The notes under the pieces are model-generated. The model saw nothing but the letters and a program-made list of their open reading frames with translations, was not told the origin of the DNA and made no database searches. The position numbers were made by a program, and so were the translations under genes. From Tomocerus qinae (lineage: Eukaryota > Arthropoda > Collembola > Entomobryomorpha > Tomoceridae), in contig CM034546.1 in NCBI GenBank assembly GCA_020055645.1, positions 29,202,001 through 29,266,000 of the forward strand: 64,000 bases of DNA. The letters run 5' to 3'. The first letter of the stretch is position 1, and each line of letters opens with the position of its first letter. Shown piece after piece: positions 1-64,000 of the stretch.

Positions 1-445
1 CTATAGTTTTGATCAAAACTTATTTAAGTCTTAGTAGAAAATAGTACAATAGAATTTCATTTTCAAAGTACAAACATTTTTTGGGCCCTTAAACCTTGCC
101 ATTCAATACAAATGAGAATGGAGTGTGATTGATAGGACTAGTAGGTACTTAATAATATTAGTTTCAAACAATTCTATAGTTTCGGTCAAAAATGATTTAA
201 GTGTTAGTAAGAAATAGCACAACAGAATTTCATTTTCAAAGTAACAACATTTTTGTGGGCCCTTAAACCTAGCCATTTAATCCAAATGAGGATAGGGTGT
301 GATTGATCGGACTAGAAGTGACTTAATAAAATTAGTTTCAAACAATTCTATAGTTTCGATCAAAACTTATTTAAGTCTTAGTAGAAAATAGTACAATAGA
401 ATTTCATTTTCAAAGTACAAACATTTTTTGGGCCCTTAAACCTAG
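1..445. repeat. Tandem satellite-like repeat, about 174-base period
   Basis: The motif starting CTATAGTTT and running through a GGGCCCTTAAACC block begins at 1, 174 and 348, so a unit of about 174 bases is repeated roughly 2.5 times. The array enters from the left edge of the window and stops in the third unit just after the GGGCCC block. Copies differ by scattered substitutions. No gene is visible in it. Confidence 0.8.
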
Positions 446-537
446 ACAGACCTGTACACCATGGATATGTGCTTGGTACCAGTTAATACAAAAATAACGC
501 ATTACGAAATATGTCATCTTTATCAGACATGCTAGAT

Positions 538-740
538 TAGGTCTGCGAGCCGAGCCGAGCCACTGGCCTCCAATAACATTGAGCGAGCCGAGCCAGATCC
601 TCAGAAAACTTTTTGGTGAGCCGACCCGAGCCGAGCCAGCAATTAAAAAACAATTTGGCGCGAGCCGAGCCAGGTCTATCAAAATATTTCGACCGAGCCA
701 AGCCAGGTCCATGGCTCGGCTCGGCCCGCTAAAAAATCGA
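538..740. repeat. GC-rich simple-motif repeat (GAGCCGAGCC)
   Basis: A locally GC-rich block made of imperfect repeats of GAGCCGAGCC on the plus strand, mixed with near-complementary versions such as GGCTCGGCTC near 712-725. The open frame across it on the minus strand is repeat-driven and low in complexity, so I do not call a gene. Confidence 0.6.
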
Positions 741-829
741 GCCACTAATGGTTAAGAAACCGGTAGGCGGAACGAAATTTTACCTGAACCTGTTTAAAAG
801 GTACTTTACTATTATACTGAACATCAGCC

Positions 830-1412
830 TGCATTTCACGAACATAACGATATAATCTTTACAAACTCTATAGAAGATTTAGAAGCTATGATGTCATGGT
901 ATTATAATGTGCACAACTTTTTGGAATCTAGGAACCTTAGTCATTTATTAAAAGACAGATTTCTAAATATCAACTCCGTAAAGTCTAATCTAAGAAGTGA
1001 TAAGTTAAGACTAAATGTTGAAAACATCGCTCTAATGAAGGACCACCCGAAATGTATGTACAATTTAGTTAAGGACAAAATTGGCACCGAGCCTTACTTA
1101 AATACAAATATGTCATGGCGTATAAAAAGACTCATAGCCCAACTTAGAATGAATTGTAATTATATAACGATAGATAGGAAATCTTACTGGCTCAATTATT
1201 CACGAATGGGGGGATACAAAAATGTCTACCATGTAATTTTTGAATGCCCCCATTACGCGAATGCTAGAAAGAAATATCTTGTAGAAGCCAGGAACACTTC
1301 AAGGGAAAACTTCTTAACCATATTTAAGAATATGTCAATCTCAAACGCTGCCCGTGTGTACATGTTTTTTAAAATAGCTATTAAGACAAGGAATTTTATC
1401 TTAAATTACTAA
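830..1412 (+). pseudogene. Non-LTR retrotransposon 3'-end remnant
   Basis: The 174-residue open frame (ATG at 888, with coding-like sequence in the same frame upstream to about 830) resembles the extreme C-terminus of LINE polyproteins, after the reverse transcriptase. It has a helical basic stretch followed by a Cys/His knuckle-like motif (YHVIFECPHY, about residues 114-123). The first Cys pair of the usual knuckle seems to be missing. The piece at 53611-53949 in this window has the same layout with the pair intact, so the two belong to the same broad type. EN and RT domains are absent, so this is a 5'-truncated fragment. It directly precedes the viral remnant at 1475. Confidence 0.6.
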
Positions 1413-1474
1413 GACTAGGTAAATTAATTAAGTAATTATTACTATTAAAATATAATTTGTAGCATAATAATATA

Positions 1475-1945
1475 ATGATACGATATGATTGTGTGTTGTG
1501 TGCCGAAACAATCAATAAACTCCTAACTACCTACCTAGAAGCTATGATGTGCGATAATTGTATTGTTGTCTATGATGATTGCATGGGAGAGTTTCAGCGA
1601 CCCTTAGATTCCTACATTAAAAAGGTTTTTACTAGAAAGGTAAATCATGGGAACAGGGGTGTTATTATAATGTTACAGAACCCTTTCTGTAAGAATCTTG
1701 TTGAAATATCGAGGAATGCAACGTATTTGGTTGTAGGCAACTTTCCGTATGATAAGGGTATAGTTAGTAATATAGCAAGAAAGGTATCCCCTGCTAATAC
1801 AGCTTACATAGTTGATGCATATAATAAAGTAAATGAGAAAGGGTACGGTTTTCTTATATTTGATAACGCTATAAAGACTCCACCTAAGTATAGGATAAGG
1901 AGCAGCTTTTTTCCCGAGAACATGTTGATCTTTAGGCCATTATAA
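1475..1945 (+). pseudogene. Packaging-ATPase fragment (A32-like), endogenous Polinton/adintovirus remnant
   Basis: This 156-residue frame resembles the C-terminal half of the FtsK/A32-like ATPase that packages DNA in Polintons/Mavericks, adintoviruses and related large DNA viruses. Visible marks are a Walker-B-like hydrophobic stretch ending in two acidic residues (IVVYDDCMGEF, about residues 30-40), a downstream segment with the expected sensor-type Q-N pair (LQNPF) and a conserved-looking C-terminal block rich in Arg and aromatic residues. The Walker A half is missing; the sequence upstream is LINE remnant and non-coding. It overlaps the next ORF by one base, as in compact viral genomes. 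The assignment is by family pattern, not by search. It is an old endogenous copy, incomplete and presumably inactive. Confidence 0.6.
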
Positions 1946-2406
1946 TGGAAGGGGTCGAGCAAGAAGCATCTTTCTTAAATAAGCTCGTTGTTAGTAAGAC
2001 TACGAAAAGGAAAACTCTTATAATAAAAGCAAAGCAAGATCAGCTTACTGCGATTGTAGAGTGCCTTTTGAATATAGAAAATCTAGAACTAACAACTGAG
2101 GGGAAAAAGTGTTTGAGGAAATATAAAAGTATATTGAATAAGTTTAACAAGTCCAAGTTTACATTGCTCAAGTTGACAAAGTTTATAGTAAAGAACATTT
2201 TGTTTGTTAAGGGGGAAAGACTCCTGCAAGCTTTGGTTTTAATTCCTGAAATCAATTGGAAACTCAATGGACAGTTTGTCTATAGAGGTAAACTTGTTGA
2301 AGGGGGAAACATTGTAGATTTGGTTTCGTTTGCTACAAAACGTTTACTACCAAATCAAGCTAGGGAGTTAAACTACCTGGTCTCAATATTTTATTCAAGC
2401 CATTAA
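1945..2406 (+). pseudogene. Small virion-type ORF of the same Polinton/adintovirus remnant
   Basis: A 153-residue frame that starts on the last base of the ATPase fragment, a start overlap typical of viral gene arrays. Its middle (a CLLN motif followed by a Leu/Lys-rich helix, about residues 35-70) resembles the small basic protein often found in adintovirus and Polinton gene clusters, sometimes called protein X-like. That protein's function is poorly established. The frame closes at 2406. The +1 frame stays open to a stop at 2543-2545 and holds about 50 further plausible codons, ending in a Lys-rich tail. This suggests either a frameshift near the poly-A run at 2404-2412 or the end of another ORF. 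Confidence 0.45.
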
Positions 2407-2744
2407 AAAAAACTTCTTGCCTAGAGAACTTGTTTCTTCTCATGTACATGCATTGGTGTGTGAGGATGTTGAAAATGAAATAGAACCTCCTAAGAAAATG
2501 AAAAAAAATAATACAGCAGGTTGGAAAAGATTCACGTTTGATTAAAAAGCTGTGTACTGTTTGTGTATTACTCTACAGTGCACGGTGAATAAGAAATAGG
2601 AGTGAATTAGATTGTATAGAGCAAAGTCCCGGCTACTAATGTGAGATGGCTGGGCAACGATAAGTTTTCATGTAAATAGTTTTTGTGTGTAGATAAAACA
2701 AAATGATCTGGCCTTGTAATTTTTGTGTTTGTGTATATTTATTT

Positions 2745-3170
2745 ATTCATAACTTACATATGTATTCATAACTTACATATTTATTAATAACTTACAGTTA
2801 TAAGATACATATATAGTTATAAGATGCATATATAGTTATAAGATGCATATATAGTTATAAGATTCATATATAGCTATAAGATGCATATATAGTTATAAGA
2901 TGCATATATAGTTATAAGATGCATACATAGTTATAAGATGCATATATAGTTATAAGATGCATATATAGTTATAAGATGCATATATATTTATAAGATGCAT
3001 ATATAGTTATAAGATGCATATATGGTTATAAGATGCATATATATTTATAAGATGCATATATAGTTATAAGATGCATATATAGTTATGATGCATATATAGT
3101 TATATGATGCATATATATTTATAAGTTACATATAAAGTTATAAGATGCATATATAGTTATAGGATGCGTA
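2745..3170. repeat. 19-base minisatellite
   Basis: About 22 imperfect head-to-tail copies of a 19-base AT-rich unit (ATATATAGTTATAAGATGC), ending just before the fold-back element at 3328. Minor variants include ATATTTATAAG and a two-base-shorter copy near 3086. Confidence 0.9.
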
Positions 3171-4125
3171 CAATAACGAATACAACGAAGGAATAGGTAG
3201 AAGAAAACGAATATAGAACGGTTTGGGACGACATGAAACGTTGATGACGTAGGTTAGGTTGATGTAGATGAGATTAAAGGTGTAAGTAGTGTATGGAAGG
3301 AAGTTTAGACATTGTGGTATACTGTTATAGACAGAAATTATTTGATATAGGAAAATAAAAAACCCGAGGTTTTCAAAAAACATTGCTAAGTACTTTTTTA
3401 TGTCCGCTTTAGGGAAGTGAACTACCATCTTTGGTCAAAAAAATTAATTTTTCTGTACTTCGGGGGCTATGTTAAAAAACGCCTCCAAATCGGAATATGA
3501 AATAGTTCCGAAACTACTAAACCGATTTGGATGAAACTTGGACCAGATGTCGACCATTACCATATCTCGGGTCGTTTTTTGAATTTGTGAAAAATTCGCA
3601 TTTCTTCCCTTTCAAAATTACGAAATAAATTTTGAAATAGGCGGTTTTTCCTACAAGGAATATTTTTATCAAAATTCTAATGGATTAAAATTAAAGCCCT
3701 TTATAAATTATGGTTAATGGACAGAAATGGATTTTCGAAATTGTTGACCTCTACGAGATGTCAGAGGTCAAATTTCATTTTTCGTAGAAAAATGCCCATG
3801 TAAGGTGTCGTTCGTAAGCTAAAAATGTAGTAAAGGCCAAATAATTACATATTTTGGCAACCGAGGACTTTATAAAGAGGTCAAAGGTCATGTTTGTCAA
3901 AATTGGATTATCTGATGCACGAGCTATGCCGCTAAGTAGGGAATCCGGCATTTGGGTACATACTAGCCATAACCCATTTTTAACATAGGCTTGTGTCTGC
4001 TCCAGTGCCTAGCTACTACAAGACAAATGTCTTTTGCTTTACTACCAATTTACATACTAGTCTATATCTGTTTGCTTACACAATATAATATAATTGATCT
4101 ATAGCATCGTAACCTTATATTGTCA

Positions 4126-4255
4126 GCTTAATATTACAACGTGACAAGCCATTTTATCATGGCTGCGACTATGTAACAAACATATCTTCTTATACAATGG
4201 TTTGTTTCAAAATCACAGACATGATAAAATGGCTTGTCACGTTGTAATATTAAGC
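4126..4255. repeat. Hairpin with arms of about 35 bases inside the fold-back element
   Basis: The sequence from 4126 (GCTTAATATTACAACGTGAC and on) is repeated in inverted orientation up to 4255, with about 55 bases between the arms. It could be a small MITE or a relic of a previous terminus. Confidence 0.75.
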
Positions 4256-5111
4256 AGACGATATGCGTCGTCAAAATAGAAAGCTGACGATAAAAATGTT
4301 ATTACATCGAAGTGAAGAAGATAAGATCAATTGTCAAATTTAATAAAAATTTTGGCGCTTTTTAAATATGTAACTGCATGCCTTGCCGCTTGTTCCTGCA
4401 AAAAGTATTTTTTTCACTAACTCTTTGTAAACCCTTTGTTTTTCAAAAACCACTTGTTGGGCTTCAAAACATTGTTGTTTATGATTAATGCCACTCATTA
4501 ATATCACTATTTCACAAATAATGGTGGCAGAGAACAGTGTTACCAGATTTTCTTTAGCGAATTTAAATATCCTGACAATCAAAAGCCATTTACCAACCCG
4601 CGCCAACCGGGCGCGTCTTGGTAAATGCTTTTAGGTATCAAAAAGCCATATTTGGCACTGGCACTATCCTATGCAAAAATGTCAAAAATTTACGTTTTTG
4701 ATGAAAAAGAAGCAAAAATTACGTAAATATTTTTAAATTCGCATTCTTACATGCTGCTACATAAATAAGTGACAAAATCAAAAAAAATGTACCTATTCGG
4801 CGCAACGAGAGAAAATTGTAGGATTGAACTTTTGTTGATCAGTAAAGATTTCATGAATATTTTGTAATTTTGCTTTAGCGGTTTAGTGACAGTTAAGAAA
4901 GAAAGGTTTGTTAATTAGCCTTCGGCTAATAGGGTTTGAATGCATTTCCACCAAATTTTAAAGAGATTTTTAACAATTATACTAGATTATTGGCAATAAT
5001 AATGTTTTGATTCGGAGAAAATTTGGATATTTCAACTTGTTTCGACGAAAACTAATATTGTTCTGATTTTTAATGATCAAGTTACTTCATAGTAACCGAT
5101 GCAATCTCATT

Positions 5112-5346
5112 CAGGGAACAAAAAAGGACCTTTTTTGCCTTTTACCTTTTTTGCCTTTTTTATAAAAAAGGTAGGAGTAAGATTTTAAAAAAGCAGTCCT
5201 TTTTTGCCTTTTTACCTTTTTTGATGTAGCAGAGTGCCCCATTTACTTCACTTTACATGTAAATAAGGTAAAAAAGGTAAAAAGGACTGCTTTTTTAGAA
5301 AAAGTAGTACTTTTTACCTTTTTTGTAAAAAAGTTATAGTTCCCTG
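5112..5346. mobile_element. hAT-like MITE with 8-base target duplication
   Basis: The element starts CAGGGAAC and ends GTTCCCTG. It is flanked on both sides by the identical 8-mer ATCTCATT (5104-5111 and 5347-5354). An 8-base duplication with CAGGG-type ends fits the hAT superfamily. The interior is an inverted arrangement of AAAAAGGTAAAAAGG-type tracts with no coding capacity. A related T/A-rich stretch with the same GGTAAAAA words lies at about 16110-16180. Confidence 0.85.
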
Positions 5347-6221
5347 ATCTCATTTAAGCATATTTAAGTATATTATAAGTATTTTAGAATACTTGTAAGT
5401 ATTTTAAGTATAGGGTTTAATTTAAGTATTACACTTGCCATTTAAGTATACCTAGTAACCCTGGCAGAGAAGCAAACAGATATAGACTAGTATGTAAATT
5501 GGTAGTAAAGCAAAAGACATTTGTCTTGTAGTAGCTAGGCACTGGAGCAGACACAAGCCTATGTTAAAAATGGGTTATGGCTAGTATGTACCCAAATGCC
5601 GGATTCCCTACTTAGCGGCATAGCTCGTGCATCAGATAATCCAATTTTGACAAACATGACCTTTGACCTCTTTATAAAGTCCTCGGTTGCCAAAATATGT
5701 AATTATTTGGCCTTTACTACATTTTTAGCTTACGAACGACACCTTGCATGGGCATTTTTCTACGAAAAATGAAATTTGACCTCTGACATCTCGTAGAGGT
5801 CAACAATTTCGAAAATCCATTTCTGTCCATTAACCATAATTTATAAAGGGCTTTAATTTTAATCCATTAGAATTTTGATAAAAATATTCCTTGTAGGAAA
5901 AACCGCCTATTTCAAAATTTATTTCGTAATTTTGAAAGGGAAGAAATGCGAATTTTTCACAAATTCAAAAAACGACCCGAGATATGGTAATGGTCGACAT
6001 CTGGTCCAAGTTTCATCCAAATCGGTTTAGTAGTTTCGGAACTATTTCATATTCCGATTTGGAGGCGTTTTTTAACATAGCCCCCGAAGTACAGAAAAAT
6101 TAATTTTTTTGACCAAAGATGGTAGTTCACTTCCCTAAAGCGGACATAAAAAAGTACTTAGCAATGTTTTTTGAACACCTCGGGTTTTTTATTTTCCTAT
6201 ATCAAATAATTTCTGTCTATA

Positions 6222-7805
6222 GTAACTACATGGAATGAGAGACACAGCAATGGACTCCACATAGAAAAATTTCTCAGCGCACTCACACCCCTGATTATCG
6301 TGTTTATCGTGTTTTACGGTGTTTTTGACCGTTTTTAGCATGTTTTACGTGGTTTGTTCTTAGTTTTTGTTAGTTTTTTGTTGGTTTTTTGAAGTTTTTG
6401 TTAGTTTTGTCTTAGTTTTTATTAGTTTTGCGTTGGTTTTTGTTATGTTCATCTTTTGTCATGTTTTTGTTTGTTTCGATAGAATTATTGTTGATTAATT
6501 TACAATTTAAATAAAGTTTACTAATATTTTATTTTAATTACACAAAAGTTATCCAATTATTTTCTAAAACGGTTACTTTTTCTAAATTTTTGTTGCTACT
6601 TTTATAGAATTTTGTTAGTGTAGCTTAGAAAAGTTTCTCAGACTATAAAATTATAGCTATTACTGCTATATTTTTTATTTTACATACTTATGACTGTTTG
6701 ATTTACGACTTAAGTCTATATCAAACTATTGAACTCACTTTAGTTGCCACACTCCGTCCTCGGCATAGGTACCCAACGCTCATCGGCCGTCGCATGACAA
6801 CTTTTCATCGTAATGATTACTCAAACCCACTTGCAGACGCACTCTTAATTCAGAAAGACTTGACGGAGCATGTCGTTACATATTTTCAATATAGCAGATG
6901 AAGTGTGCTTATATAGATATAGTGATACTATATACTCGGAGAGGAAACCGAACAGCAGTAAATCACTTATACTAGTGTAGGCAGAAGTAAGGTCTCAGTC
7001 GCCAGCGAGCATTCAAACGAGCAACATCTCCTCCGCTCCTGCTTAGCTTTGCTTTTCCCCGCCATCTTGCTTTGCTTCCCCCCCACCACCACCACCGCGC
7101 CACCTCTGTTGTATGGGAGAACTAATTTTTCGTAGCAGACCCCTTAGTACCACTCTACTTATATTCCGAAAATATTGTATACAAGGATAGAAGTAACTTT
7201 CGAAATGGGATAGATTTTATAGTAATCACTTTGCATATTGGTTTTCAGGGAAATGTAACAAAAATAAGGATGTTGTATTCCTACAATGCAACGTTTACAA
7301 CAAAACAAGAGACGGATGAAAGATTTATTTAATTAAATGCAATAATGTGATACTATCTGTACAATCATTTATTTTTTATCATTAGTTGTATGAGCATCTG
7401 GTGAAGTGGAGTGGAAATGTACTACCTATATAGAACATTCCACTGAATAATGAAATCCTAACATTCTAAACATCTCTAATCTAATTAGTACCTAAAAGGG
7501 GCATTTAATAATTCCTATTTTAAAGTTAGAATAAGAATTCTTAAATGCGCCTTCGATATTTGAAGTGTAAGATATTAGATGTAAGTAAGCAGGCACGTAT
7601 CTAGAAATTAGACAATGGAGGGGCGGAACCAAAAATAATTACAAAAATGAGACATATTCGCTCAAAGCGCGAATAAGTTTTGCACATTTTGGCCTTTTTG
7701 AGAAAAAACTTTTATTTTTCTCAAATTTAGGGGGGAGCTCTGCGCCCCCCCCCCCCGGCTCCCTACTGAAAGTGCTTGAAAGTAAGCGTGGCACTTATTT
7801 TCGCT
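6222..7805. other. Intergenic, no gene recognised
   Basis: Holds a T/G-rich low-complexity tract (6290-6480) with words such as TAGTTTTTGTTAG. The short frames at 6698 and elsewhere look random. A moderately repeated-looking segment at about 7590-7770 begins GGCACGTATC and ends in a C-rich run; a similar start recurs at 16661, suggesting a dispersed short element. Confidence 0.5.
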
Positions 7806-9456
7806 TTACAGATTTGCAGAAGAAATAAGAAGGGTTGTTGTAATGTTAAGACTAAGGTCAAAACAGTCTAATGTATGTTTGTGATTCAACACTTGAAAAA
7901 CTCCGTATTGAACACCAAAGACTTTGGTGCTGACAAGCTTTTGTTTACAGTATTTCTTACCATGGCCAAAGAATGGTAACTCCATTCGTAATGCATTCAG
8001 AGTATCCTGTGAACTTTTGTAACAAATGGAACACGAGAACAACATGAGAATGAGACCAATACCAGTTCCAAGATATAATGTAATCAGTAGAACAATTTTG
8101 TTTAGGTCTTCATTTGGATTTTGCTGTATTAGAGCAAATAGAGTAATTGATGGAGTAATCACCAAGGAAAATACTATTAATGGGACAAATTTTATGTCAA
8201 GGCATTCGTTGAATATTGTATTTAGAATACGTAATCCATTAAAGGTTCTGATTTTCTCTTCTAGAGAGGCATCACTTTTCCTGAAAAATATTTTCTTAGT
8301 GAATGCTTTTTTTTAGAAAATGTTAAAGAAATATGTTTGACAATTAATCAAAGTTTTTCACCTTATCATAAGCAGATACGAGCACGTTCTTGCTGAGTAT
8401 GTAAAAGTTAATGTATTAAGGACAGTCATCAATATGCTACCTGGGACTGATATAACCCAACATTGAACGGCAGCCAATAAACTTTCCATCTTTTTTAATT
8501 GGAAAAAGTCCAAGTCTTTAACGCTATGACCAACAGCATGTTTTCCCAAAACCACGTAGAACAGGGAATACAAAATTAGCACAATGGGAGGGATGTAGAT
8601 TCCTAGAAGGTATTTCGATAACCACACTTCCCAGAAAACAAACACTTTGATTCCTGGTGTACGCCAACCTTAAAAAATCCAACATAGTTTATCTGATTTA
8701 CTATTATTATATCAGTTTCACTCTTATTAACCCATATTGTACAATACTGTATTTATTTATGTAACTAAGTTTCAAAGGGCTAAGACATCATTCATATAGC
8801 CAAAACAAACTATGAAAAATTTAGTTGAGAATATCGTTGCCGGGGGTTTAAGCATTAGCCCCAAAGCCCGCATCAATACATACGTGACATTGTATTGTTA
8901 CTTTTTAGGTAATTAATTAATCATAATTGATAATCAACGTCACACATATTATTATGGTTTTATTTTTAACATTTTTACCTTTACTTAAAATTGAGTATCC
9001 TTTCAGATTGAGTTGATTTAAAACATGTACAATTTCAGACGATTTGGTCAAAAAATTAGACAAAACATTGCTCACGTTTATATGAATCAGTAGACAAATA
9101 AGAATTAAAACAGCTTCGATATTAAAATTCTCTCTGGATCGAAGGAATACTCCGAATTGCATCAGTTCGTAAGCAATTAAAATACACGAAGAGTATTTTT
9201 GAACTCTTAGAAGAAACGATGCTGGAATTGTGTGGAATTGTTTTGAAGAATTTTTAAATTTTATTGGAAGATATCCCAAAGAAGTGTTGAAATAGAAGCC
9301 AATCCAATTTAGAATTTCGTTTCCACAGTAGCTCGGCAGATCTGGTATAATACTACTTACTTTTCTTGAGACATTCTTGATGAGTTTGCTGAGTTTTTTA
9401 AATTTAAGATTCCTGAGTTTTAGTTTTGTGCTAGTAGTGAATTCATTAAATTTCAT
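7806..9456 (-). CDS. Seven-transmembrane chemoreceptor-like protein (gustatory-receptor type), 3 exons
   Basis: Spliced model on the minus strand: exon 1 9456-8985, exon 2 8668-8362, exon 3 8280-7806. Introns are 8984-8669 (GTAAAG...AAG, phase 1) and 8361-8281 (GTGAAA...CAG, phase 2). The exons total 1254 bases and join in frame to 417 residues, the usual size of arthropod gustatory receptors. Several hydrophobic segments of 18-23 residues are visible in all three exons, with a Lys/Arg-rich N-terminus and a C-terminal pair of hydrophobic stretches. The usual TYhL signature of insect gustatory receptors is not evident, so the subfamily is uncertain. A good acceptor (TTTTTTTAG) lies five bases before the ATG, so a non-coding or additional first exon is possible. 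The piece at 54926-55222 has a similar C-terminus. Confidence 0.65.
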
Positions 9457-11158
9457 GCAATCTAAAAAAAATGATAAATTCCTTTAAATAATTTAAAATT
9501 TGCTTTAAAAGGTTTAAAATTCAACCTGTGAAGTATTATAAAATATGGCACATACCCATACTATAACTCGACTAAATTGTGTTCGATCGAAGTTTAATTG
9601 TAAAGTGAAGCACAACCTGGAGATGATTCTGCTTTGGTAACAGTACAGCTCCTATTAAGAGGTAATTTATTTTTCCAGCAGCTGATACACACTGAAGTCA
9701 CTATTTCTAACAAGCTAGTCAATAGGTCTAGTCCGACTCTTGGGTTTTAATATTCTGTGCATGAATGGTAAATTATAATGTGTTGAACGTTGTAAACTAC
9801 TTTTTAGGATTGACCAATCTGTCTGTCTGTTAGCACGGTAACTTTCGAACGTAATGTGAAGTAAATAGTTCAAAATTTTTCAATTGGTCAAAATTAAAAT
9901 TGAAAATGTGCAAAATTGGACACGTGCCCTTACCGGGAGATTAGTCTGAAAAGAGAAAAGCAATAAATTTGCCAATCTATCAACCTACCTATGTATATCT
10001 GGCAGGAAGAGCCTAAATGTGCAAGCAAGCGTTATGCAATAAAAATTGCATAAAACATTGAAGTAAACTCTGGGATATGGCTTTGAAATTAAACCAAATA
10101 TTGACGGGCAAACCTCTTGAAATTCTTTAGGAGTAGTAATCCTAATAAGGGTCTAGTGGTAACTAAAAATAGTTGTACGTTCGTTTAAATGTTGTCTTTG
10201 TTGAACACTTTCTTGAAAATAACTAAAAAGCCTACTACTATTATGTAGAGTTGATAAAACTAACCTCAATATAAACATTATTAAGTCTCATTTCCGTTCC
10301 ACACGCAAGGCCGCAGCGAGGGTTACCGGGGCACGTGGCCGGGGTCGCGGGTCGCCAAGGGTCGCCGGCCCCCCACCCGAAATCGAGAAAAATAACGAAA
10401 TCTTTGTCTAAAATCGCTAAAAAATTTTCTCGGTGCCCCCACCCACCCCCTTTCCCCCGAAATTTTTCTCTGGCTGCGGCCCTGTCCACACGTGTATTCA
10501 TTTCTTAATAAAATAATAGAGGCGGAAGGCGGAAGCGAGACAATTGATGCATAATTCCAATTAAGACTTGGTGTTTGTGTTGTAAAATAATAATACGTAA
10601 TTCAATCCACTGATCCAGAGATAGTTACTTCAACTTCAATTTTACTTTTGAATTATTGACGCGCTGACAGAATTCCCAAGATTACAATTTTCTTGAGACG
10701 AGACTCATTTAAATTTTAACGAGTAAATTTTAACGTACAGGCCACTAGTATAGGCATAGGTAAGCATTTAAGTAATTTATTGCTTTATGCATTCATGTCA
10801 ATGCCAATAGTAATGGGATACACGCCTTCTCGCTTTAGAGACTTGTATATTATATATAGAATGCAGTCTTACACAGGGTTTTATTTTAGCGTGCTTTTTT
10901 ACAATTTAGGCTGTCTAAAATGCACACACAGCACATAATATCATTACGATGTGATAGATCAATTGTAATAGATTGAATAAACATTCTAGAATATATTAAT
11001 TTTATATCCTTTTTTTGCAAAATGGATAAGTGCAAAATTGGAAAACAAGTAACCCTTTTGTTTTTGCTGTTTTAGTTTTGTGAGGTCTTAAGGTGTATAA
11101 AACGATGATTCTTTCGATGATTCTTCTACCTACGGACCTACAAATACTTAAGAATATA
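9457..11158. other. Intergenic, no gene recognised
   Basis: AT-rich sequence with one locally GC-rich patch (10300-10500) that gives a spurious Gly/Ala-rich minus-strand frame. No splice-supported coding segment or RNA gene was seen. Confidence 0.5.
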
Positions 11159-12921
11159 CCCGACCGAAAATGTGTCACCAGAAACACACAGAGAATTTCG
11201 GCAGAAAGATTGCACAAGAAAATTCGGACCGGACTCAGCAGACAAAGTGCAGCAGCAATTTTCCGGCTCGCAAAACAAAAAAGTTCGCTCTGCTGATTTT
11301 TTCACCAGAAAAGTGCCAGCAGAAGCAAAAACATACCATTGACAGGACTCGAACTCCTGTGTGCAGTGTACAAAATTTACCACTTTTTATTCTTTTTTAC
11401 CATCACAGTGGTAAAAATGCACTTAATGGTAAAAATGCATTTAATGGTAAAATTGGTAAATTTTAGCTATTGATTAGACAGCTGAGTACAGATACACTAC
11501 ACTTCCTAAAATATAAGTTTTAAAACTTTATTTTCTATGAAATATTTCCAATTAGCCCCTTAACCAATTACATTAATCATATTTGTTTGATTGTACAGCA
11601 AAAGTTATAAAAGATATGAAGAAAGAAATATTGTATTTGGTATCGCCCATTTAAAATTGATGCTAATTTAATTGCAATTAATTTCTCAATCGGCAAGGGT
11701 TGTTAGCGCCCCCATTGGTTGAATCTTACTCTGATTGATGAACACTAATCAATTATTTGTGACAACAATGATCATCTGCTAAGCTATTTTATACTTTGGC
11801 ACCGAATTTTATTCAAAATTCAAACACGAAATTTAAATGAAACTATTTTTTACCATTTATACCACTTACCACTACTTTTTAGGTAGTGGTATTTAACGTT
11901 AAATACCATTAAAAACCACTTACCACTGGTAAGTGGTAAATGGTATTTTGTACACTGCCTGTGTGTTGCTTTTGCTGCTTCTGTTCCTATCTTACCAACC
12001 TGTGTTTATACTTTATACCATTATGCCACTACGCCATTTCTGGAAGAAGTGGACATTTTGGTTGCTTAAATGCAGTATACCTGAAGATGCAGACCTTACT
12101 TAGGACTTAGAAAACTTAACATGCGTATTATTTCTACGCATTATTACTAAATGTGGCTGCATATTCTAACGACTTAACTGTTCTAAATACGTAATTGTTT
12201 ATTACGTATTATTCATAAATAAGTCAACCTTTTTCCATGTCAGATGAGGTCAACTTCTAATGATCCCCACCAAATCATTTGATAGCTGATTTTATCATTT
12301 GTCGTAAGCAGGTCAGCATTAAAAGAATGGTGCTACACTGGGATTAGCAGAAATATATTTAAAAGACTGTTAATAATTATGTTTCATTGAAATTTTTCAA
12401 TTGGGTTTGCATACGGTTGACCTCATTTGTCATTAAAATAGCGCCTGATTAAACCCTCAAAAGAAGACAAGATGAACTTTATTATGAAGTAACAAATACT
12501 AAAAATACTTAAATACTAAATAGTAGAGGTAAATACTATATCCAGCATTGCAGATTACTCGTTTTTCAGTGCCAGCGAGAGAAATCACGCATAAAACACC
12601 TAAAGATAGTTAACAGAACTATTATTTTTATCACAAGTCCACTGTTCTGCTGAATCCTGTGAGTTTCTGTTAGTGATTTGTCAGCAGACATTTTCACCGC
12701 ATGACAGCGGATGTCTGAGCGGGGAAATGTCAGCAGAAGAATTCAATCAGAGTTTTGAGCGTGAAAATGTCAACTGACATTTTCACGGGAACACTCACAG
12801 CCGAATTCTGCGGTATTAAGTTGGTAGCTGTTCGGCAGACATAATCTTTTTCAATAGTTCAACAGAAGTCTGATGAAAGGAATTAACACCAACAGCATTC
12901 TGTTGAACATTTTCGGTCGGG
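11159..12921. mobile_element. Non-autonomous inverted-repeat element with TA target duplication
   Basis: The ends are perfect 15-base inverted repeats (CCCGACCGAAAATGT at 11159 and its complement ending at 12921), flanked by TA on both sides (11157-11158 and 12922-12923). Subterminal regions repeat words such as CAGCAGAA and GTCAGCAGA in both orientations. No transposase is visible. A separate hAT-like element (11364-11957) is nested inside and accounts for a third of the length. Confidence 0.75.
11364..11957. mobile_element. hAT-like non-autonomous element with 8-base target duplication
   Basis: Starts CAGTGTACAAAAT and ends ATTTTGTACACTG. The flanks are the identical 8-mer CCTGTGTG (11356-11363 and 11958-11965). 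The interior holds repeated GGTAAAAATGCA and TACCACTT words in both orientations and no coding frame. A degenerate relative lies at about 60796-61350. Confidence 0.9.
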
Positions 12922-13628
12922 TACCTAAAATACCTAAAATAATACCTAATGCTATAACATTAGATTAAATTGATGAATTATATTCCCTGGGATGAGTTTG
13001 TTATTTTATTTCTTGTTAGCACGTAAAAGTTATTATGCCGATATAAGATGAAGTTACGAAATAATGGGATGCCTATTTGCGAATAAGATGCCACACAAAT
13101 GCAGTAAATAAATACACAATAAACTTATATTCAACAAAATACTTCAAGTTGGCAATGGCAGGGGACGGAGTACTATTGTGATTGGTACAAAATACGGAGT
13201 AAATTTTTCCCAATTGACCCTTCCCTAAAATAGATTTGAGTTACCCCAAAAAACTTGATTTTGTCAAAAATAGGATAGGTAATTTAGGAAAACAATTAGG
13301 TAGCCCTAGGGGGTCCGAAAACCGGATAACCCGTGCTAATTGTAAAGAAAACGTTGCCTGAAGACGGCATCTACTCTACTATTGGGACTTTGGTGTCGAC
13401 GTGTGACTCGATGACTCATCGTGCTTTGCTTTCCTTCCACTCCGCTCACTCAGCCGAAGCCAAAAGTTCGGCGGAGTCTACGCTGAAACTATAAATACGA
13501 ACTAGCAGGTGCCAAAGGTTCGGCGGAGCCTAAAGTGCTATGAGACCTCTATGTTGTATTGCTATTGCACTACCGCAATCTTATTTAGTTGAACATGGTG
13601 GCAACCAACACCTGACTAATGTCGAAGC

Positions 13629-13925
13629 GCCATTCGAATTCCTCCAAATAAATTCGAGTTCCTCCGAATAAATTCGAGTTGCTCAGAAAAAATTCGAGTT
13701 CCTCCGAATAAATTCGAGTTCCTCAGAAAAAATTCGAGTTCCTCCGAATAAATTCGAGTTCCTCCGAATAAACTCGAGTTCCTCCGAACAAACTCGAGTT
13801 CCTCGGAACAAATTCGAGTTCCTACGATTAAATTCGAGTTCTACCAAAACAATTTGAGGTCCTCCGAATAAATTCGAGTTCTACCAAAACAATTTGAGGT
13901 CCTCCGAATAAATTCGAGTTCTAAA
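13629..13925. repeat. 20-base minisatellite
   Basis: About 15 copies of a 20-base unit (CCTCCGAATAAATTCGAGTT) with point variants; the last copies alternate with a CTACCAAAACAATTTGAGGT variant, giving a short higher-order pattern. Confidence 0.9.
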
Positions 13926-16900
13926 ATATATATAAGTGTTATTTAAGTCTTCCTAACGAGCTTATAGAGCCACTCAGTCTGTCCGTACCCACCATAATTT
14001 TCAAATGGAATGACGGATATTCACTAAATTTGGCCAAAACAATGCATATGGTTATTTCTATTGATTATTATTTGACAATTATTTCTATTGATTCTAGAAT
14101 ACATCCGTCCTATCCATTGCTTTTGAGATACCGCTCCCTCACGTTTACTTGATTTTGATAGTCCAATTAGAAAATAGACATCAAAAATTCAAATTGCTGC
14201 CAGATAGTATTAAATATGTCACATAGGTTCTAACAAACTTAATATTTTATAATAAACCATTTAAAAACGGAAATATAACTTACTTCCGAAATTTATCATA
14301 CACAGGGATTTTAGGACGGACAGACAGAAATAGTATTAGCATACAAAGCATATATATTAATTTGAATAAAGCAAATAAAACTAGGAAATGGTGGGATAGG
14401 ATTATCTATTTCAGATTTATATTCAATTTTACAATCAAATGTTATTAATCGATTTCCTATTCATTTTGATAGATACCCTACTTTGATTTCATTAAGATTT
14501 TTATAGTGAATAATCTACTTTGTCCTTATTTCGAATTTGATTGTCAATATTAATCTATTATAATTTACTGTGATTTTTATTGTCAACAATATTAGTTATC
14601 TGTTGATTTTATGTACTTTTAGTTTCAATTTCTATTTATTTTGATATTTAATATCAATCTATTTACAATTTCTTAGCACTATTCAACTCTCTCTTAATAA
14701 TATTGATGTACTTTTACTTTGTATCCATATTTATAGTCAATATTAATCTATTTTCAATTTATTAGCACTTTTCGACTTCCTTCATTCTGCTACTATGTAC
14801 GTACACTTTTCACTGCTTTTTCAACGAAATATTCGAAGTGAAATAGGTACAAATATTGAATTTGGAGAACGTGAAATTGCCCTGTCAATCTGTAGACACT
14901 AAAGAGTTGTGCGATCTTGCGTTGTTTAGCTATAGAAAAGGAGATATAAACAAAGTCTGTGTCTCATAATTTTAAACCGGCCATTCATTTTACTTTGCTT
15001 TCGGATATTGTAAGTCAAAACGAAAGCTTTTCCCCAAGGAACGGAGTAAATATATAGTCAAACGTATAGAAAAATTGCAAAATGACTAATGCACGGTGTG
15101 CAGAAGTTATTAAAGCTGGTATTATTAACAAAAAATATATTTTTCAATTATCTAATTATCATCTAACCGCTATTTGAAATACGCTAGATTCCTTTGTGTG
15201 AATTTATTCACATTGTTGTTACGGCCAGGGTTTATTGACGGGCTCGTAGAAACAATTATGAAGAGACGTAGAGTAAAGATTTTTGTATCCCGTCTAAGCG
15301 AAGGGATTTTCTTGTGTTGGTGGAAAGCGACGAACACGAATAACTTTTGGAGAGTGGCTCGTACGCGACTCTGCAAAGGGAGATTTGGCTCGACAAAAGT
15401 AGAGGCACGATCAACCAAATCTTAGTCACCTTTGTAAGGTAAAAATAACTATAATAACTTGACTTAATAACCCAAATGAAGAGGGGTCAATGAATGATTT
15501 CGCTCTTCACAAAATATAAATTCGGTTATTGCATGAGTACAAAAGCTAAAATAAAAACCAAATGTGGTCAACTTACTCCGGCATTTTGAAGGGCGAGTCA
15601 AAAGTGACTAAATGGTGAGTTGTTTAGTCTGTCCAGAGGAGCAGAAGAAGCAAGTCAGGTTGCAAAGCAAAAGGAACAGGGCAAAATTATGACATAAAGT
15701 GAGCGTAAAGTTCAGGGCTTAAATAAACTTTCACTTATTTTAATGAGAAGAAATATAGAGAGATAGAAAAGTTCAGGTGGAACGATCGAAGTAGAAGTCC
15801 AAATTCCAGTCTCATGCGCACTTGCAAACCCATGATGTAAGATATGCACATGCGGCTGGAAATTTTAATAGATAGATTAGGAGAATTTAGAACAATAGGG
15901 AAATGAGGGGAATTTACAATACCAAAAGTGAGGTATCCAAAAAGAGTCCTCCCAGTTTCCAAAAGTTAAATTAAAATATCGTTTTTAGTCTGATATTTCT
16001 ATGATCTATTGATTTAAACCACTATTTCACACTCTAAATGATTTATATTTGATCAGTTTATGTTGTAGTTTTAGACTGACCACGTCTTTAAGCTTAGGTG
16101 AAAAATCAATAACAAAAAAAGGTAAAAATAGTGCCTTTTTACCTTTTGTGTAAAATAGGTATTGTTTTTTGTTCCTTGGCTTATACCTATCTAAATACCC
16201 AAAGCACGATGCAAAATTATTTCAGCCCCTCGTTAGCTGCTGGCGTCTTTTGACTATTAATAAAGGTCACAATAAATAATGCTCATGGGTCTTATGAAAG
16301 AGTTACTCAATAATTTATAAACCTACAGTAAATAGCAAGTCATAATAGAAGCACTTTCGAGTAATGGAGATGGTGTGTTTCAACTAAATGTAATACAATT
16401 TTCAAATGATATCTCTATATTATAACCACTGATTGAGATGAAGCAATAAATATGCCATTAGACCGAATTGGACCAAAAATGGGGTAAATTTAGTGCAAGA
16501 CTAAATTGAAGATGAAAGATTGAGTCAAGATGAAAAACTAAATTCTTAGATGGGTGTTATTTTATAAAAATGTCTTTTGCTGGATATCTACATAGTGCTA
16601 GTTACAAATAAATAAGTAATAATAATAAGTTAATAAAATAGATGTCAGGAGTCAGGACACAGGCACGTATCCATGGACTTGACCAAGGGGGACACTAAAA
16701 ATATTAATAAAAATATAAAATTTTAGCGCTAAGTGCCAAAATATATTCTATTTTTTACCGTTTTGGCAAAAAATTCTTTTCATCTTGGGAATTAGGAGGC
16801 CAAGCTCCCCTCTGGATACGTACCAGTGAGGATCGTAGGTAATCAATGTCAATGAATTTTACTTTAAAGTTCTACCCGGATTGCTGGTACATGATACCTA

Positions 16901-17160
16901 TATAGTACCTAGTATTGTAGCCAAGCCACCGCCATGGATGTTATTTGTTTAAAAAATTAAAAAATTAAGTTAAAAAGTGCATGAGAAACTTAAAAATAAT
17001 CCATCCTGGAGATTTATTTCTTAGAATAGATTTAAATCGCGATTAAAGACAGAAACATTTTATCAATATGTACCCCCATGTAACTTATTCATTTGCTTGC
17101 TTTGTAGAAAATCATGTTTTTGAATATAATCCTGCTAAATAACCAAGCGTTTCCTGAAAC
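13926..17160. other. Intergenic, no gene recognised
   Basis: Very AT-rich from 14040 to 14780. The frames at 15170-15425 and 15735-15962 look like chance. At 16660-16830 there is a short repeat-like segment with roughly inverted ends (GGCACGTATCC... and ...GGATACGTACC), related to the segment at 7590. At 16110-16180 there is a GGTAAAAA-rich patch like the MITE at 5112. Confidence 0.45.
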
Positions 17161-18072
17161 GGTTCCCGGATATATGTGCCAACGGTCAAATGTGCCAATT
17201 ATTTTTTTCAGAGATTTTGAGAAGTGCCAAAAACAAAAGTGCCAATGAAATTAAATGCCAATGCAAGTTTAATTAGTCATTGTTAAGTCTCATGTTATGT
17301 ACAAGGGTATTACTTTGTAAATTATAATCCTATGTGAGTTTAAGTCTTTCATCCTTGATTATTCCGTCCCACTAAATGTGTACATGCATTTAAATAATCG
17401 ATAATAATATTAGGTTTTGTGAGATACTGTACAACCTGAAAAGAAATCTTTTCATCAAGCTCCCTGTACCTTTTCTTTTGAGGTGTTGCCATTCCGCTGT
17501 TAAAGTAAACGATCATAAGCGAACAATTACTTTATTCGCTTTGGAAATGGGACAATAACATCTAAATTGATGGATGCGGTTTATTCACTCTAGATAATAA
17601 TTAAAACCATGATGCCAACTTCCAAGCAATTTGTTGTTCTTAGTACATCTTCTTGTACATGTTTCCAATATCTTACGTTTTTAACAACACATGTTTTATA
17701 TAGGAATACCTGTGCAGGTGTTTCTTTTCAACTACTGGGGCCAAGGCAAATGATAAACAGAAATAAATGTAGGATACTTGTTCCCTAAGCTAGGACTTTA
17801 GCTTATCAGCTTAGCGTTTACATATCAGCGTATTCAAATTACACAAGGCTTTCTTGATTGATCTAAGTTCGTTAGTCTTCCATTTACTATGAACTACAAA
17901 TAGAATTGCTAGAAAAGCATAAATATTTTAGAATATATCATCCAAAGCAAACTTTTGGGATTTTGGCATTAAATGCTTTGGCACTTAAATTTTTGGCACT
18001 TTTGAAATTGACACTTATGGACATTGAGAGTGCCAATTGGCACTTTTATTTTGGCACTTATATCCGGACACC
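17161..18072. mobile_element. 912-base inverted-repeat element with 8-base target duplication
   Basis: The left end (GGTTCCCGGATATATGTGCC, followed by AA) and the inverted right end (GGTGTCCGGATATAAGTGCC, followed by AA) match at 19 of 22 positions. They are flanked by the identical 8-mer CCTGAAAC (17153-17160 and 18073-18080). The words GTGCCAA and TTGGCACTT recur many times near both ends, so they may be transposase-binding repeats. The 88-residue frame at 17906 lies on these repeats and is not a gene. An 8-base duplication with GG ends could be Merlin-like or an atypical hAT. Confidence 0.8.
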
Positions 18073-18576
18073 CCTGAAACAGTGCCGCAGCCAGGGGACA
18101 TCGAAGAAAAGAATGGAATTTTTGCCTTTAAACCCAAAAATTACAGGTATTAGGCCATGGCCATTTAGGTAATGAATTCATTTTCCTTTCCAAAAAAAGG
18201 ATCTCCGTGAAACGTACTAAATGGATGCGTTAATGATAGTTGAATTTTCAAAAGTTTACGACTTATTACAAATTGGTCTGAGTATTTAGGTTTTTCATTT
18301 TCGGTCACGGTCCACGGTAGATTATACATACCATTATTTATGATCCCGCCTCCCTTGTAAATTGTAAATATGTACCAACGCCAGATTGCTTATAAGAAAT
18401 CCTCAATCATCTACTAATGACTGACTAAAAGCATTTAATTTTTTATCGCAAATTACTATGTCTAATAACGACCTACCCCCAATCTGTCAAAACTAAAATG
18501 TCAACAGAGCAAAAAAAATCGAAAACACCTTTTGTCAACACCAGTGTTATTGATACAAATAGTCAAAATTAAAGTA

Positions 18577-19609
18577 AAGGGTGTCAAACTAGGATTCAGG
18601 CCCTATGTATCTAAAGAACCGTAAGTAGCACGACAAAACCGTTGATACCAATCGAAAGCCCGTGCAAAGTTACATTGAAACACCGGTTTTCATCAACTTA
18701 TTCCTACGCATTCGCTTACACCAGCAGTTCTCCCAAAAAAAGTTGAAAATATAAAGAAATTACTAGCTAATTCGTGACCAAATCTCTCGCGGGGGCTGAA
18801 TTTAGGCAGCGGTACTGTGTTGCCACTGTTTTCGCTGTTGCCGCTGGGAGGTATGGGGGTGAGCGGCAACAGCATGACAGTGGAGACAGTGGCAAATACG
18901 GCAACAGTGGCGACACGCTAGAACCCCTGGCGGCAACAGTGGCGACATGCTACAACCACTTGCGGCGACACGCTACAACCACTTGCAGCAACAGCGGCGA
19001 CACGCTGCAACCACTAGCGGCAACACTGACCAGCGGCAACAGAGACACATTAATCTGGTTTCCTCTGTGTTGCTCTTGTCTTAGAGCATTGAGCTCAGAG
19101 CAACAGTGCACTGGCTTATATTAGGTTTAGCGGCAACAGAGGAAATCAGATTAATGTGACTCTGTTGCCGCTAGTGGTTGCAGCGTATCGCCGCTGTTGC
19201 CGCAAGTGGTTGTAGCGTGTCGCCACTGTTGCCGCTAGTGGTGTTGCGTGTCGCCACTGTTGCCGCCAGTGGTTGTAGCGTGTCGCCACTGTCTCCGCTA
19301 TTATGCTGTTGCCGCTCACCCCATACCTCCCAGCGGCAACGGCGGCAACAGCGGAAACAGTGGCAACACAGTACCGCTGCCTAAATTCAGCCCCCGCGAG
19401 AGATTTGGTCACGAATTAGCTAGTAATTTCTTTATATTTTCAACTTTTTTTGGGAGAACTGCTGGTGTAAGCGAATGCGTAGGAATAAGTTGATGAAAAC
19501 CGGTGTTTCAATGTAACTTTGCACGGGCTTTCGATTGGTATCAACGGTTTTGTCGTGCTACTTACGGTTCTTTAGATACATAGGGCCTGAATCCTAGTTT
19601 GACACCCTG
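18577..19609. mobile_element. Palindromic fold-back element with GC-rich internal repeats
   Basis: Two arms of about 285 bases (18577-18858 and 19320-19609) are near-perfect reverse complements, starting AGGGTGTCAAAC and ending GTTTGACACCCT. TA dinucleotides lie directly outside (18575-18576 and 19610-19611). The inner 460 bases are imperfect tandem repeats built on GCGGCAACAGTGGCGACACG, and these too are inverted about a centre near 19095. Open frames on both strands here reflect the repeat and are not genes. Confidence 0.8.
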
Positions 19610-20219
19610 TACTTGTTCTAGATTAATCCAAAATTAAATAGGCAATGAAAATACTGAGTAAGATTTATGGTTTAGTAACCATAAAATAAGTCCTTGCTAA
19701 CACATTGTTTGAGTAAAAAATAAATTAAGTCAAATTAAATACGTCATATAAGCTGTAAGAAAAGTATCATGAATATTTTAAGATTAGCAACGGTATAAAT
19801 CCACTCAGAGAAAGACAGTTTGGATTTGTTTCGAATAATTTTTAAAATTTTTTAGAATATTGTGCAGCCTGAAGATCATTTTTGTTAGGAAAGGTTTGCT
19901 TTACAATGATCCTATCTAATGTATTTTCGGATCTGTGCTGCACGTTTTGTAGCACATCCAGGAATTTCCACATGCTAGCCCGACTAGTAAGCATTTTCCT
20001 ATTAAACCAAATTTTCCGTCTTCTTCAATAACAATGGCACTACAAGCACTACAAAACATGTATGTACATGTAAGTGCAATATTGTCACTTATATGTACAT
20101 GTTCATGTGTTGACAAAAAGGTTACTATGTGTTGACAAAAAGTGATTTCCAAAAAAAAGTTGTTGATAAAATGGTGTTGACAAAAAGGGGTAGGCCCCTA
20201 ATAACAATGAAAGAATTAT

Positions 20220-20955
20220 GTTTTTGCAGAAAATCAAATATTGGACTTCTTAAAAATGAGTGACAGTGACGAACACAGTCAAGGAGGGAAGTAAATATTA
20301 TGTCCCTAGTTCCTTTACTATATCGAAAAGCGGTGGTTACATTTGTCGACGATCGATAAAGGTTTTAAGATGCTATTCCTACGGTTTCTCAACTTTCTTG
20401 GCAACATCGAGAAAAATTTGTGAGAAAGAACGTGACCTATACGCTAGACCGAAAAGAATTAAAATGTTTAGCTGAAGTTGGCGACGAACTAGAAATTTTT
20501 TGTTCTGCAATTTGCATCGGATGGAAGCTTTGTCTAGATTGGTGAATAGGACTTTTAATGCTCCTCGATTAACTAGGAGAGGAAACACTTCCTGAGGATA
20601 TTATGCGTATCGACCTCAATACTCTTCGTGTTTTGAAAAAAATTGCGTTGTGTACAGAATGGAAAAATAATTCCATCTGTGGCAATATACTTTTATCCCA
20701 GGCTAAAAATGTTGATGTTCGGCGATTTAAAGATTCCTCGCTTCCTGATATAATTACCAATTTGCTTGGAAGTCTATTGTCGACGGGCATCCCACGTCAC
20801 ACCCACACCAGCCTAAATTGGCAGACCCATTTATTCGAGACGCATTTGCAATGGAATTGACTGTTTCGAAGCGGATACTGACACAGTGTAGTTTAAGATA
20901 TGTGGAAGACCATGCAGAAAAGTTGTCAAGTGAAAGCATGGATATGAATGAATAA
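20220..20955 (+). pseudogene. Unassigned coding-like fragment
   Basis: Several short frames with plausible protein composition follow one another but are broken by stops and frame changes. About 20370-20551 is open in one frame (Trp/Lys/Glu-rich). About 20521-20595 and 20603-20760 follow in other frames. The last piece (about 20765-20955) encodes about 60 residues ending in an acidic tail. I do not recognise the family. It may be the left part of the BEL/Pao element, another element, or a decayed host gene. Confidence 0.25.
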
Positions 20956-21154
20956 AATGAATAAAGAATTGAGACACATCGTTTGATTTCAACAAATGGT
21001 ACAAAACATACAAAATTTGAAAATCGAAACTGTGATCGGAAACTTTAAAAAAACTTAATTAGCATATTATATTACATAGGACTGCATGCCTTTCTTCTCA
21101 ATCTAAATAATTTATAATGTATATAATAGTATAGCACTTTGTTTTTCAATTTTA

Positions 21155-21414
21155 TCATAATATACTTAAAATTGAAGAGTCTGCAAACAGCAACCATCGA
21201 TGAGGAAGCTGACCCATTAATTGGGTTTCAGGTCTGGCCTTGTATCGGAAACATGTTAAACATTTGTTAATGACACTCTTGATAGTTTTTGTTGCATTCG
21301 GGATCCAGTAGCGTTGACGAATATGTCCGTTTATTGTTTGTTTTCCTGCATGAGCTAGAATGACGTGAGTGTGAAGAATCATCGCTCTTACCAATGGATG
21401 GTTTCCTGGTAGTA
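21155..21414 (-). pseudogene. BEL/Pao integrase zinc-binding domain, inverted relative to the core
   Basis: Read on the minus strand, this stretch encodes the HHCC zinc-binding region typical of BEL/Pao integrases: two His in HTHVILAHAG, then the CLTC pair, followed by the short LP-containing linker that normally leads into the catalytic core. The core itself follows on the opposite strand from about 21440. The two domains are therefore head to head, and the segment between about 21155 and 21414 has been inverted. The frame continues upstream of its first ATG (minus strand) to about 21414 with family-typical sequence. Confidence 0.7.
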
Positions 21415-21421
21415 ATATCGG

Positions 21422-23761
21422 GTGTTTTGTTGCAAACGGGATAGGGGCATTTCTCCTGCCAGATTCAGTGATATTCGTCCATTTTTACACTGTGGTGTGG
21501 ATTTGGCCGGACCATTCCTACTTCGGAACCTCACAGGCCGTGGAGGCCCCTTCAAGGTGTGGCTGACTCTCTTTATCTGTATGAGCTCGAGGGCCATACA
21601 TTTGGAAATCGTATCTTCAATGTCAATTGACGGGTTTCTATTGGAATTTCGACGTTTCATTTCTCGAAGAGGACGGCCCTCTCATATGTATTCAGATAAC
21701 GGTACCAACTTCGTTGGAGCAAATAATCGTATGGACGACTTTCACGAACAAATGAAAACAGCCATACAAACAAGGAACAAGATATTACCAGATATTGAAT
21801 TCGAGAAAATCGTATGGCAATTCAATCCACCAGCAGAACCCCATAAAGGCGGGTCCTGGGAGTCTGCGGTAAAATTGGTCAAAAATCATCTGAAAAAATT
21901 GATCGATAATGACATTTACAAATACACCTGGGCAGAATTTGAGACTATAACCACATTTGTCGAAGCAGTAGTCAATTCTCGCCCATTAACAGCAATATCT
22001 GAAGATCCAAGAGATTTAGACGTATTGACACCAGGACATTTTCTTATTGGCCACACCCTCACCATGAACCCAGAACATGACGTAACTCATTTAAAGGAGA
22101 ATCGTTTGGATAAATATCAACGAATTATGCGTCGACATCAAGAAATCTGGAAGAGATGGGAAAAGGAATACATATTATCCTTACAGAAAAGGCAGAAATG
22201 GATGTCAAAACAAGCAAATTTAAAAACGGGAGATTTAGTCTTAGTAATGGAAGACAACCAACCACCACTTCAGTGGCGAACCGGCAGAATAAAAGCAGTA
22301 CATCCCGCAAAGCACGGTCTTATTCCAGTTACTACGGTAGAAACTCAAAGTACGTATGACGAAAAAAGGGGTAAAATTCAGAAAACGGTGAAGGAATTTC
22401 TAAGACCAATTTCCAAATTAGCAAAACTGCCGGAAGATGACTTCGATGGTCCAATGCTACCACATGAATTGGAAGACAAACCAACAGCAACAGATTCAAA
22501 AGTTACGCATATAGCCCATGAAAAAGGATACTACGAAATGGCAAAACTATATCCAAACCAAAGCCAGAAATCATCAGCATGGCCGTGGATTTATACCGCT
22601 GTGGTCATGGTCTTAGCAAACGTTCAACAAACGTCGGCCACAGAAATTGACCAGAATAAGAAAATCAGATCATGGTGGACTACTACCATGGTATTCTATT
22701 GTGTGATTATATTCGCCATCCTCGGATTTATTGGCAATACGATAACCTTAATAGCGATCAGCCGAACTCCACAACTGAAAAAGAACAAATTCAATTGGCT
22801 AATAATGAGTCTATGCTGCTCAGACTTGTTGTATAGCAGTGTGACACTTCCAATGACAGCAGTAAGATACTACTACGATGCATGGATGTTAGGACCCTTC
22901 ATGTGCCAAGTTTATGCATGGTTTCTATACGGAAACTTGTGTTGCACATTGGCTAATATCCTCACAATATCATTCAATAGATATGTGTGTATAGTACATC
23001 ACTGGGACTATTATTATTTATTTTCCAAATATCGTATGTGGTTCATGATCATCGTTACCTGGGTTTTAAGTTTTTTAATGGTCACGCCTCCAGCAATAGG
23101 AATTTGGGGGAAATTAGGCCCCAAGCCAAACAACCCAGCTTCATGCTCTATAATTCCAGATAAATACGGTCAATCCCCAAAGAAAATGATTTGGATAGTA
23201 GAAATTTGCTTTCCTACTGCAATCATTATATATTGTTACGCACGAATTTTCTTCTACACACGGAAAATAAGAAGACAGGTCGGCACTTTAACTAAAAGGT
23301 CCATTACTGGATACGAAGAAAGAAACAAGGAGGAAAAACAACTATTTCGAATGATTTGTTTCGTATTCCTTGGATTTTTATTCAACTTTCAGCCTGTCAT
23401 TATCCTAAATTTGTACGACCCGAAGAGAGAAAAAGTATCTAAGTTAGTACATATCGGAAGTGCACTACTTGTATGGTCCTCCTCGTGGACAAATGTACTG
23501 ATCTATGCGATTTCAAACCCGCAGTACCGCAGTGCATATAAGAAATTACTATTACCAAGACGCCGTCTCACTGCAACCCACTCCTCAACAAAAATTATAA
23601 CTACAACTATAATATTACTACTGATTGGATCAGGAATGGCAACGTTTCATCAAACTCAGCCAAACCTCTCGAAACTAGCCTCTCCATGTGAATATGAGTG
23701 CCACCACATCATGAAATTCCAGAATGTACAAGCACTATCTCTTAGCTACATACAAAAATAA
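21422..23761 (+). CDS. BEL/Pao integrase core fused in frame to a Tre1/Moody-type class A GPCR and an Env signal segment
   Basis: One uninterrupted 779-residue frame. Residues about 10-330 are a BEL/Pao integrase core with acidic residues D27, D91 and E146 in the expected motifs (GVDLAGP, SDNGTNF, GGSWE), followed by its C-terminal region. Residues 385-400 form a hydrophobic stretch. Residues about 415-712 (22664-23557) are a complete rhodopsin-like receptor: N438, D467, C494 paired with C574, NRY at 518-520, W546, P597, P657 and a TM7 motif NVLIY (690-694) where NPxxY is usual. The NRY triplet and the loop after TM4 (GIWGKLG) point to the Tre1/Moody family of guidance and barrier receptors. 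Residues 722-744 are a further hydrophobic segment leading into Cys-rich Env-like sequence. The receptor is intronless, as expected for a captured cDNA. The frame ends just before a frameshifted Env continuation. Confidence 0.85.
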   Translation: MFCCKRDRGISPARFSDIRPFLHCGVDLAGPFLLRNLTGRGGPFKVWLTLFICMSSRAIHLEIVSSMSIDGFLLEFRRFISRRGRPSHMYSDNGTNFVGANNRMDDFHEQMKTAIQTRNKILPDIEFEKIVWQFNPPAEPHKGGSWESAVKLVKNHLKKLIDNDIYKYTWAEFETITTFVEAVVNSRPLTAISEDPRDLDVLTPGHFLIGHTLTMNPEHDVTHLKENRLDKYQRIMRRHQEIWKRWEKEYILSLQKRQKWMSKQANLKTGDLVLVMEDNQPPLQWRTGRIKAVHPAKHGLIPVTTVETQSTYDEKRGKIQKTVKEFLRPISKLAKLPEDDFDGPMLPHELEDKPTATDSKVTHIAHEKGYYEMAKLYPNQSQKSSAWPWIYTAVVMVLANVQQTSATEIDQNKKIRSWWTTTMVFYCVIIFAILGFIGNTITLIAISRTPQLKKNKFNWLIMSLCCSDLLYSSVTLPMTAVRYYYDAWMLGPFMCQVYAWFLYGNLCCTLANILTISFNRYVCIVHHWDYYYLFSKYRMWFMIIVTWVLSFLMVTPPAIGIWGKLGPKPNNPASCSIIPDKYGQSPKKMIWIVEICFPTAIIIYCYARIFFYTRKIRRQVGTLTKRSITGYEERNKEEKQLFRMICFVFLGFLFNFQPVIILNLYDPKREKVSKLVHIGSALLVWSSSWTNVLIYAISNPQYRSAYKKLLLPRRRLTATHSSTKIITTTIILLLIGSGMATFHQTQPNLSKLASPCEYECHHIMKFQNVQALSLSYIQK
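22664..23557 (+). other. Captured GPCR segment within the retroelement polyprotein
   Basis: Sub-feature of the 779-residue frame, marking the seven-transmembrane receptor. All seven hydrophobic segments, both extracellular cysteines and the cytoplasmic NRY are present. No intron interrupts it, although class A receptor genes in arthropods usually have several. Its expected cell location is the plasma membrane or a viral or vesicle envelope. Ligand and G-protein coupling cannot be read from sequence. The P-to-V change in the TM7 motif could alter signalling. Confidence 0.85.
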
Positions 23762-25101
23762 ACGGAACTCTTTGCTTTCGAAATGTCACATGCGATCTCG
23801 GAAAAATGATTGCACCTGAGGGCACTTCATGCTTGAATGTATCCAACGACGCACAATGCAAGGAATTTAAGGAGTCTACATTAGATGACCTGGAATGCCA
23901 GTCACATTTTACAGCTCCAGATCCGGCGTTATTCTATCAAGACGATGTCAGATCACCACTATGTGCCGTCGGTGACCATGTCCTAAAACATTGTCAACAT
24001 TTTACCGAGCAGTATGAAAACGTTCCCGTAATCATTCAAGACGGGCAATTACACCCGCTTCTAAAATTGAATCTACAACAAGACGCCCGAAAAGAATCTT
24101 TTGAGTCATACACTTGCAAGGGTTCGTGTACAAAAGAGAAATGTACCTCCAAACAATGCAAGGGTGACAAATTATTCTGCGAACAGTTTGGCCGCACTAA
24201 CGAAATTCGAGCTAATTGCGAATGTCGTTACAATTCTTCAACGCTTCTTCACCGCATGATATCCCCCTTGGGCGATTTTTACCCCCAATGTTGGGGCACA
24301 ATGAGGCTGTTTACCCGAAAGGAAGATTTAAGTCATTCTCAAACAGTATATCCATGCGCAACGTGTAGCATTGAGTGTACTAAAACCGGTCTTAAAATTT
24401 CAACCCCCGGAATAGTAGCCAAATACATAAAAGCTCAGAAAAACCCTAATTTTGTGTCTGTAGTTCCAACCTCATTTGAGACAGCCTTACAGCTAACCAA
24501 AAGTATGTCAAGCTCTCCAGGTAAATTACAAATAGAAATTTGGGTACTTGATTATGATTCCCCGACAATTAGATCAATAACATGCCCTCGAATCCCCTTT
24601 TGTGAATTAATTGATTGTCATTTTTGCGCAGACCGATGGAGAAATTTCTCCTGCTACACTTACATCCAATACGTGATTATAGCAATAGCCACACTAACTC
24701 TTTCCTCAATTATTTTTACGGTAATATATATCTCGAAAATTATTTGCACCCTGTTACGGTGTATATCGTGGCCTTTACGAATTGTTATACAATTCATGAG
24801 GGCGGGGAAAACCCGCCCGAAACCAATTACTAGAGAATCAGATGATAATATTGGGACCCCCCTTATAGAAGTAGCCCCACATATATCCACACCTATAGTC
24901 GAAGCTCGAAACGAAACTCGTAGCGCACGTCGAAACTCAACACGGGTACGCCGACGAGACTATTTGCCCACAAGACTTTTGACTATTTTTTCCCTATGGG
25001 TATCCATTTTCTTATGTTATGGGTGCTCAGATTTTGCATCCATTTCCGCCCAATCCAAGGAATGTCACTATGCCTCAGATACTACAACAACAAAGCTATA
25101 A
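23746..25101 (+). pseudogene. Env-like cysteine-rich glycoprotein of the BEL/Pao element
   Basis: The 431-residue frame from the ATG at 23806 is open upstream to 23746 and continues, one frame over, the Env-like end of the previous ORF. The two are separated by a stop at 23759-23761, so a frameshift probably broke a single env gene. The ectodomain (about 1-283) has more than 20 cysteines in C-x2-4-C patterns and NxS/T sites. A transmembrane segment lies at about 286-314, a long basic tail has a cluster RVRRR (380-384), and a second hydrophobic stretch is at 391-407. This layout resembles the first glycoprotein of phlebovirus-like Env polyproteins carried by some BEL/Pao elements. The second glycoprotein is absent because the frame stops 24 residues after the second hydrophobic segment. 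Family assignment is tentative. Confidence 0.55.
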
Positions 25102-25129
25102 AAACATGGACCATATGTTATCCAAATAG

Positions 25130-25137
25130 TATATAAG
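25130..25137 (+). promoter_or_regulatory. TATA-like box before accessory ORF A
   Basis: TATATAAG lies 70 bases before the ATG at 25207 and matches the octamer in the candidate 3' LTR at 28382. A polypyrimidine tract ending in TTTGCAG directly before the ATG could also serve as a splice acceptor for a subgenomic message. Both readings are inferences. Confidence 0.35.
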
Positions 25138-25206
25138 AATCTCGACTTTTGTCTTAGAATTAAGTCCGTAATAAATTAATAAGTAGTTCCATCCGGTCTT
25201 TGCAGT

Positions 25207-26206
25207 ATGGATACCTCTCAACACTTTTTCAACGGAACTATGGAAGAACTCGAATTTATTTTAAACACTCCCAAAACTCCTGCAACCATGGTACCTTCAC
25301 CTGATATCGCTCCTTTACCATGGTCCCCATTTTCGGTACCCCCTTTAACAGTAAATAACGAAATTGAAAACACAACTTCTACTCTTGAAGCAGAAAAACC
25401 ATTGGTTTTAAGCAACCATACCTCTACAGTCCCAGAATCTAGTAAAGTGCTAGTTGTGAACGCATCCACAAGTGAAAACAGTAAACCCCCAACAACCACG
25501 ATAGTTCCCACCAGTCCTACAAAAGAAATCATAAATCTTCTTACTACTCCTCCATTGATAGACATAAGCTCGATAATTGACGAATTTATAACCTCTGAGT
25601 CCACCCAACAACTAAATTCACAGTCCTTCAGCGAAGCGATACTCCAAGATGCAGAACTCAACCAAATAGATGATTATAACATCGTGATTAATTCTAAAGT
25701 GCAAGAAAATTTGGAATTACGGCGCAAAATCATTAATCTGGAAAATACGATATCTTCTAATTCTCAATTCGCAAGCATGCGAGCTACCCGTATACGATTT
25801 CTAGAACGCTATGTATTAGAAATACATAATGAGAAAACCAGAATCCAACACATACTAAATACATTACTGCACCCTGGACCTTCCGCATCGCATCCATTGA
25901 CAAACACTAGCTGCCCATTATCTGGCAGAGAACGTATGAATCACGAAGACATTAATTTGATTTTATTGATTTGAATTTGAACATTAACATTCGAATTAGA
26001 TTTGGAAAACGTACGTAATTAGACACGTAGAAGCATTGGCGACTATACAGTCCTTACAAAAACAGATAAAGAGCATGCGGTTACGTATTTTTCCAGCTCA
26101 TAGGAAAATAAACTCTAAAAAGAGTAAACCTGTTCCTACTAAACGGACAGAAATCCCTACAAAGGGAACCACAAGAAAACAAACGACATCTTCAACCGCA
26201 AACTAA
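25207..26206 (+). pseudogene. Accessory ORF A of the retroelement (Ser/Thr/Pro-rich plus coiled coil)
   Basis: The intact frame (25207-25974, 255 residues) has a Pro/Ser/Thr-rich, acidic N-terminal half (about residues 1-130) and a helical, coiled-coil-like segment (about 150-215). After the stop, a second frame remains coding-like from about 26010 to the stop at 26204-26206. It encodes a helical Gln/Lys segment and a basic Thr/Lys-rich tail that could bind nucleic acid. A single frameshift near 25960-26000 would explain this. No known family is recognised. Its place, 3' of env, is that of accessory or regulatory genes in complex retroviruses. Confidence 0.5.
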
Positions 26207-26218
26207 TATATATAAATA
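26207..26218 (+). promoter_or_regulatory. TATA-like box before accessory ORF B
   Basis: TATATATAAATA directly follows the end of ORF A and lies about 230 bases before the ATG of ORF B. AT-rich context makes a chance occurrence possible. Confidence 0.25.
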
Positions 26219-26441
26219 CTTCCAGTTAAAAACACAACCACCGCTAAATGAACTGCTTATATTGCACTAAGGAAATATTCTGTTTAAACAAAAGTATGTC
26301 ACAAGGCTGTATTCATACTAATAATTCTTAATTCACCTTTTATTTTGTAACCAGTGAAGAAGTTCCTCAATAGTTCATTCACATCACGTTGGTTATCCAG
26401 ACTTGTTCTTCTTACCGATTTGCTCTCTCTTCAATCTTAAA

Positions 26442-27814
26442 ATGGATCTAATTCTTTCAAGCTACGATAGTGACAGTGATAGCAATAGTTTCCTGTCTCT
26501 AGAAGATGGAAACTGTATACCTACAAACGCTGACAATTCCGACAAAAAGTACGCTGAATTGCTTCAAAAATATAACTATGTGAAACAGTGGAATAGACAG
26601 TTTTGAGCCAGTTATATTGAAGTAAGTGGAAAATACAATGTTGCATTAAAGATACAAAGTGAAGTGGAACCAATAGTTACACAATTATGTGATTTGGTTG
26701 AATCTACCAACCAGCGGTTGGAAAGCACAAATGAAAAATTAGTGTTAACAACCGCCGAACTCATGAAGGTTACCTGTGCCCATGAAAACAATAAGGTTAC
26801 AATAAAACTGTGGCAAGGCCGATACGGTAACGAGCAACAAAGACTTCAGGAGAAAACAACTGATTATCTCATCCTAGAACAGAACCATGACGTATGGATT
26901 AGAGAACATAAGGATCTCCAGGAAAACCATCAAAAACTCGAGGGTGTGAACGAGACTCTCCAAGCAGATATCGTATACAAGGATGAAAGATATGCCAACT
27001 TACAACGTGCCATTGCCGATCTTAACAGCAGTTATGATGAGGTCAATGATAACCATCATGATCTTAATTTACAATTGGAAGAAGCAGTGGCTCAGAACGC
27101 AGTACTCCAAGCTGAAATTGACAGAATGAATAAGGAAAAACTCCTAAGTCAAATTGAAATTCAATCCTCACGTAACAACCGAACAAAATTGTGTGCTAGG
27201 TTTAAAAAAGTAAAAATGACTATTCAGACCTACAGAAACTAGCAAAAGGGTTTGAGCAGGCCGGTGCTCTCTTCAGAGCTGAGAATAAACCACTCCAACA
27301 ACAGCTACGGGACAATAAACCTGAAGGCCAATTTCTTCTTCGGGAACAATTAGAAGCCAAAGATGAAGAAATTGCTCATCTCTCCCAATCTCTTAGGAAA
27401 AAGCAGACTGAGATTTGGGAACATCAAGATGACTTCGCTCGTCAAGTTTTAGAAAAAAAGAAGGTCCTAAAAGCAAAGGCTATTGTCCAAGCCAAATTAG
27501 ATGACACAAAAATGGTCCTGGAACATACACAGGAAGGATTGGAAATACAAAATGAAGCCATCTCTAATCTCCAAACCGAGGTATCACTCACGCGGCAAAG
27601 ATGTGTGCGACAATACATCCGTCGTGCTAAAGTACTGACCACCATCAGAAGTGATAATCTTCAAACCCGTGCACTTCACGCCGCAAGAATCACATTGCGA
27701 AACGCACAACGAGCCCGAAGAGATATTGGCATTCACAAGGAATATCGTCACGTTTTCATACAAAATTTAAATCAACGTCGTCTTCTACGCTCTCGACGAG
27801 ACTTTGTTAATTAA
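26442..27814 (+). pseudogene. Accessory ORF B of the retroelement, long coiled coil with basic tail (broken)
   Basis: The frame starts at 26442 with a short acidic Ser/Asp-rich stretch, meets an in-frame TGA at 26604, and resumes in the same frame to 27242. It shifts frame near 27210-27230 and then stays open to the stop at 27812-27814. Ignoring the two lesions, the coding-like span is about 457 codons. Most of it shows heptad-like Leu/Glu/Gln/Lys composition (26610-27560), and the last 80 residues are Arg-rich with repeated RR and basic-aliphatic motifs. No family is recognised. The layout suggests an oligomeric nucleic-acid-binding protein. The intact parts retain strong coding character, so the breaks are probably recent. 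Confidence 0.5.
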
Positions 27815-27968
27815 CATTTATTATCATTGTGGTTTTCCTTTCTTCCGTTTCTTCAGTATTTTATCACATATCTACTTATTCTTAGACTCAAACTAATATC
27901 GTTCTTTAAGTATCATTGCTTATCATATCTTGTATTTATCAATTTTTTGTCTTCTTTTACGGTAACCC

Positions 27969-28449
27969 AAAGGCCGGGAGAATATTATATTATGTACGTA
28001 GTCTTAAAGTATTATATTAATAAGACGTAGTCTGTAAATAGGTACCTAAAAATATATTTATTGCTGACTCTCAACCGCACATATGCATGTAGTAAATAAA
28101 GTTTTGTTTTCCTTATAGCTATACAACAGAATCAGTGCACTATGTATAATGTATTTACGCTATTGTTAAGTATAAAGTATAAACTGATTTTCCTTGACTA
28201 ATTTAGGTTAAATTATTTTCCTTAAACAGCCCTAAATCAATGAACTCCTTTTTATCCTTTCTTTAGACTTTTATGTGTTAGATATTAGATGATAATTAGG
28301 TTAGTCACTAACCACTAGTTAAAACTTATTTTATGTAACACTTTTATCCATTTTACTGGAACAAACATCCTGTAACCATAGTATATAAGCCTGTACTTTA
28401 ATCGAAATAAATATTTTAAGTTTCACTCTTAGTTTCACCCTTCTTTACA
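27969..28449 (+). repeat. Candidate polypurine tract and 3' LTR of the BEL/Pao element
   Basis: A purine-rich tract (AAAGGCCGGGAGAA, 27969-27982) is followed by a non-coding stretch of about 467 bases containing a TATATAAG box (28382-28389), an AATAAA signal at about 28405-28410 and a terminal TACA at 28449. This is the expected order for an LTR after the last ORF. No matching 5' LTR exists in the window because the left half of the element is missing or rearranged. Boundaries are therefore tentative. Confidence 0.4.
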
Positions 28450-28550
28450 AGGTTTTATTTTCATACACATACGTATAGACTTTTCAATTTACTGGTCAGA
28501 ATCTTCGGGACATTTTCATTATTCGTATATTGCAAGATTCTGCATACCAT

Positions 28551-28830
28551 TTTAAGCATCGACTATAGGCCGACGGATCGTATAGTAAATTGTAATCATC
28601 GACTATAAGCCGTCAGATTGTATATTAAATTATAATCATCGACTGTAAGCCGTCAGATTGTATAATAAATTGTAATCATCCACTATAAACCGACAGACTG
28701 CATTTTAAATTGTAATCATCGATAATAACCCGTCGGAATGCAACTTAGTTTGTTATTTTCGACTATAAACCGTTGGAAACCTAAATTAATTGTTATCCTC
28801 TACTATACGCTGTACGTTTGAATGTATCCC
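28551..28830. repeat. 40-base minisatellite, 7 copies
   Basis: The unit (TCGACTATAAGCCGTCAGAT... followed by an AT-rich half) recurs with exact 40-base spacing at 28561, 28601, 28641, 28681, 28721, 28761 and 28801, with increasing divergence to the right. Confidence 0.9.
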
Positions 28831-28832
28831 TG

Positions 28833-29110
28833 TGTGGTACAAATGTACCACATTGGGTTTTGCTATGTGGTACAATTGTACCACACTTGGATATTGCCAT
28901 GTTAGCAAGAGTAGGGCCTTAACCATTGGTTTGGCCACAAGTATAAAAACACGAAACCTTGTGTGGTACAATTGTACCACACTTGGATATTGCCATGTTA
29001 GCAAGAGTAGGGCCTTAACCATTGGTTTGGCCACAAGTATAAAAACACGAAACCTTGTGTGGTACAATTGTACCACACTTGGATACTGCTGCGTGGTACA
29101 ATTGTACCAC
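28833..29110. repeat. Palindrome-bearing repeat with 96-base tandem duplication
   Basis: The perfect 18-base palindrome GTGGTACAATTGTACCAC occurs at 28867, 28963, 29059 and 29093, with a one-base variant at 28833. Between the first three lies a 96-base unit present twice in near-identical form. Frames on both strands across it are repeat-driven. Confidence 0.9.
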
Positions 29111-29519
29111 ACTTGGTAGTCCGCGGAAGTTTTTAGGCTTGGATGTGGAAGTGTTAATACAAACATATTTACTCAGGTATCGAAAACCTCTTGCAACCAG
29201 CATGGTTGCTGTGGAAATCGGCCCTTGCCCCGCCCCCAAAGTAGAGGGAGCTTACATTTTCTCAGCCAATAGAATGTCACGCTCCCTTCGGGGGCGTGGC
29301 TAATTGGCGGAGCTAAAGTGTGAAAATTAGACAGTGGGCGGGGCCTGTTACACTGGAAATTAAAATTTTTTCGATGCCTATTGACCCTAGGTAGTAGTAA
29401 GATGAAATTTTAGAATATTTTTTGACTATTGGAGTAACTCATTGAGCATACTATTATACCATTAATGTATATCGTATATTTTATACATTGTGATGGTCGA
29501 TATTATATTCAGGATTCCA

Positions 29520-30175
29520 AAAATTTACCACACAAAAAAATCGGGTAAGAACTTTAAACAGAATTCCAAGAGTTGTAAAGCAATTTTTACATGTATTTTG
29601 ATGATCATCAGAGATTTCCAAATCTGCGGTACCGGGAGCTTAAAGTCCTGGTGCACACAAACGTAAATGATCTCTTGACTATCATATTCCTCATTAACTT
29701 TTTTTGGGAAAGTGCTAAAGGATCCGAGATTACTGATCAATCACCCATAAAATAAAGTATATTCAATAAAGATTCATCGGAACTTATTCTAGAGGTTATA
29801 TTTAGAAATTTTCACAATTTTGTCTTTGATTGGAAGATACACGGATCACAAAATGCAAATACAGGATTATGTATCAATTTCAAGTTTCAAACGATGATAT
29901 CTTCAAGCCAGAGACAAAAATGTGAATCAAAGTATAAACTCTAGAATAAGTTTTGAAGAATCTTTTTTACATTTACTACATGGGTGTAGGACCAGTAATC
30001 TCAGATCCTTTAGGATTTTCCCAAAAAAAGTACGAATTTTCGCGTTTCCCATTCACCCTCTATGATAACTTTTGCTGGTTGCCTAGCACCGTCCCCATTT
30101 GTGGTAGAAACAGTCTTTTGAAATCTGAACCACTGCCTTAAACGGTGCAAAATTTGCTTTACAGAATCGAAAACT
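29520..30175. repeat. Degenerate long inverted repeat
   Basis: The stretch 29695-29800 is largely the reverse complement of 29930-30035 (shared words CTTTTTTTGGGAAA, CTAAAGGATC, GAGATTACTG, TTATTCTAGAG). Weaker pairing extends outward to about 29560 and 30170. The centre is about 130 bases. It resembles an old MITE or fold-back element. No target duplication could be settled. Confidence 0.6.
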
Positions 30176-31011
30176 GACTCACTTCTTTGGGAATCTAACT
30201 TTTATTAAACCAATTCAAAATTCAAAACATCAATGTAAATTGTCAAATTGAATTTTCCCGCACATGAAGTAATAGAAACCTTGAGCGCACTGAAAGCTGG
30301 AAAAATTTTCATACAGAATGCATGCATTGTTCCTTTAATGAAATTTTTTGTGCCTTGTAAGTAGTAGGAGACTATAAACCGCGCTAGTAAGGATAACACA
30401 CGATGATATAAACAAGCATCCCTATGGAAATTTTGAAATGCAATTCGAACAAGAAGATTATATTATAGAGTGATTCATTAATCAGAAGTGTTTAGATTGC
30501 GACACTTTATTAACTGTCTTGACTTAACAGTTGGTTCTACAAGCACAAAAGTTGAGATAAGAAGATTACAGAATTGGTAAAACCTCGACATTCATGAAAT
30601 AATTTTGTAAATCACTCTTTTATCCATTCATATTCAGTTAACATAGCGTATATAACTTACATTACATTGCGCATTGCATGATGATAGTCTCAATACAAAT
30701 AGTGTACAGTTATCACGATAAGGAAAGTAAAGTAAGAGTAAATACATTAGGCTATTAGGCATATGCTTAGTTGAAATCATTACATAGGTATAGTATAATA
30801 TATGTGTATATTGACCAATGGAAATTTGCAGAGCATTCAGGATCAGGACTTGAACGTTGAACTTATCGACTCTCAACTTTTGAGCTATGAGCTAATTTTC
30901 ATGGGAAAGATAAGGAAAACTTACCTGATAAATTGTTTTACTCCCAATACCAATATTTAATTGTCATACCTATATTTAAACGGCCCATATGGCACCAGGT
31001 ACACATACTTC

Positions 31012-31019
31012 TATAAATA
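31012..31019 (+). promoter_or_regulatory. TATA box of the DOMON gene
   Basis: TATAAATA lies 92 bases before the start codon at 31111, a spacing compatible with a core promoter and a short 5' leader. Confidence 0.5.
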
Positions 31020-31110
31020 GATATTTGTACGTTATGAAATGACCCAATTTCGATTTGCATTTGTTCATAACTTTCATTATTGATTGGGCTAGCAAAAAGG
31101 AAGTTCCAAA

Positions 31111-33180
31111 ATGAGGTTTCTCACTTTATTTATTGTTGCTACCTTTGCATTCGTAGCATCTGGTCATACAGAACACTCATTTGATAACGGAAACTATAAT
31201 GTTTTAACTCATAACAATGGGAATGGAACTATAGATTTTTTTATCACGGTGAAAACATTAGGATGGGTAGGGATAGGTGTTGGTCCTAATCCAAATATGA
31301 CAAACGCAGATATTGTCGTTGGAGGGGTTTTAGATAATGATACTGCCTACTGGACTGTAAGTTCAATAACAATGTTGTAATAAATTTGTAATTCAAAATT
31401 ATTTTCAATTCTTAAAATTATTGGAATAAAAATATAATGGAAGGTGTTTGTTATAACTCTATTTTTAATAGGGTATGTATGCAACAACGAATGGCCGTCC
31501 AACGCCGGATAACAAAACAGAGTCAGATTGGGTTTTGCTGTCTTCAAGTCAAAATTCTGCATTAATTAAAACTTATGTGGCGTTCAGAAGGCTTCTCAAG
31601 ACTGATGACAGCAACGCCGGACAGGATTATGAAATCAAGGTAGCCATTCATTTATTTAAGCACAACGGCAATTGCCACTCTGAAACTGTAACCTAACCTA
31701 GCACTTTAAACTTTTTAAAATTATTTTTCTGTTTTTAATTCAATATTTTTGTAAAGAATGAAGATTTTTATCTGATATGTGCTTAGTGCTTATGGCCAAA
31801 CCGACACATTTAATTACCATTCGTCGTCGAGATGGTCTACGAAAGTCAATCTCCTGCAAGAAGGTATTTTAATTATTACTAAATAGTGTATAGGTATATT
31901 TAGTATAATTTATTATGTTAGTATACATACAAATTTCCTGTCAGCATTCTCGGACATTTATTTAAATGCTTTCTATATTAGGTACCCCAGGAGAAAATGA
32001 GTTTTCGTTTGGCAACGGTGCTTACAATTTAAAGACCATATCAGACGCAAATGCTGGTACGATTGAATTTCATGTTACAGTGGAAACTTTAGGTTGGGTT
32101 GGAATTGGTGTAGGACCTAACCCAAATATGACCAACGCTGATATTGTCGTTGGAGGGGTTTTCGATAGCAATAATACTGCTTACTACAATGTAAGACATT
32201 TCTTCTTGATTTAATGTTTTCAATAATTTATGTGTAAGGATCAGGAGAATGCGACATTAAATTGATAAAATTTATTATTTCTAATAGGATATGTATGCTC
32301 CTACGGATGGCCGTCCATCTCCAGATAATAAAACAACCTCCGATTGGGTTTTGATGTCTTCAAGTCAAAATTCTACATTAAATGTAACTTCTATGTCATT
32401 CCGAAGGTTTCTCAAAACAAATGACAACAACGCCGGACAGGATTATGAAATTAAGGTAACGAACCAAGTATAACTAAACCCTTGTAGACGGCAAGATTAA
32501 AAGATCCCCTCCTAGTATGCGCCGCTCCACCCTCCCATCTTTAGAGTAGGTTAGGTTAGGATATATTTGGTTAGGTTAGTAAGGTGAGGCAGGTGGACGC
32601 CACGCCTTAAGATGTGGATTTTTAGTCTGTCCTCCTTTTGGGCGACATAATATGTATACATTGTAAAATAAAAGTGATCTGATATAATACCATAAAATTT
32701 GTCAACGTTACTATTTTTTAAAGAATGAAGATTTATATCTGATATGTGCTTATGGACAAACCGACACATTAAGTTACCATTCGTCATCAAGGTGGTTTCA
32801 GAAGGTCAATCTCTTGCCACAAGGTGTATTACCTACAACAACAGAAAATACGATAACGACTACAACGCCAAGCAATGGAGGAGGTCGTTTATTGATATAA
32901 TTGTAGCGTACAACATCATTTTTGTGTCAGTATTTTTGGTTATTTCGGCTTTATTGAAAATCTATGTAATATTACAACAGGAGAAAATATTTTTTCGTTT
33001 GACAACGGTGCCTACAATTTAAGGAACATATCAGACGTAAATGTTGGGACAATTGAATTCCATGTTACAGTGAAAACTTTAGGATGGATTGGAATTGGTG
33101 TGGGTCCTAACCCAAATATGGCTAACGCTGATATTGTTGTCGGAGGCGTTTTCGATAACAATAATACTGCGTACCACAAT
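31111..33180 (+). CDS. Secreted multi-DOMON-domain protein (spliced, tandem domain units)
   Basis: Exons: 31111-31356, 31472-31639, 31757-31863, 31982-32190, 32288-32455, 32724-32900 (stop), and an alternative continuation 32724-32823 to 32981-33180. Introns are GT-AG with matching phases. Residues 1-18 form a signal peptide. Each DOMON unit uses three exons: a first half with the core TLGWVGIGVGPNPNM, a middle starting at (G/D)MYA, and a third with CAYGQTDT. Units 1 and 2 are complete and unit 3 has only its first half. Exon 32724-32900 can read through into a Thr-rich tail and stop at 32898-32900. In exon 3 of unit 1 a duplicated 7-mer (TGCTTAG-type, about 31780-31793) shifts the frame and creates a TAG. 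DOMON domains bind haem or sugars in other proteins. No monooxygenase domain follows here, so the function is unknown. Confidence 0.7.
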
Positions 33181-34600
33181 GTAAGACATTTTTCGGCACT
33201 CGGCTAGATATGGCCGGACAAATTATAAATGCCATCTCTATTTGTATTACCTGTACTAAACCTTAGAGTGCAGACCGGAGCAAGTAACCGTATATAATGG
33301 AAGAGGGAGTTTTACCTAAAATCCAAGTATTGCTGAATTCAAATATATGCTAAACCATAAAAATTCTAATAAGCAATAAAAATAGTTGATAGTGTGTTGA
33401 ATGTATCAAATAATGTGCAATCTATCAAAACAAAACACATAATTAACATCCCAATATGTATTTTCAAAATGACATATGCGCATATAACTAAAAAGGTTTG
33501 TCAAATTCCTCAAATTTACAAGACTCAAATGAGTGACAAACTTACCAGAGCCAAAGTGCGTAATGTGGTTATATTACTCTACTTGGGGAAATTGATGATA
33601 TCATTGAAGAAATAGATTATAAATTTTTCTTTGAAGTTCAGTAAATGCTTCTAATTCAATGTTCAATTTCATTTATGTTATAATGTTTATCCATGAATAA
33701 TAACATTAATTTCATTCCCAAAACAGTAACTCAATAAATATTGTGTCACTTAACATGATTATTAATTATGGGTTCATATTTGTGCTAATTAATTAGCTTC
33801 AAAAAATTACGATTATTACTGTAGCTCCAAGGATACTATAAATTGGCATCACTTCTAAATTATTGAAACATATTATGATTACACATTAGATAACAGAAGT
33901 CATTGTCGTTATTTAATTTTTAGTTATTTATTATAAACATTACATATAAAATGTTTAAAATTAGGTTGTAAGTTCATTGAACATTAGCATGCAGGCCCAT
34001 ATCATATCGATGTGTTAAACGATTACTTGTTCCGGGCTGCACTCTTTAGTATAATACAATAGAAACTCAACGGAAAAAACTATGAAAGGTGTTTAGAGAG
34101 ACGCAGTCGTAGATTCTGTTGTTTTATGAGAACACTAATTTGCATCGGTGACCTCATATATTTTTTTACGCTCTATCCAATGGTGAAGGTTTAAAAAAAT
34201 TGTACGATGCATTTTTGTGTTCTAGCTAAGAGAACATAAGTAAAATAACGGTAGAACGGCTAACTCTGGCCGGTGATCGGCTACTTATTTTCTACTGAAC
34301 GGCTACATTTGGCCGACTGACCTCAGAAACGGCTAATACTGGCCGATTTTCAGCTACTTCTAGCCCGGCAATCGGCCATAGTTTCCTTAGTGGTCCTGAC
34401 TGATTGTGCTCAACATCACCATCCCACCTTATTATCTCGATGTTTGGATGGAACGGATGGATGGATGGGGTGAATGTGATGGGTATAGTAGCCCGCCTGG
34501 ATGTTAGTGATGGTTTAATTTTTTGGGTGTTCGTGAAGGATGGGTTGGTTGTCACATCCTTGGAGTGGATGTTTACTCACAACTACGATGCTCTACATTA
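33181..34600. other. Intergenic, no gene recognised
   Basis: The missing second and third exons of DOMON unit 3 are not found here. A motif patch at 34250-34385 repeats CGGCTA and GGCCGA words, possibly a short mobile-element end. The frames at 33394 and 34404 are not supported by composition. Confidence 0.45.
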
Positions 34601-34612
34601 GAGACGTTCCTG

Positions 34613-35354
34613 GGCTCAAATTACGCGCCCATGCCCGCCCAAGCCTATGTAAAAAGTCAGATGGGCGCCCATGACCCGCCCATAGTTTTAATTTTGTGCC
34701 CATGCCCCCCTATGCCCATAGTAATTATTGACCGCCCCCCCCATGGGGGCCCATAGGATAAAATAATTTGCCTTTAATATACCGGAGCAGCTAAAGTTAT
34801 TGTCAATACTCTGCAGTTAAGTGATGTATCTAATAAAATGTTTAAAAAAGAAAATGAAACGTTTCACTATTACGATAATACTTAATATTATACTACTAAT
34901 CAATTCAGTTTTAGGGTCTTAAATCAATTTATTGTCTTATTAATTGTGCAAATGCAAAAATAATATTAATTGTTCAGTGGTTAATCAGTAATGCCACAAG
35001 TTTACATGCCTAAATTGGTTTTATTACGGGTATGGTTATGGTTCGTGTTTAAAGCTAGGGGTGGACCAAACCGGCATTTTTCTGAATATGGAATAACGAA
35101 TTTTCGATCGATTCAGCAAACAGAAGCCCGTATATTCGGGGCGAAAAAATGCTGCTAAACATTTTTGATATTAAAGTTAGCTGTATGGGGGCTTATGGGC
35201 GCCCATGGGCGTAATAATTTCTTATGGGCAAGCACATGCCCGCCCATACCTAAAAATTATTGCCCATTCCCGCCCAAGCCCATTACTCCTCAAAATTTTG
35301 CGCCCATGCCCCCCTCGGGCCCATATGGGCATGGGCGCCCATATGCCCATAACT
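34613..35354. repeat. GC-rich GCCCAT/ATGGGC repeat block, probable mobile-element ends
   Basis: Two clusters (about 34620-34755 and 35185-35352) are built of GCCCATGCCC, GGGCGCCCATGGGCG and similar words in both orientations, separated by AT-rich sequence. The right cluster ends exactly where Helitron homology breaks off (about 35355), so this block may be an insertion that truncated the Helitron, or its deletion breakpoint. No coding sequence is assigned. Confidence 0.5.
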
Positions 35355-37386
35355 TTTTTTGATTTTTGCTTCCAGTATGACGGTGACGATCGCAAGTTCT
35401 TAAAAACTCTATATCCGTCGTTTTGACTCAGTAGGTTTTCCACGAAGTCAGGACTCCTAGCTGCACCAGCTGTTAAGGAAGAATTTTGACCATTTGTTTG
35501 TCTTAAACATATTTGAATTGCTTGCGCAACCTTTCCATTGAAAGATATTTTGAAGGAGTACAGTATTTTGGTAGGAACACATGCTCGCCGATCATATCTT
35601 CTTAGTTCAGATTTTGCAATGTCAGTATACAATATTTTAACATTTTCTTTGAAATTTTTCATTTTTCCACAATATATTCTTGGAAAAGATGCCACTTCTG
35701 CATTAGTGTCAAAATGTAAATGGGTTGGAAATTTTCCTTCTCCTGGAGAAATTTTTACTATTTCTCTCTCGTTGAATACTAACGTTTCTTCAGCCCCCAA
35801 ATTGTGGCAACTCTCTGGCAGGTTAAATCGGTTAAAGTAACTTAAAAAGACATACTTGTAATTTTTAATATTTTGAAAATATTCGCGTGAAGGTACAAAA
35901 TGTCATTTATGATATTGTATGGCTAAACATTGTCACCTGCAATCCCCTCTTTGTCTGTAAGTTTACAGACGAAATGTCTTCTTCATTTGCATTTGTTGTG
36001 GTAGTTCCTTCATGCGATATATTTTCATTTACGCCTAGATCATTGCACGTCAATAGATGCACGGAATCCCTTTCTTCAGTAACAAAAATCATTGTATCAT
36101 AAATTAATAATAATATTCAATTTAATGGAAATGTTAACCATCATTGTATCTAGACAAATCTTCAGAAAGGACAACATTTTTGGCATCATAAAGTTCTGTT
36201 CCAATCAGGTATTTGGCAGCCACGTACACTATATGGGGCCGAATAATTTCAGGAAGGTATGGATCCGTGTATGTCATTCTTCGCATAAACTGTACTTGAG
36301 CAGTCGATGTTTCATTGAAGTTTCTAGGAAGAACTCTTGCACATTTGGTTAAATCGTTTTCAACGTTCACCACGTTTCTACGTAAAGATGATTGACGCTC
36401 ACATCCAAGCAATCTGACTTGCATAAAAGGAATACGCAGAGCCACCAATCGTTCCTCAAGGGGGGATACGTCCTGAAACATAAAGTTTACGATTAGTATT
36501 TACTACTTTTATTGACATTATTTACAACGGACGACGGTTTTGTTACCAACCTTTATTTCATCAGGAATGAATGGGAAGTCTAATCCTTTGGACAGAGATA
36601 ATCTAGGTGGCTTCTTGGTTCGACGAACATGATTACGACAGGTTCCACATAACTGATGTTCTTTTTGCGGCACATGTAATATCAAAGCAATATCTACATC
36701 ATTGCAACCCCATTTCTTGAGGAGGTCTGTTGAAACGTTGGACATCGACCCTTCATACCAAAGTCCCCCACAGCAAGAACAAATGAAAGATGGCGCACGG
36801 CGACTCTTTTCTTTGTATTTAAGTAAATCATAATTTGACCTCTTTAAATTTTGGTTTCTCGGTGGATTTCATTATTCGAGTCGTAAATTAGGCGACGCCG
36901 AGTTGGATTACTAAGAAACAATCGTTTTGCTACTTTTTCACGATCTTTTTCAGGAGTACGATATAACGGATTTTTTCTAGCAATGATGTGAAAAGCTGTA
37001 TTTACTAATTGTTCTTCTTGACGACGATTGGGATCTGTTCTGGCAGTTTGATGAGCAGCTCTGTTTGCTGCTCTTTCTTTTTCCAATCTCTCTGGATCTT
37101 GTCTGGCCAGCTGGTGAGAGATGGTGTTTGCCACTTGTTCTTCTTGACGACGACTGGGATCTGCTCTGGTAATTTGATGAGCAGCTGTGTTTGCTTTTCC
37201 TTCTTTTTCCAATTTCTGTGGATCTTGCCTCGCCACCCTGCGAGAGATGGTGTTTGCCACTTGTTCTTCGTGACAACGATTGGGATCTGCTCTGGCAATT
37301 TGATGAGCAGCTATGTTTGCTTTTCTTTCTTTTTCCAATTTCTGTGGATCTTGCCTTACCACCCTACGAGAGATGGTATCAGCCAA
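35355..37386 (-). mobile_element. Helitron Rep/helicase N-terminal half (truncated, frameshifted)
   Basis: Minus-strand pieces in order. 37386-36844 has four long imperfect repeats rich in Arg/Glu/Gln with ARxDP motifs, like the N-terminal repeats of arthropod Helitron proteins. 36840-36551 has a C-x2-C zinc motif (FICSCC) and a second one (CGTC). 36472-36134 has the helitron_like_N block with LEERLVALRIPFMQ. 36092-35907 follows, and 35800-35355 has the ELRRYDRRA and RSSPSYW motifs. There is a plausible phase-0 intron at 36550-36473 (GTTGGT...TTTCAG, with TACTAAT branch-point-like sequence). A frameshift lies near 36850. The HUH nuclease core and helicase are missing: homology stops at 35355 against the GC-rich repeat. 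This is an inactive fragment of a rolling-circle transposon. Confidence 0.8.
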
Positions 37387-37876
37387 CTGCGCTTCTGCAC
37401 GGCTTTCTGCATTAGCTTTGGGTTAGTTCCATGAGTTTCTAACCGGCAGAGCCAAGGATTTGCCCGCTCGTTTATGTGCTCCTTGACACAAACGCAACTC
37501 AAGCTAGCAGATTTTTTTATATGCGCTTTAGTAATGCTATGCGCCTTAAAGACTAGATTGTTTGTGTGCATGGCCTGCTTCCCTCTACTTCAGCTGAGAG
37601 GGAGATTACAGTTATTGCGTAGTGCATACGTTCACTCTGCCTCTTTCTTCCTTACACTACGCTCAGCTCAGCTTACTTACTTGTGCTTTGCGGTTTCAAG
37701 CTTTTTGAAAAAAATATTTTTGATTTGGCCTTTTCTTTTCCTGCGTGGGCTCCATTTATATCCGAGGTAAGTTAATCTTCATTTATGCTATTGTATTTCA
37801 AAATTTTAACTTTTCAATCCCATGTTAGATAAGCGCTAGGTGAATAATCAATTTGTAGGGTTTTTCTTCATTATGC

Positions 37877-38055
37877 CTACGTATGTCTGTTCAAGTTGCC
37901 ACAATTGGGAAAAAAGTTTTTGCCCATATTGTGAAGTTTTGTATGAATATATAAAGAATATTTTTGCGCAAATGTTTTGTCACATAAATTACATTTATAT
38001 GGCTTTTCAAAAGTGTGGACACTAATATGAGCTTTTAGGTGTTTGTGTAGAGAAA
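37877..38055 (-). pseudogene. C2H2 zinc-finger gene fragment
   Basis: On the minus strand, about 58 codons up to a TAG at 37877-37879 encode the end of one C2H2 finger (KAHISVH), a classic linker (FEKPYKC) and one complete finger (C-x2-C-x12-H-x3-H type). A decayed third finger follows with only one Cys. Nothing extends it upstream: the 20-base minisatellite starts soon after. It is a fragment of a zinc-finger gene and of no evident function. Confidence 0.65.
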
Positions 38056-38159
38056 ATGAGGGGCCGGAGGGGAGAAGCGCCTCCTCCCCATCAAATCAGA
38101 GAAAAAGAGAAGATTTTGCGCAAAATAGGCCAATAAAACCAAAACATTTCGAGTATTTA

Positions 38160-38745
38160 CGAATCTTTTTGATCATTTTCGATTCTTTTCGATCATTTTC
38201 GATTCTTTTCGAGCATTTTCGATTCTTTTCGAGCATTTTCGATTCTTTTCGAACATTTACGATTCTTTTCGAGCATTTTCGATTCTTTTCGAGTATTTCG
38301 ATTCTTTTCGAGTATTTTCGAGTGTTTTTGATTCTTTTCGAGTGTTTTCGATTCTTTTCAAGTATTTTCGATTCTTCTTTGAGCATTTTCGATTCTTTTC
38401 GTGCATTTTCTAATCTTAACGAGCATTTTCAAATCTACACGAACATTTTCGAATCTTTTCGAGTATTTTCGATTCTGTTCGAGTATTTTCAATTCTTTTC
38501 TAGTATTTTCGATTCTTTTCGATTCTTTTCGAGTATCTTCGATTCTTTTCGGGTATTTTTGAATCTTCTTTGGGCATTTTCGATTCTTATGTGCATTTTC
38601 AAATCTAAACGAACATTTCCAAATTTTAACGAACATTTTCAAATCCTAACGAACGTTTTTAAATCTTTACAAACATTTTCAAATCTTAACGAACGTTTTC
38701 AAATCTTTACAAACATTTTCAAATCTTTTTGATTATTTCTGAATC
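38160..38745. repeat. 20-base minisatellite (GATTCTTTTCGAGCATTTTC)
   Basis: About 28 imperfect copies of a 20-base unit; the right third drifts to AAATCTTAACGAACATTTTC. The Phe/Ser-rich plus frame and Lys/Glu/Asn-rich minus frame are translations of the repeat and are not called as genes. Confidence 0.85.
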
Positions 38746-38963
38746 TTGATTAATTGGTATAATTGATTTTAATTTTGCAATATAGAAGTTCCTGCATTTT
38801 AATTTTTTGTACCTTTTTTTATTTCCAGGTTTTTGCTTTCGCTTAGGCTTTAAAGAAGCCAGATGGAGTGTACGTTAGGTGCGAAGTATGGGTTAGCTTG
38901 TAGTGGTGAAGTGCTTTGCATTAACGATTTTGATGAAGATGTTCAACTACGCTTTCGACTAGG

Positions 38964-41792
38964 ATGAAGCATTTAGGTCAGAATTGTAGTTTTTGTGTGG
39001 CACACAAACAAATGTTTTTGAGTCCAGTCTCCAGGGGTAAATGTCAAGGTCCTCAGTCGCATTCCACCAAAGCAGATAGACATATTTCATTTGATCTTTT
39101 TGTTTCTCGTTGCTTTCACAATCAAAGTTTGGTTCATTTGATTCCAGGATACGGTATTTGTAGACACTGTGAAACCCTTATCAAAAAAGGTTGTGATAGA
39201 TTTCAAAAATTGAATGACCTGTTTGGTAATTGCGGGTTACAAAAAATAAATATAGGAAAAACTGTGGATGCTGACAAGGTAAAAAGTATCATAGAATGCA
39301 AAATTGCAGAACTTTTAGATAAGGCAATAGGTTTGGCTAAGGAATGTCCTAAGTCGGATGGGGATGCATTATTTGAAGAGATAGGGAATTATGTAAAGAA
39401 CACAAATTCTAGAGTTGATAAACTCCATGCTTTAACTTTGCATGTTGGAGCTTAGGACAACTTCAACAATAGTATGGGGTAGGTAAGCAGCTTGCGAAGA
39501 AAGCATTGAAATTGAAATCGGAGAAGGGCTTATTGGCGACTCCAGAAGCAAAAAGGGGGAAAGGTATATTGAAGCACGTTAGACAGTATGTGATAGATTT
39601 TTATCGTTCTGATGAAATCTCTCGTTGCCTTCCAGGATTACATGATGTTGTCACCGTTAACAAAGAAAAACTCACCAAACGGCTATTATACTATAATGTA
39701 GGAGAGTGTTACCAGTACTATAAACAGGAAGTAGACAAAAATAGCATGGACAAAGATTACAGCACAGGTAAAGCTAGTTTCTTTGCATTACGGCCTAAGG
39801 AGGTAATTCCTGCAGCTATAAATGGTATCCATAATGTATGTGTGTGTACGCTTCATGGAAATCTGGAATTAATAAGCCATGCTCTGAAACAGAAACGGAA
39901 ATACTGTTTAGATCTTTAGACGCTTTTGGTCTGTGACATCTCAAACGCTGATTGCATGCTGTTTACTGTTTAAAATCACTGTTTAAAGTGTAAAGTTAAG
40001 GGGCCAAATAATATGTTGACGGTTAAGGACTACTTCCCTCTTAACACTTTGAACACAGCTTCGCAACGGGCCGTTCACATAGTTGGTCAATCTATGAACG
40101 AAGCCGCTGCAACGCAAGGTTGGCGTATTTAGGATGTAATGCGGGATTAACCAGGAATGAGAATTTGGTGGTTTGGGGCAAGGAGATATGAGATAATATG
40201 AGCTGATGATTGTTACTTATGAATGAACCCTCAACTTTCTCGGCAATGCATTATGAGTAGGGAAATCTCCCTGCGATGAGATAAGCGTTTTGGATAAGCG
40301 TACAGAAGCGTGTAGTAGCTTATTCGAAAGACCGCAAAAAGTACTAGGGCACTTGACAGCCCTTTTTTCCGATTTAAAATTAGAAATAGGAAAAAAGACA
40401 CCATATTTCGCAGCTCAATGTAAATTCGTACTCAATTTTTTTAATTTCAAAAAAAGATTAAAAATACTTAAAATTTTTTTTTCAAAATTCCGGCCTTCAG
40501 GTGCCCTAGGCAAAAACTGGAACTTTCAGAATATAACTGTTTCAAAGCTATAAGTTGACCCTGTGACCTGTTCTCATCGCAGGCAAAAGGGGGAAGCCAC
40601 CCTTAAGGAAAAGATTAAAAATGATGCTTTATTAAAGTCTGTATCATTTCCCATCACAATCCCTCAATGGAAAAAAGTTGATAGAGCAGAATTAGTATCT
40701 ATAGAACTAAATCTGGATGAGTTTTGCAAAAAGTTATTAGATGATCTCCATATTATGAAGTCTCATCATTTCATTGTAAAGACCCAATCTCAAAATGCGA
40801 AGGATTTAAGGGAAACTGTTAGTGCAGATGAGATTGTTTGTCACTTAGATTTTGCTGAAAAGTATAAAACGCAGGTTCAAAATGAACCGCAAATGGCCCA
40901 CTGGAGTCCATTTGTTTTTTACTTTAAGGATAAATTAATTGAATATGCCAAGTCCTTAGTGTTAGGTTTAAAGAAGATCCATTATTTGTCAGATGGCTGC
41001 TCAGCGCAATTTAAGAACAGGTACAATTTTTTAAACCTATCCTTTCATGCTGAGGATTTTGATGTAGAAGCTGATTGGCACTTTTTCGCTAGTCAACACG
41101 GTAAAGGTGGTGTTGATGGCATTGGAGGCACGACAAAAAAATTTTTGAGAACATACAGCATGCAATGTAAGGAAGGCGAGGGCTTGCAATCCCCAAAGAG
41201 TTGTTTTGAGTTTTTAAATGGAAAATCTGATATTGCTACTAAACCATTATGGCTGTCTTTAATTGAAGTCGAGGAATTAAATTTAAAGTTTGATACGCAA
41301 ACCCGATTTAATGATTGCAAAGTAGCTAAGGGTACAAGAAATGCTCATTTCATTAAATCTTTGGGAAAGGGTTTAGTTAAGTTACATCGGACTTCCATTC
41401 ATTCTTCCGAAAATTACATTTGTGTATTAAAGAAGTGTTCTATAGAAAATGACGTCAATGTTAACTTTGGGATTGATTTAAATGACGATGTTGAGGTAGG
41501 TGATTTTGTTGCGGTGGCATCTAAGAAGTCATGGAGCATAGGCAAGGTAGAAGATTTGAGGCATGAGACTGTTGAATTTAGCATTATTTTTTACAACGCC
41601 TCTGCAAATAGTTTGACTTTTAAGTTAGGCACATCTGAAAGGAAGCTTTGGGTTTTGGGCGAAAATATTTTGTGCAAAATCGTTCCTAGCCATCAAAGTT
41701 CACTTCGTAGGCAAAATATTGTTACTTTTGCTGATGATACAATCAAAGACATTAAAGCACGTTTTCAGAACTGGAACCGGTTGATTAGATAG
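38964..41792 (+). pseudogene. Transposase-like gene of an unclassified family, plus-strand copy
   Basis: Coding pieces: 38964-39455 (Cys-containing N-terminal module, RHCE motif), 39506-39919 (matching the N-terminus of the minus-strand copy: FRS/YED-type start, ISR-LPGLHD, SFFALRPKE, HNVCVC) and 40563-41792 (409 residues). The last holds a possible RNase-H-like core with acidic motifs HLDFAEKYK and YLSDGCSAQFKN, then FFASQHGKGGVDGIGGTTKK, and near the C-terminus an SH3/Tudor-like barrel starting GDFVAVASKKSWSIGKV. About 45 residues present in the copy at 49715-50935 are missing between the two acidic motifs. Frames change between pieces, and 39920-40562 is not open. Such proteins are widespread in arthropods and hydrozoans as uncharacterised repeats. 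The DDE reading is my inference. Confidence 0.6.
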
Positions 41793-42070
41793 TTAAAAGT
41801 ATTGGATTGTAGTATTTGATTTAGTTTTGCTTTTGAATAGTGAGCGTCACGCAGATGGCTAGATTTGGTATCTTATAATGGATTGGGTATCCTTTTTTAA
41901 TTGTTTTGATATTGAATTGCGTATGATCGTATATACATGGTATATGGTCTTCTGTCTATTAAAGTTTGCAGTGTGTAAAGTTAAAGTTAAGATGAGGTTA
42001 CCTGAATTTAAAATAAACACATTTTTAGTTCTGAAGCTTGATTTAATTTTTAATCTTTTAATGAGACAGT

Positions 42071-42546
42071 GTGCTAGTCAAGTTAAACTCTTGTTCTTTT
42101 GTTGAGGAAAGTGTATCTTTGTTAGATTTGAGTGTCCATTTGCTCTCTGGTAAAAGAACGACAGTCGATTTTAAAGTTATAAATCCAAAAGTAGATGGCG
42201 GGTCAATTGGGGCTTTTAAGAAAATCCTTTTCGACCATTTTAGCATTCCCACCTAATAATGTCTCATGGGGTCCCTCTGGTACAGGTTGTTGACCATGCC
42301 GATAACCCTTTGGATACGGTGAAGGCTTACCCGTCTATGCAGGATCTGTACGCTACCCCTCATAGTACACAGAACCAGGTATTAGATGGGGACATTGGCA
42401 ATCTACCCCGCAGTTTCGTCGTACCAGAGGTAGTAAAAAAAGAGGTTATACAGCAGTCTAGCCGGTTTCTTACTCTTCGATCCTATTTCCTTTTAAAACT
42501 TGCAAAGTCAAGGAATCTATTTCTAAGAAAGGCTCGCTGTATGTAA
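42071..42546 (+). other. Two short unassigned open frames
   Basis: Frames 42071-42256 (61 residues, mixed hydrophobic and basic) and 42259-42546 (95 residues) lie two bases apart in different frames and have reasonable protein composition. I recognise no domain. They may be a decayed piece of the preceding element. Confidence 0.2.
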
Positions 42547-43735
42547 AATATTCCCCGGCGATTATGTAAAAATTCTCACATTATTGTGAATGAATTTCGT
42601 GCCGACTCAAGCATGCCCCGTAGAGAAATGTCTAGTTTTTCTTCGTTTCAACCTCGACCAATATTCACTTCAGAGCCGGAATTTTGTCCTTGATACGATA
42701 ATAGAATATTTAGAGAACTACTTCTTTAGCCCTGACCAAGTGTGCCATACTTAAGACTTTTGTCGCAACTGTGAATAACTGTTTGTTTTAGTATGTACCA
42801 TGAGCATCTGGAATTCATCTCTGACGGTGTAGCGCAATCCAAACGCGAGAGTTTTTCTTGAACATTGGGCACTCATTTAAGTATTATAGATACTTTAGGT
42901 CCTAAAACGTGTTAATTTTAAATAGACCTTGTCTTATACATATATATTGTTGTGTGTTGGAGGTTTTGTGGTTCATATGGCATTTGTCTGAAGTGTTGAT
43001 GATTGTGAGATTTTATGTTATTTTTGGGTGAACTTGAAATTTGGTTATGGTTTTTGGGTTTCATTTTTCTTCTTTAACCACATAGGTGGTGTAGTTAAAC
43101 TCGGGGATATGGTGGCGGATTTGTTAGATATGGTAACTGAGAGGTTAATAGATTAGTTAAGTTTAGATAATTTGTTTGAATGTGCGTGTGTTTATTTTTA
43201 TGTTTGGTACGGTATTGGAGCGTTTATGTGGTGGTATGTCTTGGATGTTTAGGGTTGGTGAAGGGGCTTATATCCCCGAGTAGCCTAGTTTGCTGCAAGC
43301 CCTGACACTTTTCCCTTTACATTTTATGCCATACCACCCATTTACAGTTTCAAGTAGTTCAAGATCGGTTTGTTATGAAGTAACTTTATCTTATAACTTA
43401 ACGCAAAATGTAGTGAGCTCATAACCCCATTTTTGCGCATTCATATGTAGCTAAGCCATCGAAACTTTGAAATTAGGAAAGCTCATCTTCATATGTCAAC
43501 TAGCCTAGTTTTGTTAATCATCGCTCACAAGCATTGGAGAGGGTGGGATTTGAACCCAATACCCTTGACATACAGACAAGTTACTGTTATGCATCGCCAT
43601 CAATGCTCATGTAATGAATGGGCGCTATATCTTAATGATAACAGAAACTGTATTATATTGGGAATAAAAAAATTATAAGTTTTGATGTTAAAAACTTAAA
43701 AATGATTAGAAAATATTGATAAGAAATCATTTCCA
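42547..43735. other. Intergenic, no gene recognised
   Basis: AT-rich with G/T-rich stretches at 42960-43280. At 43541-43562 there is a sequence matching a Pol III B box on the minus strand (GGGTTCAAATCCC), but no A box at proper spacing or cloverleaf was found, so no tRNA is called. Confidence 0.4.
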
Positions 43736-43737
43736 AG

Positions 43738-44578
43738 TATAGATTCCAATTCATTGAAAATAGATTTTAATTCATTGAAAATAGATTTCAATTCATTGAA
43801 AATAGATTTTAATTCATTGAAAATAGATTTCAATTCATTGAAAATAGATTTTAATTCATTGAAAATAGATTTCAATTCATTGAAAATAGATTTTAATTCA
43901 TTGAAAATAGATTTCAATTCATTGGAAATAGATTTCAATTCATTGGAAATAGATTTCAATTCATTGGAAATAGATTTCAATTCATTGGAAATAGATTTCA
44001 ATTCATTGGAAATAGATTTCAATTCATTGGAAATAGATTTCAATTCATTGGAAATAGATTTCAATTCATTGGAAATAGATTTCAATTCATTGGAAATAGA
44101 TTTCAATTCATTGGAAATAGATTTCAATTCATTGGAAATAGATTTCAATTCATTGGAAATAGATTTCAATTCATTGGAAATAGATTTCAATTCATTGGAA
44201 ATAGATTTCAATTCATTGGAAATAGATTTCAATTCATTGGAAATAGATTTCAATTCATTGGAAATAGATTTCAATTCATTGGAAATAGATTTCAATTCAT
44301 TGGAAATAGATTTCAATTCATTGGAAATAGATTTCAATTCATTGGAAATAGATTTCAATTCATTGGAAATAGATTTCAATTCATTGGAAATAGATTTCAA
44401 TTCATTGGAAATAGATTTCAGTTCATTGGAAATAGATTTCAATTTATTGGAAATAGATTTCAATTCATTGGAAATAGATTTCAGTTCATTGGAAATAGAT
44501 TTCAATTCATTGGAAATAGATTTCAATTCATTGGAAATAGATTTCAGTTCATTGGAAATAGATTTCAATTTATTGGAA
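43738..44578. repeat. 21-base minisatellite, about 40 copies
   Basis: A 21-base unit (ATTGGAAATAGATTTCAATTC) repeated about 40 times with few changes. The first nine units carry GAAAATAGATTT and alternate between TTTTAATTC and TTTCAATTC; the later ones are homogeneous. Because 21 is divisible by three, both strands are open for 290 codons (a heptad-like peptide in each). Nothing indicates a real gene: no promoter, splice sites or non-repeat coding sequence. Confidence 0.95.
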
Positions 44579-45238
44579 ACAAGCCTCTTAGCGGGTTGGA
44601 AGTGGATTAAAAATAGATTCTTTTAGAATTTTTAAGTGGTGTTATATGCAGTTGCTCCTACCCCCCTCCTTCAAGTGTTCTACAATGTCAATGGATAGCC
44701 CCTATTTTCCTCCAAATTCACCGTTTTTTCAAAATTCATTTCCTGATTACTGCACAGAGTGCCAAAGACCGATAGATTTCATTCCTCAAATATAGTTCTT
44801 TGGTATACAGTTGGAATTTTTCTTGGCACTTTGTGCGTTTAGAAATTATGAAATTCCAAAAAATTTCGATCTTTTTTGAAAAAAATGAATATTTCTTAGG
44901 TATTTTACATTATGGGGATTATGGAAGTCACAAATTAATAGTAAATACCTAACACACCTAAGATAATTGTGACTTATTCCCGTTTACTAACACTGGATGA
45001 GTGTTTTTCAAAAAATTTTCGAAATTTTAGGACAAAATCGAAATTCAGATTACTCGGTCAATTTTTAATTTAGGACGCCCAGATTTTTTGCAAATGGGCT
45101 CAAAATTCTCCCTTCTTCATTTAGTTATAGTTATTTTAGGAATGGCAAGTCTTCAAAAAACAACTATTTGAATTTAGCTACTAATGGCTGGAAAGCCCCT
45201 GGATAATTTGTGAAATTTCTAGTTTAATAGATAATAAG

Positions 45239-47340
45239 GTGTTATACGTTGGAATCGTGTACATACAAGGAGATAACGGTCACCTGAATAGAATTCAGCA
45301 GTTGAACAGAGTAACAGAAAACCTTCAGATGCTGAATTCTATTCCAATCCTTCTGGGAGGCGATTTTAATGCTCGTATTGGACAATACCAAAATGAGGAA
45401 TTGTATTATAAATCGCACAATATTCAGCACAGGCATTCTCAGGGCAAAGTATGTAACAAAAACGGTGAAAATTTAATCGATCTCATAGAAAATAATGACC
45501 TGATAATATTAAATGGGGCCACAGTTGGGGATCGTAATGGGGAGTTTACGTTCGTAAATAATAACGGTAAAAGTGCAATCGATATTATGTTAACCAATAA
45601 ATATACAGCAGGCTATACAATAGATTTCAAGGTGCTAAATATAAATGAATCTTTTCATTTCCCAATAGTGATAACTCTGTTCGCTAACAGACAATGTAAA
45701 GGGCGGAGAGAGAGAAAAATTAAGTGGAAAAACGATCACTCGAAGGAATTCCTAAGGAATCTGAACTCACTCACGGATAACATTCAGGATTGCAAAGCAT
45801 TGTGTTACAATATCCAAAAAGTGGCGATAACATCAAAAATGGTCGGATGGAGGAAAGAATACCCGGATGCAGTTTGGTTTGATTCCGTATGTAGAGAAAA
45901 GTTGAATCGCTGCAAAGAGAAATTCAAACTAGCAAAACGAGCGAATTGGAAAGAGCAGGAAGCGGCCAACTACGTGGAAGCCAAAAAGGATTACATAAAT
46001 TTTCGAAAAGCTAAAAAGAAAGATTTCTGGACCAAACAACGTAACAATATTAATTCTGACAAACCGGGAGCTGAATTTTAGAAAAGGGTAAAGTGTCTAA
46101 GGCGAAAACCGAATAGCAAAAATCCTATACGCTCTGAAGACTGGGAACGCTACTATCGTGAATTAATATCACATAAATCCCACTTTCTAGCAGAACTCCA
46201 AGACGCAGGACACCCAATGCTAACGACTCCAATAGTTATGGAGGAATTAGTTGCAGCATTAAAAAAGATGAAATGTAACAAGGCACCTGGGCCGGATCAA
46301 ATTACGAATGAATTCTTCAAAAGTCTCTCTGGTCCAATACTAGTTAAGTTGCTGCAGTTACTCAATGCTATACTAGAAGAAGAAACTCCACCAGAGCAAT
46401 GGGCAGAGTCGCTCACCGTAATGATCTACAAAAAAGGCCCTATAAACGACCCCAAAAATTACAGACCGATTGCCTTACTCAATACGGCTCTGAAGATCTT
46501 CACGCAAATACTAAATGAGCGCATAATTGTATGGGCTAATGTCAGTGAAATTCTCCCGGAAGCACAGGGCGGCTTTAGAAGAGGGAGAGGTTGCGAAGAT
46601 CAAATCTTTACATTAACCTCCGCAATTCTGATAGGAACAAGACAATCAAAAAAAGTATTCGCAGTGTTCGTGGATTTTGAACGTGCTTTCCCGTCCATTA
46701 AATTTAACTTACTTTGGGAACGATTATTTCAACTCGGGATGCCAGCAAAAGTTATCCGAACCCTAGAAAAAATATACTCGAAGGCCTCCACAAGGATCTC
46801 TATGGATAATGGCTTCGGAAAATCAAATCGAATTGATTTAAACGAGGGTTTCTTGCAAGGCGAAATTTTGTCGCCGATGTCCTTTTCTCCTTATACATAC
46901 ACGACATTGAGAAGATTGTTGTAGAAAAGGATTTTGGGGGCATTAAAATCTCGGACAAACTCATGTTGCACATACTTCTTTTCGCAGATGACACCGTGGT
47001 TCTAGCGAGTAATGCGACGAGTCTAAAATGCAAAATCCGGGCACTGCAAGCTTACTTCGAAAAACTTCAACTTAAAGTTAACTTAGGGAAAACGAAGGTA
47101 GTCATTTTCCGGAGAGGAGGTCCTCTTCCTAAAGGGCTGCAATTTCGTTATGAAGGCAAAGTGATTGACATTGTATCTGAATATATCTACCTGGGAGTGC
47201 CATTTTCTTCATCGGGAAAGTTTAGAAAAGCTGTGAAGTACTTCAAAACCAATGCGGCAAGAACACAGAAGTCTGTGAGTGAGCTCAATTTCAAAGGAAG
47301 AATAAGTAATTTTAAAGCTAAAGATGGTTTCCACGGCTAA
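45239..47340 (+). mobile_element. LINE (non-LTR retrotransposon) endonuclease and reverse transcriptase, broken
   Basis: Three pieces. 45239-46081 is the C-terminal part of an APE-type endonuclease (GGDFNARIG) plus linker. 46217-46924 is the RT fingers and palm (NKAPGPDQI, NYRPIALL, GGFRRGRG, VDFERAFPS). 46963-47340 is the RT palm and thumb with the catalytic FADD box and the LGV(P) motif. Frames are interrupted at 46081 and 46924. Homology stops near 47329. The expected next segment (thumb and C-terminal domain) occurs at about 53085-53949. Clade not resolved from motifs alone. The element is dead. Confidence 0.85.
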
Positions 47341-49200
47341 TGGGTACGGGGTGATTTGTCACATGGCGCATATATAATAAAAAAATAAAGGTATTTAATG
47401 CCAATATAAAGCTAGTCACATTCACAAGATATTTCAGTTTAGAAACCACCCAGACAATGGAAAACCCGCCTAAACGAAATTCGGTTTTTTTTAAATTATA
47501 AAATTACTGCTAAGGAAAATTCATGTTTTTATTGCTGAATCAAATTTTTAAATATATAAGCCACCATTTTTTCTTATAAAGCAATTTTGAAAAATTCTTC
47601 AATTCAATTTTATAAAATCCTTTAAAAATTCCTGCCACCGAAATGACAAAGTACTTCTCGATTACACAACCTTTGACAATTAAATCCGAAAGAAAACGTA
47701 TGGTTATCATATAGTTGGACCCATAAAACTTTATGAAATCCAAGAGTGCCACTGATAAAAAAGTGTTCGAAAATTTGATTATAGGTATAGCAGACGACAG
47801 TAGTGTGGCTACATGTTAACAGACAGGGATCAAAAATTCCAGGAATAATTTTCCACAATGTTTACAATATACATACAATGCAAATACAAATGAACAAAAA
47901 ATGACTCGGTCTCACATACTACATATTGCATTTTAATCTACAAGCATAATAAGCAATATTTTTAATGTTTTTAAACTGTCTTTCTGTCTAACTATGTGGA
48001 AACCCCATGCACGATAATTTTTGAACGGTTTGAGACAGATTAGATTGTTCATTACTTGGGGGTACAATCTACGGGTGACGAATAAATAGAAAGGTCAAGT
48101 TTGTAAATGGACAAAAATGCCCACCTCTCCTATAATCGGAAGAGGGGAATAAAATTTAAAAAATAGCAAAACTTAATGTAACTACGGTTCTACATATCGT
48201 GAAACCTCGTGCAACAGTTAGTTCGACCGCTGACAGTAAACAGCTATTACTAAATAAAACCTTCCCCTGGTGGAGGAAGGGGGTAAAATTACTTAAAACC
48301 GTTAATAGTTTGCCTTTGCTTTTCGAAATACGTTGAATGACCAGATTGAAAGCTGACAGGTGCAGTGACACGACTTTAGGGTTATAAATAACCTTCCCCT
48401 GATAGTAGAAGTTGATAAGCGGTTTATAAGAACCTGTTTATAAGCGGCTAAAAAGCCTAGAAAACATTTAAAATCTTTATTCCGTTTTATCATCGCTTAC
48501 AGCTTGGCTTGATGTAACAGCTTGTTCGACATCATAGCATAACAGTTTATAATGAAACATATTTTGAAAAATGTTAAATTATAACTAAATTATGAAATAT
48601 ATATTAAAGCAAAACATCTACGAATATATTGAAACCAACACTGCTGTAGTAAAATGTTCTCGTTTTGGCCTTTCTTAAAATTTAAGTTAGTGAACAACTA
48701 CCTGCTATTATCCCGAATTTCAATTCATGTTTTTATCAATTGTCTACAAAATTTCATTCAACCTTTTTACTATTTTTTGAATTTTTCGAGGAGGATATTT
48801 AGCGTTGAATATCATTAAAAACATGGTTAATGGTAATATGTGCACACAAAATATGACGTGAAACAATAAAAACATCAATGTTTCCATGTTTTGGAAAATG
48901 AATCCTTAAATCATTTTTATTTTATTCTCGGCCAAAAACACAAATATGTGAATATCAATTACAGATTTATAAACAGATTAAAGTAATGCAATTTAAAATA
49001 ACTTCCTGTAAATTGTTCAATACTACCTTTGCTATTGAAACCCATCTAAATCACCAAATTATTATTGTTTAACTGGAACAAATCAAAATTAATGGTCAAT
49101 TAGGGACAATTTCATTTAAAAGTAGAAAATAGTAATAATGATTCAATTAATTGAGTATAAATAGAAAAATTTTAAAACTAAGCTTCAGGTTTATTAACTT
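47341..49200. other. Non-coding part of a putative insertion
   Basis: AT-rich sequence without a supported gene, lying between the LINE break and the minus-strand transposase-like gene. A segment at 47990-48320 contains phrases like GGAACCTCC-poor, TTTGAACGG-type dispersed repeat text but no clear terminus or inverted repeat was found. Confidence 0.35.
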
Positions 49201-49214
49201 ATTAAGGAATTAAG

Positions 49215-51723
49215 TTAATCTTCAATATTTAAATGATCCATGAGGCGCAAATCCCAAATTTTAAATCGAACTGATAATAAAATTATCCAGTCTGCTGCCT
49301 TCTGCTTAGGAGGAAGTAAAGAATCAATAATTGTTCCGAAAGAAATCCAGTTTTGTATTCCTTTTTTGACAAAATTGGTTGTCCTAGTTTTGGTTTTACA
49401 CTTATAAAAATCAACGAAACATGCCTCTATTTCCGTATCAATCTCCAGTATTTGAGAAACGTGCCAGTGTCTTTCATGAATGCAAATAATAAAATCCCCC
49501 TTTTTTAAATTACTAACATCGAAGAAAAAATTCATTTCGTCTCCAATGGTACAATATGTGGCCATGTTTACGTCAGATGAAGTTTCGTAAAATTTTAGGC
49601 CCCCAGTAGCCAAGCCTTTGTAAAATGGTACAATTTTGTGGAATGACCGTGTTCCTGGAACAGTTTTAAAAGTAGAATATCGTTCTTCCAGTTTAAATGC
49701 AGCAATATGAGATCTTACATCATTTGCAGAAATACTAAAAAAGATACATTTGGTAAACGTTTGGTTGCAACATCGACAAACTGAGAAAGAGTAAGAACAG
49801 GATCAGAAGGGTTTTGCAAACTGAAGTTACGAACTTCACGTTTTGATGTGCCACCAACAGCATCACACGGACTTTTACCATGATAGCTGGCGGAATAATG
49901 GTATTCCGCTTCAATATTAAAATCTATCTTGTGATAAAAAATATTTATGAACATTTTATAACTTTTATACTGGCTGCCAGCTCCATCACTGCAATAAAAA
50001 ATTTTGGTTATATTTGGCATGTTATTTGCTAGGAAATAACATTTAATGAGCCGTATAAATTCAAATTGAAAAGCATGAACAATATTTGTATCATGCTTTA
50101 ATTCGTCACTAACGGCACAAAATGAAATGTGCTGTAGTTTATCTTCGTGCCTATAGTACACAATGAAAGGGTGGAGTGCAATTTGTTTCCAGTCATGGCG
50201 GTAATAAGCGGATTGGATTTCGTTTTGAATTTTGGGATCATAATTCTCCGAAAAGTCCATCATGACAAGAATTTCCCCAGGCAGAAGATTTTCTTTTAAA
50301 TTGTTTTGAAAAATACGCTGTTGTCTGGACACAAAAGAATGTTTTAGGAAATTTTCCAGTTCCATTGTAGCGAAATTGACAAATTCTTCTCGGGATAAGC
50401 TCTGTTTAATGAATTGAGCACCTTTAGATGTAGCAATAATCCATCTATTGAAATTAACTGATGTAATTTCTGGCTGCATGCAAGACTGAATAGCTTGTTT
50501 ACAATCTTGTTGTTGATTTTTGCATACTGGGCATAGACGATACATGCAATCCTTACTGTTAATATCGCAAGTCAATTTTTGTCTAAACTCATCATAGTTA
50601 TGACGCTTAATGGCGTCAAATAGATGGTTGACGTTTTCGTGATATATACAACAACAGACATTATGATATCCTGTTTGGGATTGCAATACGCATTCTTTCG
50701 GTCGCAATGCATGAAAGGATGATCTTTTTACAACATCTGCCGGATATTTTTCTTTGTATTGTGCGTAGGCTTCATTTAAGTTCAACAAAAGTAAACGTTT
50801 TTGAATCAATTTTCGTTTTCCATCATTTAATTTAACCGATTTACAATCATTTAATCCTGGCGTTGCTCTACTAATTCCATCTTCATAGTAAAATGTTTTT
50901 ATTTTCTCTACAATTTCTGAAGAAAGGATGGCCAACTTGTCTCACTAAAGGTGGTAGTATAAATCTTGCCTTTTTGTCCAGTTTGGCCTTTGCTATGGTT
51001 ATTTTAGAAACTTCAAAAAAGTTAGAAGCTTTATGGCAAGACCAACTTTGCGGAACCAACGTAAGAAAAGATCGTTTTTCACTTCGAGTAGCAGATTTTA
51101 AACGCACTTTTAACTCCATCATCAAATTATGCAAATCTTTTGAATCTCTTTTAAGTTGCGATAACGGATTTTTTGTTGATGAATTTTGAAGTGACAAACC
51201 ACATTCTTCAAAATCGGACTCCAACTTATATTTCAATTTATTAATTTTTCTGCTAACTACTGTAGCTTGCCTTTTCTTGTTCAGGTTTTGATATTCTATT
51301 GGGCTTAAGTCTGATTCTATAAGTTGTATTCACTTTACCTATCAATCTCTTCTTTCTTTGAGGTGTGGACAAAATCGGATCTGCAGTTGAAGCATTATAG
51401 AATACCTTCCCTTCTTTAACAGTCTTGGGCTTGCATAAACTAGAATAGCAATTTCTGCATATGCTTGCATTTGGAAACCACTTGTTGTCACAAGAAAAAT
51501 ATTTACAATAGTCCAACATTGTAATAGATTTTAAGTTTGTTTTGCATTTCATTTTATGCGCTTTGATATTTTGACAGTAAACTTGGGGGCTTTTTGTAAA
51601 TAAATTAAAATGTTTTGTGCAGATTCTAATATCTGGGCTTTTAAAATAGCGAATGGTTTCTTGGTCAAAATTCCTCAGAAATCGGTTTTTTGCTCGGTTA
51701 CCCTTGTCCAACAAGGAGGTCAC
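49215..51723 (-). pseudogene. Transposase-like gene of the same unclassified family, minus-strand copy
   Basis: Read on the minus strand: 51723-51253 (156 residues, Cys-rich N-terminal module with CxxC-type pairs), 51236-50883 (117 residues, helical), 50935-49715 (406 residues) and 49613-49215 (132 residues). The 406-residue part holds ISRATPGLND, FHALRPKE and HNVCCCIYHEN, a CPVC cluster, then the acidic motifs MDFSENYDPKIQNE and FYCSDGAGSQYKS, and HGKSPCDAVGGTSKR. The last piece has the SH3/Tudor-like module starting KGDFIICIHERHW. Order and motifs match the plus-strand copy at 38964-41792, but divergence is large, so these are different lineages. Frames change between pieces, so it is probably inactive. 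Confidence 0.6.
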
Positions 51724-51859
51724 AGCGATCTCAGAATAATTATCGCAGAAAAGGTCAAAACGAATTCCTACTGCACACCACTTTGCTCCACCTACAAAAT
51801 ATTATTAATTGACAAATATGTTGCGAGGTTTAAACATCAAATAATTACTTTACACTAAA

Positions 51860-53050
51860 AAAATTAAGCTCTACAATTACTCTGCTTTCAATTATGGGCT
51901 GAATTTAGATCTCCGGGTTACCCTAATTGCCCCTGTTACCCTCGTTGAGTCAACGAGGGACGTATAATTTGTTTTATTGTTGTTGTTAATTTTTAAACCC
52001 CAAAACGCAAGTAACGTGTACATTTGTAATTAGAGTATAATGGAAAGTTACAAAAGCAGTGATAGGAATACGGCAATAATAATAATTTAATGGACCAAAC
52101 CTTTGGCAACAGAGTCTACGAAATTTGCATGTAACTAACTTTCTTTTATTAAAAAACATATCTATAGGTCAATATAAGATTCAAATAAAAAGCAGCAAAG
52201 GTCAAAATAGCATGAAAATCTAAACCACGATGTTTATGCAGTAAATTGAAAAAATAATGTATTTTTTTATTTCAAGTCTAGAGACTGAGAAGGAAGGATA
52301 TTGTTTTGTGTTTAACAGTAGGTGGTGTTTTTTGTAAACAGAAATTTGTGTTCAAATAAACTTGAAATTGGGTAAAAATATCTTCTAGGGGCTTTCATAG
52401 GATCATTTTCGTTTACCGTAAAAATATTTAATCTTTAAAACTTTAAAGACCGTTATTATTATTATTATTCTGTCAAGTGGAATTTATCCAAAAGCTTTGA
52501 GATTTTTAACACCCCATTGCCATTTATTTTGGAATTGAAAACAAATTTTAGCTACATACGTTACACCCATTTCATAAATTTAGCAATATATACGGAAAAA
52601 TTTTTGCATGTAGGAGCTAAAATTTTGTTTATCATTAACCATATTTACCATAATCATGATTTATGAGTGTAAATTTCACGTTTTACCATATTTTGTTGTA
52701 GTAGTAGAGGTTTCCATCATTGAAAATCACCATTACATGCAATATACAAAAAAGCAATTCCCAATTGTCCACATTCAATAATATCTATAGATTTATAGTC
52801 ACTTTACTTCATTTTTCCGAAATATACAACAATCAATCGATAAATATAGAAGCCATCAGCCAATTATCAAGAATAGTGATCAACAAAAACCATGCAATAA
52901 ATTATTAATAAGTATTCAGCAGGTGGAGTGGAACATAAAATAAAGGTGATGATTGACATCCAAGAAACGAAACACTGACTGAAAACTTGCCTTGTTTAAA
53001 CTTTCGAGCCAAAATCAAGATACTCTTAGTCAACAGAGTGCTTACTGTAA
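51860..53050. other. Intergenic or insertion right flank, no gene recognised
   Basis: AT-rich sequence with no supported frame, RNA gene or clear inverted-repeat terminus. A short repeat of GTTACCCT occurs at about 51918-51944. Confidence 0.35.
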
Positions 53051-53084
53051 AAACGCCGCTAATAGGATACATCCAACTGGATTC

Positions 53085-54060
53085 AGTCTAAACTGAATCT
53101 TGTTGACTCTATCTCTCTCTCCGCTCTACTTTACTGTAGCCAAATCTGGGCCATGGATTACCTCAAAGAGGTGGAAGTCGCCCAAAACAAATACCTGAGA
53201 AAAACGCTAGGAATAAGTCCTCAGGTACCTAGCTGCATAGTCAGATTAGAAACAGGTAGAGTACAGGTGAAAGTTGAAATTATCAAAAGCCTCATTACCT
53301 ATATTATAAAAATCTTGTGCATGGCCGACAGTAGATACACAAAAATATGTTTTTTACAATTACACAGGATCGATAAGGAGGACAAGAGAAATGTACAGGG
53401 TTACAATTGGGCATCTCAATGTCGAGAGATTTTTGAAAGTATTGGGTATCCGGGTCTCTGGATGGAATTAGATCCCCTCTTGTTGGCTAAAAGTTTCCCT
53501 AAAATCTGTCGTAGATACAAGATATAAGCAGACAAGAAGATCTGAGCCATATCAAGGAGCATGGCAAGTACCTTTACTATGAAAAATTTCGAGCTGCGAA
53601 ATTAAACATCTTGCCGGCATACTTAAAATGGAAATTACCTCCAAGAGATATTAGAATAATTAGCCAATTAAGGCTGAACATAGATTCACTCTATTTTTGT
53701 AAAGAATTATTTATATTTGATCATGAAGTTAAGTGTAACTTGTGTAATCTGAACGATGAAAACTCTCTATACCACCTTATTACTAAATGTAGTATACATA
53801 ATAGAGCTAATTTTAGTTTTCTGATTAAGCAAAGCGAAGAAAACCTTTTACAAACGATAGACTCAAATAACATGGTTAAAATGAAACAATTAGTGGAATT
53901 TGCAAAAGGGGCTCTTCACTATGTAAAATTCATAAATTCGCTACAATAACTAGTAGTTAAATCTATATCTAAGTATAAGCTAAGCTATACAAATTAAATG
54001 TAATATAATTAATGCAATGTTCCATGGGCCACGGGCTCGAAAGCTATATTTGAATAAATC
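53085..54060 (+). mobile_element. LINE 3' part: RT thumb/connection, C-terminal knuckle and tail
   Basis: From about 53085 the sequence encodes the post-RT segment typical of LINEs (a hydrophobic LLYCSQIW stretch, then YLKEVE...KYLRKTLG), open as 53153-53527. After a frame change, 53611-53949 carries the C-terminal zinc knuckle (CNLC...H...C). The 3' end is AT-rich and finishes in an ATCAATATCAATATCAAT tail at about 54056-54075, as expected for a LINE tail. It appears to continue the element interrupted at 47329. Confidence 0.75.
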
Positions 54061-54369
54061 AATATCAATATCAATACTTCTCGTGACGTCGTGCTGTCAG
54101 CAGTAAAAGAAAGTTAGATTTTACTTATGAACAGTCAGCAGTAAACAATCAACTTTGAAATGAAAAATAACATTTGTTGTATTTGTACGTGAACAGTTAA
54201 TCATATTCTTGTAAAACAGGCAGAATGAGTTTATTTTAGTATTCTCTTTAATAGTATATTCTCCTGAAGATCAAATTCCAAACAAACAAAAAAACAACAA
54301 CGAGGTAGCAGTTTGTCGCTTTTCAAGTTAAGATGAAGGAAAAAACTGTCTAAATATATCTTTGTTTTA

Positions 54370-55222
54370 TAGAGGTCGTAAATTTTACTGTATTTTCTAT
54401 AATAGCGTTGGGCCTACTTTTCGATGGAACACTACTGGCCCTATTCGTGCCATATAAACAGCAATTTACATTCAAATTACATTTTAGTTTTCTAATGCTT
54501 ATACTACTATTACTACTCTTGATTCTGATGTAAATTGGTCCCAGGAAATTGGTCTTATAGGTGAAAAGGAAACTGGTCTCAGTCAATTATCAACTTGTTC
54601 TCCCCCGCAAAAAAGTGGCCTTGTGAAAAACTAACTGGTATTCTTGCTAAATGTAAACCAGTGTTCGTGAAACAACAACACTATTCTTTGTGTGAAAGTA
54701 AGCCGTTTTTATGTCTTTACGCAGAAGGCGGATTTCCCAATGGGCAGACTGGATGCTATCACTTCTTGGCTCTCCTTCTTCCTATTCCGCTCTTCTGCCA
54801 TTGCCATAGAAGAATACAAAATATTCCAAATTGGTCTGAGTAGTTTGTTCCGAATGATAAAGTACTTGTCCCTGCATTAATTATGGTAGGTCAAGCCATA
54901 CACACAACCTGCTTATTCTGTATGTATGTATGATGAGTTTGGAATGCCAATGTATGCATTATTCCCTATGGTAACATTTTTGCTGGCTGTTCTTGAAATT
55001 TTTTTGATTCCTCAAGTGGCAGGGATTTACGAAAAATCAAATGCCATTCTAATTAAATGGCGACAGCAAAAAATGAGCAAATATTATGATCTCAAGCGCC
55101 TAAATAGCTTACCACGCCTCTGCATTCCTGTAGCTCCATTTTTCACTTTAGCAAAAGGTACTCTGTCCGTATTTTTGTCTATCATGATAGACAGTACAAT
55201 TAATTTGCTTCTTTCGTTTTGA
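54370..55222 (+). pseudogene. Decayed chemoreceptor-like (seven-transmembrane) gene
   Basis: Pieces with hydrophobic segments run in order: 54370-54531 (one very hydrophobic segment), about 54692-54877, and 54926-55222 (98 residues, ending in a hydrophobic helix and TGA). The last two are in the same frame but separated by stops at 54878 and 54887. No GT-AG intron with consistent phase explains the stops. The C-terminal piece parallels the end of the 7806-9456 gene (hydrophobic segment, basic loop, two hydrophobic stretches), so I read it as a degraded relative. Confidence 0.45.
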
Positions 55223-58133
55223 CTAAATTGCAATTGAAAATCTTCAGATAAGCCTTCATTTTTATTTATTTAATGGCTACTGCACCACACAATAAATGCT
55301 TCAACACTATATATAACTCTGAATTGAATACAAACAATTTTATCCATAAACAAATCCAACCCAAAATTATTATTTTAAATGGTTCAAATATGTCACAGCT
55401 TGCTACCAAATACATATACACTGTACAAATACAGCTACCTAATTTTATTTACCGTATTTATCAATTCTACTCATATGGAATAAGCATGAATGAGGATGTA
55501 TTATAGGATATACAGTTATACTTTGAAATAATAATATTAACATAAGATTATTCATTAGTGCTCAAAACTGAAATCATGTCTGGTCCAATCAAATCTAATC
55601 TAAGCAATTTGCTATACCCCTACGAATTAAGCTTTTGTATATATTATGTATAATAATAGGAAGCAAAATGTATCTGTAACAATATAGAATTTAAGTACTT
55701 TGTATAAATATTGCCATAATCAATCTTTAAGTTTATTACCTATTACTGGTATCTAGAAAGTGCTAAGATGTCTTTGAATGTAAACATATGTTATTGAAAT
55801 TTGAAGCTAATAAAACTTTTTATGAACTGATACTAATATTGAATAAGGAATAATTTTACTTTGTCGAGTTCAAGTCCCCTACTTACTACAATCTACTTAA
55901 TCGTGTAAATAAGTACCACAGAATGTTTTAATTAAATTTTAAGCTCAACAACATGTGATCTTAATTAGCAAACACCACGAGACTGTCTTAAAAAGATCTT
56001 AAACTAACCCAAGGGGTGTAAATCATGTTGTATATCAGGCATATTACGGCATGCATTCCCCATTATTTTATCATCAAAATCAAGATTTTTTAAATTGAAC
56101 TTTGACTAACATAAAATACTAGGTGGACAGATGACTGTTGAGACAGACAATGAAAACCGTCAAAAATGCAACAATAAATGAACCCCATTGTTACTTTTTT
56201 GTGTCCTAAAAGCAACTCTAAAAACAAGGAGGGATTGAAAGAAAAATGAATTGCCTTTTTATAAAATTATAGCAATCAGATTTTAATATAATAAGAAAGT
56301 CCCTCATCTTCTACATTGGTTATCTACTGAACATAACAACCTGTATTTGCAAAGGCTTGAATAAATATAATCGGCGTGTAAATAAATAATTTTTGTTAGC
56401 CATAAATGTTTTTGTAAAAAATCCATTCTTGTATCTATGTTGTTCAGCAAATAGCGTTTTGGGTAGTACTTATCTTTTAGCATTCTTCCTGAAGAGCCGG
56501 AGATAATAAATGGGAAAATAGGAATTTGTATGGTACACACATGACTTTTGCATGGGAAAGCTAAAAATAGACTGTGTGACTTTATATGGTGATTTGTGAC
56601 TTTGTAAGGCATATGGATTGAATATGCTAATTTAATATAATATAGACTATATCGTCTATATCATATTATGACCGCAGCATCCGCTATCCGCTGCTTGCCT
56701 AAATGCAATTCGTTTTGGATTACTTCTATTAGTATATAACGGTAGGGCAGTAAGACCTTACGAAATGAGTTCCTGTAAGTGTAGTATGCCAAATTTTTCC
56801 TTAAACTGCATTATATTGGATTGTTGGTCCTCATTTCATAAATGTGATTTAGTTTGAACTAAATAGGGGTCTGCTGACGATAGGTGAACATACATTATTT
56901 GAGTAATCTTAAGGTTTCTTAGTCGAGTAGCTAGATTCATTAGATCCTTAAAGTCAAAAAATTCGGCTTGTCTCATGCGCTAAACTTGTGTAATGTCTTC
57001 CAAGACGAGATTCTTGAATGATATTTGTATAACCATATCGGGTTTGTGTACTGTGGACTAAAGCTTCTATTTCTATTTAAAAAACATTTTAAGGCATTAA
57101 AGATTTTAAAGGGGAGAAAGCTCATACGAATGTTATACAAGAGGGTAAGAGTTTTCTCTATATGCATATGTTAAAATCGTGTACAGAGAAAAACAGTGCA
57201 TTGAGGATTGGGAAATTGCACTAGAATAAAAAACTTCCAATACCATTGTTGTAACATATAACCTCTTGTGTTGATTGCAGTGTGGAAGTAAAGCAATGCT
57301 ATATAAAGTATATTATGTAAAATAATATAACAACGAGGGGCAGACTGACTGAGTCCTGTGGGGCGGCAATAGAAATCGGTCATCGGTCTATAAACAGCGC
57401 TTTTTCTTTACTTATATTCTTATCTGAAATAGTGTGGATAATGATAAATCACTGAAGTAATTTTAAATTACTTTCGGGTGTATACCAATTATTCAGACTA
57501 ATTGTAACAACAGCCCCCCAAAGCTTTAGCCAGATTAGCCACTCCTTTAAAAAACTTTGAATGATTAGTCCACAATTTAACCTACACATCTAAATATCTT
57601 TATGACAGCACAGTAGAGATCCTTTCTTTGTCGCCTTGGTATTACAACCGAATTTGTCCTTTTGGTTACATCAATATAAATCTCCATCATATTGCTGAAA
57701 TGGAAATGAAAGTACTAGCTTGTTTGTTGGATGATTTTGACCAACCGATGTTGAGATTATTGTAATTCACGGTGGAAATATATAGGGTATCAAAATCTAT
57801 GGGTTTTTTCTATTTGATACCAGGGATTTTTTCATGCCATATATACAAGTATATATTGAGTATATATACATATATATGAGGCTGGAAAGTAAATTGGTAT
57901 TAAGATCAGACGCCCTATTCAAAAGATATTACATAAATTCACTTTTACAAGTTTCGCTTTTGTTTCAATATCTTTGGATTAGGATTTCCGAACTTATAAC
58001 ATTTCGAAGCCGTGCCAATGCCAAAGCCACTTTTGTTCGATGATCTTAGTATTATCTCTCTAACTGCTAAAAACAAATATCCTAAATAAATGTCTTTTCT
58101 TACCATAATAATATCTTTTACCGAATTTGGTGA
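55223..58133. other. Intergenic, no gene recognised
   Basis: AT-rich. A 35-base AT palindrome is centred near 56655. Short TA runs lie at 57835-57880. Frames at 56304-56612 (minus) and 57834-58043 (plus) have no domain signal and no splice partners. No RNA gene seen. Confidence 0.45.
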
Positions 58134-60092
58134 TTAAGTCATCCGCCGGAGAACCACACGATTTGCTCTTCGAACATTTTTGGCGACGGTTTTAATTTTG
58201 TTCAGAAGATTGACAACGTGTAGATACAGCATCAATCTAGAGTGCCACAGCCATTCAAGAAGAAGGGTGATGAATGATCCAAGTAGAAAGTATCCACAAG
58301 CGAAGAAAATAGTATGGATTTTCATGGACAGACTAATAGGCAATGTCTGAGATTCTTCATGCTTCAGTTTTGAATGGGATATTATGTCTCCCAAATCAAG
58401 AATGAATTCCCATTGTTCCTTGAAATGTTTTAAAAAACCTGTTTCTTGCATTACTTGAAAATATGATTGGAATTTATAACGGTAGCAATTTTTGAATTTA
58501 CATGACATTGGAAAAGACAAATCTGTTTCCTTTACAGTCATACAAATTGCGTCTGAAGATACTTTAGATGGTATTAAGGGCACAGAGTGTTGACTATTCT
58601 CTTTACTATATACATAAAATATTTTCATTGAAACGTTGGTCAACATTGTCCAAGTGAATATCCAGGATTTCATTTTAATGTGTTTGGATGATGCATCGGA
58701 TTGCCAATCAAATCTGTAGACACTTGAATTCATCTTGTCCACAATTTTATATTTTTCAAAATATTCATTTCCCAGTTGAATTAATTTCCTTTGTATGTCT
58801 TTCTGCAAGAACAATTTATATCCATTATCCACGAGATCTTTAAAGTCTACAAATTGCTTTCTGTCTGGCGGAGCAATAATCTCGCTTGTTATCCACGTTT
58901 CATATAGATTAGCAATTACAAATCCCATGGATACAATTACCAAATACAAAATGTTTCTCCTTTTATTGGAAACTTCCTGATATAATAGGACGGCTATTGT
59001 GGATGCAAAAATAAAGTCCAATTTCTTATAGAAAGTAGAAATTCTAAATCCTAAAGCATAAAAGGAAATCGGGAATAACAAAAATATCAGCGACCAGCAA
59101 TAACCATCAAATGTATTTTGAATCAGAACTGTCAAAGGGATGTCCAGGAATTTAGGATTGGCTTCGCAGTAATATGGAATCACCTCTTCAAAGTATTCAA
59201 TGAAAAGAGTTTGATACCATTGTACAATGTAAGGTCCTACGTAAGATGCCAACAATAAAATGGATCCACATCGTCGATGTTCTTCTTTTAGATCTTTTGA
59301 TCTCCTTGCATATATGGCAGTGAAGTTCAATCTTTCAGCCATCAATTCAACAGCTCTCACTGAGTTTAGACAATTTCGATTTAAACGATTAGCTTTTATT
59401 TTTGAATAGAGGTCCATTTTACACTCTGGCATTTCTCTAGAACCCTTTAACAACAAATGGCCAAATAAGCCACCAATTTGAATGCCCTGAAGATTCCCGT
59501 TAAAAGCATTCCAAATTCTTTCCCATTCTTCTTCAGAGTCTTCCGTTTTAATTGGATGAAGAGTTAAAGACTCGTCCTTCGGATTGTAGAGAACTGTCGT
59601 GTAAATCGAATATTTATTTCCAACTTTCATTGCAAATATGAAGAGAGAGGCCACCAAATCTTGAATGTGTCTTGATCGCCACTCTGGATTCATCCATTTG
59701 AAATCATCTTTGATGACGATTATGAATCTCGAATTGCGACGATTTATTTCTTTGCCAAAATATGTGGAGAGATAGTTTAAATCAGGCTCCATTAGAATAT
59801 TCACTGTGCAGAAACTTCTAGAGAGATCCCGTGGATTATCTTGTTGACGACCGAAGAGAGTTTTATTATACTCTGATGTTGCCAATGTCCAAGGTTGGCC
59901 ATTTTGGTTAGACAGGATGAAATCTCTCTGCCATTCGGATTGATTGAAAGTAATCATGTTAAAATCACAATTACTATAGAACGACAAATTTCGAAAGCAG
60001 TTGATGTTGTTTATAATTATAGAAATCAAAAACACTACAATTGGATACATGGAATGCATTTTAACACGAATTTTTCTCAGCTTTGTCTTCAC
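58134..60092 (-). CDS. Divergent ionotropic receptor (IR), single exon
   Basis: A 652-residue uninterrupted frame. Residues 15-32 are a signal or anchor segment. A long extracellular N-terminal region (to about 325) includes a block just before TM1 with EVIPYYC and a conserved-looking QNTFDGYCW (about 325-333), as in arthropod IRs. Hydrophobic segments lie at about 332-350 (TM1), 360-372 (pore side), 381-398 (TM2) and 591-614 (TM3). The ligand-binding S2 lobe lies between TM2 and TM3. The cytoplasmic tail is basic. The topology fits ionotropic glutamate-receptor-related chemosensory channels. The glutamate-binding residues are not conserved, as is usual for divergent IRs. The absence of introns is common in expanded IR families. 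Probable role: chemosensory cation channel acting with a co-receptor. Ligand unknown. Confidence 0.8.
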   Translation of the reverse strand: MKTKLRKIRVKMHSMYPIVVFLISIIINNINCFRNLSFYSNCDFNMITFNQSEWQRDFILSNQNGQPWTLATSEYNKTLFGRQQDNPRDLSRSFCTVNILMEPDLNYLSTYFGKEINRRNSRFIIVIKDDFKWMNPEWRSRHIQDLVASLFIFAMKVGNKYSIYTTVLYNPKDESLTLHPIKTEDSEEEWERIWNAFNGNLQGIQIGGLFGHLLLKGSREMPECKMDLYSKIKANRLNRNCLNSVRAVELMAERLNFTAIYARRSKDLKEEHRRCGSILLLASYVGPYIVQWYQTLFIEYFEEVIPYYCEANPKFLDIPLTVLIQNTFDGYCWSLIFLLFPISFYALGFRISTFYKKLDFIFASTIAVLLYQEVSNKRRNILYLVIVSMGFVIANLYETWITSEIIAPPDRKQFVDFKDLVDNGYKLFLQKDIQRKLIQLGNEYFEKYKIVDKMNSSVYRFDWQSDASSKHIKMKSWIFTWTMLTNVSMKIFYVYSKENSQHSVPLIPSKVSSDAICMTVKETDLSFPMSCKFKNCYRYKFQSYFQVMQETGFLKHFKEQWEFILDLGDIISHSKLKHEESQTLPISLSMKIHTIFFACGYFLLGSFITLLLEWLWHSRLMLYLHVVNLLNKIKTVAKNVRRANRVVLRRMT

Positions 60093-60187
60093 CAGTGAAC
60101 GAATCGGATTACAAGAAACAATGTTCAGTTTTGATTTACGTCGTACTAAATATTGTATAATATAAATCTAGCCACTGTGGCTCCTTT

Positions 60188-60197
60188 ATTATATATA
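60188..60197 (-). promoter_or_regulatory. TATA-like box upstream of the IR gene
   Basis: On the minus strand, TATATATAAT lies about 100 bases upstream of the start codon at 60092. AT-rich surroundings lower its value. Confidence 0.35.
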
Positions 60198-60573
60198 GGT
60201 AGTCAAGGTTCGGCTGGGAGCTAATAGCAAAATAGCGACTGTCAACCACTAACTTAATAGGTCATACCATAAAATTCAAAATAGTTGTGGCTATAATTAT
60301 TGCTATCAATCGGCTTCATCACTCGTAGACGGTTCTATACAAATGCAAAGCTGTGGTTTGACTTTTATAGAAATGCATCGAAAATCTTTCAGGAAAAACC
60401 CAAAATTTTAACACCTTTCTCCAGTATTTATTATTTTTAGTGCATTTATGGTACAAATTTGAAAATAAGTTTTATTTTCTCTAATACCAATACAACGTAA
60501 CGAAAAGGGAACAATTTTTGTTCTAATGTACAAAATCCGCATTTTAATTTGTTAGAGACACTGAAAATATTTA

Positions 60574-61651
60574 CCGTATTAATCGAATTAGTTCCCCATA
60601 TCGCAATAATTCCCCAGTTGGGGAACTAAATGAGTAAATTTGGGAAAATATGGCAATCCAAATGTTTAGTTCCCCATATCGAAATAGTTCCCCACCCTAA
60701 AATCCTAAATTAAAGGCATAAGAACCATATTATTATACAAATCAAATCAGTGAATCTATACTCAGCCAGTGCATCTGTACCCAGTCAGCGCCAACCAGTG
60801 TACAAAATACTATTTACCACATATGATTGGTAAGTGGTTTTTAATGGTATTTAATGTTATTACCACCACCTAAACATTGGTGGTAAATGATAGAGCTGGT
60901 AAGAAATGGTAACAAATAGTTTTATTTAAATTACGTACACAGTTTTGAATAAAATTCGACACTAATACATAAAATACCGTTTGACGATTGTTATACTAAA
61001 TTGACTGCCCAACTTAATGTGTGTTAATTCATCCAAGAAAGGATCAACTAATTGTGACAAAATCATCCTTACTAAATAATTAATTTTAATTAAATGAGTA
61101 CTTTTTCTAATTAAATAAAAGTTGGCTGTATACCAAGCGAATAATGTCGTTTAAATGGTTATTTCACTACTTCAGTGGACATTCAAATATAAATCTTAAT
61201 TAGAATTATTTTAGAGGAAATAGAACATGAAAACTTATTTTAAATTGTCGTTTGTGTATCTCTGCAATATAATTTACCATTTGTACCATTAAAAGCATTT
61301 ATACCACTGTGATGGTAAAAAAGGCTAAAAGGTGGTAAAGTTTGTAAAGTAGAATGACAAGGATGACGAAGAAATGAATTTTGATCTAACCGAACCTATG
61401 GACGTATCTCTATCCTCTGACGACGACGTTGAAATCTAAATTCCTACTAATATGCTCATTCACTATATCAACAATTTCATTTTACTTTGATATAATACAA
61501 AAATTCGACATTGAAATTTTTTAATTTGCCATTCGAAATATAGTTTCCCATATCATAATAATTCCCCATGTGGGGAACTATAAGAATATTTTTGACCAAA
61601 AAATGGTCTCCAAATGGGAGTTCCCCTGGGGAACTAAATCGATTAATACGG
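60574..61651. mobile_element. Inverted-repeat element with TA target duplication and GTTCCCC motifs
   Basis: The ends are inverted copies of CCGTATTAATCGAATTAGTT followed by CCCC, with one mismatch, flanked by TA (60572-60573 and 61652-61653). Subterminal AGTTCCCCATATCG and GGGGAACTA words recur in both orientations. No transposase is present. The centre carries a degenerate copy of the hAT-like family. Confidence 0.8.
60796..61350. mobile_element. Degenerate hAT-like element nested in the 60574-61651 element
   Basis: The left end CAGTGTACAAAATAC and repeated TTACCAC/GGTAAATG words match the intact element at 11364-11957. The right end (GTGGTAAAGTTTGTAAAG) has decayed and no target duplication can be recognised. 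Confidence 0.55.
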
Positions 61652-61659
61652 TATATCGC

Positions 61660-63600
61660 TACAAGGCCTAAGTAGTAGTATCAACCTTTTTATTTTCCCA
61701 TACTCTTCAATACACATTTGTTCGTTTCTCTATTCACATAAATCGACCATGAAATAATGTAAGTAAAGAAGGTAACACAGCACATTATTTATAACTATTT
61801 TAATAAAATATATCCGTTTATTGTTATAATGTTATATTGTGTAGTAATACTTATTTAAAGTATCAATCACAATCAAAGTGGAAAATAAATAAATATCAAA
61901 TTAACGATAATATTGAAAACAGTTAGTAACTTCAAGTGTGGCAAAATATAACAATGTGACAAAATGACTGATATTAAATGATATTTTCCCTTGCAATTCT
62001 TTCTCAACTAAATATGCCAAATTTTTGGGTTTCATAAGCCATTCAACACCGAAAATATCATTCCGTCCTATCGATGGAATAAAGCTTGTTTACCTATACT
62101 ACTTCACTTGCCTCAGAAAAGAATTAATTTTTTGTTTGTAAAAATCTTCGTTCCTTGGAACAGGCAATTACAATAAATTTTTTAACTGGACTTCATTAAA
62201 ATCGGATTGATTTATTGAGTTATCTTTGGCACAGGGCTTGGACGGAACGGTTGAAATTTAAATAAGGAGATTAAAAATTCTTGATACGAAAACGCCATTA
62301 TATTAGACATTCCCAGTTACAAAGTAGTATTGTAAACAATAAAGCAAAAGTGTAGAGCGATTTTGACATTCACGGTATTATTAACTTGAGACATTATATA
62401 GAGCATAACTTATGTAAAAACAAATTCAATCACGAACACTTACGATATGATATATATTCAACGACATAAAATCAGCGCATATAGTTCAGTGTGTAGCAAA
62501 TTACCGACTATAGACTTTAAAATAAAATCAATAGAAGAATGATGTAAAATGAGTTTATTAATACGAATATTCTTTTCCACTAAAGAGAGAAGGCTTGTGA
62601 GGGAGGATTAAATTACCAGATCGCACATAAATCATTATTCTCACTAATTGTAATCTCTAACATGTCTTAACTTCTGACAATAAATAATCCTTTCCCCTTC
62701 GTAAATGGCCCTTCCTTTTTATTACTACAGTAGGAACAAATGCTATAGGTAATGTTACTGACAGAAGTATCTAGGTTATCATCAATTATTCATATTGTAC
62801 ACTTTATACTTAGTGTTTTGGCTCAACCTGTTGGCCTCCTGAGAAATATAGAACTTTGCTGACGTCAATCGGTTTCTACAAAATTCAGGGCATGAAAAGC
62901 ACATGGATATCTGCTTTTAGTAACCAAAACTCTGCCCTGACGGATATACCCTGACAAATTCCAATGTTGGTGCTACTTTACAGAATTACATACAACGAAG
63001 TAGCTTGGTAGTTTAAATGCAAGAAATAGAGAAATTAATAAACATTAGGTAAAAATGTGTTTCAAAATAGCTAAGCTAAACTATCTTTCATATAGTTCTT
63101 CCAAAGTGTTTCCTTGTTTCCTAAGATGATTTTGAGCAAAATAAAGGCAAATAAATTAACTGTTTTATAGTTGCTAATGATATTATGGATTCCTATGCTG
63201 GAGGAAATGATCAAAACTAGCATTAACTACCAATTAGACAAAAATTGTCGACTTAAGTGTTATTATTCATTTATTAAAATATCTTGTACATTTGGAAGGT
63301 GGAAATAATTTTACTTAAGCTAATAGTACATAGTAGGTGACATTTTAATAAAACCAGGACAACGTGGTATGACAAATGTAGCATCGAATATCCGGATATG
63401 TGCTACATTACAGTGCTGATGCAGTAGTAGATAAAAACTATAGCTAAATTTGGTTAATAATGAAATACATAACATTTTCGTGCTTGGCATTAACGTTTGA
63501 CGTCCACGAAACGTATTAAACATTGTATTAAAAGCTGAATCTATTACGAGTAGAATGAGCTATCGCATGACTCTCTACGATGAACAAAACAGATTATCAA
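61660..63600. other. Intergenic, no gene recognised
   Basis: AT-rich sequence with no coding frame above chance, no RNA gene and no repeat array noticed. The 67-residue minus frame at 63320 has no support. Confidence 0.45.
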
Positions 63601-63601
63601 T

Positions 63602-63756
63602 TAATGTTTTCGATAATGTACCCCAAAGCAGTTTACCCGAAGTCCAACACACGTAATGTGCCTATGTCGGGTGTCTTCCATAGTTACCCGACACATTACG
63701 TGTGTTGAACTTCTGGTGAGTGAACGACTTTGGGGTACATTATTGAAAGCATTAAT
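63602..63756. repeat. 155-base hairpin, probable MITE
   Basis: Outer arms TAATGTTTTCGATAATGTAC (63602) and its inverted counterpart ending at 63756, plus inner arms ACACACGTAATGTG and CACATTACGTGTGT, form a nearly complete hairpin. No clear target duplication. Confidence 0.75.
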
Positions 63757-63972
63757 TTGATACTACTACCTGTACATGTTGATTCCATAAATAAGTCTTT
63801 AACCAGATAAACTGCAGTGAAGTAGGATCTGCCTGGCATGACCAAGTTTGAACTACAGGAGCTAATCATTAACGAAATGGCTGGAGCTCTGGTTATAGTG
63901 AAATGGTAGAGTCGCTGACCTACATGCCTTCAATATCTATTTACACTTTCAGATAAAACAGAAAACTTGATT

Positions 63973-63994
63973 ATATATATATATATATGTGTGT
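63973..63994. repeat. TA/TG microsatellite
   Basis: About nine TA dinucleotides followed by three GT units at the right edge of the window. Confidence 0.8.
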
Positions 63995-64000
63995 TTCATG

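Follow-up and report, generated by a model that had tools for sequence, protein, structure and literature searches.

A Tre1/moody-type G protein-coupled receptor between integrase and envelope in a family of springtail BEL/Pao elements

Viral G protein-coupled receptors (GPCRs) are known from large DNA viruses, namely herpesviruses, poxviruses and giant viruses. The receptor described here resembles them in being, on our reading, a captured cellular class A GPCR, and a Foldseek search of BFVD matched it to receptors of swinepox virus and giant viruses, to cytomegalovirus US28 and US27, and to ORF74. Those carriers are DNA viruses, however, and the springtail receptor is just 8-19% identical to them, its sequence kin being moody and Tre1. 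None of the best 50 BFVD matches was a reverse-transcribing or RNA virus by name (5 of the first 30 are unnamed).

Among reverse-transcribing elements, the closest counterpart is Atlas virus of the hookworm Ancylostoma ceylanicum, which like other nematode belpaoviruses carries a phlebovirus-like Gn-Gc envelope (PMC9094657, excerpt). The springtail family shares with it a BEL/Pao pol, a single long Gag-Pol-Env frame, phlebovirus-like Gn and Gc, and an identical LTR pair; it differs in that the host there is a nematode and the frame there is 2828 residues long, against open frames of up to 3472 aa here (PMC9094657, excerpt). The excerpted text on Atlas virus makes no mention of a receptor between pol and env, whereas the springtail family has one. 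Extra cellular genes downstream of pol have also been gained by LTR elements of bdelloid rotifers, which captured the non-envelope ORFs of a GDSL esterase and a DEDDy exonuclease (PMC5408684, excerpt). Unlike the springtail receptor, these captures are enzymes in a separate ORF3, and the word 'receptor' is absent from that paper. Neither 'receptor' nor 'phlebovirus' occurs in the BEL/Pao survey PMC3118150, and the literature searched, which largely lies outside subscription papers and preprints, yielded no reverse-transcribing element with a GPCR.

Arthropod Tre1 and moody and mammalian GPR84 have in common with the springtail receptor the NRY motif, a WG..G extracellular loop with its Cys, an SPK motif, and the overall fold. 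In contrast to all three, the element receptor has NVxIY, is intronless, carries an added N-terminal signal-peptide-like stretch, and shares a frame with pol and env. As judged from sequence, a belpaovirus thus appears to use the strategy of viral GPCRs: GPCR capture itself is known, and a reverse-transcribing carrier would be new. We put at roughly 0.8 the probability that an endogenous belpaovirus lineage captured a Tre1/moody-type GPCR in a single event that predates its division into two subfamilies (A and B), and kept it as a modified signalling receptor that aids access to the germline.

A broken copy and its family

The window, a 64,000-nucleotide stretch of the Tomocerus qinae genome (GCA_020055645.1, contig CM034546.1, positions 29,202,001 to 29,266,000), holds 781 codons without a stop at 21416-23761(+), and the remaining two forward frames contain 58 and 30 stops across 21422-23758. 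Within its 779-aa stretch, Pfam places DUF5641, the C-terminal part of BEL/Pao integrases, in the same frame as 7tm_1 (residues 438-695); the next ORF, 23746-25101, matches Phlebovirus_G1 (Table 1). A preliminary description had read a single frame from integrase through receptor into an Env-like signal. That frame is indeed open, but it departs from the Gn frame of other copies at about 23700, just past the second signal-peptide-like stretch, which leaves its final ~19 residues, up to the stop at 23761, out of frame. Its seven-helix receptor with NRY (beginning at residue 519), paired Cys and NVLIY (beginning at 691) was correctly recognised, as was integrase residue D27; the other two acidic residues named, 91 and 146, are S and W, and the acidic positions lie one further on, at D92 and E147.

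Table 1. Features of the window copy
Feature	Coordinates	Strand	Evidence
Inverted head: integrase N-terminal zinc-binding (H2C2) region	21202..21452	-	Pfam Integrase_H2C2 1.1e-11; blastn 98% to L003 1257-1507, minus orientation, contiguous with plus-strand part
Integrase core and C-terminal DUF5641	21450..22420	+	DUF5641 1.1e-25; D27, D92, E147
Fast-evolving linker after integrase	22421..22570	+	34-83% identity among subfamily A copies
Signal-peptide-like stretch 1, ending ..SA/NA before the receptor	22571..22639	+	By eye; same place in subfamilies A and B
Seven-helix class A GPCR of the Tre1/moody kind, putatively captured; NRY, paired Cys, NVLIY	22640..23578	+	7tm_1 3.1e-35; model; purifying selection
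Signal-peptide-like stretch 2 = Gn start	23579..23641	+	Hydropathy segment, residues 725-743; homologous in receptor-less L014, L015, L052 (39.7-40.6 bits)
Gn-like envelope glycoprotein, frameshift ~23700 relative to other copies	23642..25092	+	Phlebovirus_G1 2.6e-20; frame comparison
Deletion junction, ~1.6 kb including Gc gone	25092..25093	.	blastn breakpoints against L003, L036
Accessory ORF X (MDTS..FFNGTMEEL..), shortened in window	25207..25974	+	Homologues at same place in L003, L006, C7, L007 copies
Accessory ORF Y, coiled-coil-like, interrupted in window	26442..27814	+	Uninterrupted in L003, L002 copies; related ORF in L006 copy 33%
3' LTR	27982..28554	+	93.9% to LTRs of L003 and L002 copies, 587 columns

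A blastn alignment to the copy at L003 resolves the window copy into an inverted 251-bp head and two colinear segments, 21450-25092 (96%) and 25093-28554 (93%). The first signal-peptide-like stretch, called by eye rather than by a predictor, lies below the hydropathy threshold used and has an A-B residue identity of 0.19. Remnants of two further ORFs, X and Y, lie between env and the 3' LTR; the Pfam scan gave no match above cut-off for either, and tblastn found no homologues of them in the subfamily B pieces. Subfamily B has a different coiled-coil-like ORF downstream of env. No 5' LTR was found within the window. The window copy is therefore broken (5'-truncated, inverted at its head, frameshifted, and deleted for Gc), a dead copy of a family with better preserved members elsewhere in the genome.

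All copy counts refer to this one genome (334 Mb, 115 contigs). A search with the 779-residue frame gave at least 62 matches (58 of 739 candidates scored), and at 10 or more places, window included, query residues 10-760 or more matched in a single piece, without internal stop at seven of the ten. A receptor-only search returned 56 rows that we grouped into 41 loci, of which 22 belong to subfamily A or are A-like, six belong to subfamily B, and 13 are host-type. Fifteen of the 28 element-type loci (12 A, 3 B) are stop-free over the whole or nearly the whole receptor, one of them (C21, L018) by way of compensating frame slips. Integrase, receptor and Gn follow in order at 18 of 20 loci examined (L001-L013, L017-L019, L027, L047); the exceptions are L028, which has no integrase in its 3-kb piece, and L026, a receptor fragment only by the three-query test. 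Both subfamilies have the same order of integrase, signal-peptide-like stretch, seven-helix receptor, second such stretch, and phlebovirus-like Gn. Relative to the window, integrase identity is 76-96% in other subfamily A copies and 47-55% in subfamily B, where receptor and Gn are 38-45% and 31-38% identical. The arrangement is a family trait that recurs at many loci, beyond chance.

Domain content identifies the carrier. Separate pieces of one copy (L007/L031/L032) match Peptidase_A17 (8.2e-56), 7tm_1 (4.7e-39), Phlebovirus_G1 (3.3e-21) and Phlebovirus_G2 (1.2e-48), and the L007 integrase matches Integrase_H2C2 (5.3e-11) and DUF5641 (2.9e-28), with rve at just 0.0016, below its cut-off. Together, the peptidase, integrase and glycoprotein domains mark the carrier as a BEL/Pao element whose envelope is of the Gn-Gc kind. 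Of seven copies examined, six have a recognisable LTR pair. Among receptor-bearing copies the pairs are 100% identical at L007 (657 bp), C7 (305 bp), L003 (588 bp) and L002 (in two pieces, with an insert inside one LTR), and 98.1% at L006 (840 bp); the pair of receptor-less L014 is also 100% identical (587 bp). The seventh copy, of subfamily B, has a 2.7-kb repeat at 99.8% that was not assigned as an LTR pair. Duplications of 5 bp at the target, with edges moved by eye by up to 2 nt, were readable at five of the six (L007, C7, L006, L002 and L014; four of the five receptor-bearing copies), and none was readable at L003. The identical LTRs of some receptor-bearing copies point to recent insertion. 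Judged on LTRs, primer-site and polypurine-like flanks and target duplications together, the family fits BEL/Pao elements; the window copy has the 3' LTR only.

The rearranged and frameshifted state of the window copy could in itself suggest a chimeric assembly, or a host mRNA retrocopy drifting in one old element. Recurrence at many loci on several contigs rules out an assembly artefact, and two diverged subfamilies with the same junctions, under purifying selection, rule out a late retrocopy insertion; together with the recent insertions, these findings refute either account for the family and leave it a negligible probability. The proposal of the preliminary description, that a BEL/Pao element captured a Tre1/moody-type receptor between integrase and env, thus withstood the tests run against it: copies with the same junction exist elsewhere, their spread over several contigs argues against a misassembly, and their receptor is free of the introns seen in host genes. 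Its claim of frame continuity at both junctions needs amending for the window, where continuity is lost after the second stretch; an in-frame downstream junction characterises the family at large (seen, for example, in L003 and L007).

Fold, constraint and ancestry of the receptor

The AF2 model of the L007 receptor homologue has a pLDDT of 91.6 and a pTM of 0.88 (49.4 pLDDT in an earlier model from 9 sequences), and a structure search matches it to class A GPCRs in the PDB, GPR84 among them. By sequence, too, the best PDB match is GPR84 (8.9e-23). Homology and predicted fold clearly indicate a class A GPCR, with the ECL2 disulphide Cys and NRY present and NPxxY altered. At 19 of 19 loci, the receptor has NRY and, in place of NPxxY, NVxIY. 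In an alignment of cellular kin (123 rows), NP is present in 96 rows, gapped in 20 and replaced in seven, two of these seven being element rows.

The preliminary description had called for a comparison of substitution rates in the receptor part, and this revealed constraint. Among the closest subfamily A copies, the only ones compared in this way, omega is 0.097, 0.067 and 0.067 in three overlapping, non-independent pairs (bootstrap intervals 0.037-0.183, 0.014-0.150 and 0.016-0.146), alongside 0.148 for integrase and 0.116 for Gn (one pair each). Between subfamilies and between subfamily A groups, dS is saturated; receptor dN between subfamily A groups is 0.12-0.19 (L007/L008 0.061), compared with 0.08-0.115 for integrase (0.046) and 0.21-0.27 for Gn. 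As estimated from these alignments, purifying selection acts on the receptor among the closest copies and has preserved it through the multiplication of the elements; its constraint resembles that of the genes native to the element.

Conservation is uneven along the receptor. Between A and B, residue identity is highest in ECL2 (0.65), followed by ICL1 (0.60), TM2 (0.54), TM3 (0.52), H8 (0.51) and NRY-ICL2 (0.48), and falls to 0.19 in ECL3 and 0.16 in ICL3. ICL3 is a G-protein contact, and its poor conservation counts against preserved signalling; loss of the NPxxY proline could likewise mean loss of normal signalling. The receptor may instead have been kept for binding, as a decoy for a host lipid or other cue, or as a structural membrane protein aiding assembly beside Gn-Gc. 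We consider this unlikely, though worth weighing: top-ranking ECL2, divergent ICL3 and the altered NPxxY of every locus read all agree with it, but the inner-face NRY, ICL1 and H8 are kept, and a pure decoy would not need them.

A profile search, its seed including two host genes, returned 126 proteins, with Folsomia candida moody first, other arthropod moody proteins next, and one Tre1 among the 120 matches listed. Near-full-length kin are mostly 27-37% identical to the element receptor. Searches for other carriers were negative: a receptor query against viral contigs gave 2 pattern matches and no relative, and in a protein search of length-limited entries, polyproteins excluded, the receptor region of the long frame matched 0 of 555 candidates and the receptor alone matched one opsin.

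In two trees, the A and B receptors form one clade (95/92 and 99/97), and grouping either subfamily alone with host gene L022 is rejected (p 0.004 and 0.003). The element receptors fall outside the moody clade (90/93), which disfavours moody as the donor, and lie near host L022, host L056 and Diachasma Tre1, the single named Tre1 in the set; branching among these is without support. The genome's own moody orthologue, L058, groups with those of Folsomia, Orchesella and Allacma and one metagenome protein (100/98), a placement that identifies the host as a springtail and supports the springtail assignment of the preliminary description. The sequences suggest an ancient acquisition of the receptor from a host family with arthropod moody and Tre1 as kin, and either Tre1 or another non-moody paralogue would fit as donor.

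Splicing bears on the form in which it was acquired. Host L022 and L058 contain introns, with an exon break at N/RY, a site at which Drosophila tre1 is likewise spliced (PMC2911388, excerpt). The element receptors are intronless, as the preliminary description required, and run straight through this site; capture was therefore probably of a spliced host mRNA. Moreover, a receptor common to two subfamilies that are just 38-45% identical in it was not captured recently, and its monophyly points to one old capture before the A/B split.

Receptor-less relatives and shortened derivatives

Four loci (L014, L015, L016 and L052) represent a receptor-less C type. Because receptor-less relatives with identical LTRs exist, the receptor is an accessory that is not needed for spread. 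The C type shares the second signal-like stretch and the Gn start with receptor-bearing types (Table 1), and has an extra hydrophobic stretch upstream whose likeness to the receptor start or TM1 is doubtful (~5 bits). That the C type lost a receptor, rather than never having had one, would be the favoured reading of these sequences, short of demonstration. In the D elements (L020, L021), Gn follows integrase directly.

These relatives complicate the count of captures. In the integrase tree, B groups with receptor-less C (85/91) and A plus B as a clade is rejected (p 0.021), as expected if capture had happened twice, or if a receptor captured once had later passed from one element lineage to another through recombination; the Gn tree gives no decision on the A/B/C grouping (p about 0.33). 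Against such a history stand the single A plus B receptor clade (99/97 in the better supported tree), the shared NVxIY and insertion place, and a divergence between A and B that runs in step along the element, with subfamily B about 54% identical to the window in integrase, about 43% in the receptor and about 31-38% in Gn. We judge two captures or a transfer improbable, and retain a single capture before the split.

A further set of derivatives keeps the receptor and has lost much of pol. L063-L066, four copies on three contigs that are 99.1-99.9% identical over the 1.5 kb compared, lack the region from RT to the integrase core. In L063, L064 and L066, one frame runs from gag-protease across the joint into the end of integrase, the receptor and env, and in L065 the frame is interrupted just upstream of the joint; L009 of subfamily B has a comparable in-frame joining. 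Gag, protease, receptor and env can thus be carried along by copies that have lost RT and integrase. Retro-copying of a spliced subgenomic RNA was considered as the source of L063-L066 and set aside, because two other copies have no GT donor at the upstream edge. Deletion or a template switch is the likelier origin of the joint, as far as its sequence indicates.

A putative route to the germline

We propose, as the most likely route, that the element recombined with a spliced mRNA of its host while being reverse-transcribed, and that the lineage gained its receptor in this way. The receptor would be made from the Gag-Pol-GPCR-Env frame, or from a subgenomic RNA of that frame, and signal peptidase would free it on both sides, leaving a seven-helix receptor, N-out, in the membrane of the producing cell. 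The order and topology of the parts (a signal-like stretch, an N-out seven-helix receptor, a second stretch, and Gn) fit a membrane protein within a long frame.

Once in the membrane, the receptor would signal in modified form within the producing cell. With NRY kept and the NPxxY proline lost, a rewired and perhaps partly constitutive output is likely. In Drosophila Tre1, the NRY arginine is essential for germ cell migration (PMC2911388, excerpt), and NPIIY is required for Rho1-dependent repolarisation (PMC6122984, excerpt, citing LeBlanc and Lehmann 2017); PMC10926455 (excerpt) is a further source on Tre1 biology. In insects, endogenous retroviruses that carry an envelope reach the germline by infection from somatic cells (PMC12992720, excerpt). 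The benefit to the element would most likely be passage from somatic or migrating cells to the germline, and of the readings considered we favour a receptor with rewired signalling that would ease access to the germline.

Alternatively, the receptor might be displayed on particles beside Gn-Gc and steer entry or tropism through a ligand on target cells. Its position at the envelope end of the frame, adjoining Gn between two signal-peptide-like stretches, would suit such display. We find this doubtful, since the cues sensed by the closest cellular kin are, as far as known, diffusible, with GPR84 responding to medium-chain fatty acids (PMC6122984, excerpt), and since receptor-less relatives keep Gn-Gc.

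The preferred reading, a rewired signalling receptor in the producing cell, has a bolder and distinctly speculative version: the virus would have stolen the type of receptor by which germ cells and blood cells migrate across epithelia, kept its NRY arm, changed its NPxxY arm, and so brought producing cells or particles to the germline. If true, a reverse-transcribing element would for the first time be known to carry a GPCR, and a virus would have hijacked germ cell homing directly.

Taken together, a GPCR captured and kept by selection in a retroelement lineage would extend a strategy of large DNA viruses to belpaoviruses. It raises the question of the route by which an endogenous retrovirus enters the germline, and of whether a receptor from a germ-cell-migration family is involved. 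Receptor-bearing relatives, receptor-less relatives, and relatives that keep the receptor and have lost RT and integrase offer natural comparisons within one genome, and NVxIY, found in all loci read, is a ready structure-function probe for Tre1-type signalling.

Accessory ORFs between env and the 3' LTR

Receptor-bearing BEL/Pao copies of subfamily A carry two ORFs, X and the coiled-coil-like Y, between env and the 3' LTR. Both are absent from the receptor-less relative L014, in which env ends at L042:590 and the LTR lies at 647. At the same env-LTR position, subfamily B (L044, L045) has a different coiled-coil-like ORF. No known domain was found in the accessory ORFs between env and the 3' LTR.

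Deletion derivatives and the C7 copy

Four further copies (L063-L066) and the subfamily B copy L009 are deletion derivatives that have lost the stretch from RT to the integrase core and retain gag, protease, receptor and env. The C7 copy (L033/L034, C7:1274500-1294500) is embedded in a repeat array of ~175-bp period that is probably satellite DNA.

Other features of the window

Coordinates of annotated features in the window
Feature	Position	Details
ORFs X and Y	25207-27814	between env and 3' LTR; also L032, L034, L036, L038, L040
Non-LTR retrotransposon remnant	45185-47340	endonuclease 2.4e-10, reverse transcriptase 3.3e-16
DOMON domain ORF	32896-33207	DOMON 6.9e-10
677-aa ORF	58134-60167 (-)	
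Two mutually similar ORFs	40554-41792 (+), 49715-50941 (-)	likeness judged by eye: YHGK/QHGKGG..GGT
Near-perfect inverted repeat	18572-18844, 19342-19614	arms 273 nt, 99% complementary, spacing 497 nt
Long tandem array	43696-44626	several frames open, on both strands

On visual inspection the 677-aa ORF resembles a membrane protein of the ionotropic-receptor type, although Pfam at 0.01 gave no match for it. Neither of the two mutually similar ORFs has a Pfam match, and their sequences may perhaps stem from a common mobile element family. Direct repeats (31224-33157) occur near the DOMON ORF. The inverted repeat is a foldback-type element, and it holds additional internal inverted repeats.
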